This document shows, piece after piece, positions 1 through 58,206 of a stretch of DNA of 58,206 nt. The notes beneath the pieces are model-generated. The model ran no database searches, had not been told where the DNA came from, and saw nothing but the letters and a program-made list of their open reading frames with translations. This DNA comes from a virus. The DNA lies in IMG/VR virus record IMGVR_UViG_3300017744_005100, positions 1-58,206 of that record. The stretch is one strand, 5' to 3'. How positions within the stretch are numbered: the first letter of the stretch is position 1; every line of letters begins with the position of its first letter. A program made the position numbers and the translations under genes.

Positions 1-141
1 CATTGTTGCTTCTGCGGACTTGTCTAATAGTATACCACTGAATGGTGCTCTTTGACCTTTCTTTATAGCGGCAATTTTACCATTAGCGAAGCAAGTTATT
101 GGAAATAAAGTTATTAATAAGATAATTGTTGTGGTTTTCAT
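1..141 (-). CDS. Secreted small protein, N-terminal part (runs off window edge)
   Basis: The reading frame opens at an ATG that overlaps the stop of the upstream gene in an ATGA arrangement and stays open to the window edge, giving 47 codons. The product begins MKTTTIILLITLFPITCFAN, a typical signal peptide with a probable signal peptidase I site after the Ala of CFA. It is followed by a short motif, GQRAPFSGILLD. I recall similar 'APFxGxLLD' motifs just after the signal peptide in small phage proteins near lysis genes, but could not search for them. With the upstream membrane-anchored coiled-coil protein it may form a spanin-like or other envelope-acting pair. The C-terminal part is missing from the window, so the function is open. 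Confidence 0.7.
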   Translation of the reverse strand, partial: MKTTTIILLITLFPITCFANGKIAAIKKGQRAPFSGILLDKSAEATM

Positions 142-542
142 TCTTCAACCTCAACGATCTCCAATCCGAACTCATCAGCTAGAGCATGTAGTCTTTCTTC
201 TTCGGGCATAGAAACGATCTCTTTTATTCTTTTCTTTTCTTGGCGCTTTATTTTCTCGCCCTTTTCTTTCTTCATTTCATCGACTGCCTGAACAGCAACC
301 TTAAAATCATGCTGTGCTCTGGTCTTCTCTTTAATCTCTTCTTCGTGGGAGTCATTCAGAACTTTGATCTCTTCTTCGTTCTGTTTAACCTTGCCTTCGT
401 AGAGGCTTCTGAAATAATCTTTATCTTTTACAAAAAACTTATGGAGGACAAAGCCAATTATTATTAAAGCCCCTGCCCACCAATAGTTTTTTATGTAAGT
501 CCAAATTTTCTTTAAAATATGTTTAGCTGTTAGCCAAGTCAT
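138..542 (-). CDS. Membrane-anchored coiled-coil protein, i-spanin-like candidate
   Basis: This 134-residue protein has one membrane segment at about residues 20-38 (WWAGALIIIGFVLHKFFV). After it comes a long, highly charged Lys/Glu-rich helix, about 45-108, predicted by eye to be coiled coil, and a short acidic C-terminal tail. An N-terminal anchor with an external coiled coil is the layout of Rz-type inner-membrane spanins, but many phage membrane proteins share it. Its start overlaps the stop of the 64-residue gene by one base (TAATG), and its stop overlaps the start of the signal-peptide gene (ATGA). Translational coupling of three small membrane or secreted proteins suggests a lysis cassette. 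That role is inferred from context; no sequence motif proves it. Confidence 0.65.
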   Translation of the reverse strand: MTWLTAKHILKKIWTYIKNYWWAGALIIIGFVLHKFFVKDKDYFRSLYEGKVKQNEEEIKVLNDSHEEEIKEKTRAQHDFKVAVQAVDEMKKEKGEKIKRQEKKRIKEIVSMPEEERLHALADEFGLEIVEVEE

Positions 543-736
543 TACTTACCTTTGAAACGGGCTACAACATCAACGAAGCCCTGTGTGCCGACATATGCTG
601 AAGCAATGATTACCCACTGCTCGGAATCTACTTTATCAGCAAGAAGTAGTCCTGTTGTTGTTAGCCATACCAAAAGTTTCTTTGATACAAATCTTTCTAA
701 GTGCCTATCGGCAAATGCTTTTACTGCTGCCACCAT
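542..736 (-). CDS. Small hydrophobic protein, holin candidate
   Basis: This 64-residue protein has two moderately hydrophobic stretches, at about residues 20-34 (LLVWLTTTGLLLADK) and 41-57 (WVIIASAYVGTQGFVDV), and charged ends. The ATG is preceded by a good ribosome site (AGAGAGGG, 4 bases before the ATG). Its size, its hydrophobicity and its place next to a membrane-anchored coiled-coil gene and a secreted gene fit a holin. However, the hydrophobic segments are short and I recognise no holin family. It could equally be an unrelated small membrane protein. Confidence 0.55.
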   Translation of the reverse strand: MVAAVKAFADRHLERFVSKKLLVWLTTTGLLLADKVDSEQWVIIASAYVGTQGFVDVVARFKGK

Positions 737-757
737 TTTACCCTCTCTGGTTAGTTG

Positions 758-820
758 TTAACCGCAGCAGCAATCGCAGCCGCAGTTGTTTTCACATTTA
801 CAATTATTACATCCACACAT
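758..820 (-). CDS. 20-residue cysteine-rich micro-protein (9 Cys)
   Basis: A complete short frame reads MCGCNNCKC-ENNCGCDCCCG and ends in TAA. Nine of the 20 residues are cysteine (positions 2, 4, 7, 9, 13, 15, 17, 18, 19), arranged as repeated CxC and CxxC pairs as in metallothionein clusters. The ATG is preceded by GAGGA with a 7-base spacer, the ideal distance. That site overlaps the TGA stop of the SbcD-SbcC gene, so translation is probably coupled. The frame fills almost the whole interval before the next gene, whose own ribosome site follows its stop. The genome is otherwise packed, which argues that the interval is a gene. Binding of Zn, Cu or Fe by the cysteines is inferred; no homologue is known to me. 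Confidence 0.7.
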   Translation of the reverse strand: MCGCNNCKCENNCGCDCCCG

Positions 821-827
821 TTTTTAT

Positions 828-832
828 TCCTC
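828..832 (-). promoter_or_regulatory. Ribosome binding site of the cysteine-rich micro-gene
   Basis: GAGGA lies 7 bases (ATAAAAA) upstream of the ATG at 820 and overlaps the TGA stop of the upstream gene at 831-833. This site is the main reason for calling the 20-codon frame a gene. Confidence 0.75.
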
Positions 833-3800
833 ATTGATTAACAAATGCATATCCGTCATCTGTTTTAGAGATTTCGACTGTCATATCGACAACATCTTTC
901 AAACTCTCTATGTGAGTAATTAGTAAAGTAACATCAAAATACCCTTTTACAAGGTCCAAGATCCTGACGAATCCTTCCATGTTTTCAGCATCCAAAGCAG
1001 TGCCCGGTTCATCAAGGATAAACAAGTTGCTCTTCGGCATATTGCTTACATTTAGTAGGGCAATTCTAATAGCAACAGCAGCTAGTGTTTTCTCTGCTCC
1101 CGAACAAGTTTCAAGTTGCCGTGGGTCGTGCTTTGGGTGTTTGATTAGAATGTTTAATTTATTCTCGCTATTCTCAAAGAATACCTCAAAGTCAACAATG
1201 TTAGACAACACTTTCGCGATCTCTGTATTGATGACTGGTAAAGCCTTCTTGATAACATCGAAAGCAATGCCGTTAGAATGCATACATCTCATGAAGAGGT
1301 CATAAGCTGAGTATTCAGTATTTAACCTAAATCTCTCTTCTTTAAGATCCTTTAAATTTTGTAATTTTTGTTCCAAAGCCCCTTCTTTACCAACAAGCTG
1401 ATAGATCCGGTCTTCACAATCTTGTAGCTCTTGTTCAGTTCTTTCTTTATTAGTCTTAGTTAGTTCCATTTCTGAAACAACTTTTTCCATGTTTTCTAAT
1501 ACTTCTTTGTGTTCTTCATAGTAATCTGCTGTTTCATTTAGTTGTTCGATTTCACCTTCCAACTTTTGGATAGCTGTATTTGTTCTTTCTAATTCTAAAT
1601 TTAAATTAGCTATATTACTTTGCTCATCTTTTATTTTTTGAGTTAGCTGAGTCCAGTTATTAATTGTTTTGCTGACTTTATCAACATCAATGTCAGACAA
1701 CTCCCCTGAATTCAACTGTAACTTATTTTCAACCTCAGCCAAGACCTTTTGAGTGATTGTCAGATCTTGTTTAGCTCCATGAGCATCTTTAATAAACTTA
1801 CAAGAAGTTAAATACTTATCACCACATGGGATATCAGTTAGTATTTTGATCTGTCGGAGGCTTGTCTCCCTCTCTCTTTCTTGCTTTTCTTGTTCTCGGA
1901 GTAGTTTTTCTACTCTATCTTGTAACTCATCAGCCTCTTCTTTTTGTTGGCTCAAGCTCAGGATGTCGATAGACTCTAATAGAACACTACCTTTTTGTAG
2001 AAATTCTTCTTTGCTTGTGATTTGTTTTGTTAGATCCCTAACTTTATTTTTTAAAACTTTTTTATTTTCGCCAGCCTTCTCCAAGTCCTTTCTAACTTTG
2101 CGAATAGAGATCGGCTTTTCCAGTATCTGTGATAGACTCTTTTGTAAAGCAGCGATTTCTTCTTCTACAGAACTCAAGTCTTCTTTCAAACTAGAACAAT
2201 GATTCTTCTGTTTGGCTACCGCTGCTCCAGCTTTAAAAATATCATTCTTTGTCTTTTTGATATCTTCATCATAATCCACATCTTGGATTCTTCGTAAAGC
2301 TCCTCGTAAATCAGAAGCATCTTCTTTTGCCAACTTGAACTTCCGTTCAAAGAACTCTAAGTCAAGGAACTTAGCAAGGATCTCTTTACGCTTTGTTGAG
2401 CCCTCGTTGATATAATTCAAAGAACCAAGCTGTGAAGCCATAGATGTCAAAAGAAAATCATCTAAATCACCAAATACATTACGAATGGCTTTATCTGTAC
2501 TGCCTCTAGCTGTCTGATTTAGAGAACCTACTTCTCCCGATACTTCGTCCACATAGTCAAAGTCCGCTTGTGTCTTAGCCTCGTTTGTGACCTTGCCTTT
2601 AAGCTTCTTAGTGTATTTATCCGATCTGCGACTAATTTTGTAAGTCTTGTTGTTAGCTTCAATCTCCACCACACCAGATCCATAATCTTTGTTCTGGTTA
2701 ATAATGTTGTATGTTTTTCTAATGTTCTTAGAAGTATTATTATAAATTGTGTAGAGTAGTGCATCAACAATGCTAGATTTTCCACTGTAGTTCTTACCAA
2801 AAATTCCGACAGTGCCAGACAGCTTATCAAAATCAAGAGAATTATTTTCTCCATAATTGAATAAATTGTCCCAATTAAACTTTTTAATCCGCCAATGAAC
2901 ATTGCGGGAAATATCTTCACTCTCTTCAACAACTTTGTTATACTTTGAATTAAGAGCGAAGACTTCATTTAGTGTATCCTCCTCGACATTATAATCTTTA
3001 AGGTACTCTTTAATTAGATCTTGTTGTGTCTTCTCGTCTCGTAGATTTTCGAATAGCTCAGAACTTACACGATCTTCCACCGATAAATCGCCGCTGTTGG
3101 CTTTATTTAAGAAAGTGATACTCTCGGGCTTAAATCGATGCTTCGCGATGTCTACAGCCCTTCTCAGCCGTTCTAAGGCTATGTTAGACTTGGATACCAA
3201 TCTTAGTCTCGCACCATCTGGACATTTAAATCCTTTTGGGATTCTACCTGATTTGGTCAAGTTAATTGTGACAAAAGGTTTTGGGTTTATGAAGTCAAAC
3301 TTTTCTCTTGTGAACTCTGTCTTGGACTTAATGTCCCAGATAAACATACCCTTATCTTGGGTTTCACCAAAGTTTTGCTGAATAGTTGAACCAGCATAGG
3401 CAATTGTACCTTCTTTATTTAGAATCTGAGTCTTATGAATGTCCCCAAGCATTGAATAATCGCAGTCATCGAAGATATCGATGCCGTGATCGCCGTGCTC
3501 CATAACGAAACCAATGTCTGTTCGGCTATATTTGATAGCGCCATGGTAAAGCCCAATGTTAATTTTATCATGATTACTTGGCTTAACCCAATTATCTTCA
3601 TCAAACACCGATAAAGTGTTAAGACAAAAATTATCATCTAAGTGAGTTTCGCCAGCATACTTCAATAAGTGTAGATTCTTATGTCCCAAGGCATCAACAA
3701 TAGGTGTAATGGCATCTTGACGGTAAGAATTTCGTAAATTGCCATCATGATTGCCTAAAATAACATAAGTTGGGGCAATATCTGCCATATTTTTGAGAAA

Positions 3801-3986
3801 ATCAGAGCATAATTCGACAAATTCTGGTGAAATTTGTGTCTTTGTGTGGGCAATATCACCGCAATGGATGATATAATCGACCTTCTGTTCCCTCAAAGTT
3901 TGGTATAATTGCTGAAAAACAGCCTTATATTCCTTGTGATATTTTAAATTTTTGATGTGTGTGTCTGCTATATGAGCAAATTTCAT
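831..3986 (-). CDS. Fused SbcD-SbcC (Mre11-Rad50) recombination nuclease/ATPase
   Basis: This 1051-residue protein joins a Mre11/SbcD-type metallophosphoesterase to a Rad50/SbcC-type ATPase; T4 makes these as separate proteins, gp47 and gp46. The nuclease half, about 1-350, has D8-x-H10, GD44, GNHD 78-81, H148 and GDIH 181-184. The ATPase half starts near 365, with Walker A at 397-405 (GKNYSGKSS). Next come long coiled coils at about 550-900, then the signature CSGAEKT at 961-967, Walker B with LDEP at 991-994, and H1025. At the coiled-coil apex, C721 and C729 stand where the zinc hook belongs, but as Cx7C and not the usual CxxC. In T4 the pair resects DNA ends for recombination-dependent replication. 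The start overlaps the primase stop (TAATG), so primase, resolvase and this gene form one replication/recombination operon. Confidence 0.93.
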   Translation of the reverse strand: MKFAHIADTHIKNLKYHKEYKAVFQQLYQTLREQKVDYIIHCGDIAHTKTQISPEFVELCSDFLKNMADIAPTYVILGNHDGNLRNSYRQDAITPIVDALGHKNLHLLKYAGETHLDDNFCLNTLSVFDEDNWVKPSNHDKINIGLYHGAIKYSRTDIGFVMEHGDHGIDIFDDCDYSMLGDIHKTQILNKEGTIAYAGSTIQQNFGETQDKGMFIWDIKSKTEFTREKFDFINPKPFVTINLTKSGRIPKGFKCPDGARLRLVSKSNIALERLRRAVDIAKHRFKPESITFLNKANSGDLSVEDRVSSELFENLRDEKTQQDLIKEYLKDYNVEEDTLNEVFALNSKYNKVVEESEDISRNVHWRIKKFNWDNLFNYGENNSLDFDKLSGTVGIFGKNYSGKSSIVDALLYTIYNNTSKNIRKTYNIINQNKDYGSGVVEIEANNKTYKISRRSDKYTKKLKGKVTNEAKTQADFDYVDEVSGEVGSLNQTARGSTDKAIRNVFGDLDDFLLTSMASQLGSLNYINEGSTKRKEILAKFLDLEFFERKFKLAKEDASDLRGALRRIQDVDYDEDIKKTKNDIFKAGAAVAKQKNHCSSLKEDLSSVEEEIAALQKSLSQILEKPISIRKVRKDLEKAGENKKVLKNKVRDLTKQITSKEEFLQKGSVLLESIDILSLSQQKEEADELQDRVEKLLREQEKQERERETSLRQIKILTDIPCGDKYLTSCKFIKDAHGAKQDLTITQKVLAEVENKLQLNSGELSDIDVDKVSKTINNWTQLTQKIKDEQSNIANLNLELERTNTAIQKLEGEIEQLNETADYYEEHKEVLENMEKVVSEMELTKTNKERTEQELQDCEDRIYQLVGKEGALEQKLQNLKDLKEERFRLNTEYSAYDLFMRCMHSNGIAFDVIKKALPVINTEIAKVLSNIVDFEVFFENSENKLNILIKHPKHDPRQLETCSGAEKTLAAVAIRIALLNVSNMPKSNLFILDEPGTALDAENMEGFVRILDLVKGYFDVTLLITHIESLKDVVDMTVEISKTDDGYAFVNQ

Positions 3987-4936
3987 TATATTAACCTATG
4001 ACTTAGTAATGAAGTCTCTGTAAAGATCTTTGCGGTCTTTTTTCTGTTATGGTAGATGTTTCTTGGCATCACACCAACATCTTGATAACCCTTAGTGTTG
4101 ATTTTGTATACATCAATGCCATATGCCCTTAATGAACGAGCGATTGACACTTCTTTCTTCTGGGCATCATGATCTAGTGCTAAATAAATTGTAGTATTGT
4201 GCTCAATGATCTTTTGGAACAAAGGGTGCTGTTCGTCCAGTGTAGAGCCTAAAATTGGTACAATGTTTCCACCAGCATTGATGGCATCGAAGACACCTTC
4301 TACTATGACTAGTGGCTGTTCAAAGTCTATAAACAATTCATTAAAGATAATCTTTTTAGATGCTGTTGGATTTTTGTACTTTGGGAATGCCGCTTTTGTA
4401 AAAGACCTAGCGATAAAATAATTAATATCTCCGTCTTTATCAAACGATGGTATAATAATTCTATCTTTGTAAAGACCGTTTGAGCAATACCCAATCTTCC
4501 AAGTTATGATTTCTTCCCTCTCAATATCTCTTCTGCGAAGATATGACAATGCTGGTAAAGCACTAGCTGACAATTTATTAGATGTCAATGTATTAAACTC
4601 GTCTGGCAAATCAATCTTTTGTTCAACCAACACCTGTTCTGTAGGTGGATTCAGCATTTCTGTCAATTGTAGTTCCAAGTCTGAGTGATCAAAGATATTA
4701 CACAGAGTATACCAATCATCTCGTTGACTGCGAGTTCCATATCTTTTAATAAGATATGTTATGTCATTGCCTGAAAAGTCACATACCCAGCACTTGAACT
4801 TATTCTTCTTCAAGTTGACAGACATCTTCTTCTTATGATGTTTACACTTTGGGCAATAAAAAAGACTCTCCTTCCCGTGATGGAAAGGAGAACCTAAAAC
4901 TTCTTTCAAAATTTTTACTTTTCTTGTTTCTGACAT
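3986..4936 (-). CDS. DNA primase, DnaG/T4 gp61-like
   Basis: This 316-residue protein makes RNA primers for lagging-strand synthesis. The N-terminal zinc-binding domain has CPKC (C28, C31) and CWVC (C49, C52). The TOPRIM domain follows, with the catalytic glutamate in VIVEG (E213) and the metal-binding DxD in LALDHDA (D255, D257). The length is close to T4 gp61, and no helicase domain is fused to it. The start lies 22 bases inside the end of the RuvC-like gene and the stop overlaps the SbcD-SbcC start. The partner helicase is not in this window. The family call is firm; calling it the gp61 equivalent is inferred from size and company. Confidence 0.9.
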   Translation of the reverse strand: MSETRKVKILKEVLGSPFHHGKESLFYCPKCKHHKKKMSVNLKKNKFKCWVCDFSGNDITYLIKRYGTRSQRDDWYTLCNIFDHSDLELQLTEMLNPPTEQVLVEQKIDLPDEFNTLTSNKLSASALPALSYLRRRDIEREEIITWKIGYCSNGLYKDRIIIPSFDKDGDINYFIARSFTKAAFPKYKNPTASKKIIFNELFIDFEQPLVIVEGVFDAINAGGNIVPILGSTLDEQHPLFQKIIEHNTTIYLALDHDAQKKEVSIARSLRAYGIDVYKINTKGYQDVGVMPRNIYHNRKKTAKIFTETSLLSHRLI

Positions 4937-5439
4937 TCTAAATAACCAGCACGGGCGACAACATAGCTGTCCGCCCGATCATAACTTCCCGGTTTGGGAT
5001 TATTGCTTCTGGTATATTGTACCTCAAAACCATCTACATTGTCAAGCACAAATTTTAGTACGACCTCTTTTGCCTTCTTGCCTCTCTCAACTTTGATGCC
5101 ACAAGACTTTCTTGCTGAGTTGGCTGACATGTATTCTGGCTCTAATCCAAATGTGTTATAACTAAGCCAGCTAACGACACCGTTGAACTTTGAAAGCAAA
5201 GTCAAAACTTTTGCTGATGAAAAGCCCGGTCTAAACATCTGTAAAGATTGCTCAATTACAACCCTCTCAATGTTATAGTCTTTCTTAATAGTGGTTAATT
5301 TATTATCAATGTGAGAAGCTTTTTCAAAAAAGCTTTTAAATTTTCTAGTATCCCAAGACTCACAATAAGCAATGTCGCCGTTGGAATCAATTATAGTAGC
5401 ACCAGTAATACTGGTAGAAACATCTAAACCTAATATCAT
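4915..5439 (-). CDS. RuvC-like Holliday junction resolvase (RNase H fold)
   Basis: This 174-residue protein has the acidic residues of RuvC-type nucleases: D6 in LGLDVS, E63 in VVIEQS, and D154/D157 in the C-terminal YDRADSYVVARAG, the usual DxxD helix of the family. RuvC enzymes cut four-way DNA junctions in a metal-dependent way. Its place ahead of primase and the fused SbcD-SbcC fits processing of recombination and replication intermediates before packaging. T4 does this job with an unrelated enzyme, gp49, so RuvC-type use here is a replacement seen in several other phage groups. The start overlaps the end of the 411-residue structural gene by four bases. Confidence 0.85.
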   Translation of the reverse strand: MILGLDVSTSITGATIIDSNGDIAYCESWDTRKFKSFFEKASHIDNKLTTIKKDYNIERVVIEQSLQMFRPGFSSAKVLTLLSKFNGVVSWLSYNTFGLEPEYMSANSARKSCGIKVERGKKAKEVVLKFVLDNVDGFEVQYTRSNNPKPGSYDRADSYVVARAGYLECQKQEK

Positions 5440-6671
5440 AAATCTAATTTTAACTTAAAAGTATAATCTTGTTCAGCAGTCTTTTTAACAGGGTTGGCAA
5501 CTTTAGCCACAGCGATTAGGTTTCTGTCCTCATCATAAACCCCAACTGTTCTAATATAAGTGGTTGGCTCAAAGCTAGCTGAGTAGGTTGAGAACGAGCT
5601 AGAGACAATATTTTTTACTAAAATATTTTCATTTTCAACATAAGCTTGCGATCCAGTAATTGCTAAATAACTATCCTTGCTATTATCGCCAGTCTGAGTT
5701 AAATAGGTTGGATTATTACTCCAGTTTAACTCGTTCTTTGGTGCATGCGCAAACATTGTAAGAACATCTTTGGGGTGGGACCCTTGAAACTCTAGGGTGT
5801 ATGAAGACCCGGTAATTGGATTACCAGAATTTGCAATCTTTAAATAAGAACCAAAATGGATCCACTTTGAATCATCTAGCACCGGAGTGCCGGAAGCGGC
5901 AAGTGGCTGAATGTAATGTTCTTGACTAGTGTTTAGACTTTCTGTATTAGTAAAAACAATTGCACCCTCTTCATATAAAATAAACCCTGTTACAGTTCCA
6001 GTTCCAATTGATGTATTTATCTGTTCAATTAAACGACCATCCTTACTAGAATCTGTTGCTTTGGCTATTAGCTCACCATTTCTATAGAAACTAGCAGTAA
6101 CTGTGCCGGGGGTTACATAATCCCCATAAAAAGTATTTGGGAAAGTAATAATATTTAAAGACTGTTTTGGACTTACTTTTGAATCTGCTGTGCCTTCTGT
6201 TGTTTCATCTTTATTTTTTGCTGGCAGACCACCATTATTAAAGTATAAATCAAAATCAAATAATTTTGCACTTCCTTTTTTATTATTAATTGCATTTTTA
6301 AAAGATAAAAACTTAAAAATTGTATTTGTGGCTGTGTAGTCGGTATCATAAGTACCACCAGTTTCATAAACAAAATCTCTTGTAATAGTAAATGGTACTA
6401 CCATACTGCCTGTTACAATTTTTGCATCTATATTAATAATACTTCCATTTTCGCTTTTAGACTTTACATAGCCCGTACCAAGATCTGTTGTTATAGTCAA
6501 ATCAGACTCTGGTGTCAAATTTAGGTCTCTATATCTAATAGAGCCTGTTTCATAGAGTCCCGCCTCAGTATCATTATTAATGTACAAGCTACCACTGTAA
6601 AAAGAAAAACGATATTTTGGTCTAGCAATTACAGTATTATTTAAAATGTCATTTTGTTCAAATCTATACAT
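5436..6671 (-). CDS. Virion structural protein, paralogue of the next upstream gene
   Basis: This 411-residue protein is rich in Ser, Thr, Gly and Asn, as expected of a beta-rich virion protein. Its C-terminal block (TYIRTVGVYDEDRNLIAVAK, then a PVKK segment and a charged ending on KLKLDL) matches the end of the 362-residue neighbour at 6678-7766. An NELNWSNNP motif before it also matches NEFNYSNNP there. The two are therefore tandem paralogues with divergent N-terminal parts. Similar C-terminal blocks occur in structural proteins of other marine myoviruses, as far as I recall. Tail or baseplate location is inferred from the surrounding genes. Confidence 0.75.
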   Translation of the reverse strand: MYRFEQNDILNNTVIARPKYRFSFYSGSLYINNDTEAGLYETGSIRYRDLNLTPESDLTITTDLGTGYVKSKSENGSIINIDAKIVTGSMVVPFTITRDFVYETGGTYDTDYTATNTIFKFLSFKNAINNKKGSAKLFDFDLYFNNGGLPAKNKDETTEGTADSKVSPKQSLNIITFPNTFYGDYVTPGTVTASFYRNGELIAKATDSSKDGRLIEQINTSIGTGTVTGFILYEEGAIVFTNTESLNTSQEHYIQPLAASGTPVLDDSKWIHFGSYLKIANSGNPITGSSYTLEFQGSHPKDVLTMFAHAPKNELNWSNNPTYLTQTGDNSKDSYLAITGSQAYVENENILVKNIVSSSFSTYSASFEPTTYIRTVGVYDEDRNLIAVAKVANPVKKTAEQDYTFKLKLDL

Positions 6672-6677
6672 ATCATC

Positions 6678-7766
6678 TTAGTAATCAATTCTCATCTTAA
6701 CATTTATTTCATCTTCTGGTGTCTTTTTAAGTGGTTCACTTAATTTACCAACTGCAAGCAGTTGATTATCGGCAGAGTATAGACCAACAGTAGTAATGTA
6801 TGCAACTGATGGGTTGCCAGCATTACCAGCCTTTACAATAATCTCACTACCGCTTACAAATGATGGGTTGTTACTGTAATTAAACTCGTTGTTTGCTGCT
6901 CTTAAGAAATAAGTTGTTGAATTTAATTCTGTGGTATTATTGAATTGAATATTCTGTATATGGGCACGAGCACCATTTACAATATCATTAATTGAACCAC
7001 TGGTCATCGCATTGGCTGGAGTTAATGCTGTTGTGGTTGCGAAAAAAGAACCACTAGTAAGCTCAGTGCCGAATGTTTGTGTATTAACCGAAAGGAAAAC
7101 CAATCCAGCTTGGTAAAACAAAAATCCGTTTTGAGTAGATGTTGGCACTGTTGCACTAGTACCCTCTTGCAATAGTGCATATTCACCCATCGGTGAATTC
7201 GTCTTATAGGTTTGCTGATTTCCCTCTACCGAATGTGCATCTGAAAATGTCTTGGTCCCGTCGAATGGGTCGGCATATGATCCTGTTCCAATTGTGATTT
7301 GGAATGACCCTTTTTTAATTTCATCTTTCATTAACACTCTAGAGATATCAATAAAAATGCCATCTGAGATTTTATCTGGATCCCAAGTATCGGCTGGATT
7401 TAAAACACCTGATGCATTAAATGGAACTACATTTTGATTTGTGTCATATCCAACATATTGTTGTGCAAATTGTCGATAAATATTATTTTTAAGAGAAGCT
7501 TCAGTGATTGCAGCTACTCCATCACTGTCGCTAGCACGACCTGCTGTCATGCTAAACATGAAGTTAGCTGATGAGCTAGCATGTGGGTAATCATATACAT
7601 CTATATGATCGCCAGTGCTAAAGAACTTAACATTACTCTCAGATGGAAAGGTTCCATAAGTTCCAGAAATAATCGTTCCAGTTACTGGAATTTGTTCGTG
7701 TAAGCTGGCTTTTGAATCGCCAGTATCGTTTAGTCCAAGTGTTTTAAAAACTCCGTTGTTTGCCAT
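6678..7766 (-). CDS. Virion structural protein with shared C-terminal block
   Basis: This 362-residue protein is a second member of the pair described for 5436-6671. It shares the motif NEFNYSNNP and the ending that runs from AYITTVGLYSADNQLLAVGK through EPLKK to MRIDY. The N-terminal two thirds is Gly/Ser/Thr-rich and shows no motif I can name. The ATG has a good ribosome site (GGAG, 6 bases upstream). It lies between the 332-residue and 411-residue structural genes, so these three are probably made together late in infection. I would expect it in the tail or neck of the particle, but the sequence alone does not show where. Confidence 0.75.
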   Translation of the reverse strand: MANNGVFKTLGLNDTGDSKASLHEQIPVTGTIISGTYGTFPSESNVKFFSTGDHIDVYDYPHASSSANFMFSMTAGRASDSDGVAAITEASLKNNIYRQFAQQYVGYDTNQNVVPFNASGVLNPADTWDPDKISDGIFIDISRVLMKDEIKKGSFQITIGTGSYADPFDGTKTFSDAHSVEGNQQTYKTNSPMGEYALLQEGTSATVPTSTQNGFLFYQAGLVFLSVNTQTFGTELTSGSFFATTTALTPANAMTSGSINDIVNGARAHIQNIQFNNTTELNSTTYFLRAANNEFNYSNNPSFVSGSEIIVKAGNAGNPSVAYITTVGLYSADNQLLAVGKLSEPLKKTPEDEINVKMRIDY

Positions 7767-7777
7767 AATTTACTCCA

Positions 7778-8776
7778 TTATACCTTTCTAATAATCTCTA
7801 GTGGAACTGTTAGTGTGTATCCATAAACAAATGATGCAACCTTAACACTTGTTTGAATAACCTCCATTTCAACACCAGTGGAGGCATAGTCTGCTATGTT
7901 GCCAATTTTATGATCAGCGAACATGTTGTCTTGGTTTAACGAGTTAACTGCAAAGGTTGTAGCTAACAAGTTTGGGGTGCTTGGTCCCTGGAATGGTCCT
8001 TGGATATTTGATACAGATGGACCATTGACAAATAATCCTGGTTGGTTTGCCTTTGATACAGGATATGTTCTTAAAAACTGATCTGCCGAAAACAAATTTG
8101 ATGTAGCGGCTGCTGGTACAATACTAGCTCCAAGAGGGGGTTGACCGATTGGCGGGTTCAAGTTGGCTGGTGAAACCAACTTTACAAATCTATCATCTAG
8201 AATAACATTATATTTGTTTTCGTCTAAAGATGAGTCCAAAGCTGTCTTTGAGTCGCCTTCTGGACCATTGGATGTAGCACTGTCAATTCCAAGTGGTGTT
8301 CTCACACGAATGCCAAAAGATGCATTGTCTGGCGATCTACCATCAATAAAGCCGGATGCAAGACCAGTGGTAGCTGAGGTTAGTGAATCGTATGTCGCTT
8401 GATCTGCAACAATTGCAAATGCATTTCGATTGGTGGCGAAAACTGAATTTGGATTTTCATTACCAGTTGTATCTAATTTTAGCTTTGGGAGGTAAAGCAG
8501 TTGAGGATCACCATTTGCTGATGTAAGAGTGAAAAGTTTTGTTTGTAGAGAGATGGATGCATCTGTATGAGCAATCTCAATTGGTGTTTGTAAAATATTC
8601 AAATCATAATAAGCTGAACCACTAGTGTTGGTTGAATCGTAAAGACCATAGTTGATCTCCTGATCTCCAAAAGCATACTTTACAGGTTTGAATGTTCCTG
8701 CTGCCAATCTTTTTCTACCTACAGATGTTAGTACAACATCTAATAGGATATCTCCGCTGTTATCTAAAAAAGCCAT
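7778..8776 (-). CDS. Virion structural protein with 'LDVVLTxxGR' N-terminal module
   Basis: This 332-residue protein starts with a module, about residues 5-42, containing LLDVVLTSVGRKRLAAG and then FKPVKYAFGDQEINYG. The same module starts the 285-residue protein at 14884-15741 (LDVVLTKKGR, FKPAFYEFYDSEIIY). To my knowledge similar N-termini occur in structural proteins of other marine T4-like phages. The module is probably a shared docking fold that attaches different bodies to the tail or baseplate. The ATG has the strongest ribosome site in the window, AAGGAGAGG with a 6-base spacer, which suggests a high copy number. Confidence 0.78.
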   Translation of the reverse strand: MAFLDNSGDILLDVVLTSVGRKRLAAGTFKPVKYAFGDQEINYGLYDSTNTSGSAYYDLNILQTPIEIAHTDASISLQTKLFTLTSANGDPQLLYLPKLKLDTTGNENPNSVFATNRNAFAIVADQATYDSLTSATTGLASGFIDGRSPDNASFGIRVRTPLGIDSATSNGPEGDSKTALDSSLDENKYNVILDDRFVKLVSPANLNPPIGQPPLGASIVPAAATSNLFSADQFLRTYPVSKANQPGLFVNGPSVSNIQGPFQGPSTPNLLATTFAVNSLNQDNMFADHKIGNIADYASTGVEMEVIQTSVKVASFVYGYTLTVPLEIIRKV

Positions 8777-8782
8777 ATTTTA

Positions 8783-8791
8783 CCTCTCCTT
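8783..8791 (-). promoter_or_regulatory. Strong ribosome binding site (AAGGAGAGG)
   Basis: AAGGAGAGG lies 6 bases upstream of the ATG at 8776, inside a 44-base gap (8777-8820) that is among the longest in the window. Such a strong site suggests high-level synthesis of the 332-residue structural protein. I see no convincing promoter in the rest of the gap. Confidence 0.65.
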
Positions 8792-8820
8792 CAAGTAAAT
8801 AGTGTTTCAACCTCAAATAA

Positions 8821-11800
8821 TTATTCTTCCACCTTAGTATCTATTAACTCTGACCTTTCTTCTATAACTTTTTTGAGTTTAGCTGATTTTACTTTTTGTA
8901 CTTCTTGTGTAAACTTCAAGTTAATATCGAATGCTCTCTTTGTTTTTTTAGACCTAACTCTAATTTTAAACTTTGGTGGTGCGTTTGTAACACCCTTAGT
9001 TTTTCCTGTTTTAATTGTTGAAAACAATTTTTTAGTTCCAATTTGCTCTGCATTTTGAGGAATTGTTTCATCAAAACTTGGCTTAATCTTAATTAGTTTT
9101 TTAAATGTCTTCGAAGCTGTTTTTTCCTCAATAATGACAAATTCATATGGTTTTAGATCAACATATGTGTAGCCAGAATCATTTACTAATTTAATTCTGT
9201 ATACGGTGCTTGCACCAGAATATAACCCTGTCAGGTCTCTAGTCCCGAATACATACCAGTAATCCTTGTTTGGCACTAAGTTATCAATTAACTCGCCAGA
9301 ATTCCATGAAATTTCTTGGAACTTTGAATTTGGACCAGTAATCAACTCAAACAAATCTTGGGGCTCATTATCAGTTCTTAAAACAATAACTGAGTTTAAA
9401 TCGTTCTGAGATGCTGCCAATACAAAGTCTTCACTCTTTGATTGTTCCTTCAATTTGGCTAGTACAGTCTCGCCATTATAGATTGACAAGAAGTCATCTA
9501 TTGGCTGTTGATAATCTTCACTCTGTACTCTCTCTTGGAATCTAATCAAAATTTTGTTATCGATGTCTGCTAAAGGAACAAAGGTTATGTCTGGTGGCAT
9601 TGGGACACGGGCAACAGTAGACACTTTAATATCTGTTATTGGAACTTCAACTGTTGACTTACTATCCATCTCATTAACAGTACAAGAGTAAGATTTGAAA
9701 GTTTTATTTGTTTGATTAACAGTTTTCTTTGTCTGACACCTGTTTATATTAGTTGACTCGTTTGCTGGTGAGAACAATACATTGTTAATTATTTTTTTGC
9801 CATCAATTGTTTTTGGACCGCCAGATCTAGTTGCAATTTCAATTTTGCTATCAAACGGAACATCGCCAAAGCCATCTGAATTTAGGTAACCGTATTTTTT
9901 ACAATCTAAAATATTTCCTAAAAACTCATTTTTATCAGAAATAACATTATACTCTCTCAATAGTTCTGTTAAAAGCTTCGATATTGTAGGGTGTCTTTTT
10001 GGATTATTAGTATCTGCTGCTCTACGACAAAGTAGGCAAAACAATTCATTTTTTCTTTTATTAAATGCTTCTTTTATTGATTGAGAGCCGATATTTATGG
10101 TTTCATCGACTCCAACCTCTGATAGTGTTTTAATTGGAATAACATTATTAATTTTAACAATTAAACCTTCTCCAAGTATTGGATCGTTTTTATATTTTAA
10201 AATTTGGTTATTTAGTCCTGCCAATTGCTCACCTTTGGTGGGAATAAATTTTTTATTTTTTGCCAAGTTGTATGCCCTGTAAAGGTAAACAGTCAAGAAT
10301 GGCATTTCATAAAAATATTGATCATTAAGGAATGGCAAAATACTGTTTGGCTTAGCTTTGCTAATTCCAAGATTAAAAACAGCAGGATCGGTAAGCCCTT
10401 TTACATTTTTTAAAAATACTCCGACTGCATCATCTTTACTATTTCCTGGTCCTAAAAGATCAGAAAATTCTTTCAAAGTTAAAGATCTATCTAAGTTATC
10501 TTCAGTTTTTTCAACTTTTTTCCAAAAAGTTTTAGCTTCGTTAAGACCAAAATCATTTTCTAATGATATTGAAAGTTTATCATCTATATCTTGTTGACTA
10601 CCTTGTATTTGGTATAACTGAGACCCTTTTGTAATATTTGTAAATCTACAACATGGGTTAATAAACTGGTCATCTTGATCAACATTGTCTACAATGATCT
10701 GCTTTGTTGTGCCTGGAACGATTGTCTCATCAAACTTTAGTTTGCCAGGAGTATAGCTATAAAACTTGCCATCAACCTCATAAACACCAAAGACTGTATA
10801 GTAATATGCTTTTCCATAAATAACTTGAGAATCAAATAAGGTTAGTTCTTTATCCTCGTCCGCCTGCTGTACATCAATGTAAAAGTTTTGAATAATACTG
10901 TTTGTATACTGCTCTGCCGTTACATCATTAGCATATGGATCAAATGGAAGGGTGCTCTTTACAACTCTAAGACCAGAAAGTCTAGAGTTTCTATGTAATT
11001 CAGCATCAAATGCTGAAATTGAGGGGAAATGTGTAGGTCCAAACTTAAAACTTTTAATTAAAAGCTGATACATTTCACTCATGTTGTAGTTTGTGAAAGA
11101 ACCTTTGCCTTGTTGGATGGTAAAAGTCGCTGTGTTGGCAAACCTTGGATCATAAAAGCCAAACAAGAGATCTGCCAATCTTTCATAGCCAAATGCAGCG
11201 GCACCATTTAAGTATTTCTCTATAAAGTTTGTTCCTATGTTTGGTTCTTCAACAAAAGAAAAGTTATTTGATGTTCCATTTGAAATAATTGTGGCAGGTA
11301 TTTTAAATTGATTTTCAATTACATTTTTCTTACTATCTGTAAGTTTAAAAAGATTTTCAGATACTAAAAATGATTTTGCTAGGTCAGGATCAACTACTAA
11401 ACTGTCTCCGAGTCTATAATTTAATAACGAGTTCCTAACAACTTCTGCTTGTTTCTCTGTGGCACTCCAAGCATGTCTTAGGAAAGAAGTCTCTGTAATA
11501 AGTTTAGCTAGTTGCTCATAACTGCCAATTGAGCTATAGTTTAATGGAACTGCAAAGTCATTATCGTTAGATGGTCTGTTAACAATGCTCTTATCAGTTT
11601 TGATATAATCAATTATGTTTCTTTTATTTTTTGGCAACTTTGGTATTGAAATTGTGACAATGTTGTATAGTTTTTCTACTCCAATATTGCCCTCACCGCC
11701 TGGGTCTAACACTGTTGCATTAATATCCGCTGATTTTTCGCCGTTATAAATAATATTTTTTAATTTATCAACAACAGTGACACCACTCTCATTGCTTGCT

Positions 11801-12651
11801 TGCTCAACAAACTCTTCGTTATTTGGTCCAGTTAATTTAACCTCTTTTAACAAAAGTTCTTTTGTTCCTGCAACTTGATATTGCTCAAATGCATATGCAT
11901 ATGTTAAACTAGTCTCATCTTTGCTGGCATCTAGCTCGCCATTAGTAAAAAATTCATCGCCATTTGAAACATCAAATGTGTTTAAAAAATTTGATGCAAC
12001 TCTAGCTGATATACTAAATTCATCTAAATCTTTTACTACAAAGTTTCTATCCTCAAAGAAATCTCCAGCATTACTTTCTTGCTGTTTATTTATCAATTCA
12101 AATATTCTATACAAAGCCCTAAGAGCTTTATTGCCGTCATCAGACATTTCACCTACTTCGTTAAGAGTGAATTTATCATTTTGTAAAACTTTATCACTTA
12201 GTTTTATTGTTACTTGACCGGCATCAGCAACTGTGCTGTCAAACAAAGACATTCTTGGTGTAAATGGGATAGGTAGCTCAATAAATGGCGGATCTCCGAT
12301 ACCAGCTTGGGGATTAATAACAACAAATTTTCCTATGCCTAAACCTGTAACTCTTCGGAGTAAATCTTTAAAATGTTCGCCTTGAATTTGTGTAAAGTCA
12401 CCTACTGGATTTTCTTTATTCTTGTCTTTTTCCAAGCCACTGGCGGCAGGGAAAGCATTAACAAATTTGACATTGTTACCACCTGTCAAGCCTTTAAAAT
12501 AAAGATCTAAAATAAACTGTACTGGATCTTCTAAAGCTCCAATATTACCAGCCGGAATAAAATACTCTTTAAGGTTTGCTAAATCTTGTTGTGTAATTTC
12601 TTCAAAGTTATTAAAAAAGAATAGTTTTGTAGGTTTAAAGTTTTCTGCCAT
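8821..12651 (-). CDS. Large tail/baseplate structural protein, function unknown
   Basis: This 1276-residue protein has no signal peptide or membrane segment and no enzyme motif that I can see. It alternates helical, Lys/Glu/Asn-rich stretches with beta-rich ones. Segments such as KDYWYVFGTRDLTGLYSGAS and ITDIKVSTVARVPMPPDITFV look like fibronectin-III-type strands, common in phage tail proteins. The basic, helical end (about 1215-1276) is Lys-rich. The start sits one base after the stop of the 746-residue gene. It lies in a run of structural genes downstream of the gp6/gp25-like baseplate genes, so a peripheral baseplate or fibre-base role is likely but not shown. Confidence 0.7.
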   Translation of the reverse strand: MAENFKPTKLFFFNNFEEITQQDLANLKEYFIPAGNIGALEDPVQFILDLYFKGLTGGNNVKFVNAFPAASGLEKDKNKENPVGDFTQIQGEHFKDLLRRVTGLGIGKFVVINPQAGIGDPPFIELPIPFTPRMSLFDSTVADAGQVTIKLSDKVLQNDKFTLNEVGEMSDDGNKALRALYRIFELINKQQESNAGDFFEDRNFVVKDLDEFSISARVASNFLNTFDVSNGDEFFTNGELDASKDETSLTYAYAFEQYQVAGTKELLLKEVKLTGPNNEEFVEQASNESGVTVVDKLKNIIYNGEKSADINATVLDPGGEGNIGVEKLYNIVTISIPKLPKNKRNIIDYIKTDKSIVNRPSNDNDFAVPLNYSSIGSYEQLAKLITETSFLRHAWSATEKQAEVVRNSLLNYRLGDSLVVDPDLAKSFLVSENLFKLTDSKKNVIENQFKIPATIISNGTSNNFSFVEEPNIGTNFIEKYLNGAAAFGYERLADLLFGFYDPRFANTATFTIQQGKGSFTNYNMSEMYQLLIKSFKFGPTHFPSISAFDAELHRNSRLSGLRVVKSTLPFDPYANDVTAEQYTNSIIQNFYIDVQQADEDKELTLFDSQVIYGKAYYYTVFGVYEVDGKFYSYTPGKLKFDETIVPGTTKQIIVDNVDQDDQFINPCCRFTNITKGSQLYQIQGSQQDIDDKLSISLENDFGLNEAKTFWKKVEKTEDNLDRSLTLKEFSDLLGPGNSKDDAVGVFLKNVKGLTDPAVFNLGISKAKPNSILPFLNDQYFYEMPFLTVYLYRAYNLAKNKKFIPTKGEQLAGLNNQILKYKNDPILGEGLIVKINNVIPIKTLSEVGVDETINIGSQSIKEAFNKRKNELFCLLCRRAADTNNPKRHPTISKLLTELLREYNVISDKNEFLGNILDCKKYGYLNSDGFGDVPFDSKIEIATRSGGPKTIDGKKIINNVLFSPANESTNINRCQTKKTVNQTNKTFKSYSCTVNEMDSKSTVEVPITDIKVSTVARVPMPPDITFVPLADIDNKILIRFQERVQSEDYQQPIDDFLSIYNGETVLAKLKEQSKSEDFVLAASQNDLNSVIVLRTDNEPQDLFELITGPNSKFQEISWNSGELIDNLVPNKDYWYVFGTRDLTGLYSGASTVYRIKLVNDSGYTYVDLKPYEFVIIEEKTASKTFKKLIKIKPSFDETIPQNAEQIGTKKLFSTIKTGKTKGVTNAPPKFKIRVRSKKTKRAFDINLKFTQEVQKVKSAKLKKVIEERSELIDTKVEE

Positions 12652-12652
12652 C

Positions 12653-14893
12653 TTATACTGCCAAAATAAAATATCTGTTATAAATAGATGTCCTTAACAG
12701 TTCTGGAGTTTCTATTCCATAACTTGCATTCTTATATGTATCAATAAGACATAGGTGGTTTGTGTTTTCCTCTAGCGAGGTTAGTTTATCATAATCTAAA
12801 ACAACAAAACTACTATCTTCCTCGGAGTATACTTTAACACAAAATACAGATTTAAAGTTGTGGTAAATTAACCCAAAGTTGGTTATTTGATTTAAAAGGT
12901 TTTCTCTTCTCAAATATGCAGGCTGTTCGTCCCCTGTGTTTGTTGAATAAAACGATGATAGGAATTGTGCTTGAATTGGTAAATCTTGTTGATTCGCAGC
13001 CTCTTCAATCGCATAGTATGGTTCATAGAAGTCATTGTTATGTAATGCTTTAACTCTATTTAAAAGTGCATAAGCTATTAGGCTATTACCAATAAAGCTT
13101 TCCTTATTAACTGTTCTTTTGGTCAATGCTTCATTCTCTGGTATATCTAACCTAATCGGTCCATCACATAAATTTGTTGTTAGTGTGGTTGGTACTTGAA
13201 AAGTTTTTACAATATTGTCCTTGATTGCTAAAGCAGAGTTTGCTGTTAGTGCCACTCTAAAATTAACATTTTGTGCCACACTTAAACTGTTTAGTGTAAA
13301 GTTGTTTTGTTCTGTCCTATCTTCTGTTAGAACTTCTTGCTTAGTTAATCCGTCTATCTTCTTAGAGGGATACACAATAGGATCTTTGTCTATATTTTTA
13401 TTTATGATGTCATTAAATGAATTTAAGTATCTTAAAGTATCATCATAGGAGATGTCTTCTAATGGCGAGGACTCATTATTTAGTGCCTCAACTCCATCGA
13501 TTGTAAGATTTAAAGAAGTTAAATACCCAAAATAATTGTTAACTATTTGTTCTTCGCTAAAATATTTTGATGCCTCAGAAAGACCCCGACCAAGTAACTC
13601 TTCCCTGCTGAATGTACCAACCAAATCAGCCTTCTCTTCTAACACATTTACACCAAAGTTTATTTTAGAAATATCGATAATTCTTCCAAAATCCTTATTG
13701 ATTGAATTATCTGTGTTGTCTAAAAGATGTTTAGCCTCTAATGAATTTAAAAGCACATTATAAATTTTCTCATTGATATTAAGTAAAATTCTTCTAACTT
13801 CATCATTTAAGTTAATTGATTCGCTATTATCATAAAATTTAAAAACATCATCAATATTTTCCGATGTCTGTCGGATGTAGTCTTTAAATGTGTCTATTGT
13901 ATTTTTTGTTTGGAAGCTAAATATTTCAATAATTGAACCGTTGTTTATTTGTAATTCTGAGAGAAAGTTATTTTCGTTCCTCAAAGCTGGCAATAAAATA
14001 TTATTTAGGTACTGAACTGTCGCATCAACAAAAGATACTTTTACATCGTATCCATATCTATTTGTTCTATCAAAATCTTTTGGTATTTTCAGAGATGCTG
14101 CATATGTTTCACCCATTACTTGTTTTAAGTTGCTATCAAAAGTACTTGGACTTATGTAAATGTTCTCATTGTCGTTATAAAAATATCCCAAAACATTTTC
14201 TACTAATGGTGTAGTCTCTAAATAATCATTGAATTCCTTATTTTTGTTTAAAAATTCAACAGAATTATTGTCTTTTGCAAATGACATTGAGTCTATACCA
14301 AAAAAGCATCCCAATGTGTTATCTGTTTTAAAGTGAAAAAATAAATCAGTCATATAAGAATAATTGTTCTTCTTATTAAAGTTTTTTGTAAAAAATTCTT
14401 CTTGCAACTCATATGGTGTTTTTTCTATAGATGAGTAGCTGGTCTCGTCTGCTATTGTGTAATCAACAAACTCTTTGTTAACAATTGACTTATTTTTAAT
14501 AATAACATCTTTAAAAATTTTATTGTAAGCTAACTCATTACCCTCGTTATATATCTTGACATACGAAAATAGTGAATCAAACTTATTCTTGAGATTGACT
14601 CCTACATTAACTAATATGCCATTGTTTGTCTGAGTTGCGACATCGATTAGATCATATGTGTTTTCTTCTTTGTAGTAGCTTGTAGGGACTAAATCAATAT
14701 CTTCCGTATATGAGAATCCAAAGGAAATTTTTGAATCTATGAAAGTTTCTTGTATCTCAATATCGCTAATCAAAAACTGACACAAAATTCTTTTATCACC
14801 TAGGTTAGATGCTAGTTCATATGACAATGATTCTAGTTTAATGTCATTGTTTGTTACTGATTCTTGATTTAAGATTTCGATCATTATTGACAT
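12653..14893 (-). CDS. Large structural protein, function unknown
   Basis: This 746-residue, Asn/Lys/Glu-rich protein has no motif I recognise. It starts MSIMIEILNQESVTNNDIK and has no signal peptide. It overlaps the end of the 285-residue gene by ten bases and ends one base before the 1276-residue gene starts. These three and the 2700-residue gene upstream form one coupled block, so it is probably part of the same distal tail structure. It is rich in Asn and in acidic residues, with a probable helical region at about 300-420. I do not assign a T4 equivalent. Confidence 0.65.
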   Translation of the reverse strand: MSIMIEILNQESVTNNDIKLESLSYELASNLGDKRILCQFLISDIEIQETFIDSKISFGFSYTEDIDLVPTSYYKEENTYDLIDVATQTNNGILVNVGVNLKNKFDSLFSYVKIYNEGNELAYNKIFKDVIIKNKSIVNKEFVDYTIADETSYSSIEKTPYELQEEFFTKNFNKKNNYSYMTDLFFHFKTDNTLGCFFGIDSMSFAKDNNSVEFLNKNKEFNDYLETTPLVENVLGYFYNDNENIYISPSTFDSNLKQVMGETYAASLKIPKDFDRTNRYGYDVKVSFVDATVQYLNNILLPALRNENNFLSELQINNGSIIEIFSFQTKNTIDTFKDYIRQTSENIDDVFKFYDNSESINLNDEVRRILLNINEKIYNVLLNSLEAKHLLDNTDNSINKDFGRIIDISKINFGVNVLEEKADLVGTFSREELLGRGLSEASKYFSEEQIVNNYFGYLTSLNLTIDGVEALNNESSPLEDISYDDTLRYLNSFNDIINKNIDKDPIVYPSKKIDGLTKQEVLTEDRTEQNNFTLNSLSVAQNVNFRVALTANSALAIKDNIVKTFQVPTTLTTNLCDGPIRLDIPENEALTKRTVNKESFIGNSLIAYALLNRVKALHNNDFYEPYYAIEEAANQQDLPIQAQFLSSFYSTNTGDEQPAYLRRENLLNQITNFGLIYHNFKSVFCVKVYSEEDSSFVVLDYDKLTSLEENTNHLCLIDTYKNASYGIETPELLRTSIYNRYFILAV

Positions 14894-15741
14894 TCTTCAC
14901 CATCTTCTTCTTGTAAGGCATTATAAATAGAAATTTCTTTGAAATTACTTTCGAATCTAGCCTCTTCATCAAACAACACATTTAGGTAATTTTCTACAGA
15001 GTCTAGGTCTTCAAAATCTTCTTTATCAAAATATAGTCTTTTTAGAGACTTATTCTTTTCAACATTGCCTTCTGTATCTACTACCTCATATATTTCAACT
15101 TCAAACTCTGGACTCTCCCCAGATGAAAAAACATTTGCCTCTTCAATTGAAAGTAAAAGATCTTCATTCCCTTTATCAAAGTAAAGACTTGAAAGGGTGC
15201 CGCCGCCTTTTATTTTTTGCTGTAATTGGTATAGTTTATACTTTACATTAACATAAAACTGTGGAATTCTTTCTTCGTTTGTGTTCACACCATTTAATGA
15301 AGAGGACGAAATAACAATATTGTTTATATCAGTCGTAATAATCTCAGCTTCAGATGTTGAAAAAACATCACTGGCTGGTAAATATTCCCCTTCGTAAAAC
15401 TGTATTGACCATGCAGGAGCATTTTGAGTTCCAATCTCATATGAGCCAATTGGGTTTTTTAAGTTCATCGAAGGAAGTTCTGTATCGTTCTCTTCAATCA
15501 ATAATTGACCTGGAGTTGTATTTTTCGAAAACAAAGATACTGTTGATTTTTGATATAAGCCATCTTTAATTCTTTCTGAGGAGCTATTCTGATTCTCATT
15601 ATTACTCGCATCATAAATGATTTCTGAATCGTAAAACTCATAAAATGCCGGTTTAAATTTATTTATCGACATTAACTCCCTACCCTTCTTTGTTAGAACA
15701 ACATCTAACACTTCTTCTTTTTTATCAAAAATGTCAGCCAT
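14884..15741 (-). CDS. Virion structural protein with 'LDVVLTxxGR' N-terminal module
   Basis: This 285-residue acidic protein begins with a module (VLDVVLTKKGRELMS, then FKPAFYEFYDSEIIYD) clearly related to the start of the 332-residue protein at 7778-8776. After the module the two proteins differ. The C-terminal half is Glu/Asp-rich (EEANVFSSGESPEFEVEIYE) and the protein ends with acidic residues (EEDGEECQ). It lies directly after the 2700-residue gene, with TAATG overlap. The repeated module suggests an adaptor that joins different parts of the tail to one type of docking site. Confidence 0.72.
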   Translation of the reverse strand: MADIFDKKEEVLDVVLTKKGRELMSINKFKPAFYEFYDSEIIYDASNNENQNSSSERIKDGLYQKSTVSLFSKNTTPGQLLIEENDTELPSMNLKNPIGSYEIGTQNAPAWSIQFYEGEYLPASDVFSTSEAEIITTDINNIVISSSSLNGVNTNEERIPQFYVNVKYKLYQLQQKIKGGGTLSSLYFDKGNEDLLLSIEEANVFSSGESPEFEVEIYEVVDTEGNVEKNKSLKRLYFDKEDFEDLDSVENYLNVLFDEEARFESNFKEISIYNALQEEDGEECQ

Positions 15742-18700
15742 TATTCTTCATCTCCGTCGTATTCTAAGCCTATGTCAACCTTTGCCATTTCTATTAGAGA
15801 GTAAAAATCATGTGGATAATTGTATCCCAAAACAGGATTGTTTGGTTCTGTGCCATAAATTGATTTATTTTTAATATCATCGTAAGTAAAATTTCTTCGA
15901 TATTTTGCTTTAAATATTTTAAATCTCATTTCTTTTGGTAGCTTACCACCAAAAATATCATTATTTAAAACACTTGGACTAATAATTTCACCCTCTTCAA
16001 TTTTATGATTAATATTAAATTGTTCCATGGCAACTTTGGTGCCAGCACTTGGTAGCACACCTTGCCACCACTTTGATAAGTCTTCTTGGCTTAAATTTTC
16101 TGTTACTTCAAAAATATACATCGCAAAAGGTGGCAATATTTGTCCATATTCATCCTGTTCTAAGCGGTGTGCGGATGCATCTCTAGCATCCATGTAATTT
16201 AATCTTGGTGGTAAAATCAATTCTCTCTGTGTTGCCAACATAGTTGATAACGAGCCTCGATTATCCTTGTCAATATTGCTGTAAGCTCTTTCAAATTGAT
16301 CTATAGGGTAGTGGAAAAATGTCTCTTCCTGACACTCGTTTGTTACAAAAGGTATCACAATCAAAAATTCTTTAAGTTCGGCTGATTTTGACAATTGACT
16401 TACAACTTTTTGTTCTATTTCAAATCCAACGGCGGTAGCTAATGAACCAGTAGTTCTAGCCGCACTAGTTTCTGGACCTCTAGCAAATAATTTTAATCCA
16501 CTGTTTGTGTCTGTTGAATATTGATGCCACACACCTCTATTAACATCAGTTATGGCATCGCCGTCGCCGCCTGATGTTCCATCTGGGTAAAGTGCTGTTA
16601 CACTAACATAGTTGTGTGTGGGGCATTCCCACCTTAGTGTTGGTGTCCATTGCCCAATATTATTTGACACAAATAAATCAACACCAGCTTCAATTGTCAT
16701 AAATGGAGAACTGGAATTTACAGATGATGTGCCAAAGCCTTTAGCTAAGGTAAGGTCTGCGTCGTCCATTTGTTTATTTTTATATGTTTTTGTTGAATAA
16801 AACATTATGTCATTTAATGTAGGATCTCTATCAGTTACAGCAGTTCTAAATGAATTATAGTCAAAATTAATATTTACAATTGCTTCATTGTAAGCCCAAG
16901 AGGCATTTGGCTGGACATATCCGTTTGTTCTTCTAATTTCTTCATTTTCTAAGCCAACCCAATCAAGACCACCACCAGTTGTTGATAGTATCGATTGATA
17001 ATAGCAGGAATGTACTGCATATGGATATCCATTAGCAGACGGATCATCGTGATTTGAAAAATTGGACTTTTTAGAGACTACAATATCTAAGCTATAATTA
17101 TCAAAGTTTCCTTGTGTAAATTTCCACTCTGATTCTGGTTTACTTTTAATTGATGTAAGAACTGAATCTTCAATAAATGTATCTACTACACCAGCATAAA
17201 AGTTAGATGCTGCCAAACCATAATTTGAATCAATATACCCAACAGAAGCAGTGGAATTAAATGTATTTTCATAGTCATTTTCAACAATTAAAGATGACGG
17301 ATTCAAATAAGAGGCTGGATCTATGATCGCCTCAAATGGAATTCTATTCCACTTTTGGTTATTAGCATCCTCAATCTCTCCCCCTGTGACTAAAGGTCCG
17401 TTAACCCAATTAGCACTATCAATAGCGGTACCGGCTCTAATTGATCCATAAGTCAATCTAGAAAATACAACATTGTTCAATGTTTGGAAAGAAGCAACAG
17501 ACCCAGCCAAAGTAGCATCGGGCTGTACAGACTGGCTAAATAATGTTGAAAGTTGTAAAGTCCTTTGTGATGGATAAAATCCATCATAAGGTAGTAGCTT
17601 TTTAGCTGCTGATATTTTTAATGAGATTGTTTTTGCATCTCTTTGTTGTATTTCTCTGACTATTTCAATCGCTGGAATATCATCTGAGTGGGCAAAGGTC
17701 TCCAAGAAAACATTGTTATTCTCTGTTGACTGACTTCCTGTTAAAGATAAAGACTGATAGTTGTCATTTAAAAGGTCGCGACCGGCATCAACAACACTTT
17801 CAACATATTCTGATATTCTGTATTCTGGTATAATTGAGTGATCTTTAGCAATAGTTCTTAATTCGCTATTCCATATAGAGTAGTTATCATCAAATGGTCC
17901 CTGCTGCGCAGAATCTACTGTCCCAAAATGAACTGTATTTCTAGGTAAACTAGATGTTATGTTAACAAATCCAGTAGAACCAGATAAGTAATATCTTCCG
18001 AACCTTACATTCAAATCTCCAATAGAACCACCTTGAGTTGCGGTGTCTTGGTCTCTATTGACCAATTCTCCTCTTTTTGTAGAATCTCCAATGTTATCTC
18101 CGTCAACATCCATTGACCACAATGAATAACTTTGAAAACCGCCACCTTCTTGTGACCCATTTAGTTTTGCAACTCTATCATCTAAAGAGTCTCGCCAATT
18201 AAAAATAAATGTATTTCTGTCTCTTACTTTTGATAAGTAAGCATTTGTTTCCTTTGGATAGATTGTCTCGCTGTAAAATAATGATATTAATTTAATATTA
18301 TTTACATTTTCTATTGTTGATTTACCAGTATATAAACTTGAAATGTTATAAAATAAAGAATCTCGCTTATCTAATATTTTAAAGTTTTTAGATGGGTACG
18401 GATTTCTTAAATCATCATTTACAGTATCATAATAATTTCCATAAAAATCATATTCAGATGCAAACGGGTAAGTCAAAATTAAATCTTTTTCTGTTGGGAC
18501 ACCACCAAACTTCTCCATGCTTTTTAACAAGTGTAACATTGGCTTGTATTTTGAAGAAACAGGAGAATGTACAACTCTCATTTCATCAGCAGCCGTTGAG
18601 GCAATGATAACATTATTTTCTTTTATGCTTCTTGCAATTGGATGCTCACCAGTTCTTCCTTGCTTGAAAGAAGGGTATCCATATGGTCCATTTATATTTA

Positions 18701-21700
18701 AAAAATAAATACTTGCTGATGTAGGCTGTTCAACACCTGTATAGGCTGTTGGAGCTAGTATCAAATTACTATTTTCAGTTATTTCATAGTGATATCCGTG
18801 AGAGCCTATTTTGCTTGCTGGTGTAGAATAGTAGGCAAAATTAATAATTTGGTTTTCTTCATCACCCCTTAGAGCCCCACTAAAAAATGTGATTCCATAT
18901 GAGCTTGTGTTGATACTATTTGCAGCATATCCATATAAACCATCCATAGATAGTTCTGGATCTGCTGATGTGTTAATCCACCAGTATCCAAAATCTTTCT
19001 TTGGGATTTGGTAATTGAAGAAGCCATTATCTTCAAAGGAACCGGTAAATTTAGTTCCAGGGGCACTTTCTTTGATTCTGTTGACCCTGTTCCTTTGTAC
19101 CTTGTGATATGAAGCTGTCACTGTAGAACCAGACTGGTAACCACCAAAAGCACTTGGCTTAGCCAAAAAGTCGTTTAAGCTGTTAACGGGGTCTCTATTT
19201 CTAAATGGTAGTGCATTGTAAGGGCTTAATTCTGCCGCTTCAACATCTAGGAAGCCTTCACTCAATGTAGCCACTTCGCCAGGGGCTGAGAAGCGGTTAA
19301 CTATAACAGTCTTATTAAATGTGCCATTAGACAATGATCGGTTTGGCAGTTCGAAATCAAGAACACCAGAAACAGCAGTTGATTCAGATTCTGTAATATC
19401 AAAGCCGTTTTGTTGTACAAAGGCAAAGTTGTTTTGTCTTCTACCATTAGTCATAACAACTTGATAATTTTTATCAAAGTTGCCTAAAGTTTTAGAGCCT
19501 GTGGTGGTAGCAATATTTTTAACATTGTAAACTCTCTTAATGGTTTCGTCTCTAGAGAATTTAACTCTTGGAATATTAAAATCATAAGTTGTAGCTGCAT
19601 CGTCTGATCTTGGATTGTGTATTGTGGTCACTTCGCCAGTTGTTGCTGTAACCTTAAACAACTCTGGGCGATCGTCAGTTTCTGCAACCTCTATGTGCCG
19701 ATGTTTATATCCACCAACATGTTGCTCTGTAAAGGGACCTTGTAACGGTTCCTGTGTGCTATAAAATATGTCTGTGTGGTGTCCGTTAAGCACTGCACCG
19801 ACACCACCTGAAAAGAATCCTGCACCTGCGGATTGCTCTGCAAATTTTAATGGTAAATTATTTTGAACTAAATTGACACTTTCAACATCAGAAGTTGTGT
19901 TTGTGATACCAACATTGTATGTTGTAAAATTCTTTGTTATATCGCTTGAAATATTTGGAGTTTCAGTCCGTGTCAAGGTAATTGTGTTTTTGGCTTCTTC
20001 AGTTTGAATTATTGGTAATATTACATTGCCATCTCTAGTAGATGCATCATCCGGTCCAATAGTGTTGCTTAAAATATTGCCTTTTACTTTAGCACCTCTA
20101 GTAATATCAATATGCTTTTCTCTTTGATATGTTGAATGGATAGATGCTCTTGATTTTAATGGTGGGTCGGTACTGTATACATCCAGGTCTTCCCTGTCTC
20201 TTTTTGCTCTAAGCTTGTAGAATGCATTTTGCCCATCTGTATCAACAGCATTTTCGTTTCTTTTATTTTCATATCTGTTTAGATAAGTTTCAATATTTCT
20301 TTCAGAAACTGGATTTTTAGATCCTTTAAATTTTGGGAAGTCTCTTCTTCTTGTTTCTAGTGCGAAAGTACTCCCTTGAACATGTGTATTGAAGTTTTTA
20401 AATGATTCAATAAAATCTTCACCCACCACATCTTTCGGCTTTACATCGGTAGAAGCATCTTCATAGTAGCTTTCGTATGGGGCAATTGGATTCGCAACAC
20501 CTGGAGAATGACCAGATACTGTTTTATTACCAATTTTGTTTTGAGTGTCGATTTTTCTACCAGGAGGCAAAATCCTACTTACATGGCTTCTTTCAAATAA
20601 ATGATTTTCAATTACTGTTCTTACTCTTTCTGATGCATTGGCAGAAGCTGGCATTAAATTGAAGAGAACACTTTCAATCGCACTATCTAAAAATTTATAA
20701 AGTTGAACATACTTTTCTAAATCGGGCTCGTTTTCCACTCTCTCAAAAAAGTTTTGTCGAGCTAACCTCATTTCTTTATGAAATACTTGATGATCAACAA
20801 TTGGAGAACCAATCATGGAAGCATAATCAAGTACACCAGCAAATGTTTTTAGCATCTCTCTTGAAATGGTATCATACATACTTGCTTCTAAAGAGAAAAA
20901 ATATTTAACTGGTCTTGCATCAATAAAGAATTTATCATCATCTCTTGCAAGAATCTCAATCATGTTATCAGTATTAAGATTCTCTGGTATTTGCTGTGTC
21001 ATTATATTCAAATACTGAATATCTTTGACATCTGAGGATACTGGGAATCCCTTGCCTTCAGCAGTGTGTTGAATGCCAACTATTTTTGAATAATTTTCTG
21101 CTGGATACTTTGTAGTAAAAGTCAGAGAACCTGAAGATAAGTCTGGTACTACAAATTCTCCTGAACTGTCCGATGAAGTCACCTGATTAAAGGCAAGGTT
21201 CATTGCTAAAGAATCAAACTTAGGAATAAAGATTGTGTCTAAATTATTTCCTCTAAAACTAAATGAGTTTTTATAAGGTCTTGCTCTACCAAAAGAGGTA
21301 ACATCTCTTGAATGTGATTTTAGTTCATCATCCTCTAAGTAATCTGCCCATGCCAGAACAGATAACAATTTCATATTAGCTCTATGAGTTAAAGACCCTG
21401 TAATATTTTCTTTTTCAGCACCAGCATAAATTCTCTTATCGGCACCTGTGAAGCCTGTTCCTTGTGCTGATGTTAAGGCTGAATTTAACGAAAAGGAATT
21501 TTGTAAAACATCTTGAATGTAGTTATATCCATTAAATTCTAGTGTCCATGGACCGGAGCCAGAAACAACTGTGAATGGATCTAAGTCGTATTTTACACGA
21601 ACTGATAAGCTCCATCTTGAATTATCATACACATCATAGAACCTATCTGATTCTAACAGTACTCCTAAAGATGAACTTAGTTGAAACTTTGCTGTATTAT

Positions 21701-23843
21701 CATCTTTTACAACCCTGACACTAATATTAGCAAGGTCTGGTGATGGCACAGTGGTTGAGTTTGCATCTTGAGCTTGTCTTATTCCAAAAATTGACGCAGT
21801 TACAATGGCTGGTTCAGTAAGTTGCACTGAGTCATGGTATGTTGGTGGTATTTTTGGAAAAATAGCATTACTTTCCACTGTAAATGGTAAATAAATGTCG
21901 TCTGTTGATCCTGAAATAAATGGTGCGGTGTCTGCATTGCCTGCTTCAGCAAAGTTATAAATAACACCTTGTGTGTTCTGATTGTCTGCAAATGGAGTTA
22001 AATCCAAAGAATCAAACTTTATTGAACTGTTTTTATAATCGTCCTTAATAAAGTATTCTGCCTTGTCTGCATATACATTAAAGTTAAATAAATCATCATC
22101 AATGCCATAGCATCTTAATAAGTTTCTAACTGATTTTATAGTACCCTTTGATTTGTTAATATAATTTAAGTTGTTATAAATATTTTTGTAGATAAGATTC
22201 TTAATTTCATTTAATTTATCTTCAAATTTTCTCTTGTCATCTTGATCTAAAATTGTTTCCAAGACCCTCTTATCAATAAACATCTCTGGAATATCAAATC
22301 CTAAAGAGGTTAAGAGTCTTCTATTGTGTGGGTTCGCTGCAACACTGTTATTGTCTTGATACTCAGCTTCGTGAAACTTTACCATCTGAGTGATCTGCAA
22401 GTATAAGCTATCTAAATAGCTGCCCAGTACTTGCAACAGGTTCTGTATCTCGCCGCCTTGATTTAAATCTTCATCCATCATCCACAAGGGAATAGAGTCT
22501 TGTAAACTACCAACATTCTCTGCATCATACTGTGTGCCAGATGCTTCTAAGTTGCTAGACAATGCGTCAACATCGGGATGTATTGAATAGATGATTGGAT
22601 CACCTTTTTCCGCTCCAACACCTGACTGTACAATAGCGGATCCAGTGTCGCGACTATTTGAAACATAGCCAGTCCAGACTCCATTAGCTAGGCGACCTGA
22701 ATAGTCTAAAACTGTTGAATCTGTTGACAATGCTCCTGTTTTGCCTTCATTAAATTTGAAGTAACAAGCCAGTTTTAATGGGTTGTCGTTATTAACCTTG
22801 TTAGTATCAGTATTTCCGCCACCATTTACAACACTAAAGTAATTTCTACCAATCTCTTGAGCATTTCTTGGCTCTTGCCAAAATCTAAATTCATCCAGCG
22901 AACCAGATAATTTACCAAAACCAGCGGGGGTTGCTGGGAGAATATTGTAAAAGTCACCTCCTAGAGCACCGACTGTAAGCTTCAAAGAGCCTGTTTGAGC
23001 AACATTTACACTTGTTGCTGTTGTACTATTGACAAACTCACCATCAAGATATAAATTGGCTGTGTAGGTAGACCCAGTGTAACCATATACAATTGCATAG
23101 TGATGCCAATCGGTATCACTAGTTCCTAGCCCAGTTGACAAATTTAAAATAAAGGTGTCTGAGGGGTTGTTGTAATAAGAAATAAGATTACTAGTCCCAG
23201 CCGATGATATCATGTAGGCACCGAAAGCGGAACCAGATGGTTCTACAGTGCCACGAATATCAAATATTGCTTCTGAACCGCCTGCAACACCAAAAGATCC
23301 TTTTTTTAACCAAAACTCAACTGTAAAACCTTCTGTAAAGTCTAGTCTAAAGCTTTGTTGTTGGCTAGATGTTGTATTCCAAATTTGATCTTTCTGATAA
23401 CCAAATGCTGTAATATGTTCTGGCAAACTTGAAGAGTAAAAGCCAACAGAATTGGTACCATCGTTAGTTCCCCACCCATCAGGTGAAAACACTGCAAAAC
23501 CAGTTGATTTTGGATAATCAACATCTAAAATATGTCGTTCTAGTTGTGTTATTTCATTTCTAAATGCAATTTTTTCTGCATTAGAACCATCGTATGGATA
23601 CTGATTATAAATGCGTTTAATCGCATCTTCATAATATTTCTTAGCTGATCCATATTTTACAAAGCTGCTGGCTGAAGCATAGTTTAAGTCTGGTTGGATT
23701 AAAGAGTCTTCAATCCTTATTTGCTTAACTTCTTCACTAGATTCTATGTCCTGCCTAAATTCATCGAGACTTTTTTTATTAGCACCTCTAAATTGTTGTG
23801 ACTGGGACTTTTGTTTTGAAAATAAATCTTTAATCGACATCAT
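15741..23843 (-). CDS. Giant (2700-residue) baseplate/tail protein with LamG-like domain
   Basis: This is the largest gene in the window. Residues about 1-110 are helical and charged. Residues about 165-335 form a laminin-G/concanavalin-A-like beta-sandwich, recognised by FTVEFWLKKGSF, DWHHYAIVYG, ANLYLDGEFV and GSLDEFRFWQEPRN. Helical segments follow (about 450-600, DKRKFEDKLNEIKNLIYKN), then a long Ser/Thr/Gly/Asn-rich body. LamG domains usually bind sugars or proteins, so it may contact host glycans or anchor a receptor-binding protein. It follows the gp6-like and DNRLRE-like genes, in the general position where T4 has gp7, but I see no sequence link to gp7. The first ATG (23843) overlaps the previous stop; a second ATG is the next codon. 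Confidence 0.8.
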   Translation of the reverse strand: MMSIKDLFSKQKSQSQQFRGANKKSLDEFRQDIESSEEVKQIRIEDSLIQPDLNYASASSFVKYGSAKKYYEDAIKRIYNQYPYDGSNAEKIAFRNEITQLERHILDVDYPKSTGFAVFSPDGWGTNDGTNSVGFYSSSLPEHITAFGYQKDQIWNTTSSQQQSFRLDFTEGFTVEFWLKKGSFGVAGGSEAIFDIRGTVEPSGSAFGAYMISSAGTSNLISYYNNPSDTFILNLSTGLGTSDTDWHHYAIVYGYTGSTYTANLYLDGEFVNSTTATSVNVAQTGSLKLTVGALGGDFYNILPATPAGFGKLSGSLDEFRFWQEPRNAQEIGRNYFSVVNGGGNTDTNKVNNDNPLKLACYFKFNEGKTGALSTDSTVLDYSGRLANGVWTGYVSNSRDTGSAIVQSGVGAEKGDPIIYSIHPDVDALSSNLEASGTQYDAENVGSLQDSIPLWMMDEDLNQGGEIQNLLQVLGSYLDSLYLQITQMVKFHEAEYQDNNSVAANPHNRRLLTSLGFDIPEMFIDKRVLETILDQDDKRKFEDKLNEIKNLIYKNIYNNLNYINKSKGTIKSVRNLLRCYGIDDDLFNFNVYADKAEYFIKDDYKNSSIKFDSLDLTPFADNQNTQGVIYNFAEAGNADTAPFISGSTDDIYLPFTVESNAIFPKIPPTYHDSVQLTEPAIVTASIFGIRQAQDANSTTVPSPDLANISVRVVKDDNTAKFQLSSSLGVLLESDRFYDVYDNSRWSLSVRVKYDLDPFTVVSGSGPWTLEFNGYNYIQDVLQNSFSLNSALTSAQGTGFTGADKRIYAGAEKENITGSLTHRANMKLLSVLAWADYLEDDELKSHSRDVTSFGRARPYKNSFSFRGNNLDTIFIPKFDSLAMNLAFNQVTSSDSSGEFVVPDLSSGSLTFTTKYPAENYSKIVGIQHTAEGKGFPVSSDVKDIQYLNIMTQQIPENLNTDNMIEILARDDDKFFIDARPVKYFFSLEASMYDTISREMLKTFAGVLDYASMIGSPIVDHQVFHKEMRLARQNFFERVENEPDLEKYVQLYKFLDSAIESVLFNLMPASANASERVRTVIENHLFERSHVSRILPPGRKIDTQNKIGNKTVSGHSPGVANPIAPYESYYEDASTDVKPKDVVGEDFIESFKNFNTHVQGSTFALETRRRDFPKFKGSKNPVSERNIETYLNRYENKRNENAVDTDGQNAFYKLRAKRDREDLDVYSTDPPLKSRASIHSTYQREKHIDITRGAKVKGNILSNTIGPDDASTRDGNVILPIIQTEEAKNTITLTRTETPNISSDITKNFTTYNVGITNTTSDVESVNLVQNNLPLKFAEQSAGAGFFSGGVGAVLNGHHTDIFYSTQEPLQGPFTEQHVGGYKHRHIEVAETDDRPELFKVTATTGEVTTIHNPRSDDAATTYDFNIPRVKFSRDETIKRVYNVKNIATTTGSKTLGNFDKNYQVVMTNGRRQNNFAFVQQNGFDITESESTAVSGVLDFELPNRSLSNGTFNKTVIVNRFSAPGEVATLSEGFLDVEAAELSPYNALPFRNRDPVNSLNDFLAKPSAFGGYQSGSTVTASYHKVQRNRVNRIKESAPGTKFTGSFEDNGFFNYQIPKKDFGYWWINTSADPELSMDGLYGYAANSINTSSYGITFFSGALRGDEENQIINFAYYSTPASKIGSHGYHYEITENSNLILAPTAYTGVEQPTSASIYFLNINGPYGYPSFKQGRTGEHPIARSIKENNVIIASTAADEMRVVHSPVSSKYKPMLHLLKSMEKFGGVPTEKDLILTYPFASEYDFYGNYYDTVNDDLRNPYPSKNFKILDKRDSLFYNISSLYTGKSTIENVNNIKLISLFYSETIYPKETNAYLSKVRDRNTFIFNWRDSLDDRVAKLNGSQEGGGFQSYSLWSMDVDGDNIGDSTKRGELVNRDQDTATQGGSIGDLNVRFGRYYLSGSTGFVNITSSLPRNTVHFGTVDSAQQGPFDDNYSIWNSELRTIAKDHSIIPEYRISEYVESVVDAGRDLLNDNYQSLSLTGSQSTENNNVFLETFAHSDDIPAIEIVREIQQRDAKTISLKISAAKKLLPYDGFYPSQRTLQLSTLFSQSVQPDATLAGSVASFQTLNNVVFSRLTYGSIRAGTAIDSANWVNGPLVTGGEIEDANNQKWNRIPFEAIIDPASYLNPSSLIVENDYENTFNSTASVGYIDSNYGLAASNFYAGVVDTFIEDSVLTSIKSKPESEWKFTQGNFDNYSLDIVVSKKSNFSNHDDPSANGYPYAVHSCYYQSILSTTGGGLDWVGLENEEIRRTNGYVQPNASWAYNEAIVNINFDYNSFRTAVTDRDPTLNDIMFYSTKTYKNKQMDDADLTLAKGFGTSSVNSSSPFMTIEAGVDLFVSNNIGQWTPTLRWECPTHNYVSVTALYPDGTSGGDGDAITDVNRGVWHQYSTDTNSGLKLFARGPETSAARTTGSLATAVGFEIEQKVVSQLSKSAELKEFLIVIPFVTNECQEETFFHYPIDQFERAYSNIDKDNRGSLSTMLATQRELILPPRLNYMDARDASAHRLEQDEYGQILPPFAMYIFEVTENLSQEDLSKWWQGVLPSAGTKVAMEQFNINHKIEEGEIISPSVLNNDIFGGKLPKEMRFKIFKAKYRRNFTYDDIKNKSIYGTEPNNPVLGYNYPHDFYSLIEMAKVDIGLEYDGDEE

Positions 23844-25296
23844 TTACCCTAAACTTAAATTTAGCTCTCTGTTCTGAGTATTCGCCTACTAGATTAAATA
23901 GGAAGGTAAGTTGATAACTGTACCCACTTTGTAGCATACTCATATCTAAATCAAAATAATTACCAGAGACATCATAAGATAGTTGGGTATATGATTCATT
24001 TCCACTTCCGGTACCATAAGAAATAACTTCAAAGTTGTCTACCACTCTGTTTAATTTGTAGTATGCTTTTTCTATTGGAGTTGTTTCAATTTGTGTTTGT
24101 GCCACAGTGTAAAGGTTTGGATTCCAATTCTTTGGACGAACATAAAGTCTAAAGTTAGCAACTTCATCTGTTGAGTAGGTTGTTTTAAGATTTGTAATGT
24201 TTACTACCCAATCTTTAATTGGATAATTTGCTGCACTCTCTAGCGGTTTAACTGTAATAGCCGAGCCGGTAAAAAGCTCTTCAGTGTCTGAGTCGTCAGA
24301 CCAAACAGGGTATACGGTTGTAATCGAAGAAGAATTAAAAGCAATGCTCGCACTATAAATGCCTGTTGAAACTTTATTGGCTCCGGCTCTATCAAGACCA
24401 TCTGTGGGCACATCTCCACCGGCTGGTAATGGGAGTCCAGATCCGACTGGTCCAGTAGATCCTGAATATAACCTTACAAGCGGGTTGCCCAATGGAAGAT
24501 CAACTAACTGTCCCCTAATATAATTGTACAAGTACAAAGTGTTTAAATTATCGGCAGCGGGTGCTCTTGAACTGCTTAGGTAGAAGTTGGAACTATCATC
24601 AGCCTGATGATCATTGAATCGAGCTTCTAAAACCGGTCTTCTATGAAAAAACTCACTTCCACGAGCAAAGAACTTTTTAGTGTAGTAAGATTCTGTCGCT
24701 TGTTCTTGGCTTGAAGTTAGAAAAACACCAAAGCCATAACTTCCTGTGACTCCTTTTAGCCACTCTTCAACAATCGTAGTTACATTTAAGTTTAAATCTT
24801 CAGTACCGCCATCAAAAGACTGAGATGCATGCATATCTGGAGTGTCCCCTGATCCGGTTAAATAATCACCACCTTGGACTGACCAAATTGTTGATGAGTT
24901 GGCTTTCTCCCAATTTGATTCACCAAGATCGGTGTAATTGTTCATATCTAATCCAGTGCCCTCATTCCACGATTGTGAAATTGCGGCGACAGTCAAAGTA
25001 AAATCTCTCGGTGTTGACTCAACATGTTCAGCGTCATACATGCGAAGGTAAAAATCAACTGAGCCTGAAGCCGGGATAGTACCTGCCGTTCTTGCTGCGG
25101 CGACGGCTGTTGTGTCGAATTCTACTAGGACCCTAGATAACTCGCTAGAAGCTGATGTGGCTTGCCCATAGATGCTAAACACTTCTAAAATGTCAGCAGC
25201 ACCCATGTTTGATCCTGTACCACGGGTTGTTAAACCTTCTTTGAAAGCATTTGTTATTGTATTGTCTTTGGTGGCAAAGAATCTTTTAATAGCCAT
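23830..25296 (-). CDS. DNRLRE-domain structural protein, likely carbohydrate-binding
   Basis: This 488-residue protein has, at about residues 40-230, a pattern typical of DNRLRE-type (carbohydrate-binding-module-like) beta sandwiches. It shows SRVLVEFD near the start, then LRMYDAEHVES, SWNEGTG, SNWEKANSS, a strand with ITTIVEEWL-like spacing (TTIVEEWLKG), and GFGVFLTSS before RRPVLEARF. The C-terminal half is beta-rich with a motif DWVVNITNLK and ends FKFRVNDVD. Such domains are found on cell-surface and phage-tail proteins and often bind polysaccharide. The start overlaps the stop of the gp6-like gene by one base. Its place between the baseplate wedge gene and the LamG-containing giant suggests the two make one sugar-contacting device, which is inference. 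Confidence 0.68.
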   Translation of the reverse strand: MAIKRFFATKDNTITNAFKEGLTTRGTGSNMGAADILEVFSIYGQATSASSELSRVLVEFDTTAVAAARTAGTIPASGSVDFYLRMYDAEHVESTPRDFTLTVAAISQSWNEGTGLDMNNYTDLGESNWEKANSSTIWSVQGGDYLTGSGDTPDMHASQSFDGGTEDLNLNVTTIVEEWLKGVTGSYGFGVFLTSSQEQATESYYTKKFFARGSEFFHRRPVLEARFNDHQADDSSNFYLSSSRAPAADNLNTLYLYNYIRGQLVDLPLGNPLVRLYSGSTGPVGSGLPLPAGGDVPTDGLDRAGANKVSTGIYSASIAFNSSSITTVYPVWSDDSDTEELFTGSAITVKPLESAANYPIKDWVVNITNLKTTYSTDEVANFRLYVRPKNWNPNLYTVAQTQIETTPIEKAYYKLNRVVDNFEVISYGTGSGNESYTQLSYDVSGNYFDLDMSMLQSGYSYQLTFLFNLVGEYSEQRAKFKFRVNDVD

Positions 25297-27086
25297 TATC
25301 TAATTTCTCCAACAATATCAGAATCTAAATTTTTAATTTCAAAAATTAAATTTTCTGGTATTCTAACTAGTCTTTCGTCCGCTGTTGTATTTGAATCAAT
25401 GTCGTACTGAACACTGCTGTATCCTGCACCAAACTTTCTTACAATCTGTACATTCTTTGTGTCAACAACACCATCAACATCATTTAAAGTTGAGTAGATG
25501 TCAGAGATGTAAATTGGCTCTCCTAAATTAAATTTAGTTGTATATTTTTGTTTTAGTGCATCAATCGCATCATTCAAGACTAATGTAAAATCTTTTTCAA
25601 GTTCACCAACTAATTCAAAATTAATGCCAATATTAACAATGCCTGCATCCAAAATGTCAATTGAATCATTAATCATTTTATAGTGATTTAGCCATTGCTT
25701 AACATTTTCTTTTAAAGAGTCGGAAGCATTAGCTAAGTTGCCATTTTGATTTTCTGCGATTACATACAAGTTTAAGTTTCTTTTAGAACTGTTTGAATCT
25801 TGTGAAATGTTTGCTCTTTTAATAGCACCAAACTTGGAAGGCATTCTGTACAATATTGCTAAGTAATCTTGTTTTGTAACTGCTCTATTTTGTGCAGCAT
25901 AATTATCAATTGCACGAACTTTAATTTCATCTGCTGTTGGGGCGGCAATGTTGCCAACAATAGCTTCTTCATTGTCAACCTCAAAAGCTGAAATTTGTTG
26001 CAAAGCAGTTGTATTAGCGATATCGCTCTGCCTAAATTCAACGATCGCATTTACGACACTATTAACGGAGCTTACGGCTGCATTAACAGTTGAGGAACTA
26101 TTTTTTCTGTAGCTAACTGTTAAAGTGGTATTAACTGGTACAATACCCAATTTTTCTGTTTTAAGGATTTGTGATGGATCAAAACTAGTATCAGAGAAAA
26201 ACTGTTTTCCATTTAATTGTAGTGCTGCTGCTGTTGGGTCTGGGAATGATTTATTTTCAATCTCAGTCTCTGAACCAAAGCCAAACTGAAGATGAGTGTC
26301 TCCTTCAATATTTTGTTCCATGACAAATCTTCTTGGAACATACATGTCTCTAACAACATATGGTACAGTCTCTGAGTCGTCTCCGAGGTTTCTGATGGAC
26401 CTGAAAACAGTATTCTGTGAAAGGTATTCAACTTCGTAGTATTCGTTACCATCGGAGTCTACTACACTTGTAATCTCAGAAATGTTTGTGTCATCAACTT
26501 TTAGTTTTAAAAATCTCTCAAAATCGCCAACTACGATTGTATCTTGTGATAATTCTCCAGAGACAATTGTTCCATATGCCTTGTAGGCAAAGCTAGTTGG
26601 AGTACCATTTGCATCTACGGCTGCAACTTTAATCTGTGTGTTGGCATCTGCAAAGTCAACATCATCTGCTAGTGTGTAGGCTGAGCCATTATCTGATGAT
26701 AGTAGCGAACCAGCCTTTAAAATTGGAACATAATCTGTATTTGGTCCTGTGCCTGCATCGTTTGCTGGAACTGAAACATAGAAAGCAGCTTGACCGGTTG
26801 CGACGGGAGTGGTGCCAAATTTATATCCAAGTTGTTTTGCAATCTTAAAAATACTATCTTCTAGGATAGCTGAATCCATCAATGTTTCGTTAGTTTGAAA
26901 GTCTACATAGAAAGACATAATATCACCTATGTATGCAATCATGTCAATCATCATGGCACCAAAGGATGCATCATTAAAATCCTTATAAGTGTTTGGATAA
27001 TAAATTTTTGCATAATTGATAAGGTCCTGCTTGATTGAAGCAAAATCTCTATTTGTGTAATTAATTGGCGGCTTTACCGTTGGCAT
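25296..27086 (-). CDS. Baseplate wedge protein, gp6/Baseplate_J-like
   Basis: This 596-residue protein has the start typical of gp6/baseplate-J proteins: YTNRDFASIKQDLINYAK, then DASFGAMMIDMIAYIGDIMSFYVD and a following helix with QTNETLMDSAILEDSI. The middle part carries the usual KQDYLAILYRMPSKFGAIKRA segment, and the end has ALKQKYTTKFNLGEPIYISDIYS. T4 gp6 forms the inner ring of the baseplate and triggers sheath contraction. It is directly downstream of the gp25-like gene, which in contractile tails contacts the gp6 family in the wedge core. The start overlaps the gp25 stop (TAATG). Confidence 0.9.
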   Translation of the reverse strand: MPTVKPPINYTNRDFASIKQDLINYAKIYYPNTYKDFNDASFGAMMIDMIAYIGDIMSFYVDFQTNETLMDSAILEDSIFKIAKQLGYKFGTTPVATGQAAFYVSVPANDAGTGPNTDYVPILKAGSLLSSDNGSAYTLADDVDFADANTQIKVAAVDANGTPTSFAYKAYGTIVSGELSQDTIVVGDFERFLKLKVDDTNISEITSVVDSDGNEYYEVEYLSQNTVFRSIRNLGDDSETVPYVVRDMYVPRRFVMEQNIEGDTHLQFGFGSETEIENKSFPDPTAAALQLNGKQFFSDTSFDPSQILKTEKLGIVPVNTTLTVSYRKNSSSTVNAAVSSVNSVVNAIVEFRQSDIANTTALQQISAFEVDNEEAIVGNIAAPTADEIKVRAIDNYAAQNRAVTKQDYLAILYRMPSKFGAIKRANISQDSNSSKRNLNLYVIAENQNGNLANASDSLKENVKQWLNHYKMINDSIDILDAGIVNIGINFELVGELEKDFTLVLNDAIDALKQKYTTKFNLGEPIYISDIYSTLNDVDGVVDTKNVQIVRKFGAGYSSVQYDIDSNTTADERLVRIPENLIFEIKNLDSDIVGEIR

Positions 27087-27475
27087 TATTCTGTCTCTCC
27101 GTTCAAGTTAATGAGGATGTTATCATTAAAATTTAGTGGTGTAATGTAGTAGTTTATAGCTATGCTTATTAAATTTGAATCAATATTTGAATCATCAAAC
27201 CTGACACTTCGAACTTTTATAAATGGCAGGTAGGCTTTTGCCTGTTCTATTACTCTAGATTTAAATCTGTCTTTTACATCTGATGTGTAGTTTTCAAATA
27301 AAAGACCAAAGGCACCACAACCAAAGTTTGGATCCATTATTCTTTCACCGGGTGTTGTTAAAACTAAATTTTTAAAATTTTGCTTTACAGTAGAAGCAAG
27401 ATCCTTTGTTAATCCATAAGGACCATCTTGTTTAGTAACTCTCAATGGTAGTTTAACGGATATTCCTATCGCCAT
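27086..27475 (-). CDS. Baseplate wedge protein, gp25/GPW-like
   Basis: This 129-residue protein carries the GPW/gp25 core: VKQNFKNLVLTTPGERIMDP followed by NFGCGAFGLLFENY, then a helix and the segment KVRSVRFDD. The T4 gp25 family sits at the core of the baseplate wedge and starts sheath assembly. The length is usual for the family. It lies two bases after the 185-residue gene and is coupled to the gp6-like gene after it, the same pairing as in many contractile phages and tailocins. Confidence 0.92.
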   Translation of the reverse strand: MAIGISVKLPLRVTKQDGPYGLTKDLASTVKQNFKNLVLTTPGERIMDPNFGCGAFGLLFENYTSDVKDRFKSRVIEQAKAYLPFIKVRSVRFDDSNIDSNLISIAINYYITPLNFNDNILINLNGETE

Positions 27476-27477
27476 TT

Positions 27478-28035
27478 TTAATCTTCCTCGTTAAAATTAA
27501 TTAGACTCTTAAGTGTATTATCTAAGATATCGTTTTGTGCTATAATAGGAATATCTTCATTATCACTCCAGAATTTTAGAGGATCAAATGTAAAATAATC
27601 GCGGATTCCATTCAAAATGAAGTATATATCAAACAATGAATCGCCTTCTGGGTATTCAAATATATAGCCTAATGGTTCTTCTGGTATATCCTGAAAATAA
27701 TTGTCTAAAACTTTTGCAAACACTGACTCAAAAGAAGAATTGGCTTCTTGTACAATTAATTCCTCAGACTTTGTGGTAAAATCATAGTTTGTTTGCTCTG
27801 TAAACAATGAACAAATCAAATATTCTTCATATATCTTGACATCTTTTAAGCTAGTTTTGAATTCAATAAACAATATGTTTCTAAAAGCATCTTTAATTTT
27901 ATCTGGTAATATTTGAGATTTAAAAATATTTCCAAAGGTAGGGTTCAAAATAAAATAACTTGCAAAGAACAGCTTAATTCTTTGTTCAACTATGTTTGCT
28001 GTATTTGTCTCTACAAACTGGCTAAATCCTATCAT
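27478..28035 (-). CDS. Putative baseplate protein, function unknown
   Basis: This 185-residue acidic protein has no motif I can name with confidence. It is mostly helical by eye (NIVEQRIKLFFASYFI, DAFRNILFIEFKTSLKD) and ends in acidic residues. Its start overlaps the stop of the 1444-residue gene (ATGA), and its stop is two bases before the gp25-like start. T4 has a small wedge protein of about this size, gp53, and position would suit it. I see no sequence evidence for that, so it remains a guess. Confidence 0.6.
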   Translation of the reverse strand: MIGFSQFVETNTANIVEQRIKLFFASYFILNPTFGNIFKSQILPDKIKDAFRNILFIEFKTSLKDVKIYEEYLICSLFTEQTNYDFTTKSEELIVQEANSSFESVFAKVLDNYFQDIPEEPLGYIFEYPEGDSLFDIYFILNGIRDYFTFDPLKFWSDNEDIPIIAQNDILDNTLKSLINFNEED

Positions 28036-31000
28036 TGTTCATCCTTCAGCTTTTTAATTAAACCGCTCATTTTAAACATATTATTCATATAATAATCTAC
28101 AGCCTCTGTTGACTCATCAAGCAAACCATCAAGTTTTTTCTTAACTTCGCTTGCTAATACTTGTATCTTCTGTCCTTCTTGTCTTAACCCATCTAGTCCA
28201 GTAAGTTCATCTACTTTAAGTCCCTCTTTAATCTTTAGATAGTTTACTATCGCTAGGTTTTGTTTTTCAGCAGCAGCAGCTTTATCTAATGGTCCAAGAG
28301 GTGTTACCAAGTTAATCGGTGTCTTTAGTATTACTTGCCCTTCTTTAGAATCTGATGGGGTATAAGAGTAAACTAAATTAATTGAATCGTCCCTGTCGAT
28401 TCTAAGACCATTTATATTATTATCTGTTATAACGGGTGCAAAACTGTATAAATTCTTTCTAATATTTTGTACAACAACACCATCAGGATCAAGTGGACCT
28501 GGGGATGGATATCCGTATGCAAGATAACCATATTTATTATCTTGTAAATTTATAAACGATAATATTTGCTGGTAGTTCTTTTCACTGAGGCTGTCAAGCC
28601 CAGTAATTTCACTGCCAATAGATATTTCTTGTGAAAAATTATTTGGTTTAGCAACAACATACTTTGATGGAGTTGAATCCGCCCTAACCAGAAAAACTTT
28701 TTTATTTAAAAATCTATTTTTATCTAGTTTGGTGCCAACTCCCAGTATTTCTTTAACCGGGGCTTCTAATGCCTTTTCTAATGTTGCTGGTAATTTCTCT
28801 GTTTTGTATACAAATAAACTATTATTAACCAATGGATTAGTAAAAAGTGCAAAACCAAATTTTAAACGATCAAACTGTACAAACAGGGGGGCTTGAGTAT
28901 CTTCAACAATTTGCCCACTTAGAACATTGGTGCCCTCAATTAAACTCTCTGCTGACTTTAATAATTCTTTTTTATCTTGCTGGTTTATCAAATCCGAAGT
29001 TGAATTTTTTGCTTGCCCATATGCTGAATTTATTGTATCGCAAGCTTTATTGATAGAGTCAATGATTGAATTTAACTTATCTAATACTGTTTGTTCTTTA
29101 TCAGCGGCAGTTATAACAAAGTCTTCAAATAAATCACGACCTTCAGTGTCTTTTGATGTAAGATTCACAAAACATGGGCTTGTTCTTCTGGTAACTGTTT
29201 TTAAAGACAATTCATCAACAATATTATTATTAATAAACTGATTTAGATAGATGAATAGGGTTGATAGATTCACTTCGTTTTTTAATTCTACTTTTATTAA
29301 ATTTAGCACATTTAAATCATCAACAACAACTTGATTTAATTTTTTTACATCGTCAGTGACAAAACCTTGTAAAAGGTTTTTAAACTCTGGTACTGTTAAG
29401 TTGTCAGAGAGGTTTTTAAGATAACTTAAAATAAGCCGTTCTTTATTGACCACACCTTCTTGCTTTGATAATATTGGATAAATCTCAATGGCTCCATTTA
29501 AAATGTTGCTTAGTGGTTCTATGCCACTCTTTGTTAGCATTGCCACTATGTCAATCTTTATTATATTCTCAGCCAACTTTGAAATATTTTTTGAACTACC
29601 AATAGAATCTAGAGATTGTTCTGGACCACCTAATAAATCTAAAGCATTTTCTAGTTGACTGTTTATACTATCTCCTAAAAACTCAGTTGCTTCGGAGAAA
29701 GACCTTTGAGCTAAATCTTGCAGGTTTGATATAACTGTCGATAAAATATTTGCAAGAGCAGCTACTGCAACTTTTTGCACTTCTGCCTCTATCTTATCGC
29801 GGATTGCAGCTTGAAAATCTAAAACAAACAAGTAATCAATATTGTCAGCCAAGCCAATCAAATCTTTTAAATCTTTTTGTACAAATTTTTGTATATTTTC
29901 AAAAGCCTCTTTGTAATCTTTTATTGTTTCGATGGTATCTAATACATCTTCTCCAAGGTCTTTTAAACAAGAATCAACAACATTCGTCACATCTTTTGCA
30001 ACATCTTCAGACAAATCCTCTATATTACTTAATGTGTTGCTCAAGTTAGAAAGGTCATCCTTTAAGCCTTTGGCTGCTAATTCGGACCAATCAAACTTTG
30101 TTAAAATTTTATCATATATCTGGTCTAGATCTCCGCTATCAATGATAGAGGACAAATCTTTCAAGAATGGGTCATTAGTTGTTGCGGCAGCAACTACAGA
30201 AATTTGTTTTTGAGCCTCAAACAAAAGCTTTTCTTTTGTGTTGTAGAAATATTCTTCAATTGGCTGTCCAACCTGTTCTTTTACCTCCACACCTGATAGT
30301 GAGGCTATAGATTTACCTATATTTGATATTTCTCTTGTTATCTGTTTTGCAGTTTCAAGTTTTTGATTAATATTTTGTAGTGTATCGTCTGCTAAATCCA
30401 AAAAAGAAGGTTTAATTTGTATTCTTGGGTAATGATATCTTAATAAAAACTCATCAATGCTCTTAGAGATGGCATTTACATCGTCATATGTCTCGTTTCC
30501 AAGCAAAAAGTCGATATCAGAACCACCTTTTTGTAGGTTTAAAAAGTCAAAACTTGGATTATCGCCGGAGGATTCAAGCAATAAAATCTCATTTGAGTTG
30601 TAAAAAAAGCCATTTATAGTTGAATTTACCATGATTATTGGGTATTCACTGCTTTTTATTATGGTATTTTGGTAGTGTTGATCAGAAATAACATAAGGAT
30701 CTAAATTCTTATTATAGACACCTTTTTTGACTAACACTTTCTTAAAATATTCACTAATAAATGCTAGCTCACCGTCAATACCACTCTCATTGCTCTTTGT
30801 GTCTTCTTTTGTTCTATCAACATCAGACAATAGCTGGTAGATAAAATCTAGATTACTCAAAGGCTCATTTAATTGATACTCAAATGGAATGTTATTTCTT
30901 TGTTTTTGTGGTTCTTCGACAATTGTATTGTTGTAATAATTCTCTTTTTTGTTTGAAAATACCGCTAATAGTTGATAACTGTCATCGTAATAAAATGATA

Positions 31001-32366
31001 TGTCTTCAGTTATCGCTGTTTTATCATAATCTACAAAAAGTGGATTTATATTTCTAACATTTCTATATTCTGTAAGTAAGTATCTGTATTCGTTTGCTAG
31101 AGATTGTGCTGTTGTTATCGCATCAAAATTATATCTTTTTGATAAAATAGAAGCTGCTGCATCAGCATCCAAACCTTCGTTTAAGAAATATTGTTTTGTT
31201 GCACTTAAAGAGTTATTATCTTGATCTAAAAATAAAGGAGGGGCTAAATCTACTTCTTCTTGCTTAGAAAATAAAACTGATGATATTTTTCCTATTTGCT
31301 CTTGTATAACAACATCTGTTGACTTTGCCGCCACTGGATTAAACTTTAAATTAAGGGCATTCATGCCTGTTAAAGTTAATTTAACATTTCCAATTTCATC
31401 TAAATTAATTGGTTTGTTCTTTGGCAGTAAAACAAGAAATGAATAATCAAATGCTAGACAAAAACGAACTATTGACTTTCCACCCTTTGAAATTTTAACA
31501 TCTTCTACCAAGTCAATTGGTGTGTTTGTTATGTGTGTATATTTTTTTATGTTAGCATTACCTGCATTCTGTCGGTTAAAAAGAGTTCCAACTTTATTGA
31601 ATATGTCATTTTTTATCTGCTGCATTCTTTGAGAGGCAACAAATTCTGATAGATTTTTTATACCGCCAACTTCAAAAACAGAGCAAAGAACTGGAAAGCC
31701 AGTATTAAATGGTGAGCCATTCGTAGAAATAAAGAAATTACAATTTACTGGCGAGTCCATGTCTTTTGATGTAAGATCATTAAGTACTAATTTATTCCAG
31801 CCAGATGCTGAAAGGTCTAGTGGGTTCTCGCTTCTTATTCTATCTTCTAAAAAGGTTCCCTCAATATAAGTTGAGTAATGCCATTTATAGAATGCTTGCT
31901 TTGTTATGCACTCAAAAGTGTTTGGATCATCTAAAATATTTGATTGTAGAAATTGAGATTCAAATGCAGGATCTTCAAAAGCTTTATTTATAACCGACAA
32001 TTTAGCTTTTAATTTAGTTGGATCTTGACCAGATTGAGCTAAGTACTCAACAGCAAGCTTGTATAAAAGGTTGTTTGAACTACCTATACCAACCCCAACA
32101 TCTATTTGTTTATTTGAAGATTTAAAATCATTTAGTCTTAAAAATTGAGCAAATTTTTGAAAGTCCTCTTTTTGATCAATTGGATCAGTGTATGCTGTCT
32201 TATCGTTAGTAAGATATCTTGCACAAGCTATCGCAAATAAATTTTCATCTGTGTTGACATCAGAGCTTTTACCAGCACTTAAAAAAACAGAATCGCCTAA
32301 ATTTGCAGTTGCAAACTTCTCAAAATATGCTTTTGCTCTAGTGTATATTTCTTTTGTTAGTGCCAT
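28032..32366 (-). CDS. Large helical baseplate/tail protein, function unknown
   Basis: This 1444-residue protein lacks a signal peptide and any enzyme motif. Residues about 690-960 are almost entirely helical and acidic, with repeated runs such as LKDDLSNLSNTLSNIEDLSE and VVDSCLKDLGEDVLDTIETI; a second helical stretch lies at about 1130-1190. The ends look globular. The length and helices could suggest a tape-measure protein, but it sits between baseplate genes, lacks the long uninterrupted helix of tape measures, and is followed by gp25/gp6. A central hub or wedge component is more likely. The start overlaps the previous stop (TAATG). Confidence 0.65.
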   Translation of the reverse strand: MALTKEIYTRAKAYFEKFATANLGDSVFLSAGKSSDVNTDENLFAIACARYLTNDKTAYTDPIDQKEDFQKFAQFLRLNDFKSSNKQIDVGVGIGSSNNLLYKLAVEYLAQSGQDPTKLKAKLSVINKAFEDPAFESQFLQSNILDDPNTFECITKQAFYKWHYSTYIEGTFLEDRIRSENPLDLSASGWNKLVLNDLTSKDMDSPVNCNFFISTNGSPFNTGFPVLCSVFEVGGIKNLSEFVASQRMQQIKNDIFNKVGTLFNRQNAGNANIKKYTHITNTPIDLVEDVKISKGGKSIVRFCLAFDYSFLVLLPKNKPINLDEIGNVKLTLTGMNALNLKFNPVAAKSTDVVIQEQIGKISSVLFSKQEEVDLAPPLFLDQDNNSLSATKQYFLNEGLDADAAASILSKRYNFDAITTAQSLANEYRYLLTEYRNVRNINPLFVDYDKTAITEDISFYYDDSYQLLAVFSNKKENYYNNTIVEEPQKQRNNIPFEYQLNEPLSNLDFIYQLLSDVDRTKEDTKSNESGIDGELAFISEYFKKVLVKKGVYNKNLDPYVISDQHYQNTIIKSSEYPIIMVNSTINGFFYNSNEILLLESSGDNPSFDFLNLQKGGSDIDFLLGNETYDDVNAISKSIDEFLLRYHYPRIQIKPSFLDLADDTLQNINQKLETAKQITREISNIGKSIASLSGVEVKEQVGQPIEEYFYNTKEKLLFEAQKQISVVAAATTNDPFLKDLSSIIDSGDLDQIYDKILTKFDWSELAAKGLKDDLSNLSNTLSNIEDLSEDVAKDVTNVVDSCLKDLGEDVLDTIETIKDYKEAFENIQKFVQKDLKDLIGLADNIDYLFVLDFQAAIRDKIEAEVQKVAVAALANILSTVISNLQDLAQRSFSEATEFLGDSINSQLENALDLLGGPEQSLDSIGSSKNISKLAENIIKIDIVAMLTKSGIEPLSNILNGAIEIYPILSKQEGVVNKERLILSYLKNLSDNLTVPEFKNLLQGFVTDDVKKLNQVVVDDLNVLNLIKVELKNEVNLSTLFIYLNQFINNNIVDELSLKTVTRRTSPCFVNLTSKDTEGRDLFEDFVITAADKEQTVLDKLNSIIDSINKACDTINSAYGQAKNSTSDLINQQDKKELLKSAESLIEGTNVLSGQIVEDTQAPLFVQFDRLKFGFALFTNPLVNNSLFVYKTEKLPATLEKALEAPVKEILGVGTKLDKNRFLNKKVFLVRADSTPSKYVVAKPNNFSQEISIGSEITGLDSLSEKNYQQILSFINLQDNKYGYLAYGYPSPGPLDPDGVVVQNIRKNLYSFAPVITDNNINGLRIDRDDSINLVYSYTPSDSKEGQVILKTPINLVTPLGPLDKAAAAEKQNLAIVNYLKIKEGLKVDELTGLDGLRQEGQKIQVLASEVKKKLDGLLDESTEAVDYYMNNMFKMSGLIKKLKDEQ

Positions 32367-33304
32367 TAGTTTACCTTGTTAAAAGAGCTTCTAATCTTGG
32401 TTGGAGAGTTACTATTTAAATAGTTTTTCATCAGCACGGAATAGTTCTTTTCTAGTGAAGACAAGCTTGTGCTTATTTTTGTGGTCTTTGGCATTGATCT
32501 GCCAATAGCACTTGCTAGTTTTACAGACTTAACAGTTGCCCCTTTTGCTGTTCCAGTGACTGGTCCACTTGGGGATGTTCCAGTGACGATACCTTTAAAT
32601 TTATGAGTATGACCTGCAAGTTCTTTTTTTAAGCTTTCTACATCCTTGTTTAACTCACGAATTTGAGAATTTGTTTGTCTAAGCTGTTTAATAAAATCTT
32701 TTAAAAATTTAACCAAATTTTCACCCTTGACCATTGATTGTAAATCAAAGTCTTTGCCCTCTGTCTTATCGCCTGATATTAAATGAATCCCACCATATAC
32801 ATTTGGGTTTTTTGCACCATTTGCTAGAAGGTATGGGACACCGCCAGATCTAATTTCAACTAGTTCGCTAGCTTTTATAGCTACAACATCTGCCTTGTTA
32901 TAAACCAACGATCTGGCATTATAGTTTTTATAATCTGTCATAGAGGAGGCTATCACTGAAGCAGCATCTGTTGGGGTTGGATATGCAACTCTGATTGGAG
33001 TTCCATCTTGGGGTGCTTCTGGGTCGTTATCGCTTACCAGGTGCCCTAAAACACCCGCAATCAAGCTTACCTGTGGTTTAGTCTGATATATCTTATTATG
33101 CCCCATGAGCAAGACTGCGGGCTTATTTTCATGAACTATTGGCTTAATGTTGTAGTTTGTTTCAAAAATGGGCATTGAGTGCCTATCTGCTTCTTGTACA
33201 AACTCATCACTTGATGCAGCATTTAATGCATCATTTATAATTTTTCTGTTATAATATGACAGCCTATCGCTATTAAATGATGGTAGCTGTTTAATCTTTA
33301 TCAT
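32366..33304 (-). CDS. Baseplate spike/hub-like protein
   Basis: In this 312-residue protein the first half is beta-rich, with VAIKASELVEIRSGG and NPNVYGGIHLISG resembling the OB-fold and repeat strands of tail-spike proteins. A short coiled coil follows at about 195-235 (LRQTNSQIRELNKDVESLKK). Then comes HTHKFKGIVTGTSPSGPVTG, a 'GHTH' segment that recurs in phage spike and baseplate puncturing proteins. The C-terminal 60 residues are basic. It lies between the 802-residue protein, which has a peptidase-like region, and the 1444-residue protein. A role at the tip of the tail is a fair inference; I see no lysozyme domain in it. Confidence 0.6.
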   Translation of the reverse strand: MIKIKQLPSFNSDRLSYYNRKIINDALNAASSDEFVQEADRHSMPIFETNYNIKPIVHENKPAVLLMGHNKIYQTKPQVSLIAGVLGHLVSDNDPEAPQDGTPIRVAYPTPTDAASVIASSMTDYKNYNARSLVYNKADVVAIKASELVEIRSGGVPYLLANGAKNPNVYGGIHLISGDKTEGKDFDLQSMVKGENLVKFLKDFIKQLRQTNSQIRELNKDVESLKKELAGHTHKFKGIVTGTSPSGPVTGTAKGATVKSVKLASAIGRSMPKTTKISTSLSSLEKNYSVLMKNYLNSNSPTKIRSSFNKVN

Positions 33305-35709
33305 GAAAGTAGCCTCTTAATTTTATCTGGTACCTGTCTAAAAGCTTTTGCCATTTCCTTTTGCATAAATTCAAGTATAATATCATCCTTATTTTCTTTA
33401 TCAAAAGCAGCTTTGTATACAGAACTGTTATCATTATTTTTTGGCTGCGAAACCCACCTTCTAGTCTTTTTAGTTTTTGGCTTTTTGTAGCCTAAAAGTT
33501 TCTTAGGTTCTTTATAGTCAATCATATACTCATAATGAATATAAGAAGTTTTTCTATTTCTTGATTGTCTAAGAAGACCAACTCCTGATTTTCCAAATGG
33601 GTTTTCATTTTGTTTTATAAATTTTATTAAGTATAAATAAATTATCTCTGCTGGTAATTTATAGCTTGATACATTGTTTGTTTCAAATTCTTCACGAGAA
33701 CCTAATAAAAGACCGTCTGTTTTTTGATAACCAGGATAATTTAAATCTGTATTTGCATATACAACAAAGTCCATAGCCCTGTTGTAAAAGTGCCTACTGT
33801 TAACATCTACACCTCTTCCTGGTTGTATATTTTCATATCTTCTGAACACACTTATAGGCAACAACAGAATGTTTTTTTCAGGCAAACCTTCATTATCTGC
33901 AATAAACTTTCTAAATGCTATGGCAAATTTTAATAAGTTTTCACCATTCTTTTTCATTATTTCTAAATTGGTGCCCCTTGTTTCTGTTGTTGGCAATGCA
34001 GTAGTGGTGCCTTGCACACCCTTGTTATTGTTTTTTTCATTAGATGACTCTTCAGTTACTGCAATAATTTCATTTTGCAAATTATAACTAAAATTACCAG
34101 TTTGTGACGGCAATTGAGAGTTTGATTTTGGCAAATCTTTAAAAATCACTCTCCTTAAAAATTCTTTTCCAGAGGTATCATCTATGTTTTGTAAATCTTC
34201 AAGAATTTCTTGTATTAAAATTTGGTCTGCTGTAAAATCCTCTAATTGTTCTGGTTGTATACCATCCTGGGCTAATGGAATGTATAATTGTGAGTTTACG
34301 ACTCTCTGCAACCTTGTACAAGAATCTAGCTGCTGTTGTGCTTGAGCGATTATAGCAGGATCTGTAGGTTGTCCAATCAATGCTGCTGTTTGACTAACAT
34401 ATGTTGCATTTTGTAAAACATCAAAAGCCCCAGGTCTGTTTCTAGCTTTCTTTTGTAAAGAGTATTCAATGGCTGCATCAACATTTTTGTCTGCTAAGTC
34501 TTCAGACTTGCCAAAAATATCCACTTGAACCAAACTAAGATTTGTACTCTCTACAAAGCCATATTTGTATGTGTTTTGTACTACACCTTTTATATAATCT
34601 TTTAATGTTGTGTTTATCAATGTTTTAAATTGTTCACTATTTTTAAAGTTTGATCCAGGTTGCTGATTTGCAGAGCTTACAAATTCAAATGTAAAGTAAA
34701 GTGATCTATTATCCTTTATATCATCCGTTGTTAAACTAGCTTTTGTTTCTTGAGTTGCCAGTGTCACAGGAAACTCAGAGTAGTTTGTATTATTCTGCAC
34801 TGGTGTTAATGCTTTAATATAGTTTAAAACCTTATCACTGCCAGCTTCAATCTTAACCTTGAAAGGAATGTAAACAGACTCATTTAAAAATAGTGTTTCT
34901 AATTGATTAGAGCTTACTTCTCCAGATGCTGGTTGCGGTAAATTTGTTAATTGTTGTCTTGTTTTTGTAGAGCCTAGGCTGGCTATGAGTCTTTTTCTTA
35001 ACTTATCTGGTGACAAAACATTTGATATCATATCAGAATAGAACTGACCGTAGCCTACAGTTGGATTGCTTGGATTCGCCAGTGATCTAGCACTAATAGA
35101 TGAGCCAGATGCTGGTGTTATCTGAAGGTTTCTACATGTCTGTGCTTCCTGAGAGTATGTCTCTGCTAAAGAAACATTTCCACCCTGCACACCTTTAATA
35201 ATCGGAGCAGTCTTCCCTGTTTGTACAAGAGTAATGTCAGAAAAGTTTTCTATATCTCCAAAATTTACCTTTACAATATCACCTCTTTTAATGGACAAGC
35301 CAGTTTTAACCGGTATTAAAAATGAATCGGAAGTTAAAATCTGTGATGTGAATTTTGATTCAGCTATATTGTGTGTTGTAAAATATGAATATAAAGATGG
35401 GATATGTAGCAATGCTATCTTAAATTTAGAATTTTCAGAATTACTCGTATTATCTTCTCTGTCTATATTATATTCTTCATTTAAAAAAAGGTCACTTAAA
35501 ACTCTACGATCTTTGACATACGAATCGCTAGCTATTTTGACTACAAGACCATAAAAACTAGTTTTATTTTTATTTTGTTCTTTTTCTAGGCTTTTTCGAG
35601 CAAGTTCGTCTAAGATAACATCATAGGGAGTGTCTCTTATTATAGCATCAGCAGGACCAGATTTAATTGGCTTTGGTCTTGCTACTTTATTTAATGTAGA
35701 AGCAACCAT
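33301..35709 (-). CDS. Baseplate protein with M15-type peptidase-like domain
   Basis: In this 802-residue protein, the region about 585-735 resembles the D-Ala-D-Ala carboxypeptidase/endopeptidase fold (M15). It has SRHFYNRAMD, giving H640-x6-D647, as in the SxHxxGxAxD zinc motif. It also has GVGLLRQ followed by TSYIHYEYMID with H725, as in the C-terminal zinc histidine. The glycine of the first motif is replaced by Asn643, so activity is uncertain. M15 enzymes cut peptide cross-links of peptidoglycan, and a virion-borne copy would help the tail tube cross the cell wall. The N-terminal 550 residues look structural, and the C-terminus is basic. The start overlaps the previous stop by one base and the stop overlaps the spike-like gene. 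Confidence 0.7.
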   Translation of the reverse strand: MVASTLNKVARPKPIKSGPADAIIRDTPYDVILDELARKSLEKEQNKNKTSFYGLVVKIASDSYVKDRRVLSDLFLNEEYNIDREDNTSNSENSKFKIALLHIPSLYSYFTTHNIAESKFTSQILTSDSFLIPVKTGLSIKRGDIVKVNFGDIENFSDITLVQTGKTAPIIKGVQGGNVSLAETYSQEAQTCRNLQITPASGSSISARSLANPSNPTVGYGQFYSDMISNVLSPDKLRKRLIASLGSTKTRQQLTNLPQPASGEVSSNQLETLFLNESVYIPFKVKIEAGSDKVLNYIKALTPVQNNTNYSEFPVTLATQETKASLTTDDIKDNRSLYFTFEFVSSANQQPGSNFKNSEQFKTLINTTLKDYIKGVVQNTYKYGFVESTNLSLVQVDIFGKSEDLADKNVDAAIEYSLQKKARNRPGAFDVLQNATYVSQTAALIGQPTDPAIIAQAQQQLDSCTRLQRVVNSQLYIPLAQDGIQPEQLEDFTADQILIQEILEDLQNIDDTSGKEFLRRVIFKDLPKSNSQLPSQTGNFSYNLQNEIIAVTEESSNEKNNNKGVQGTTTALPTTETRGTNLEIMKKNGENLLKFAIAFRKFIADNEGLPEKNILLLPISVFRRYENIQPGRGVDVNSRHFYNRAMDFVVYANTDLNYPGYQKTDGLLLGSREEFETNNVSSYKLPAEIIYLYLIKFIKQNENPFGKSGVGLLRQSRNRKTSYIHYEYMIDYKEPKKLLGYKKPKTKKTRRWVSQPKNNDNSSVYKAAFDKENKDDIILEFMQKEMAKAFRQVPDKIKRLLS

Positions 35710-36014
35710 TACTCACTAGTGTCCTCTTCTTCTTTTTTGTTGATTTCTTCAAACAACTTATCTCTTTCAGAATCGGAGAACCCAGTAAAGTGGTTGGTCT
35801 CTGTTTTCTTAAACAAAGCAGTAAGTTTAACTAACTGTTCGTTAGCTCGCTGCATTGTCTCTAGGTGTTTAGACAAAACCATACCTGCCGATTGATGGTT
35901 TGTCTTGCCTGCTTGAATATCAGACAAGATTTGTGTTACAAGGTAGTCTGCCTTGTTTCTATCTTCTACAATGTTTTGAATTGCTTTTTCTGCTAATTCA
36001 TCTGGATCTATCAT
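35709..36014 (-). CDS. Small helical acidic protein, unknown function
   Basis: This 101-residue protein is predicted by eye to be nearly all helix, with an acidic tail (NKKEEEDTSE). It contains the stretch ADYLVTQILSDIQAGKTNHQ and no cysteine cluster or membrane segment. The ATG overlaps the TGA of the sigma-factor gene (ATGA), and the stop overlaps the start of the 802-residue baseplate gene. It may be a late-gene accessory or a tail chaperone. I recognise no family. Confidence 0.6.
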   Translation of the reverse strand: MIDPDELAEKAIQNIVEDRNKADYLVTQILSDIQAGKTNHQSAGMVLSKHLETMQRANEQLVKLTALFKKTETNHFTGFSDSERDKLFEEINKKEEEDTSE

Positions 36015-36718
36015 CTAGGATCACCATTTACCCAATCATGTTTAAATTCTCTGTAACGCTTTTTAATGTTACTCAAACTTGCTACAAGTTGTTTAGTATT
36101 TAAACCACTAATCTCTCGTAGGTATAGATAAATAGCTTTTTTGTTAAAAATTTCAATACTTTCAATACTGTTCATCAGATCTTCGATGGCTAAAATAGTT
36201 TTTTGCTCGTTTTCCTTTAGAGGCATTTGTTTCCAGCCTTCAATTTCACTTGTTAAAGCAGACCAAAATTCTTTTTTGGCGCGATCGTCATCGTAATGGT
36301 TCTTTGTGACAAATTGCTCATTGTTCATTTGATGATAAACATCATCACAGTTGACTTCTCTTTGAAGCCGCTTTGTATTCTTCTTCACCTTCTGAATGAA
36401 CCAATTTTTTGTGATTACACTAAAATATGAAAATGCTTTATGTCCCTTATCAGGGTCAAATTTAGCTAAAATTGTAGTAAGCCAAATCTTACACTCATCT
36501 GCCAACACTTCAATGTTTGGAAGGTTGTTAAATTTATATGTATAGATAATCTTATCGACCATCTCACTAAAAGCGGGTTGGATCAAAGAGCCATATAATT
36601 TATCTCTTTGATACCTATCACTTGTAAGGCAATATTGAATTATTGCTTCCTCGTGGACTTTTGTAAAATAAAGTCGTTTAGTTCTCTTCCGTCTCTTTCT
36701 CTTCATTGGTTTTGTCAT
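36011..36718 (-). CDS. Late-transcription sigma factor, T4 gp55-like
   Basis: This 235-residue basic protein starts with a run of Lys/Arg (KRKRRKRTKR). Its central part matches the small sigma-70-family factors of T4-like phages: WLTTILAKFDPDKGHKAFSY, then FSVITKNWFIQKVKKNTKRL, the region-2 helix that binds core polymerase and opens the promoter. The C-terminal part has helices (DLMNSIESIEIFNKKAIYLY). In T4, gp55 with gp33 and the sliding clamp directs host RNA polymerase to late promoters. It sits just before the structural genes, fitting that role. No gp33 equivalent is recognised here. The ATG at 36718 lies inside the end of the upstream gene. Confidence 0.82.
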   Translation of the reverse strand: MTKPMKRKRRKRTKRLYFTKVHEEAIIQYCLTSDRYQRDKLYGSLIQPAFSEMVDKIIYTYKFNNLPNIEVLADECKIWLTTILAKFDPDKGHKAFSYFSVITKNWFIQKVKKNTKRLQREVNCDDVYHQMNNEQFVTKNHYDDDRAKKEFWSALTSEIEGWKQMPLKENEQKTILAIEDLMNSIESIEIFNKKAIYLYLREISGLNTKQLVASLSNIKKRYREFKHDWVNGDPR

Positions 36719-36989
36719 TTTCTATCTCAAATATGTTTCTGAACATGTTAATACTGTTGATGACTTCTTTAGAATGACGGATAAGTTGTCCAAGGGTTTC
36801 ATCCCCATAAAACATCTCCATCTCATAAACATTGTCCAAATGCTTTGAGAACTCAACCATCTTATCTTCCATCTGTTGGACATCTACGGTCATTTGATAC
36901 ATTACCCTAAGTAATCCTCTAACATACCACACAGCCAATCCTAGAGCGATTGAGAGGGTGATTGTAGCTATTGTCAGTGTAACGATCAT
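36678..36989 (-). CDS. Small membrane-anchored protein, unknown function
   Basis: This 103-residue protein has a membrane segment at residues 3-24 (VTLTIATITLSIALGLAVWY), then a helical, probably coiled region and an acidic tail. A good ribosome site (GAGG, 7 bases before) supports the ATG at 36989, which overlaps the stop of the zinc-ribbon gene. The last 41 bases overlap the sigma-factor gene in another frame, a long overlap for this genome. Proteins of this layout are common in large myoviruses, and no function is known to me. Confidence 0.7.
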   Translation of the reverse strand: MIVTLTIATITLSIALGLAVWYVRGLLRVMYQMTVDVQQMEDKMVEFSKHLDNVYEMEMFYGDETLGQLIRHSKEVINSINMFRNIFEIENDKTNEEKETEEN

Positions 36990-37228
36990 TTGATTGCCTC
37001 GGTTTTCATCTGCTTTAATATTTTTCTGTTCTCTTCAATGTGATCAATCACATTTTCTTTAGCAGATTTTTTTTCTTCTTTCTTGTTTATTGTAACAAAC
37101 TTAGTAGGAACTTTGTAGGGCTTTCCCTGTTCGCAATGAGGGCATTCTACTGGAAGCGGATCTTTTATCCCCAGCCATTCCGACCACTGCTCATTACAAA
37201 ACTCGCAAGCAAAATTATATTTAGGCAT
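36986..37228 (-). CDS. Zinc-ribbon protein, FmdB-like
   Basis: This 80-residue protein has two cysteine pairs, FACEFCNEQW near the N-terminus and VECPHCEQGK about 20 residues later, forming a zinc ribbon like that of FmdB-type regulatory proteins. A Lys/Glu-rich helical tail follows. I chose the ATG at 37228 because AGAGG lies 9 bases upstream and because it gives the usual short overlap with the preceding stop. An upstream start at 37279 would put 17 residues inside the neighbour without a good site. Such small ribbons are common beside late regulators in phages and may bind nucleic acid or polymerase, which is not shown. Confidence 0.75.
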   Translation of the reverse strand: MPKYNFACEFCNEQWSEWLGIKDPLPVECPHCEQGKPYKVPTKFVTINKKEEKKSAKENVIDHIEENRKILKQMKTEAIK

Positions 37229-37418
37229 TGTTATAAGCCTCTTGAAGTTTTTCAAAAAGATTTTCCATTTCAGAAACACAGAAAAATCTATTCCAAAATT
37301 GTTGTTCTTCTTCTCTTAGGCATTCTTTTAATATATTGTTTTTGTCTTTTATGTATTTTTCAAGGTGTTGTAACAAAAACTTAGCTTCTTCTTTTTTTAA
37401 AGTAATGCTATCTCCCAT
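37221..37418 (-). CDS. Small helical protein, unknown function
   Basis: This 65-residue protein (start MGDSITLKKEEAKFLLQ) is predicted to be helical, with one cysteine near the middle and another at FFCVSE. I chose the ATG at 37418 because AGGA sits 5 bases upstream. The ATG at 37424 has its only possible site directly against the start codon. It overlaps the end of the cupin gene and its stop overlaps the zinc-ribbon start. No family recognised. Confidence 0.6.
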   Translation of the reverse strand: MGDSITLKKEEAKFLLQHLEKYIKDKNNILKECLREEEQQFWNRFFCVSEMENLFEKLQEAYNNA

Positions 37419-37755
37419 AGTCATCCTGTAGCCTGACAAGATCGTCAAGTTCTGGAGTGGAGACTTCAAAAAGCTCTACTGGGGCATTATGAGGTGCTGT
37501 GAATCTATGAATAGTTTTTGGAATAATCCTCCACGATTGTCCCTCTTCAAGCTTCACAACATTACTTTCAAGATCGTTTGTTGATAAATCTAAAAGCAGT
37601 GTTCCCTTGAGAACAAACACTGTTTCATCTTTTTTTACATGAAACTGTCTTGAAAGACGTTGACCTTTATTAATATAAAGTTTTTTCATGACATACTTGT
37701 CAGTATGAATGATAATTTCTTCATGTCCCCATGGTTTATCAACAATTTTATTCAT
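37408..37755 (-). CDS. Cupin, mannose-6-phosphate isomerase type II-like
   Basis: This 115-residue stand-alone cupin begins MNKIVDKPWGHEEII and has GQRLSRQFHVKKDETVFVLKG, a histidine-containing first cupin motif. A second motif IPKTIHRFTAP follows, and it ends DDLVRLQDDYGR. The opening PWG, the RLS-Q-H core and the closing DDYGR are hallmarks of the isomerase domain normally fused to GDP-mannose pyrophosphorylase (ManC). That enzyme interconverts fructose-6-phosphate and mannose-6-phosphate on the path to GDP-mannose. It lies next to the sugar cassette, which includes a GDP-mannose 3,5-epimerase, so a mannose-supply role fits. The ATG at 37755 gives an eight-base overlap with the previous stop. 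Confidence 0.8.
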   Translation of the reverse strand: MNKIVDKPWGHEEIIIHTDKYVMKKLYINKGQRLSRQFHVKKDETVFVLKGTLLLDLSTNDLESNVVKLEEGQSWRIIPKTIHRFTAPHNAPVELFEVSTPELDDLVRLQDDYGR

Positions 37756-37942
37756 GAACAAACTCTGATTGTTGCTCTCCAACCTTAAAAGTTGGTGGGT
37801 TTGTAACGACTAATTCATCTTGGGAGTCACCCTGAATTGTAAAATTAAATTCTTTTAAAACTGGTACAATGTCTGATTGTTCCAATAGTGATTTTTGAAG
37901 AGCCATCATTACGGCTCCTAGTGCTTGATCTGATAGTTTCAT
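37748..37942 (-). CDS. Small conserved phage protein, unknown function
   Basis: This 64-residue protein begins MKLSDQALGAVMMALQKSLL and has a beta-type C-terminal half (ELVVTNPPTFKV). I recall near-identical N-termini in small proteins of other large myoviruses, none with a known role. The stop overlaps the cupin start and the start lies one base after the epimerase stop. Confidence 0.65.
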   Translation of the reverse strand: MKLSDQALGAVMMALQKSLLEQSDIVPVLKEFNFTIQGDSQDELVVTNPPTFKVGEQQSEFVHE

Positions 37943-37943
37943 T

Positions 37944-38945
37944 TTATCCCCTTATCTGTTCTTCTATCCAATTAAAGGTTTTTTTCATCCCTTCTAAAAG
38001 TGATTGTTTGTAATCCCAATTTAAATTTTCTCGTATTAGTTGGTTGTCACTGTTTCTACCCCTAACCCCGATTGGGCATGGGAAACCATATTTATCAAGA
38101 AATTCTTGTCCCTTTATATTATGTATTGTAACATTTTTATCAGAAATATTAATAGCCATTTGTGCAAAATCATTAATTGCTATCATCTCTTCTGAACCTA
38201 TGTTGACCGGTCCATTAAAATTTGGACTGTCCATTAATCTACGAGTTGCTTCAATACACTCATCAATGTATAGAAAGGAGCGAGTTTGTTTGCCATCCCC
38301 CCAAACTTCTATTGTTTCTCCATTTTTTGCCAGAGCGGCTTTTCGACAAAAAGCAGCAGGAGCTTTTTCGCGACCATTATTCCATGCCCCTTCTGGTCCA
38401 AATATATTGTGATATCTTGCAATTTTTACATTTAGCCCATAATTTCTTGAAAATGCAAGCCACAATCTTTCTGAAAATAGCTTTTCCCAACCATATTCAG
38501 AGTCTGGATTTGCTGGATATGCAGAATCTTCTTTACAATTTGGATTGTTTGGATCTAACTGGTTGTGCTCTGGGTACATACATGCAGAAGATGAGTAGAA
38601 AATTTTCTTTATTCCCTTCCTTACACACTGTTCTGCTACATTTAGATTAATCATGGCAGAATTGTGCATAATATCTGCATCGTTCTCTCCGGTAAAAACA
38701 AAACCAGCACCGCCCATATCAGCAGCAAATTGATAAATTTCATCTAAGTCTTCTGTTATTACTTCACCACAAATTTTTGGATCACGAAGGTCACCAAGAA
38801 TAAATTCATCTGCGGTGGCTTTGATATCAAAGAACTCATGTTCACTTATATCAACACCTCGGACCCAATGCCCTTCGCTTTTTAATCTTTTTACCATGGC
38901 GCCGCCAATAAATCCACCGGCTCCACATACTAATATTTTTTTCAT
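37944..38945 (-). CDS. GDP-mannose 3,5-epimerase
   Basis: This 333-residue extended SDR enzyme has an N-terminal NAD site, GAGGFIG (8-14), and the GDP-mannose-3,5-epimerase landmarks. These are ADMGGAGFVFTGE, SSACMYPEHNQL with catalytic C122, YGWEK (Y151, K155), and REKAPAAFCRKA. The plant enzyme has the same SSAC-YPE and KAPAAFCRKA blocks. The enzyme turns GDP-mannose into GDP-L-galactose or GDP-L-gulose. The ATG at 38945 is preceded by GGGGA 6 bases upstream; a TTG start 18 bases earlier has no such site. With the cupin downstream it suggests a GDP-hexose branch separate from the dTDP branch. Confidence 0.9.
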   Translation of the reverse strand: MKKILVCGAGGFIGGAMVKRLKSEGHWVRGVDISEHEFFDIKATADEFILGDLRDPKICGEVITEDLDEIYQFAADMGGAGFVFTGENDADIMHNSAMINLNVAEQCVRKGIKKIFYSSSACMYPEHNQLDPNNPNCKEDSAYPANPDSEYGWEKLFSERLWLAFSRNYGLNVKIARYHNIFGPEGAWNNGREKAPAAFCRKAALAKNGETIEVWGDGKQTRSFLYIDECIEATRRLMDSPNFNGPVNIGSEEMIAINDFAQMAINISDKNVTIHNIKGQEFLDKYGFPCPIGVRGRNSDNQLIRENLNWDYKQSLLEGMKKTFNWIEEQIRG

Positions 38946-38959
38946 TTTTTTTCCCCGTT

Positions 38960-39736
38960 TCAAAGAAGCAACCAGTTATCAGGAATCAAGTCTTGAGTGT
39001 TGTACAACTCTTCTTTACTACTATGAAACCAGTTTTTTGGAGCAGCGATCTTTTTGTGCTCATTGCTGTTTAGCCATGCACCCCACCAACTAAAACTACT
39101 GTTTGCTATAATATTGTTTTTGCACATTGACATTATATAAAGGTCTATATAATCTTCTTCTTCAATAATTTTAAAATTTCCTTTTTTAAATATGTTTTTA
39201 CACCACTCTTTGTCATCACTAAATACCATATAAATGTCAGTTTTAGGCAGTTTTTTAATTGCCTCTGCATAATATTTTGGAGTACAAAGAGGATTAAAGT
39301 CAGGTATGGTTATGTAATCACCTCTTCTTATATGTATTGATGTGGCTTTTTTATTCAAATCTTTACCGTATTTTTCTTCTATGTATTGTTTAGTTTGCAA
39401 TGACGGCTTAAACATTTTTTTTATTTCTTTTTCACAATCTTTGAAATATTTTTCTGATTGAAAATATCCTTTCAAGCACATGTTTTTTGTATAAGCTATT
39501 TCTTTATAAGAAAAATGAGGCTCGTTATAAGTTTCTGAATAGCTTGTGTTCTCCTTAAATGTGACATTTCTAAAAATATTGTCTAAATAATTTATTGCTT
39601 TTCTTCCCTGTTGTGGGAGATCGTGGCGTTCTAAATCAAAAATTGGTTCATCTTCGTTTCTCCAAGCTAATGCTGAAGCGGCGGCGATTTGAAACATTTG
39701 ATTTCCTAATCCACCTTGTAGATTACAAGTTATCAT
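38960..39736 (-). CDS. Alpha-1,2-fucosyltransferase-like (GT11)
   Basis: This 258-residue protein has the family landmarks GGLGNQMFQ (8-16), HIRRGDY (135-141) and NSSFSWWGAWLN (212-223). GT11 enzymes transfer fucose from GDP-fucose to the 2-position of galactose, and some use other GDP or dTDP sugars. The HxRRxDY motif binds the nucleotide sugar. The length is near the usual 270-300. The ATG overlaps the RmlD stop. It is the first of two GT11-type genes here; the other lies at 42801-43712. The sequence does not settle which sugar and acceptor it uses, and no GDP-fucose synthesis genes are in the window. Confidence 0.9.
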   Translation of the reverse strand: MITCNLQGGLGNQMFQIAAASALAWRNEDEPIFDLERHDLPQQGRKAINYLDNIFRNVTFKENTSYSETYNEPHFSYKEIAYTKNMCLKGYFQSEKYFKDCEKEIKKMFKPSLQTKQYIEEKYGKDLNKKATSIHIRRGDYITIPDFNPLCTPKYYAEAIKKLPKTDIYMVFSDDKEWCKNIFKKGNFKIIEEEDYIDLYIMSMCKNNIIANSSFSWWGAWLNSNEHKKIAAPKNWFHSSKEELYNTQDLIPDNWLLL

Positions 39737-40440
39737 TCGTCGTTCTCCATATTTAAGCTAACATCTTGTGGTATTGGAAAATCTAAATCTTCTATTTTAA
39801 TCTTTTTAACATGCGGGTTTCTTTCTTTTGCTATTTCATAGATGCTTCTACGGCGGGAGCCAATATGAGTAATGCCCTTTTTATTACTCTTTACTGCTTG
39901 TAGCACTTTCAAAGATATAACATCTACATAATCTTTTGTAGTCCACTGATTTGTGCAAGCTTTTTCATACGGAAAACTGTGTCCGAAAAAAGAAGTTCTG
40001 ATGATTAAATGATTGTCGTATGTCCTTACCAACAACTCTGCGGCGCCTTTTGTTTTAGCATATTTTGATAATGGATTAATACCATCATTTATACTATAAT
40101 TCCCTTTTTTACCATCAAAAACATAGTCTGTTGAGATATACACTAATTTTGTTTTTTTCTTTTTACAAGCCTTAATTACATTAATAGTGCCAATAACATT
40201 AGTTTCTATGCAGGCATCTGGACTTTTTTCTGCTAGTTTCACATCTGTAAAAGCTGCTGCATGTACAACAATTGATGGTTTTATGTCCTCTATCGTTTTT
40301 AAAACTTGGCTATAATTTAAAATATCACACTCTGTATGTGCTGGTGCATGAATATAAGGTGCTAATTTTAATAATTCTTTCCCTAATAGTCCAGACCCTC
40401 CCGTTAAAAGTATTTTATTTTGAGAGTCTGTTAAAACCAT
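39733..40440 (-). CDS. rmlD: dTDP-4-dehydrorhamnose reductase (RmlD)
   Basis: This 235-residue SDR has the NADPH site GGSGLLG (14-20), HAAAFTDVKLAE, STDYVFDGKKG and catalytic Tyr127 and Lys131 in SKYAKTKGAAE. RmlD performs the last step to dTDP-L-rhamnose, reducing the 4-keto sugar made by RmlB and RmlC, which are the next two genes upstream. It is shorter than typical RmlD (about 290 residues) because part of the C-terminal substrate-binding region is missing. The set B, C, D without RmlA means that dTDP-glucose must come from the host or elsewhere in the genome. Confidence 0.85.
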   Translation of the reverse strand: MVLTDSQNKILLTGGSGLLGKELLKLAPYIHAPAHTECDILNYSQVLKTIEDIKPSIVVHAAAFTDVKLAEKSPDACIETNVIGTINVIKACKKKKTKLVYISTDYVFDGKKGNYSINDGINPLSKYAKTKGAAELLVRTYDNHLIIRTSFFGHSFPYEKACTNQWTTKDYVDVISLKVLQAVKSNKKGITHIGSRRRSIYEIAKERNPHVKKIKIEDLDFPIPQDVSLNMENDE

Positions 40441-41321
40441 TTATATAAACCCTTATTTTTCTTTGGAGACCATCCCAAACTTCTCAGTTTTTGATTGTCA
40501 ACGGCATATCTTAGATCTTGACCCCAGCGATTTTCTACAAACTTTATCATTTCTTCATTTGAATCAAACCATGACAAAATTGTTTTAGCAACCTCTATAT
40601 TTTGCATATAATTTTGAGAAGAAATGTTGTAAATTTCATTTATGTTTTCGCTCTCTATGATCTTAAAAATACCATCAACATTATCTTTAACATATAACCA
40701 ATCACGAACATAGGTACCATCTCCATGCAAAGGTATTTTTTTGTTTCTTTTAATTCTAGAAATGCATTTGGGGATTAATTTTTCTTCAAATTGTCGAGGA
40801 CCATAATTGTTACTACTTCTAGTAATAACATAATTTATTCCATAAGTTCTGCTATATGCCAGAACTAACATTTCTGCTGCCGCTTTTGTAGCAGAATATG
40901 GATTGCTTGGATTTAATATGTCGCTCTCTTTAAATTCTCCCTGTAGAATATCTCCATACACTTCGTCAGTACTAATATGAAAAAACAAAGGTCTTTCATA
41001 AGAGGCTTTTCCTCTGACTAGTTCTAACAAATTGTGTACACCATCTATATTGCTCTTTATAAAGGGCATTGTATCATTAATTGAATTATCAACATGACTT
41101 TCAGCAGCAAAATTTATTAAAAGTTCACAGTTTGGAAGATGTGTTATCTCGCTTATATCTGCCTTTATAAAAGAATAGTTTGGATGTTTATCCCACGGTA
41201 AGTTCTTATTTGAGGCATATCCCATTTTATCTATATCAATTATTTCGTGCTCTTTATTTAAAGCCTCTTCTACAAAATGGCTCCCGATAAATCCTCTTCC
41301 GCCAGTAACAACAATTTTCAT
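40431..41321 (-). CDS. rmlB: dTDP-glucose 4,6-dehydratase (RmlB)
   Basis: This 296-residue extended SDR has GGRGFIG (7-13), FAAESHVDNSI, STDEVYGD with the D119-E120 catalytic pair, Y142 and K146 in YSATKAAAE, and RSSNNYGPRQFEEKLIP. The DE pair and the SHVDNSI block mark dTDP-glucose 4,6-dehydratases. It makes the 4-keto-6-deoxy sugar used by RmlC and RmlD, and by many other deoxysugar paths. It is a little shorter than the usual 340-360. A good ribosome site (AAAGGA) lies 6 bases upstream of the ATG. Confidence 0.93.
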   Translation of the reverse strand: MKIVVTGGRGFIGSHFVEEALNKEHEIIDIDKMGYASNKNLPWDKHPNYSFIKADISEITHLPNCELLINFAAESHVDNSINDTMPFIKSNIDGVHNLLELVRGKASYERPLFFHISTDEVYGDILQGEFKESDILNPSNPYSATKAAAEMLVLAYSRTYGINYVITRSSNNYGPRQFEEKLIPKCISRIKRNKKIPLHGDGTYVRDWLYVKDNVDGIFKIIESENINEIYNISSQNYMQNIEVAKTILSWFDSNEEMIKFVENRWGQDLRYAVDNQKLRSLGWSPKKNKGLYKWF

Positions 41322-41332
41322 TTTTTTCCTTT

Positions 41333-41863
41333 TTAAAATTTTGGTCTTTTCTTATATTCAGAAAAACTTTTAGAGTTTAAATCTTTTTTTGATAAAACTC
41401 TTTTATGTTTAGGAGTTAACCATGGTATTGACAACTCTTTATCAAAGGGGTTAATTCCACTCTCACCTTTTGAATTATAAAAACTTGTACATTTATATAA
41501 AACGATGTTTTCGTCTCCTAGACTTTCAAATCCATGGGCAAAGCCGGGTGGTAACCACAAAATCTTTTTATTAGCATCGGAAAGCAAAATAGATCCCCAC
41601 TTACCATAAGTTGCAGAATCTTTTCTTATATCAACATAGTAGTCTATGATTGAACCGGTTACCACTCTTATTAGCTTTCCCATAGGCTTATCCCATTGAT
41701 AGTGAAGTCCTCGTATGACATGCCTTTTGGAGTACGAATGATTATCTTGGTAAAAATCTTCTTTTAAATCTTCATATATTTTCTTACTAAATGGCTCAAA
41801 AAAGCACCCTCTCTGGTCCTCGTGAACAATCGGCTCAAAAATTTTTACCCCTTCTAATATCAT
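41333..41863 (-). CDS. rmlC: dTDP-4-dehydrorhamnose 3,5-epimerase (RmlC)
   Basis: This 176-residue cupin epimerase has the landmarks HEDQRGCFFE, RHVIRGLHYQ with catalytic H54, and LPPGFAHGFESL (H110), then YKCTSFYN. RmlC inverts carbons 3 and 5 of the RmlB product before RmlD reduces it. The gene order C, B, D downstream of it fits one operon. The ribosome site is weak, and a short 38-base gap separates it from the GT17-type gene before it. Confidence 0.93.
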   Translation of the reverse strand: MILEGVKIFEPIVHEDQRGCFFEPFSKKIYEDLKEDFYQDNHSYSKRHVIRGLHYQWDKPMGKLIRVVTGSIIDYYVDIRKDSATYGKWGSILLSDANKKILWLPPGFAHGFESLGDENIVLYKCTSFYNSKGESGINPFDKELSIPWLTPKHKRVLSKKDLNSKSFSEYKKRPKF

Positions 41864-41901
41864 TCTAATTTTACAACTTTACTAATTTTTGGTTATAAGT
41901 A

Positions 41902-42792
41902 TTATATAACTTTTTTTATCAGTTGTTCATACCTTGCTTTGTTTTTTATTAAATATTCTGGGTATGTTTTATCCATATCGACAACTGTTAACGACCCTCT
42001 AAAAAACGGATCTACATTGTTCTCTATGTTTTTTTCCACAGACTCAAACACTCTCTTATCAACTAAATCAACTGCTGAATAAGATGTTATTTTCTTTTTT
42101 ACACGGTCGGCACCGCCCAAAAAACTAAAATGCCAGCCACCATTTTTAATAGTAAAATTCTCTTGTGCACGCAACTGATTGTAGGAGAAGTTTTTTAAAT
42201 TTTTGTATGCCCCCATTCGTGAGCCACCCCAGTTGTTTTCTTTTAACACATTAAGATAGTAACAATAAAATTTCTGATTAAAGGTAAAAAATTTATCTGC
42301 ATGCCCAGTGTCATAAATACGATGCAATTGTTCTAAAATTTTTGGATTTGGAATTTCATCAGCATCTGAAAATATAATCACATCATCATCTTCGCAATTA
42401 ATTAAGCCTCTTCTAACACACTCTTTTTGAAAAAAATCTCTACCATAATCTTGCTGTGTGTGAACATTAAACCTTTCTGTTTGAGTGTTTATAAAATTAT
42501 ATATCTTATTTAGTTCACACTCATCATAGGTTTTTGGATGTTCTATTATAGGCAAATTTACAAAATCACTCGGTGTGTCCTCTATTTTTAGATGTATTAT
42601 TTTATGAAGAAACTTACTAAACATGTGTTTATTTTCATCAAAATAATATGGTTTTGGTTTGCCAGTATGAGTGACATTTGCCTCCGAAATAACAAAAAAA
42701 TCTACATAGTCATCCAATATGTTTAAACGGAGTTCTAGTAATTCTAATTCATTAAAAAAACAAAAACAATCGTATACTTTTCTTTTTCTCAT
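41902..42792 (-). CDS. Glycosyltransferase family 17-like
   Basis: This 296-residue protein begins with the GT17 block VYDCFCFFNELELLELRL and then VISEANVTHTGKPKP. It has the metal-binding SDADEIPNP (142-150) and a later HFSFLGGADRVKKKI, all typical of GT17 (beta-1,4-GlcNAc transferases of the MGAT3 family and bacterial and viral relatives). It would add a HexNAc-type sugar to a glycan. Acceptor and sugar cannot be read from sequence. It lies between a GT11-like gene and RmlC. Confidence 0.87.
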   Translation of the reverse strand: MRKRKVYDCFCFFNELELLELRLNILDDYVDFFVISEANVTHTGKPKPYYFDENKHMFSKFLHKIIHLKIEDTPSDFVNLPIIEHPKTYDECELNKIYNFINTQTERFNVHTQQDYGRDFFQKECVRRGLINCEDDDVIIFSDADEIPNPKILEQLHRIYDTGHADKFFTFNQKFYCYYLNVLKENNWGGSRMGAYKNLKNFSYNQLRAQENFTIKNGGWHFSFLGGADRVKKKITSYSAVDLVDKRVFESVEKNIENNVDPFFRGSLTVVDMDKTYPEYLIKNKARYEQLIKKVI

Positions 42793-42800
42793 TTTAAATT

Positions 42801-43712
42801 TTATTCACTCCCATACATGGCATAAATGTGGGAATTGTCTTTTTCATATTGTTGTTTTTCACTTAAGCAATCATCATAACTGAACATGTCACCATTTCTG
42901 TCCAAATATTCCCACCCCTTTGTTAGAGAGTCTCCTTGTGCCCAAAATCCATCTGATACATTATGTCTTGCCCAAAATTTAGGTGCAATAACATTTTTTA
43001 CACCGTCATTTATCCATGTTGCAATCCATGCAAAACTAGAATTAGACATTATGATGTTTTGAGCATTTCTTATCAATATCCAGTCGGCTTGTGTATTATA
43101 ATGATATACATCTAGATTTGGAAAAAACATTTTAGCGGTTCTAGGATCATCTGTTACAACCTTAAACACCATATTTGGATTCCGGCTTTTCATAATGTTC
43201 ATTGCATTGTACCAGTATGATGGCGGTAGAAAAAGTTCATTAACTCCTACATACTCTCCACCACGAAACCCTAATATACAGATATCTGGACTTGAAAGAC
43301 CATAATATTGTTTGTCTTCCTTTATTTTAAACCATTTTCTTACATCATCTTTGTAGCCCTCTAAATATTTTTCGGACTCCATATTTCCGTCTATTTTAGT
43401 GTTATCAAGGATATTAACAAGACCTGGATCATAGAGTCTACAATCACATTGATAAACTGGGTGGATTAATGATTTTTCTTCATAATACTTTTCGATACCC
43501 TCTGGCAGTGTGATTGGCGGTCCACCTTCAGGTCCATCACCACCAACAACCTCGTTACCAAAATCTAAATTAAAAATTTTAGATGCTTTAAACTTATGCG
43601 GATTCATTATTCCAAAATCATATCCATTTTTTAAAGCAATAACTCTCGTTACTGTATATCTCCACAATTGGTTCCCAAGACCAGATCCATTGTACAATTC
43701 ATTAACTATCAT
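42801..43712 (-). CDS. GT11/fucosyltransferase-like protein
   Basis: This 303-residue protein is a second fucosyltransferase-type enzyme. It has GSGLGNQLWRY near the start, ICILGFRGGEYVGV where GT11 has HxRRxDY, and IIMSNSSFAWIATWIND, matching the NSSFSWWGAWLN block. The Arg-Gly-Gly-Glu variant of the HxRRGDY motif suggests a distant branch with a different donor or acceptor. I took the ATG at 43712 because AGAGAGG is 5 bases upstream and it gives an ATGA overlap; the GTG at 43718 has no site. Similar 'fucosyltransferase-like' proteins occur in large marine viruses. Confidence 0.78.
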   Translation of the reverse strand: MIVNELYNGSGLGNQLWRYTVTRVIALKNGYDFGIMNPHKFKASKIFNLDFGNEVVGGDGPEGGPPITLPEGIEKYYEEKSLIHPVYQCDCRLYDPGLVNILDNTKIDGNMESEKYLEGYKDDVRKWFKIKEDKQYYGLSSPDICILGFRGGEYVGVNELFLPPSYWYNAMNIMKSRNPNMVFKVVTDDPRTAKMFFPNLDVYHYNTQADWILIRNAQNIIMSNSSFAWIATWINDGVKNVIAPKFWARHNVSDGFWAQGDSLTKGWEYLDRNGDMFSYDDCLSEKQQYEKDNSHIYAMYGSE

Positions 43713-44524
43713 TTGCACCTCTCTAGAAGGTTATAATCCTTCATCTCTTGTAATTGCTCTTTAATCGTTTTATCTGTTTTTGTTTTTACAAAATTAGAAA
43801 ACAAATCTCTATACACATGGTGTTCTGTATTGTGTTCATTTATTTGTAATTGTAAATTATAAACATCACTTATTTGTTGCAACAATTCATTTTTTGAAAC
43901 AGTATTTTTTGAAAAAAAATGTTTTACACCCTGCCAATAATCATTTTGTAAATTAATTGTTTTTATTACTTTTGCTAATTCTAGGCAGGTCACACCGTTC
44001 CATAAGTGATTTATATATCCATGTACAGATGTTGCTTTTTTTGATTTTGCCCACTCAAGTAATGAGACCTTGTTAAACAATTCCTCACCAATAATTGAAG
44101 TACGAATGATTGTTAAATTAGGATTCTCTCCCAAAGACTTTGTTTTGCCATAGTCATCTAAGCAATCATGTAGGTCATTCTCAGTATATTGTCCTTTATG
44201 CCCACTAAAAACACAATCAGTTGTTATATGAATCACATTACACTGTTTTTTATTTTTAAAATCAGCTAATATATTTGGGAACAAGCTATTAACTTTTATC
44301 ATTTCGAATAAACTAACATCTCTTTGTTTTATAACACCAGCAGCATTAATTATTAAATCTTCTTCTTTTACATGTTTGTTTAAAAAATTTATTATTTCTT
44401 CTTTAGATGATAATGAAATATCCAAGTCTCTTCTTGTGAATTCCACAACCTTATGAGTTTGACCCAAGTAAGAGCTAATGTAGGAGCCAAGCATACCATT
44501 TGATCCAAATAATATTATCTTCAC
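43709..44524 (-). CDS. RmlD-like sugar reductase (SDR)
   Basis: This 271-residue SDR has GSNGMLG near the start, NAAGVIKQRDVS, HITTDCVFSGHKGQYTEND and the YGKTKSLGE catalytic block. The 'CVFSG' and 'YGKTK' forms are typical of RmlD relatives that reduce 4-keto deoxysugars attached to dTDP or UDP. Its start overlaps the stop of the CapE/PseB-like gene (ATGA). In L-QuiNAc/L-RhaNAc and FucNAc pathways such a reductase follows that dehydratase, so it may make a UDP-2-acetamido-2,6-dideoxy-hexose. The exact product is not decided by sequence. Confidence 0.78.
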   Translation of the reverse strand: MKIILFGSNGMLGSYISSYLGQTHKVVEFTRRDLDISLSSKEEIINFLNKHVKEEDLIINAAGVIKQRDVSLFEMIKVNSLFPNILADFKNKKQCNVIHITTDCVFSGHKGQYTENDLHDCLDDYGKTKSLGENPNLTIIRTSIIGEELFNKVSLLEWAKSKKATSVHGYINHLWNGVTCLELAKVIKTINLQNDYWQGVKHFFSKNTVSKNELLQQISDVYNLQLQINEHNTEHHVYRDLFSNFVKTKTDKTIKEQLQEMKDYNLLERCK

Positions 44525-45456
44525 AACTCCTCCTTAAAATAATTGTTTGTTTGCAAGTATTGTTGTAGTTCTTCCATTGTTAAACAGCAGGTGTTTGACG
44601 AATATTCACCACTAGAAAAAGTTACTGTTCTGAATGTCTTTTGAGGGTGCAAAAGATATATTTCTTCATCTTTAATTTCTTCCATTCTGGGTACCTCTTC
44701 CGAAGAAGCCATTATTTCATGGATCTTTTCACCTGTGCGGGGCTCAGTTACTTCATACTTTAAACCAAACTCTTTTCTGTATATTTCAAACAAGTCATGG
44801 ATTTTAAATGATTTAGCCTTTGGTATGATATTGCAGTGACTGTATTTCATAGATTTCAAGACTAGATCTACGGCATGGTCAGCAGAAATTAAAAATCTAG
44901 TCATTTCTGTTCCATAAAGTTGTAACTTTCCATCACTTCTTATTGTTTTCCATATTAATGGTATAATAGAACCAGTTGATGCTGTTACATTGCCATAAAT
45001 TAAAGAGGTTAGATTGCAATTAGACTTTCCGCTAATAAACCCTTCTCCAGCAACAAACTTCATTGCACCGTAAATTGTTGTGGCTCCCCTGCTTTTGTCT
45101 GTTGAAATAAAGCAAGCCGCCTTAAAATTGTTTTCTTCTGCGGCTAGCCGTGAATTAAAAGCACCATCTATAATTATTTTAGATGCCTCTTCATAGTTGT
45201 CATTACATGCTTCTATTTGTTTTAATGATGCTGCAAAAATACCAATGGTGTGACCTTTAGCCTTTCTAATTAAAAAGTCTCTATTTCTAATATCCCCAAT
45301 AATGAAATTAACTTTTGGAAACTGTTTTTTCATATAATAATGTTTTGATTCATCACGAGAATAAACAGTTATTTCATTGTGTTCATACAATCTTTTTACT
45401 AAATTCTTACCTAAAAATCCAGCGCCGCCAGTTATAAATATTTTTTCGCCCTTCAT
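44521..45456 (-). CDS. UDP-GlcNAc 4,6-dehydratase-like (CapE/PseB/WbjB family)
   Basis: This 311-residue SDR has GGAGFLG (10-16) and VYSRDESKHYYMKKQFP, typical of the CapD/PseB branch, and IGDIRNRD. It also has ISTDKSRGATTIYGAMKF with Y129 and K133, the STDK signature of UDP-GlcNAc 4,6-dehydratases with or without 5-epimerase activity. It makes a UDP-4-keto-6-deoxy-HexNAc for a further reductase, probably the next gene. The usual CapE-type partners CapF and CapG are absent, so either the RmlD-like neighbour serves or the path ends at a different sugar. Confidence 0.82.
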   Translation of the reverse strand: MKGEKIFITGGAGFLGKNLVKRLYEHNEITVYSRDESKHYYMKKQFPKVNFIIGDIRNRDFLIRKAKGHTIGIFAASLKQIEACNDNYEEASKIIIDGAFNSRLAAEENNFKAACFISTDKSRGATTIYGAMKFVAGEGFISGKSNCNLTSLIYGNVTASTGSIIPLIWKTIRSDGKLQLYGTEMTRFLISADHAVDLVLKSMKYSHCNIIPKAKSFKIHDLFEIYRKEFGLKYEVTEPRTGEKIHEIMASSEEVPRMEEIKDEEIYLLHPQKTFRTVTFSSGEYSSNTCCLTMEELQQYLQTNNYFKEEL

Positions 45457-45465
45457 ATAATTAAC

Positions 45466-46197
45466 CTATTTGTATTTTTCTGTAACTTCCCAGTCACATG
45501 TGAACATTGTATACAAGGCTCTTTCTAACAAGTGAGCCTCTGCTGGGGCAGTGCCAGTTCGATTCCAGCTAATGTACTCCATCATTTTCCTATAAAATTT
45601 CTTACTATATCTTAAAAGTCTATCTTTTGGAATGATATAGTTTCCACCGGGGGAAAAACGAACATATTGGTTTATGTCTGGATTGACATAAACATCTTTA
45701 AAAAAATCATTTAAATTTGAAAAATGTCTCCAAGGTGCATGGTGCATGTACCAGCTATTATTGATTTCTAAAAATCCCCCGTCATGGTCCATCTTACTAG
45801 CTGGTATTGGAGATCCAGCATAAGGGGCATGTGCTTCTATTCCAAAGTCGTGTATTTCTGTAAAAAAATTATTGTTAATAATTTTTAAAAAATGTTGTTC
45901 ACTGCAATTTCCACTAGATAAAGGTTTTTCTCTTCCCTTTGGGAACATTAGACATGCTCTACAAAATGCTGTTACATCTGGTAGATTATTATAATTTTTA
46001 TATGCAAAATAAAAAATATCAAAAATGTTTTGTCCAACATTTATCTGATGTTTTACTTTCTCTGTTTCCTCAAAGCGGTGTGCTCTGTCGTATATGAGAT
46101 AATTGTCTGATAATTTATGCACCCAAGATTCTTCTAAATCTTTTGGAAGCCAATTATAATCACTTACAACTAAAAAATTTGTTTTAACATGCTTCAT
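45466..46197 (-). CDS. DUF3431-like protein of sugar cassette
   Basis: This 243-residue protein has a C-terminal block VRFSPGGNYIIPKDRLLRYS followed by KKFYRKMMEYISW and then LLERALYTMF. The order of pattern (PGG-F/Y, R, Y, ERxxxxxF) is that of DUF3431, a family often found with glycosyltransferases. The N-terminal half has HDFGIEAHAPYAG and a Trp/His-rich stretch. Function is unknown; a transferase-type role in the same pathway is inferred from company. Confidence 0.65.
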   Translation of the reverse strand: MKHVKTNFLVVSDYNWLPKDLEESWVHKLSDNYLIYDRAHRFEETEKVKHQINVGQNIFDIFYFAYKNYNNLPDVTAFCRACLMFPKGREKPLSSGNCSEQHFLKIINNNFFTEIHDFGIEAHAPYAGSPIPASKMDHDGGFLEINNSWYMHHAPWRHFSNLNDFFKDVYVNPDINQYVRFSPGGNYIIPKDRLLRYSKKFYRKMMEYISWNRTGTAPAEAHLLERALYTMFTCDWEVTEKYK

Positions 46198-46923
46198 CTA
46201 CTTTATAATCCCATAATCATTAAAATTAAATCTTTTTGGATAAGTGCCCGGTAGATAGCGATGAAAACCAAATGGTTTTTTGACAGCCTCTGTTTCTGGG
46301 CATGGTTCTTCATGTGAAAATCTTGCTGCCAACTCTACTGGGGCAAATTTGCAGCCATGTTTTTCAAATAAGTGCTTATTGTGTACACATATGTTACCGT
46401 CTTCGTTATAAGCACCGGCATTCATGTGCTTATAAAAATTTCCCTGGTTGACTTCAAATGGAATATTTTCAATAGAAGGGACATTAAGGAGCTTTTTACT
46501 TCTTAATGTAAAGCCTCCGTTGCCGACCCTCTGGTGATTACCATATGGATCAATAAAAGCATTATCACTTATCTGCCATGGTGCCCCAATATAATCCCAC
46601 TCCAAAAACTCATCAGTCCATGAATCTGCATTTATTACAAAACCATCAGGGTGAATCATAAGCATATAATCAGTGTCTACATGCTCAACTAGTTTGTAGA
46701 TACAGTAATAACTAAATTCTTTATATGTTATGTTTTCAAAGCCTTTAAATTTTTCAAAAACAATACCTTTGGGCATTTTTTTTGGTTCTTTATGAGAAAT
46801 AAACTTTACAGCACCAAAATCAATATGTTTCATACTAACTTGTAATGCTGCTAAGTTTTCTTGAATTTGGGTTGATCCAAGAGCCAACATAGTTACATTC
46901 TGTAATTGTATCTTACTTTTCAT
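46198..46923 (-). CDS. DUF5672-like glycosyltransferase-type protein
   Basis: This 241-residue protein has LMIHPDGFVINADSW, then DEFLEWDYIGAPWQ and RVGNGGFTLRSKKLL, the three blocks of DUF5672. The family is found in lipopolysaccharide and viral glycan clusters and has a GT-A-like fold by analogy. HPDGFV sits where the metal-binding acid of GT-A enzymes would be. The start overlaps the end of the GT2-type gene by 11 bases and the stop directly abuts the next start. Confidence 0.78.
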   Translation of the reverse strand: MKSKIQLQNVTMLALGSTQIQENLAALQVSMKHIDFGAVKFISHKEPKKMPKGIVFEKFKGFENITYKEFSYYCIYKLVEHVDTDYMLMIHPDGFVINADSWTDEFLEWDYIGAPWQISDNAFIDPYGNHQRVGNGGFTLRSKKLLNVPSIENIPFEVNQGNFYKHMNAGAYNEDGNICVHNKHLFEKHGCKFAPVELAARFSHEEPCPETEAVKKPFGFHRYLPGTYPKRFNFNDYGIIK

Positions 46924-47602
46924 GCTTTCCTATCGACATGCTTATTTCTTTAGCCTTCCTTTTAGGTGGTATTAAATGTGTCATTTGTTTATCCCATAAT
47001 CTTATTGCAACCGTTTTTTCATTTAAGATTTTAGGTGGACCAAAATTATCATGTAACCTTTTATAGTAATCAATATCAACTGCCCAAATCATTTTTTCAT
47101 CAAACATTAGTAAACTATCATCGTTTCTTACTGATAATACACTCGGGTTACCTATTGTATTATTGCCAGTATAAATTTTTTCGTTATAAACTGGTGTCTC
47201 CTCATTAAAGAAATTTTGTCCATCATGAGTGTGTGCATAGGATGTGACTAACCATTTTGTTTCATCATCAAAGGAGTCTTCAATTTTTTGTAAACTGTTA
47301 TCATCCCATAAAAAATCATCTTGATATAAAATTTTAATTATTTTTCCAGTGCAACGTTGCATTGCCTTGTTTGTGTTAAAAGTAAAATTACCTCTTTTTT
47401 CTCTATTTCTTTCATATTTTACTGTGAAATTATCTGTTTTATAATTTTTGCAAAAATCTTCTATTGCATCAGTTTTACTGTGATCCGAAATAACCACCTC
47501 AAAATTTTTATAAGTTTGAGTTTCAAATTTTTCAAAATGATGACTTAAAAACTCAACCCCTCTTCCAAAGGACTCATACACTGGCATTGCTATTGATATC
47601 AT
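46913..47602 (-). CDS. Glycosyltransferase family 2 (GT-A)
   Basis: This 229-residue protein starts ISIAMPVYESFGRGVEFL, a GT2-type opening. It then has FEVVISDHSKTDAIEDF and ILYQDDFLWDDNS, where DD takes the place of the metal-binding DxD. The short length lacks the C-terminal extension of many GT2 enzymes. It transfers a nucleotide-linked sugar to a growing glycan; donor and acceptor are unknown. The ATG overlaps the RfbH-like stop. Confidence 0.83.
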   Translation of the reverse strand: MISIAMPVYESFGRGVEFLSHHFEKFETQTYKNFEVVISDHSKTDAIEDFCKNYKTDNFTVKYERNREKRGNFTFNTNKAMQRCTGKIIKILYQDDFLWDDNSLQKIEDSFDDETKWLVTSYAHTHDGQNFFNEETPVYNEKIYTGNNTIGNPSVLSVRNDDSLLMFDEKMIWAVDIDYYKRLHDNFGPPKILNEKTVAIRLWDKQMTHLIPPKRKAKEISMSIGKHEK

Positions 47603-48942
47603 GTTTCCCGCCTGTTATCAAAAAACAACTTAACACAACTGCGGATGTAGTCAATTTGTTCTTCTGTTATTGTTGGTGCTGTACCTAGAAAAAATGTATC
47701 AGATGTAATTTTTCTTGCAGTTGGAAAATCTCTGATGATTTGTTGGGGATCAGCCAAGTGTGTATAGGCTGGTTGCAACATTACATTTCCACCAAAATAA
47801 GTTCTAGTTTGTATTTTCCTGTATTCTAAAAATTTAGTAAACTCAATACGACTAACCCAGGATGTATCCTTTACAGTTAAAGGAAAAGCAAACCAATTTG
47901 GATCTGAGTGTTCAGTGGCGGTAGGAATATGAAAGTGTTCTTCATACTCTAAGAAAATATCTCGTAAAAGATTAAAGTTTCTTTGCCTTTTGCTTTTGAT
48001 TTCTTTAATTTTCCCTATTTGTGTTAGACCAAGAGCCGCTTGTATTTCTATTGGTTTTAGATTATACCCTATTTCTTCATACACATATTTATGATCAAAT
48101 ATTTGGTTTGGTAAGGATGGTAACCAGTTTGAAAACCTCTTTCCACATGCTCCACAAGCAGATACACTTGCTTTTTCACCTACACAGTAACACCCTCGAC
48201 CCCAATCACGGAAGCTTCTAATTGTTCTCTCTTGCTCTAATGTGTTACATGCAATAAACCCACCTTCGCCCATTGTAATGTGGTGTGCAGGATAAAATGA
48301 ACAACTTGCAAAATCACCAAAACTACCTAAAGGCTTTCCTTTATAAGTCGAATCTAAGGCATCACAACAATCCTCCAACATTATCAAGTCATATTGTTTA
48401 ACCAAGTCCATTAGTCTATCCATGTTTGGTGGATTACCTAAAACATGAGCAAAAGTTATCGCTTTAATGTCTGGATCTTTTTTTAAAACATCCTCAACCA
48501 TGTTTAGATCTAAATTTAAAGTCTTCAACTCAATATCGACAAAGACTGGTTCAAATCCAACTTGAAAAATTGGATTAATTGTCGTGGGGAAGCCTGCAAT
48601 CGGAGTTAGTACTTTTGTGCCCTTTGGCAAGTTATACAAGTTTTTTGAAGTCAGCGGCAGCATCATTAACAAGTTGGCACTAGACCCGCTGTTAGTTAAA
48701 ATTCCATGATTTTTATCAAAAAACTTTTTAAACTTTCTTTCAAATTTTGTTCCTTCTTTACCTAAAACAAGCCAACCATTTAAAAGAGTGCTTATTGCAT
48801 TCTTGTACTCTTCTGAATTGTAGTATGGACCAGCATAATGGACCCAATCCTGCCCAGGTCTCCACTCTTTTTTGTTTAATTGTTTATTTTCAATGTATTT
48901 TTCTACAGCTAGTAATATTTCTTTCAAACCAGGATCATTCAT
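47599..48942 (-). CDS. CDP-4-keto-6-deoxyglucose-3-dehydrase-like (RfbH/E1)
   Basis: This 447-residue DegT-superfamily protein uses the RfbH/E1 form of the active site. The block SFYPAHHITMGEGGF has His (H220/H221) where ordinary aminotransferases have the PLP lysine. E1 uses pyridoxamine phosphate and a [2Fe-2S] cluster to remove the 3-hydroxyl. C193, C251 and C253 match the E1 pattern C-x57-C-x-C. The last cluster cysteine is C263 or C266 (in ACGACGKRF), because of an insertion. E1 needs a reductase (E3), not seen here, and a CDP-sugar made by RfbF and RfbG, also not seen. Expected products are 3,6-dideoxyhexoses. AGAGGA lies 10 bases before the ATG. Confidence 0.9.
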   Translation of the reverse strand: MNDPGLKEILLAVEKYIENKQLNKKEWRPGQDWVHYAGPYYNSEEYKNAISTLLNGWLVLGKEGTKFERKFKKFFDKNHGILTNSGSSANLLMMLPLTSKNLYNLPKGTKVLTPIAGFPTTINPIFQVGFEPVFVDIELKTLNLDLNMVEDVLKKDPDIKAITFAHVLGNPPNMDRLMDLVKQYDLIMLEDCCDALDSTYKGKPLGSFGDFASCSFYPAHHITMGEGGFIACNTLEQERTIRSFRDWGRGCYCVGEKASVSACGACGKRFSNWLPSLPNQIFDHKYVYEEIGYNLKPIEIQAALGLTQIGKIKEIKSKRQRNFNLLRDIFLEYEEHFHIPTATEHSDPNWFAFPLTVKDTSWVSRIEFTKFLEYRKIQTRTYFGGNVMLQPAYTHLADPQQIIRDFPTARKITSDTFFLGTAPTITEEQIDYIRSCVKLFFDNRRET

Positions 48943-49033
48943 ATGTTTTCATTCCTCTAAAGTAAGTTACTTTATAGCCTCCCGCAAATTTTACTATAAC
49001 ATATTTTGCCTTTTTGTTTAACTTAACCTTCAG
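48935..49033 (-). pseudogene. Possible C-terminal remnant of a lost gene
   Basis: In the gap before the RfbH-like gene, one frame is open for 32 codons without a start codon and reads like protein (AKYVIVKFAGGYKVTYFRG, then MKTYE). It ends in a TGA that overlaps the RfbH start by eight bases, the same overlap style as true neighbours in this genome. This is what would be left if a gene that once preceded RfbH had been replaced by the dioxygenase gene. Chance cannot be ruled out at this length. Confidence 0.3.
48959..48973. repeat. Short perfect inverted repeat in the 80-base gap
   Basis: AAAGTAAGTTACTTT is a 7+1+7 palindrome lying 17 bases before the RfbH start, in one of the few gaps in the cassette. 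A one-base centre cannot form a hairpin loop, so it would be a protein-binding site if anything. It lies inside the possible gene remnant and may be chance. Confidence 0.3.
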
Positions 49034-49694
49034 CTAGCTTGTTAAAGATTTTATAATATTCTCCAATTATAAATCTTTTTTGAGAGGTTACAGATGATTT
49101 AGATTGCCCGGTATATTTGCTTAATGGCATAACTCTAAAATCAAAAGAAACACGAGTACGGTCTTCTTCATTAACTTTATTCCCGTGCTTGCAGCGGTTG
49201 CCATCAAAAAATACATACTCTCCGTAATTCATCTCCATTGGCGAGAAATCTTCTAACCCTGGTACTGACTCAATCCAAGTTGCTTGGGTTTTTATCATTT
49301 TAGTTAGAGGGACTTGAACATTTATCTCCCATGGAGGATGCTTGTGTATTGGATCTGAATCATAATGCCACTGGTGAATAGCTTTGTAATTTGGGATGTG
49401 TATACGGAATGTTGGAAAAGACTGATAAATAAAATCTTCCTTAAAATACAATGAAATTTCATTTTTTATAAAATCTTCATACGATTCTATAAGACTAGTC
49501 CATGGAGAATTTAGTTTTTTATAGAATAATTCATGAAACTTTGTCCTTGATTCATTTGAAAAATCTAGTTTTTGAGGTGGTAACAAATCTTTGCGATTAA
49601 TATGAAGCAGCGATAAATCATCAACTTCAAATGTTTTTGACACTAATTCAGCAAATCTGTACTTGTCAATATTGTATTGTATTCTTTTATGCAT
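49023..49694 (-). CDS. Fe(II)/2-oxoglutarate dioxygenase-like, StrG-type
   Basis: This 223-residue protein has IHQWHYDSDP, giving H110-x-D112, a distal His170 in KHGN and an Arg at 179 or 181. This is the HxD...H...R layout of Fe/2-oxoglutarate oxygenases. The overall form, with YGEYVFFDGNRCKHGN, resembles StrG-type proteins of aminoglycoside and deoxysugar clusters. It may hydroxylate a sugar or a carrier. The ATG at 49694 has AAGGA 11 bases upstream; a GTG at 49721 has no site. It follows the short DegT-like gene. Confidence 0.7.
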   Translation of the reverse strand: MHKRIQYNIDKYRFAELVSKTFEVDDLSLLHINRKDLLPPQKLDFSNESRTKFHELFYKKLNSPWTSLIESYEDFIKNEISLYFKEDFIYQSFPTFRIHIPNYKAIHQWHYDSDPIHKHPPWEINVQVPLTKMIKTQATWIESVPGLEDFSPMEMNYGEYVFFDGNRCKHGNKVNEEDRTRVSFDFRVMPLSKYTGQSKSSVTSQKRFIIGEYYKIFNKLAEG

Positions 49695-49708
49695 GACTAT
49701 TTCTATCC

Positions 49709-50368
49709 TTATTTTTTCCACAATTTGTAATGAGATAGATCTTTATACTTCCAAGACCCACCACAATCTTCATTTTCCTCATTCAGTTCGTTAAACAACA
49801 TGATGCCGCGAGCAGCTTGTTCAGGAGGCATGTACATATTCCACCCATTTATAGTTGGCTCTGGCATTTCATCGTGAGGGACCCTTCGGTCGCGACCTTC
49901 GTATTCTGCTAACTTAAACCATTCAACAGCTTCTTTATCATCGGTAAGAATCATACCGCCTTTAGCAATTGGCAAAATTTTTCTTATATGGAAAGATAAG
50001 CAGTGGTATGTTCCAGGGATGTACATTCCTTTTGTAAATCTTGTAGCTCCATCAATAACAGGATATGGTTCTAGCCTGTAGACACCTGACCATTCTTGGT
50101 CTTCAAAATTAATATCACAACCTGCATGTAATATAAGACCCGGTACTGATAAGTAAGTTTTAGAAGGGATAGTTATCTTTCCTGTGGCTTCTAAATATTT
50201 TAAACTCATAAACATGGCATTGGTACAACTATCACAAGCAACAGCATATTTACTCCCGGCATATGCTGCGACCTTGGTTTCAAATGCTTCTACAACATCC
50301 CACGGATCATTAATTTTAAATCCCTCTTTTTCCAAAACGGGGATTACTTTTTCTAAAGTTTCATACAT
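49709..50368 (-). CDS. Short DegT/DnrJ/EryC1-like protein
   Basis: This 219-residue protein has the N-terminal large domain of DegT-type PLP enzymes. KYAVACDSCTNAMFMSLKYL is the phosphate-binding block, KTYLSVPGLILHAGC matches the usual pattern, and SFHIRKILPIAKGGMILTDD stands where the PLP lysine (FHxxKN-TTGEGG) normally lies. It stops about 150 residues early and so lacks the small C-terminal domain; no leftover frame is seen downstream. It could be a minimal phage form, a partner for another subunit, or inactive. It lies two genes upstream of the RfbH/E1 gene. Confidence 0.72.
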   Translation of the reverse strand: MYETLEKVIPVLEKEGFKINDPWDVVEAFETKVAAYAGSKYAVACDSCTNAMFMSLKYLEATGKITIPSKTYLSVPGLILHAGCDINFEDQEWSGVYRLEPYPVIDGATRFTKGMYIPGTYHCLSFHIRKILPIAKGGMILTDDKEAVEWFKLAEYEGRDRRVPHDEMPEPTINGWNMYMPPEQAARGIMLFNELNEENEDCGGSWKYKDLSHYKLWKK

Positions 50369-50388
50369 TTTTTTCTCTCTTAATTTTT

Positions 50389-51144
50389 TTATTGTTGTTT
50401 AGAAATTCTATCATATTTTATTTTTTGTCGTATTTCTCTTTCTGATGACATTAATTTAATATGATCTACCTTGTCTTCATTTAATGGGTTTGTTCTATTA
50501 TATGATAGCATAATTTTTTCAATATATAAACTTTTTCTACCACACATTTCCAACATGGGAAACATAAATCTCATATCCCATGCACCATCACAAAATTTTC
50601 CTTCCTTGTTGAGAAGATCTTCATATTTAATTTGTTTCCACAACCAATATTTAAAGGTCCTTAAATGAGAGGACATCCACTCTGATTCTCTGAAAGAGTT
50701 GTCATCTATTACCTTTGATGGTACTTGTCTAGAAAATTTACCTCTGTGTTTAGAGGGAAACTCAACATAACTACCGTATGTCATCCAACACTTTTTTTCT
50801 AGATATTGCCTGTTTAGATAATCTAAAACATTATTTCCAAGAAGCCAATCGTCGCCATCTAAAGTTATGACCACATCCTCTTGAGAGGGGTTTGAAAGAA
50901 CAATTGCTTCATAAATGTTTCTCAATGCTAATTTCTTTTCTGTGTTCTTTACTAAAATAAATCTATCATCATTTTTTATAATATTTTCAATAATGTTAAC
51001 ACTACTATCTGTGGACATGTCATCAATTATTATACATTGATAATTTTCATATTCTTGTTTTATAACACTTTTTAAACAATATTTTATCCACTTTTCATTA
51101 TTATAATTTGGAACAATTATTTTAAAATGTGTATTTGTTCTCAT
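50389..51144 (-). CDS. Glycosyltransferase family 2 (GT-A)
   Basis: This 251-residue protein starts FKIIVPNYNNEKWIKYCL, with CIIIDDMSTDSSVNII as the nucleotide-binding block and VVITLDGDDWLLGNNVL as the DxD. GT2 enzymes of this kind elongate surface polysaccharides. It overlaps the epimerase gene stop (ATGA). Acceptor and donor are not readable from sequence. Confidence 0.88.
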   Translation of the reverse strand: MRTNTHFKIIVPNYNNEKWIKYCLKSVIKQEYENYQCIIIDDMSTDSSVNIIENIIKNDDRFILVKNTEKKLALRNIYEAIVLSNPSQEDVVITLDGDDWLLGNNVLDYLNRQYLEKKCWMTYGSYVEFPSKHRGKFSRQVPSKVIDDNSFRESEWMSSHLRTFKYWLWKQIKYEDLLNKEGKFCDGAWDMRFMFPMLEMCGRKSLYIEKIMLSYNRTNPLNEDKVDHIKLMSSEREIRQKIKYDRISKQQ

Positions 51145-52097
51145 TTAAAATCTTCCTTATTGTTTATAGAATTTATTGTATATTCTTTGAGCGAGTCAAA
51201 TAAAGTTTTTCTTGGCGACCATCCCATATCCCACAATTTTTGTCCATTTAATAAAGATAAGGCATGTTGCTTATTATTTGAAGTAGCTACTAATTTATAT
51301 TTCAGCTTCTTTTTTAAAACTTGAGATATCGTCTCAGCTAATCTTAAGTTGTCTGTATATTCTTTAGATACAATATTATATCGTTCCCCAGGAAGACCAT
51401 TTTTTAACAAAAAGTAAATGGCACTGCAAACATCATCGACATGCAAATAGTTTCTAGATAATGCGGTTGTTGATTTTTTATCACAATGTATATCAACTGA
51501 ATTATCATAATTAATACTTTTAATTAATGTAGGGATGTACCTATCATGGCACTGACCTTCTCCAAAAACATTCATAACATAAGTTGTAATTATTGGAAAG
51601 TTGTTTTGTTCTCTATAAAAATCACCCACATCTTCTGCTTGTTTTTTAGATAGTGCATATGGGCTTTTTGGGGTTTTTAAGTCTTGCTCACTAAATCTAT
51701 AATTATTTAATGATGGTCCAAAAACTTCAGCAGTGCTAAAATGTATCATTTTTTCTATAGGAATATTTTTAAAGTGATTGATTAAATTTGTTATAGATAG
51801 AATATTGTTTGAAATATAATCTTCAGGATTTAAAAAACTATTTTTAATATCAGATTTGCCAGCCAGATGCACAATAGATTTTACATCAAGTAATTTTTCA
51901 GCAACTTTGTCCGATATCGGAGAAGTTAAATCATGTTCAACAACTTGAACTCTTTTACTATTAAATTTTCTTTTTAAATCTATACTTTTTTGTAAAGAGA
52001 TTATATTATTGTCTGTATTTTTTATTAAATAATTAATAAAGTTTCTGCCTATAAAACCAGAACCACCAGTCACTAAAATTTTCTTATTATTTTTCAT
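51141..52097 (-). CDS. NAD-dependent sugar epimerase/dehydratase (extended SDR)
   Basis: This 318-residue SDR has GGSGFIGRNF (NAD site), HLAGKSDIKNSFLNPED, FSTAEVFGPS and the YALSKKQAED catalytic block. The substrate class is not clear from motifs. It could be a 4-epimerase, or a terminal reductase of the 3-deoxysugar path (like RfbJ) that would act after the RfbH/E1 gene two kilobases downstream. The start lies 11 bases inside the GT4-type gene before it. Confidence 0.82.
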   Translation of the reverse strand: MKNNKKILVTGGSGFIGRNFINYLIKNTDNNIISLQKSIDLKRKFNSKRVQVVEHDLTSPISDKVAEKLLDVKSIVHLAGKSDIKNSFLNPEDYISNNILSITNLINHFKNIPIEKMIHFSTAEVFGPSLNNYRFSEQDLKTPKSPYALSKKQAEDVGDFYREQNNFPIITTYVMNVFGEGQCHDRYIPTLIKSINYDNSVDIHCDKKSTTALSRNYLHVDDVCSAIYFLLKNGLPGERYNIVSKEYTDNLRLAETISQVLKKKLKYKLVATSNNKQHALSLLNGQKLWDMGWSPRKTLFDSLKEYTINSINNKEDFK

Positions 52098-52938
52098 GGT
52101 CTTTTATTATGTTCCAAAATTCTACTTTATTATTTTGAATTTTATCCCAAATAGATGTTTTATTTAAGAACCATTTTTCTTGTGAGTGTTGAACATAATC
52201 GTTACAAATTATTTCACACCCCAACAATTTAGCTTCTATAATAGTTCGTGGACATGTATCAAAACCATTTGGTAAAAAGATAAAGCCCTTGGAGGATGCG
52301 AACAAAGACAGCATTTGCTCTCTTGTTAAGTTTTCAAATAATTTAAAATTTAATTTTTTTTCTGTAGCATATTTGATAGAATTTTTAGTCCCCTTGACCC
52401 ATGAATTTGATTTTTGAATTAGCCAAGTATCATTTTTATTGTCTATCTTTTGACTTTTTATTGTGGACATGTCCTTATCACAAAAAGCAGAACTTATTAC
52501 AATATTATTTTTATTTTTTAGTTTCGAAACATTTTTAAGATAATAATTTTTTTGTTGTTCAGACATGAAAAAATTAATTTTTGAGTGAAATAAAAGCAGC
52601 ATATTCGTTTTAATATTTGCTAATAGTGTTTTTTGACAATCACAATTTGAATCAACATGCAATTGTGGCAGTCGGTGTTTGCATATTCTATAATCAAATT
52701 CTAGCAAACAATAATTTATGTTTTTACAAAAATAAAATTTTAATTCATCGCTTAAAAGTGATAGATTTCCTAATATAAATAAATTTTTTTTATTTTGTTG
52801 TAAGTATTCTTTTGTTATTGCCTGACTTTCTTTTTTTTCATGCTGATATGGGCATTTTTCTATCAAGGCTTCAAAAGTAAGCTCTGCACCTCCTTGATAG
52901 TTCCAAAAATCATTAACAAAAATTACTTTCTTACTCAT
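52087..52938 (-). CDS. Glycosyltransferase-like protein, GT4-type C-terminus
   Basis: This 283-residue, Lys/Asn-rich protein starts MSKKVIFVNDFWNYQGGAEL, the 'GGAE' opening of GT4 enzymes. The end has KGFIFLPNGFDTCPRTIIEA and KLLGCEIICND, which match the C-terminal acceptor-to-donor block (EGFGLPLIEA-type) loosely. The centre is poorly conserved. Codons here are very AT-rich, more so than in the neighbours, as seen by the long A and T runs. I took the ATG at 52938; the previous codon is also ATG. Confidence 0.68.
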   Translation of the reverse strand: MSKKVIFVNDFWNYQGGAELTFEALIEKCPYQHEKKESQAITKEYLQQNKKNLFILGNLSLLSDELKFYFCKNINYCLLEFDYRICKHRLPQLHVDSNCDCQKTLLANIKTNMLLLFHSKINFFMSEQQKNYYLKNVSKLKNKNNIVISSAFCDKDMSTIKSQKIDNKNDTWLIQKSNSWVKGTKNSIKYATEKKLNFKLFENLTREQMLSLFASSKGFIFLPNGFDTCPRTIIEAKLLGCEIICNDYVQHSQEKWFLNKTSIWDKIQNNKVEFWNIIKDHEK

Positions 52939-54220
52939 CATCGTCAAACAAGTCAGAGAACAGATCATCGATTTCTTTCTTTTCTAAACCAGATTCTAAA
53001 AATCCAGATTTTTCTAAAAAGTCATCATACTTGGCTTGCTGTGTAAATTCTTTTTCTATCCACTTTTTTAGCCGCTTAGCTTCTCCCTGTAAAAGTCCAT
53101 AGTTTTTGACTGCTTCTCTCATAGCTATTTTACAGTTTGATTCTTTAGGATATGCCCAAGACATGTTTGGTTCAATTACACCCTGCCAGAGTACTTCTTT
53201 TTGAACTGGTTCAAGATCATAATTAATTTTACTAAAGTGTGCTCTTAACTTAGATTCGCCCTTCTTATTCTTTTTTGGTGCATACAAAAAGTCTTTTTGC
53301 CCGCCAAAATCATGTGTAATAATAGGCAAGCCAGAATAAGCAGCTTCAAATAGCGGAAGACCAAATCCTTCTCCATGACCAAAATTTATCATTACTTTTA
53401 TTTTTGGATCGACATACAGTGAATGAATTTCTTCCTCAGTCATATACCCATGAAGAAGGTAAACTTTACACTTTTTATCAGGAAAATTATTGGAGATTTG
53501 TTTAATTGTGCTATTAATAAATGCTCTGTCTATTCTACTATTTCCTTTAGCAAAAGTTTTTACCACCAATCCTACATCTTCATTATCATGAAATTCCTCA
53601 CAAAACCAAGTAATCATATTTGGCAAATTCTTTCTAGGTCCCCACTGAGCCATGGCTAAAAAGTTAAAATCTGTATCTAACTGAAGATCTAAATTTTTTA
53701 CCTCAACTTTTTTAACTGGATAGTGGACCACTTCAATTGGTTTTTGTAAAACAAATTCTATTTCATTTCCATTCTGATCATGTACTTTAATTGGTGTTTG
53801 CAAACCAGCTTTTGCATGTTCTGATATTACTAAAATTTTATCTGCAAACTGATGGCATTTTGCAATCCACTCTTCACAAGCCCTATCAGTTTCAATCCCA
53901 GCAGTGTAGAGAACATTTTTTTGTGCTATTCTATGTAACTCATTTGGTATTGTTACTTGAAGTGATACATCGAACAAGGACACTTGTGGATTTTGATTTT
54001 GTTCATCTAGCATTGGTTTTGCTTTGATAATCAGTTCGTCGATCCATCTTCTTTCTTCACTATCATCAAAGATCCAATTTGTTCCTCCCCATGGTATATT
54101 TAAAAGATAAATATCGAACAAATCCTCTCTTGATCTTAAAGCTCTTAATGCAAAGCGGCATTGTTCGCCATACCCTGTTTGTGATAATGCGGGTCCTCTT
54201 ACTAATATTTTATACTTCAT
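52931..54220 (-). CDS. Glycosyltransferase family 4 (GT-B)
   Basis: This 429-residue protein has an N-terminal GTYG-like opening (GPALSQTGYGEQCRFALRAL) and a C-terminal donor-binding block GHGEGFGLPLFEAAYSGLPI with the E-x7-E of GT4. It ends in a very acidic tail (DDLFSDLFDDDE). GT4 enzymes transfer sugars with retention of configuration. The GGAAG-like ribosome site and an ATGA overlap link it to the next gene. It pairs with the following GT4-type gene. Confidence 0.87.
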   Translation of the reverse strand: MKYKILVRGPALSQTGYGEQCRFALRALRSREDLFDIYLLNIPWGGTNWIFDDSEERRWIDELIIKAKPMLDEQNQNPQVSLFDVSLQVTIPNELHRIAQKNVLYTAGIETDRACEEWIAKCHQFADKILVISEHAKAGLQTPIKVHDQNGNEIEFVLQKPIEVVHYPVKKVEVKNLDLQLDTDFNFLAMAQWGPRKNLPNMITWFCEEFHDNEDVGLVVKTFAKGNSRIDRAFINSTIKQISNNFPDKKCKVYLLHGYMTEEEIHSLYVDPKIKVMINFGHGEGFGLPLFEAAYSGLPIITHDFGGQKDFLYAPKKNKKGESKLRAHFSKINYDLEPVQKEVLWQGVIEPNMSWAYPKESNCKIAMREAVKNYGLLQGEAKRLKKWIEKEFTQQAKYDDFLEKSGFLESGLEKKEIDDLFSDLFDDDE

Positions 54221-55479
54221 TTTATTTCTTCCAATGTCCAGTTTTGTTTTTTATTTCGTGTTTCCCATGAGCCATATTTTTTATGCACATTAGTAAAGAT
54301 TTCATCCCAAGACTTTATAAAATTGTCAAAATTGTAATTTTTCTCTACATGCTTGCGACCTTTAAGTCCCATCTTCTTTCTATCTTCAGGAGATTTGTGA
54401 TACATCTCTAAAAGAGCTTCTACAAATTTTTCTTTTGACAATCTGTCCTCATAGATAAATGGAACTTCTTGAGAACCCACAACTGTTTTACTGACCGGTT
54501 CTAATCCATATCCAAACCAATCTTTGCCATCTGTAACCTGTTCTTGAAGACCACCTGTCATGTTAACAATAATTGGTGTTCCACAAGACAACGATTCTAA
54601 AGTTCCAAGTCCAAAACCCTCAGCATCAGAAATGTTTACTGTACAATCTACCATGTTGTACATGGCAGCTAAATTTACTGGTGGTAGTTTTTCTTTGGAA
54701 AAAAGCACTTGTCCATCGTTTAATCCAAGTTCTACCAATAAAGCTTCTAAGTTTGACCCAGCTTGATCGCGAGGATTGGTGTGCATCAACAAAATAGCCT
54801 TATCGTCGCCCACTTTATCTAAGAAATCCTTAAACCATAAGATTAAAGTAGCTCCCATTTTTCTACGGGCATTTCTATTGTTCCAAAAAACAACAAACTT
54901 ATCTTTATTCTCTTTAAAATTATCTGCTCTAAGTTTACTTACATTTTCATCCTCTAAAGGTTTAAAAACATCTAAGTTAACAGCATGTGGAACATACTGT
55001 CTGTCTACATCTGGAGACACATTAGCTACAATATCATCTGTAACCTTAGAGATCGTAGCAATGAAGTCATTACTATCATAGTATGGTTTATTATAAGTTG
55101 GATAAGGATAATTGTCCCAAACATGATAATAGATCATTGGTACATTATATCTTACCTCTTCTTCCATTTCCCACAACCAACCCCAAAATCTAGGATCGGT
55201 CATAAACCAAACAATATCTGGCTTTTCAGACCAAAGCAAGGCTCTGACTGCTTCTTGTGTGCCATAACCATCTGTGGGGACAATAATCCAGTCGTCTCCG
55301 AACTCTTCTGTCTTAATCGGGCGATAGTCTTCATGCTTGATCAAGCCACCAAAAGAAATAAACTGGTACTTACCAGTTCTAAGCATGCCTTCAATAATAT
55401 ATCGTGTTTGAGTTCCAACCCCTGATGGTGTAAGTGGGTGGTCACTCAAAGTAAAAATTTTAATTTTTTTGTCTGTCAT
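54217..55479 (-). CDS. Glycosyltransferase family 4 (GT-B)
   Basis: This 420-residue protein has LTPSGVGTQTRYIIEGMLRT near the start, VFWNNRNARRKMGATLIL as the central block and NISDAEGFGLGTLESLSCG as the donor-binding block. The first glycosyltransferase of the cassette, it comes directly after the Cas4-like gene. I took the ATG at 55479, which overlaps the previous stop as ATGA. A TTG two codons earlier has no better site. Sugar and acceptor are unknown. Confidence 0.87.
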   Translation of the reverse strand: MTDKKIKIFTLSDHPLTPSGVGTQTRYIIEGMLRTGKYQFISFGGLIKHEDYRPIKTEEFGDDWIIVPTDGYGTQEAVRALLWSEKPDIVWFMTDPRFWGWLWEMEEEVRYNVPMIYYHVWDNYPYPTYNKPYYDSNDFIATISKVTDDIVANVSPDVDRQYVPHAVNLDVFKPLEDENVSKLRADNFKENKDKFVVFWNNRNARRKMGATLILWFKDFLDKVGDDKAILLMHTNPRDQAGSNLEALLVELGLNDGQVLFSKEKLPPVNLAAMYNMVDCTVNISDAEGFGLGTLESLSCGTPIIVNMTGGLQEQVTDGKDWFGYGLEPVSKTVVGSQEVPFIYEDRLSKEKFVEALLEMYHKSPEDRKKMGLKGRKHVEKNYNFDNFIKSWDEIFTNVHKKYGSWETRNKKQNWTLEEIK

Positions 55480-56258
55480 GTACAATGTTCCGTTCTAAAG
55501 AATGGGCAAGTCCCATACATCTTGTGACAACTTAAACGATTCTTTAAGTGTCTGTTATTAGAAATATTATACAATGCATCTGTTAAAAGTTTAACAGCAT
55601 TTTTAGTTTTTTTATCACCGCTTGTAACTCTAAAGATCTCAACTTTCTTACCGGGCTTAGCTGTTCGCTTTAACAGACCGAAATGAGTTTCAATATCTGA
55701 TGGATCAATATCGTATTTTTCAGCAAAAAACTTTTTATATAAAGTTAGCTGATATGTGGTTAGCTTTTCTGCTTTCCTACGGGCATCCCATCCCCAAGAA
55801 CAAGTTTTCCAATCGATAATATGATACTTACCATCTGGAGTTTTGATGACCAAATCAACAAAGCCTTTAAAATCGTATTCTTTGTTTGGGAACTCAATAA
55901 TTCTCTCAAACAATTGTTCTTCTACTTGATGTACTTCGTATTCGCCAAAATATTCTTTAAGACCCTCGGTTACCTCGACGACGATTTCTCTGCCGTGTTG
56001 CATGAACTGATCGATCTGCTTTTGGTCTGGGTCTTCAAGCTTTGTTATTTGTTCTTTGAATCTGCTTTCAAAGAGTGTAGTTGGATCGCTAACTTGGTGA
56101 TCCATTGGTGCGACTTCTTCGCACACAGCGTGAACAGCCGTTCCAAAGGTCGTAAAAATAGAATCAGTGCGCGGATTAAGTTTATCTTCATTTACTAATT
56201 TCCTGTAATGTGGACACATGGTCCAGTTTTTAAGTTCTGAAAAAGAAATATGTGGCAT
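55476..56258 (-). CDS. PD-(D/E)XK nuclease, Cas4/RecB-like, with Fe-S cysteines
   Basis: This 260-residue protein starts MPHISFSELKNWTMCPHYRK. It has GTAVHAV (H43), the catalytic GFVD (D135), IIDWKT (D149, K151) and TTYQLTLY (Q170, Y174), in the order of RecB/Cas4-type nucleases. C15, and C244, C251 and C259 near the end, are placed as the four ligands of the 4Fe-4S cluster of Cas4 and AddB. I chose the ATG at 56258 because GAGGA lies 4 bases upstream and overlaps the previous stop. The longer start adds 24 residues without support. Such phage nucleases degrade or process DNA ends. It does not by itself imply a CRISPR system. Confidence 0.87.
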   Translation of the reverse strand: MPHISFSELKNWTMCPHYRKLVNEDKLNPRTDSIFTTFGTAVHAVCEEVAPMDHQVSDPTTLFESRFKEQITKLEDPDQKQIDQFMQHGREIVVEVTEGLKEYFGEYEVHQVEEQLFERIIEFPNKEYDFKGFVDLVIKTPDGKYHIIDWKTCSWGWDARRKAEKLTTYQLTLYKKFFAEKYDIDPSDIETHFGLLKRTAKPGKKVEIFRVTSGDKKTKNAVKLLTDALYNISNNRHLKNRLSCHKMYGTCPFFRTEHCT

Positions 56259-56265
56259 AATGTCC

Positions 56266-56928
56266 TCAAAAAAATTGCTTGAGTTTATTATACAACACTG
56301 GGCTCGTCCTGTAAAGCATTTCTTGCTCACCCTTTAACCAGTTCTCAAAGCCGGATGCAAAGTATTCTCTTAATGATGTTACAGCATAAGGGTTTGTAAA
56401 TATGCCAGCACAATACTTCCAAAGTTTATCATATCCTATTGTGTTTACTAAATAATCGTCTAATTCTTTTGAGTAATTTATTTGATTAAAGTTAAAAGGA
56501 GGTGTTCTACCACCTTCATACATTGAAATTACATTCTTAAGTTGATTTCTTTTATTTTTAAATTCTTTTGCTAAGAAGCCGTCCTCGTAGATCTCCTCGT
56601 AGTAAGGTTTCTCAAATGAGTGAGCTAGCTCGTGAAAGAAGTTCATTAAAAGGTCCTCTACAAAATTTACCTGGTTCGAAAGATAAATTGTTCCGTCCTT
56701 ATAGTAAGACTTATAGTTTTCTTTGTCTAAATTTGGAAATCTTCCAAGCTTCACTTGGTTCACATGGTTGAGAGCCTTTGGGGAAAGTGTTTCTTTAAGT
56801 TTATTAATAAAAAAGTTTATGTCTCTAGAATCAAAGCTTCCCTTGTCTTGAATAATAAATTCAACACCTAAAACTCCCTTATGTGAGTTCTTCTTGTGGC
56901 TTTCTATGATAAATGACCTTAAAGACAT
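56266..56928 (-). CDS. Putative zinc metallopeptidase (HExxH)
   Basis: This 220-residue protein has NFFHELAHSFE, giving H99-E100-x-x-H103, and an Arg-Glu-Tyr-Phe block at about 187-190 (SLREYFASGFENW) where gluzincins have their third zinc ligand (Glu188). The two blocks resemble the catalytic core of the lethal-factor-like (ATLF) peptidase family found in toxins and in phages. There is no signal peptide. It lies between PhoH and the Cas4-like gene. It may be a phage-encoded protease acting on host or phage proteins inside the cell; the substrate is unknown. ATG at 56928 has AAGG upstream and overlaps the PhoH stop. Confidence 0.72.
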   Translation of the reverse strand: MSLRSFIIESHKKNSHKGVLGVEFIIQDKGSFDSRDINFFINKLKETLSPKALNHVNQVKLGRFPNLDKENYKSYYKDGTIYLSNQVNFVEDLLMNFFHELAHSFEKPYYEEIYEDGFLAKEFKNKRNQLKNVISMYEGGRTPPFNFNQINYSKELDDYLVNTIGYDKLWKYCAGIFTNPYAVTSLREYFASGFENWLKGEQEMLYRTSPVLYNKLKQFF

Positions 56929-58206
56929 CACAATACCTTGGCTGCTAGTGTGGCTACCTTTGATCTCTCACCCTTCTGTAGTGAAATGTGTCCTGCTAAA
57001 TCATGATTCTTAAATTTTTCTACAGCATAAGATAATCCATTGCTTGTAGCATCTAAGTAAACTGTATCAATTTGTTCAATATCTCCAGTCAACACAATCT
57101 TTGTACCCTCGCCAACACGAGTGATGATGGTCTTTAGCTCATGGGTTGATAAGTTTTGTGCCTCATCAATAATGATGAATGCTTTCGCAATAGAACGACC
57201 ACGAATGTAAGTTAAAGCTTCAATTTCAATTATGCCTCTTTCAGCATACATCTCAAGTGCCACTTTATCATTACCCATCAAGAACTGTAAGTTATCTTGT
57301 ACCGGAGCCAGCCATGGAGCCATTTTTTCTTCCAATGTGCCCGGTAAGAAGCCAATGTCTCTACCCATAGGCATCACTGGTCTTGAAACTACAAGTTTGT
57401 TATAGATTGGTTCTAAAGAGCCTTCATCTAAAACCTGTTCCAATCCAGCAGCCACAGCCAGTAGAGTTTTACCACAACCAGCGGCACCAATGAGGGATAC
57501 AATTGGCACATTTGGATCAAGCAGTAAATCAATGGCAAATGATTGTTCTTTGTTTCTTGCGGTAATATCCCAGACTCCATGTTTGTGAATTCCTGCTTTA
57601 ATAAGCGGTTTGTTGTAAGCTAAGAACCTAGCTAACGCAGTTTTCTTTTCGTTGCAATTTGAAATTAACATCACAAATTGGTTTGGTAATAATAATTTTT
57701 CATCTTTCTCAATAAAAATTTTCTCACCAGAGTAGAAATGATCGATAATCTGATCATCTACTAAATGCTTCTCTAAGCCCGTGTAAAGCTCGCTACGGTC
57801 ACTAACGACTTGGTTTACATCGTAGCCCTCACAAGGGATTCCTAGGGCATCACAGCGGACTCTGAGGTTAATATCTCGGGACACAACAACAACTCTTTTA
57901 CCCTCGGCTTTCTCATTGAGAGCACAAGCTAAAATAATATTATCTGGATCCCGCCTATTGGACTCTGGTGGGAGGGACGATATATCTGAGACTCTTGCTC
58001 TTAAAAGACCTTTGCCTTTTTCGATTCGAACTCCTTTCTGTACCGAACCCTTCCCACGGTATTCATCCAAAAGACGAATGGTGTGGCGAGCATTAGCCCC
58101 CACACCATCTTGCCTCTTTTTATGTTTATCAATTTCTTCAAGAACCTTTAAAGGAATTACTATATCGTTTCTTCCAAAGTTTTTAAAAGCTGTTGGGTCT
58201 GAAAGA
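56928..58206 (-). CDS. phoH: PIN-PhoH family ATPase (5' end outside the window)
   Basis: The frame stays open from 58205 to the stop, so the true start lies beyond the window edge. A GTG at 58103 that looks like a start is inside the gene, since the PIN domain continues in front of it (IPLKVLEEIDKHKK, then ANARHTIRLL). The first part is a PIN-type ribonuclease fold with acidic residues at EEID, DPDN and SRDINL. The second is a PhoH ATPase with Walker A GAAGCGKT, SRPVMPMGRDIGFLPG and Walker B FIIIDEAQNLS, then TGDIEQID. PIN-PhoH proteins (YlaK/PhoH2-like) are helicase-nucleases acting on RNA; phoH is one of the most common marine-phage genes. Confidence 0.93.
   Translation of the reverse strand, partial: LSDPTAFKNFGRNDIVIPLKVLEEIDKHKKRQDGVGANARHTIRLLDEYRGKGSVQKGVRIEKGKGLLRARVSDISSLPPESNRRDPDNIILACALNEKAEGKRVVVVSRDINLRVRCDALGIPCEGYDVNQVVSDRSELYTGLEKHLVDDQIIDHFYSGEKIFIEKDEKLLLPNQFVMLISNCNEKKTALARFLAYNKPLIKAGIHKHGVWDITARNKEQSFAIDLLLDPNVPIVSLIGAAGCGKTLLAVAAGLEQVLDEGSLEPIYNKLVVSRPVMPMGRDIGFLPGTLEEKMAPWLAPVQDNLQFLMGNDKVALEMYAERGIIEIEALTYIRGRSIAKAFIIIDEAQNLSTHELKTIITRVGEGTKIVLTGDIEQIDTVYLDATSNGLSYAVEKFKNHDLAGHISLQKGERSKVATLAAKVL

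Follow-up and report, generated by a model that had tools for sequence, protein, structure and literature searches.

Introduction

The beta domain of vertebrate metallothionein binds three divalent ions with nine cysteines (M3Cys9), and the copper metallothionein of Neurospora crassa, about 25 residues long with 7 cysteines, shows that a peptide of such size suffices for a metal-thiolate cluster. The bacterial metallothioneins SmtA and BmtA (PF02069) are about 55-60 aa in length, adopt a zinc-finger-like fold and employ histidine ligands. In the open-access literature, we found no paper on a phage or viral metallothionein or on a phage peptide of the kind described here, and none that joins metallothionein, virome and auxiliary metabolic gene. 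Phage-encoded IscU and A-type carriers have been described as marine auxiliary metabolic genes (PMC5332604, PMC9038755), in articles whose text contains neither metallothionein nor a Cys-rich micro-gene; some of the phages considered below that carry a six-Cys peptide have iscU directly upstream of it.

The subject of this report is a 20-residue peptide encoded in a 58,206-nt stretch of DNA from a marine-type phage (IMG/VR record IMGVR_UViG_3300017744_005100, hereafter the window), together with related viral peptides. Like the vertebrate beta domain, it carries nine cysteines in a short, aromatic-free stretch with CxC and CxxC repeats, and mammalian metallothionein contains a stretch, CKCKECKCTSCK, to which the six-Cys phage type CKCKDCKCNPCKC is similar. 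In contrast to the full vertebrate protein, the phage peptide is 2-3 times shorter, has one domain, is phage-encoded and ends in the cysteine order CxCxCCC; profile and PDB searches with member peptides detected no homology to vertebrate metallothionein. The N. crassa protein is similar in size and likewise rich in CxC, whereas it is fungal, spaces its CxC pairs differently and has no established sequence relationship to the phage peptide. The N-terminal CxCxxCxC spacing of SmtA/BmtA equals that of the phage peptide, but these bacterial proteins are longer and possess a fold and His ligands, and neither PF02069 nor any other Pfam family was matched by the window peptide (E up to 1) or by related peptides (E up to 10) in searches whose sensitivity is low at 20 aa.

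A cysteine-rich micro-gene downstream of sbcDC

An earlier, sequence-only reading of the window had proposed a 20-residue micro-gene with nine cysteines (45%) in CxC/CxxC spacing, preceded by a GAGGA ribosome site that overlaps the previous stop codon and nearly filling the interval between two genes, and each of these features was confirmed (Table 1). The cysteines follow the order C-x-C-x2-C-x-C-x3-C-x-C-x-CCC, and cysteine makes up 0.87% of the residues encoded by the other genes of the window. The peptide contains neither an aromatic residue nor histidine, and so has the composition by which metallothioneins are recognized (small and Cys-rich, with CxC, CxxC and CC motifs and no aromatics or His). 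GAGGA and ATG are separated by the 7-nt spacer ATAAAAA, the micro-ORF occupies 63 nt of the 94 nt between the flanking genes, and its stop lies 21 nt before the ATG of the next gene.

Table 1. Features of the window around the micro-gene, and one distant gene series
Feature	Position	Strand	Remarks
64-aa protein, downstream of micro-gene	542..736	(-)	one hydrophobic segment; no family match
Space between flanking genes	737..830		contains micro-gene
Micro-gene, MCGCNNCKCENNCGCDCCCG	758..820	(-)	20 aa, 9 Cys, ATG to TAA
Shine-Dalgarno GAGGA of micro-gene	828..832	(-)	overlaps upstream stop
TGA stop of 1051-aa SbcDC-like gene	831..833	(-)	overlapped by GAGGA
1051-aa SbcDC-like protein, upstream of micro-gene	831..3986	(-)	profile matches
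Long series of sugar-nucleotide, glycosyltransferase and aminotransferase-like genes	37408..55485		between head/tail and other genes

The micro-gene had been placed between recombination and lysis genes, and the first of these labels stands. The upstream 1051-aa protein combines an N-terminal calcineurin-like phosphoesterase (PF00149, 1.2e-13) with a C-terminal SMC/Rad50-type ATPase (PF02463, 6.3e-8; PF13476, 2.7e-7), so that SbcD-like and SbcC/Rad50-like parts are fused in one frame, in contrast to T4, in which gp47 and gp46 are two genes. The fused frame is common in such viral contigs, with about 80 relatives in IMG/VR. The lysis label is unproven: the 64-aa protein matched no family in Pfam, PHROGs or NCBIfam, and to call it a holin is a guess that draws on its hydrophobic segment and its context.

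Chance was gauged with 300 dinucleotide shuffles of the window, which gave on average 0.023 ATG-started ORFs of 13-32 aa with at least 35% Cys per shuffle and a maximum Cys fraction of 0.385. The real window contains one such ORF, with a Cys fraction of 0.45 and a Shine-Dalgarno sequence.

Conservation among phages carrying sbcDC

Relatives of the SbcDC protein were retrieved from IMG/VR without reference to the peptide, and the micro-gene proved to be intact in at least 10 other IMG/VR records. Intact, in-place copies among the SbcDC-retrieved relatives occur in L003, L009, L019, L053, L063, L067 and L072; L002 holds the first part only, as its contig ends within the micro-gene, and pattern scans added further intact copies in L204 and L206. 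All nine cysteines are kept, and residues 5 (N/D), 11 (N/K) and 12 (N/D) alone vary, alongside synonymous changes (GGA/GGG, GAA/GAG, AAA/AAG and AAT/AAC). No copy has a broken frame, and the Shine-Dalgarno sequence is retained as GAGGA or AAGGA in every relative, with a spacer before the ATG that varies slightly in length. It had been proposed that broken frames or lost cysteines in relatives of the same gene order would speak against a real gene; in such relatives the frame is instead unbroken and no cysteine is lost, substitutions being confined to positions between the cysteines.

In the same comparisons, the adjacent sbcDC differs at 17-51% of four-fold sites and retains 83-99% amino acid identity, whereas the DNA directly beside the micro-ORF is less diverged, at roughly 8-13% for the window versus L063 as read by eye. 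For this reason the close clade alone constitutes a moderate test. Within it, the 3′ half of the micro-gene is nearly invariant even at synonymous sites, which could reflect a local RNA constraint or local recombination. In the window, each of the five Cys codons of this half is TGC, against a genome-wide count of 116 TGT to 48 TGC, and relatives show scarcely any synonymous variation at them.

Four close relatives (L010, L040, L051 and L066) lack the micro-ORF, which is cleanly absent and not decayed: CCAGAGAGGATA and the 64-aa gene's ATG come immediately after their sbcDC stop. In a phylogenetic tree, L010 and L051 nest among carriers of the micro-gene, which suggests that it has been lost.

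More distant copies were found in L330 and L349, whose peptide, MCGCENCKCEKLCGCSCCCGDK, is encoded directly before a homologue of the window's 64-aa gene. In these phages SbcDC is far diverged from that of the window and is followed by an extra gene of 244 or 260 aa, and the start region of the micro-gene reads TGAGGATAA(A/G)AAATG, with the same Shine-Dalgarno sequence. Synonymous TGT/TGC changes occur at the cysteines of these deep homologues (in L349, C7 is TGC and C17 is TGT). L330 was found with a pattern that forces the first six cysteines only, so that its CCCG tail, its synteny and its Shine-Dalgarno sequence were all unforced by the search.

That the frame is open by chance and has no function might be argued from its very short length and its absence from some close relatives. 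Its conservation, synteny and Shine-Dalgarno sequence, the shuffles and its recurrence across phages (below) all contradict this explanation, which we find barely credible and regard as refuted by the intact copies in diverged relatives, in which changes are confined to non-Cys and synonymous sites. Judged by these patterns of substitution, the frame is a real, conserved phage gene, as had been proposed, and it is presumably translated.

A wider viral set of cysteine-rich micro-peptides

The cysteine pattern, by its recurrence in other viral DNA, places the window peptide in a large viral set of Cys-rich peptides of 14-24 aa, of which the earlier reading was unaware. The set is defined by an ATG-Cys start, the motif CxCx2CxC, a length of 14-24 aa and a Shine-Dalgarno sequence, all of which the window peptide displays. 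A nine-Cys form has the signature M-C-x-C-x2-C-x-C-x(2-3)-C-x-C-x-CC-x(0-1)-C, which is common to 20 aligned peptides from types A, B, D and E, whereas the six-Cys form (type F), MCKCKDCKCNPCKCK, has no Cys run. Type B comprises MCGCDVCVCTQDCNCGCCCWEE in L202 and L209 and MKECECEACVCTQDCNCGCCCWEE in L158 and L175, with one Trp near the end and a gene order unrelated to that of the window; type D is MCNCKECNCGTSCECTCCNC, type E is MCECKQCECESCNCSCCEC, and L213 carries MCECETCMCTKDCNCGCCCWD at a contig end.

These peptides were collected with patterns of cysteine spacing. A broad viral scan for ATG-Cys-x-Cys-x2-Cys-x-Cys-x(2-4)-Cys-x-Cys returned many ORFs of 14-24 aa among the matches listed; the listed matches of a looser scan were poly-Cys repeats, and the stricter patterns were adopted. 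In-frame and out-of-frame control matches were compared by Shine-Dalgarno sequence and stop placement, their raw counts not being comparable. Among the matches listed, a Shine-Dalgarno sequence preceded 36 of 53 non-repetitive in-frame matches of one spacing and none of 22 controls, and a stop codon fell within 12 codons in 47 of the 53 and in 11 of the 22, where the 53 include near relatives of one another and are not 53 independent cases. The set as a whole is mostly Shine-Dalgarno-led, whereas the type D ORFs mostly lack this signal.

Because the patterns force the cysteines that they seek, cysteine conservation among the loci so retrieved is a biased measure. The search placed no demand on the last three cysteines of types D and E, yet all are present, in a mixture of TGT and TGC codons. 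At the type E locus, L282 and L284 are 97% identical in the downstream genes and 83% identical in the upstream genes; most inter-Cys residues of their peptides differ and one codon has been inserted, while all nine cysteines are retained. Such a pattern is the one expected of selection acting on a cysteine lattice. Across L282, L284, L240 and L283, which represent one locus, neighbouring genes are up to 97-98% identical and the micro-peptide differs at most non-Cys residues, an unusually fast turnover between fixed cysteines.

Pattern scans of the type suggested in the earlier reading recovered the wider set. The tblastn search of the peptide against phages gave no match and is a weak test, limited by low-complexity masking. 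The window peptide matched nothing in Pfam, PHROGs, NCBIfam or PDB, and several member peptides matched nothing in PDB and the profile libraries, in searches with HMMER that serve short, low-complexity queries poorly. A scan of 84,980 prokaryote species genomes for the nine-Cys pattern yielded Cys-repeat or chance frames only, none of which resembled the phage micro-ORFs. No relative of the window DNA or of the 64-aa gene was found among cultured phages, where SbcDC matches are distant (best, Microcystis phage Mel-JY01, 30%), and all carriers found are metagenomic phages. Members of the set may already be present, unnamed, in catalogues of small phage genes (e.g., Fremin et al., 2022). We attribute the escape of a recurrent phage gene class from annotation to its falling under gene-finder cut-offs, being masked in BLAST and being invisible to profile libraries.

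Relation of the micro-ORF to the downstream gene

The micro-ORF stands directly upstream of a gene and has three consecutive Cys codons near its end, as would befit a regulatory leader that senses the supply of Cys-tRNA, with ribosomes that stall on or complete the TGC-TGC-TGC run altering RNA structure at the start of the 64-aa gene and the peptide being discarded. Polycysteine leaderless uORFs are known from mycobacteria (Canestrari et al., 2020, cited in PMC9094748 and PMC13236596), and they are likewise short, Cys-rich ORFs that precede a gene and end in a Cys run. The window ORF differs from them in being Shine-Dalgarno-led, lying inside an operon, having conserved CxC spacing and giving no structural sign of attenuation; the location of its Shine-Dalgarno sequence within the stop of the upstream gene argues against leaderless translation.

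In the best fold for this part of the window, UUGCUGCUGC is base-paired with GCAGCAGUAA, which lies where the next gene begins; this 10-base complementarity is also legible in L330 and L349, and the leader model would also accord with the near-exclusive use of TGC at the 3′ cysteines of a TGT-preferring genome. However, the MFE folds of L330 and L349 do not use the complementarity, and pairing of the next gene's ribosome site does not exceed that of synonymous recodings in any of the four sequences, the observed value being reached by 32% of recodings for the window, 86% for L063, 94% for L330 and 93% for L349. By this comparison, control of the next gene by RNA structure is unsupported. Moreover, an attenuator requires Cys codons but not the CxC-x2-CxC spacing, which recurs across contexts, and other members of the set lack a Cys run (MCKCKDCKCNPCKCK) or stand 77-118 nt from the next gene. 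We therefore consider a leader function unlikely.

Gene neighbourhoods of the set

Members of the set occur in about a dozen neighbourhoods, which include genes for thioredoxin, IscU, FAD/NAD oxidoreductase, holin or endolysin, and packaging. Type B ORFs (MCGCDVCVCTQDCNCGCCCWEE/MKECECEACVCTQDCNCGCCCWEE) are preceded by a gene for a tail-fibre-assembly-like protein or a 2OG-Fe(II) oxygenase and followed immediately by a thioredoxin gene (PF00085, 5e-28); in L158 (4867-5629) and L175, a tail gene is directly followed by the oxygenase, the Cys-rich micro-ORF and thioredoxin in succession. In 7 loci, the type F ORF and the end of phage iscU (NifU_N, 6e-51) overlap, and in an eighth the ORF lies 342 nt after the gene. 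In the clade represented by L259 (1443-1860), L236, L242 and L339, the six-Cys micro-ORF shares 8 nt with the iscU end, and a gene for terminase follows close downstream; L236 also has an IscA-like gene. Type D lies near a holin (phrog_3427, 3e-32) or M15 endolysin (phrog_894) gene, with many of its loci 111-118 nt before an FAD/NAD oxidoreductase gene, and other members adjoin terminase, portal, head protease or cytidylyltransferase genes.

The proximity of types B, F and D to thioredoxin, IscU and oxidoreductase genes, respectively, would be consistent with a redox or thiol partner whose cysteines shuttle disulfides or sulfur for these phage proteins and do not bind metal. Against this, different phages have different partners, and no such neighbour exists at many loci, among them that of the window. 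The peptide is found in 8 of the 80 nearest IscU loci, all of them within the nearest 11 and none among the next 69; the IscU link thus belongs to one phage group, and we reject it as a general explanation. Types B and F may serve in redox or sulfur transfer, a role for which the window offers no local support, and for the peptide at large we hold the redox account to be distinctly unlikely. As read from gene content, the factor common to these neighbourhoods is the late-type gene region and not a single partner.

A very small, Cys-dense, phage-encoded peptide whose inter-Cys residues turn over fast might also mature into a modified, secreted or antimicrobial product (RiPP-like or membrane-active) or act as a small inhibitor of a zinc or iron-sulfur protein of the host. 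The peptides have no leader region, however, and no modification or export gene recurs in their neighbourhoods, and we judge this explanation highly improbable.

Discussion

The reading that we find best supported is metal binding, because the CxC/CxxC spacing, beyond the cysteine content itself, recurs in unrelated phages and contexts. In chemical terms, 20 residues that include nine cysteines in CxC/CxxC order and no aromatics form a metal-thiolate ligand, and we propose a metal and thiol buffer: the window peptide is, on balance, likely to be a micro-metallothionein-like peptide that holds metal as thiolates and is probably produced late in infection. The micro-gene would be expressed from the sbcDC/late transcript, with Shine-Dalgarno initiation coupled to the upstream stop; the nine thiolates would wrap a small metal-thiolate cluster of about three divalent ions, such as Zn, on the analogy of the vertebrate beta domain, or several Cu(I); and the peptide would serve, while infection lasts, as an expendable buffer of metal and thiols. 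That the peptide binds metal, which metal it binds, when it is made and how the phage benefits are all predictions from the cysteine pattern and the gene context.

For the set as a whole, we see an even prospect that tailed phages encode a widespread, undescribed class of micro-metallothioneins, 14-24 residues in length with 6 or 9 cysteines, in late, lysis, packaging or redox neighbourhoods, with the cysteine lattice as the only conserved feature. If so, genetically encoded metallothioneins would have their smallest representatives here, and phages would manage metal ions directly during infection. Should the peptides bind metal, they would give phages a direct means of balancing metals or thiols in the cells they infect, and the metallothionein principle would be reduced to 14-20 residues in a simple, testable peptide system. 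Where they stand beside phage iscU and thioredoxin genes, it becomes testable whether infection is linked to iron-sulfur supply and thiol balance.
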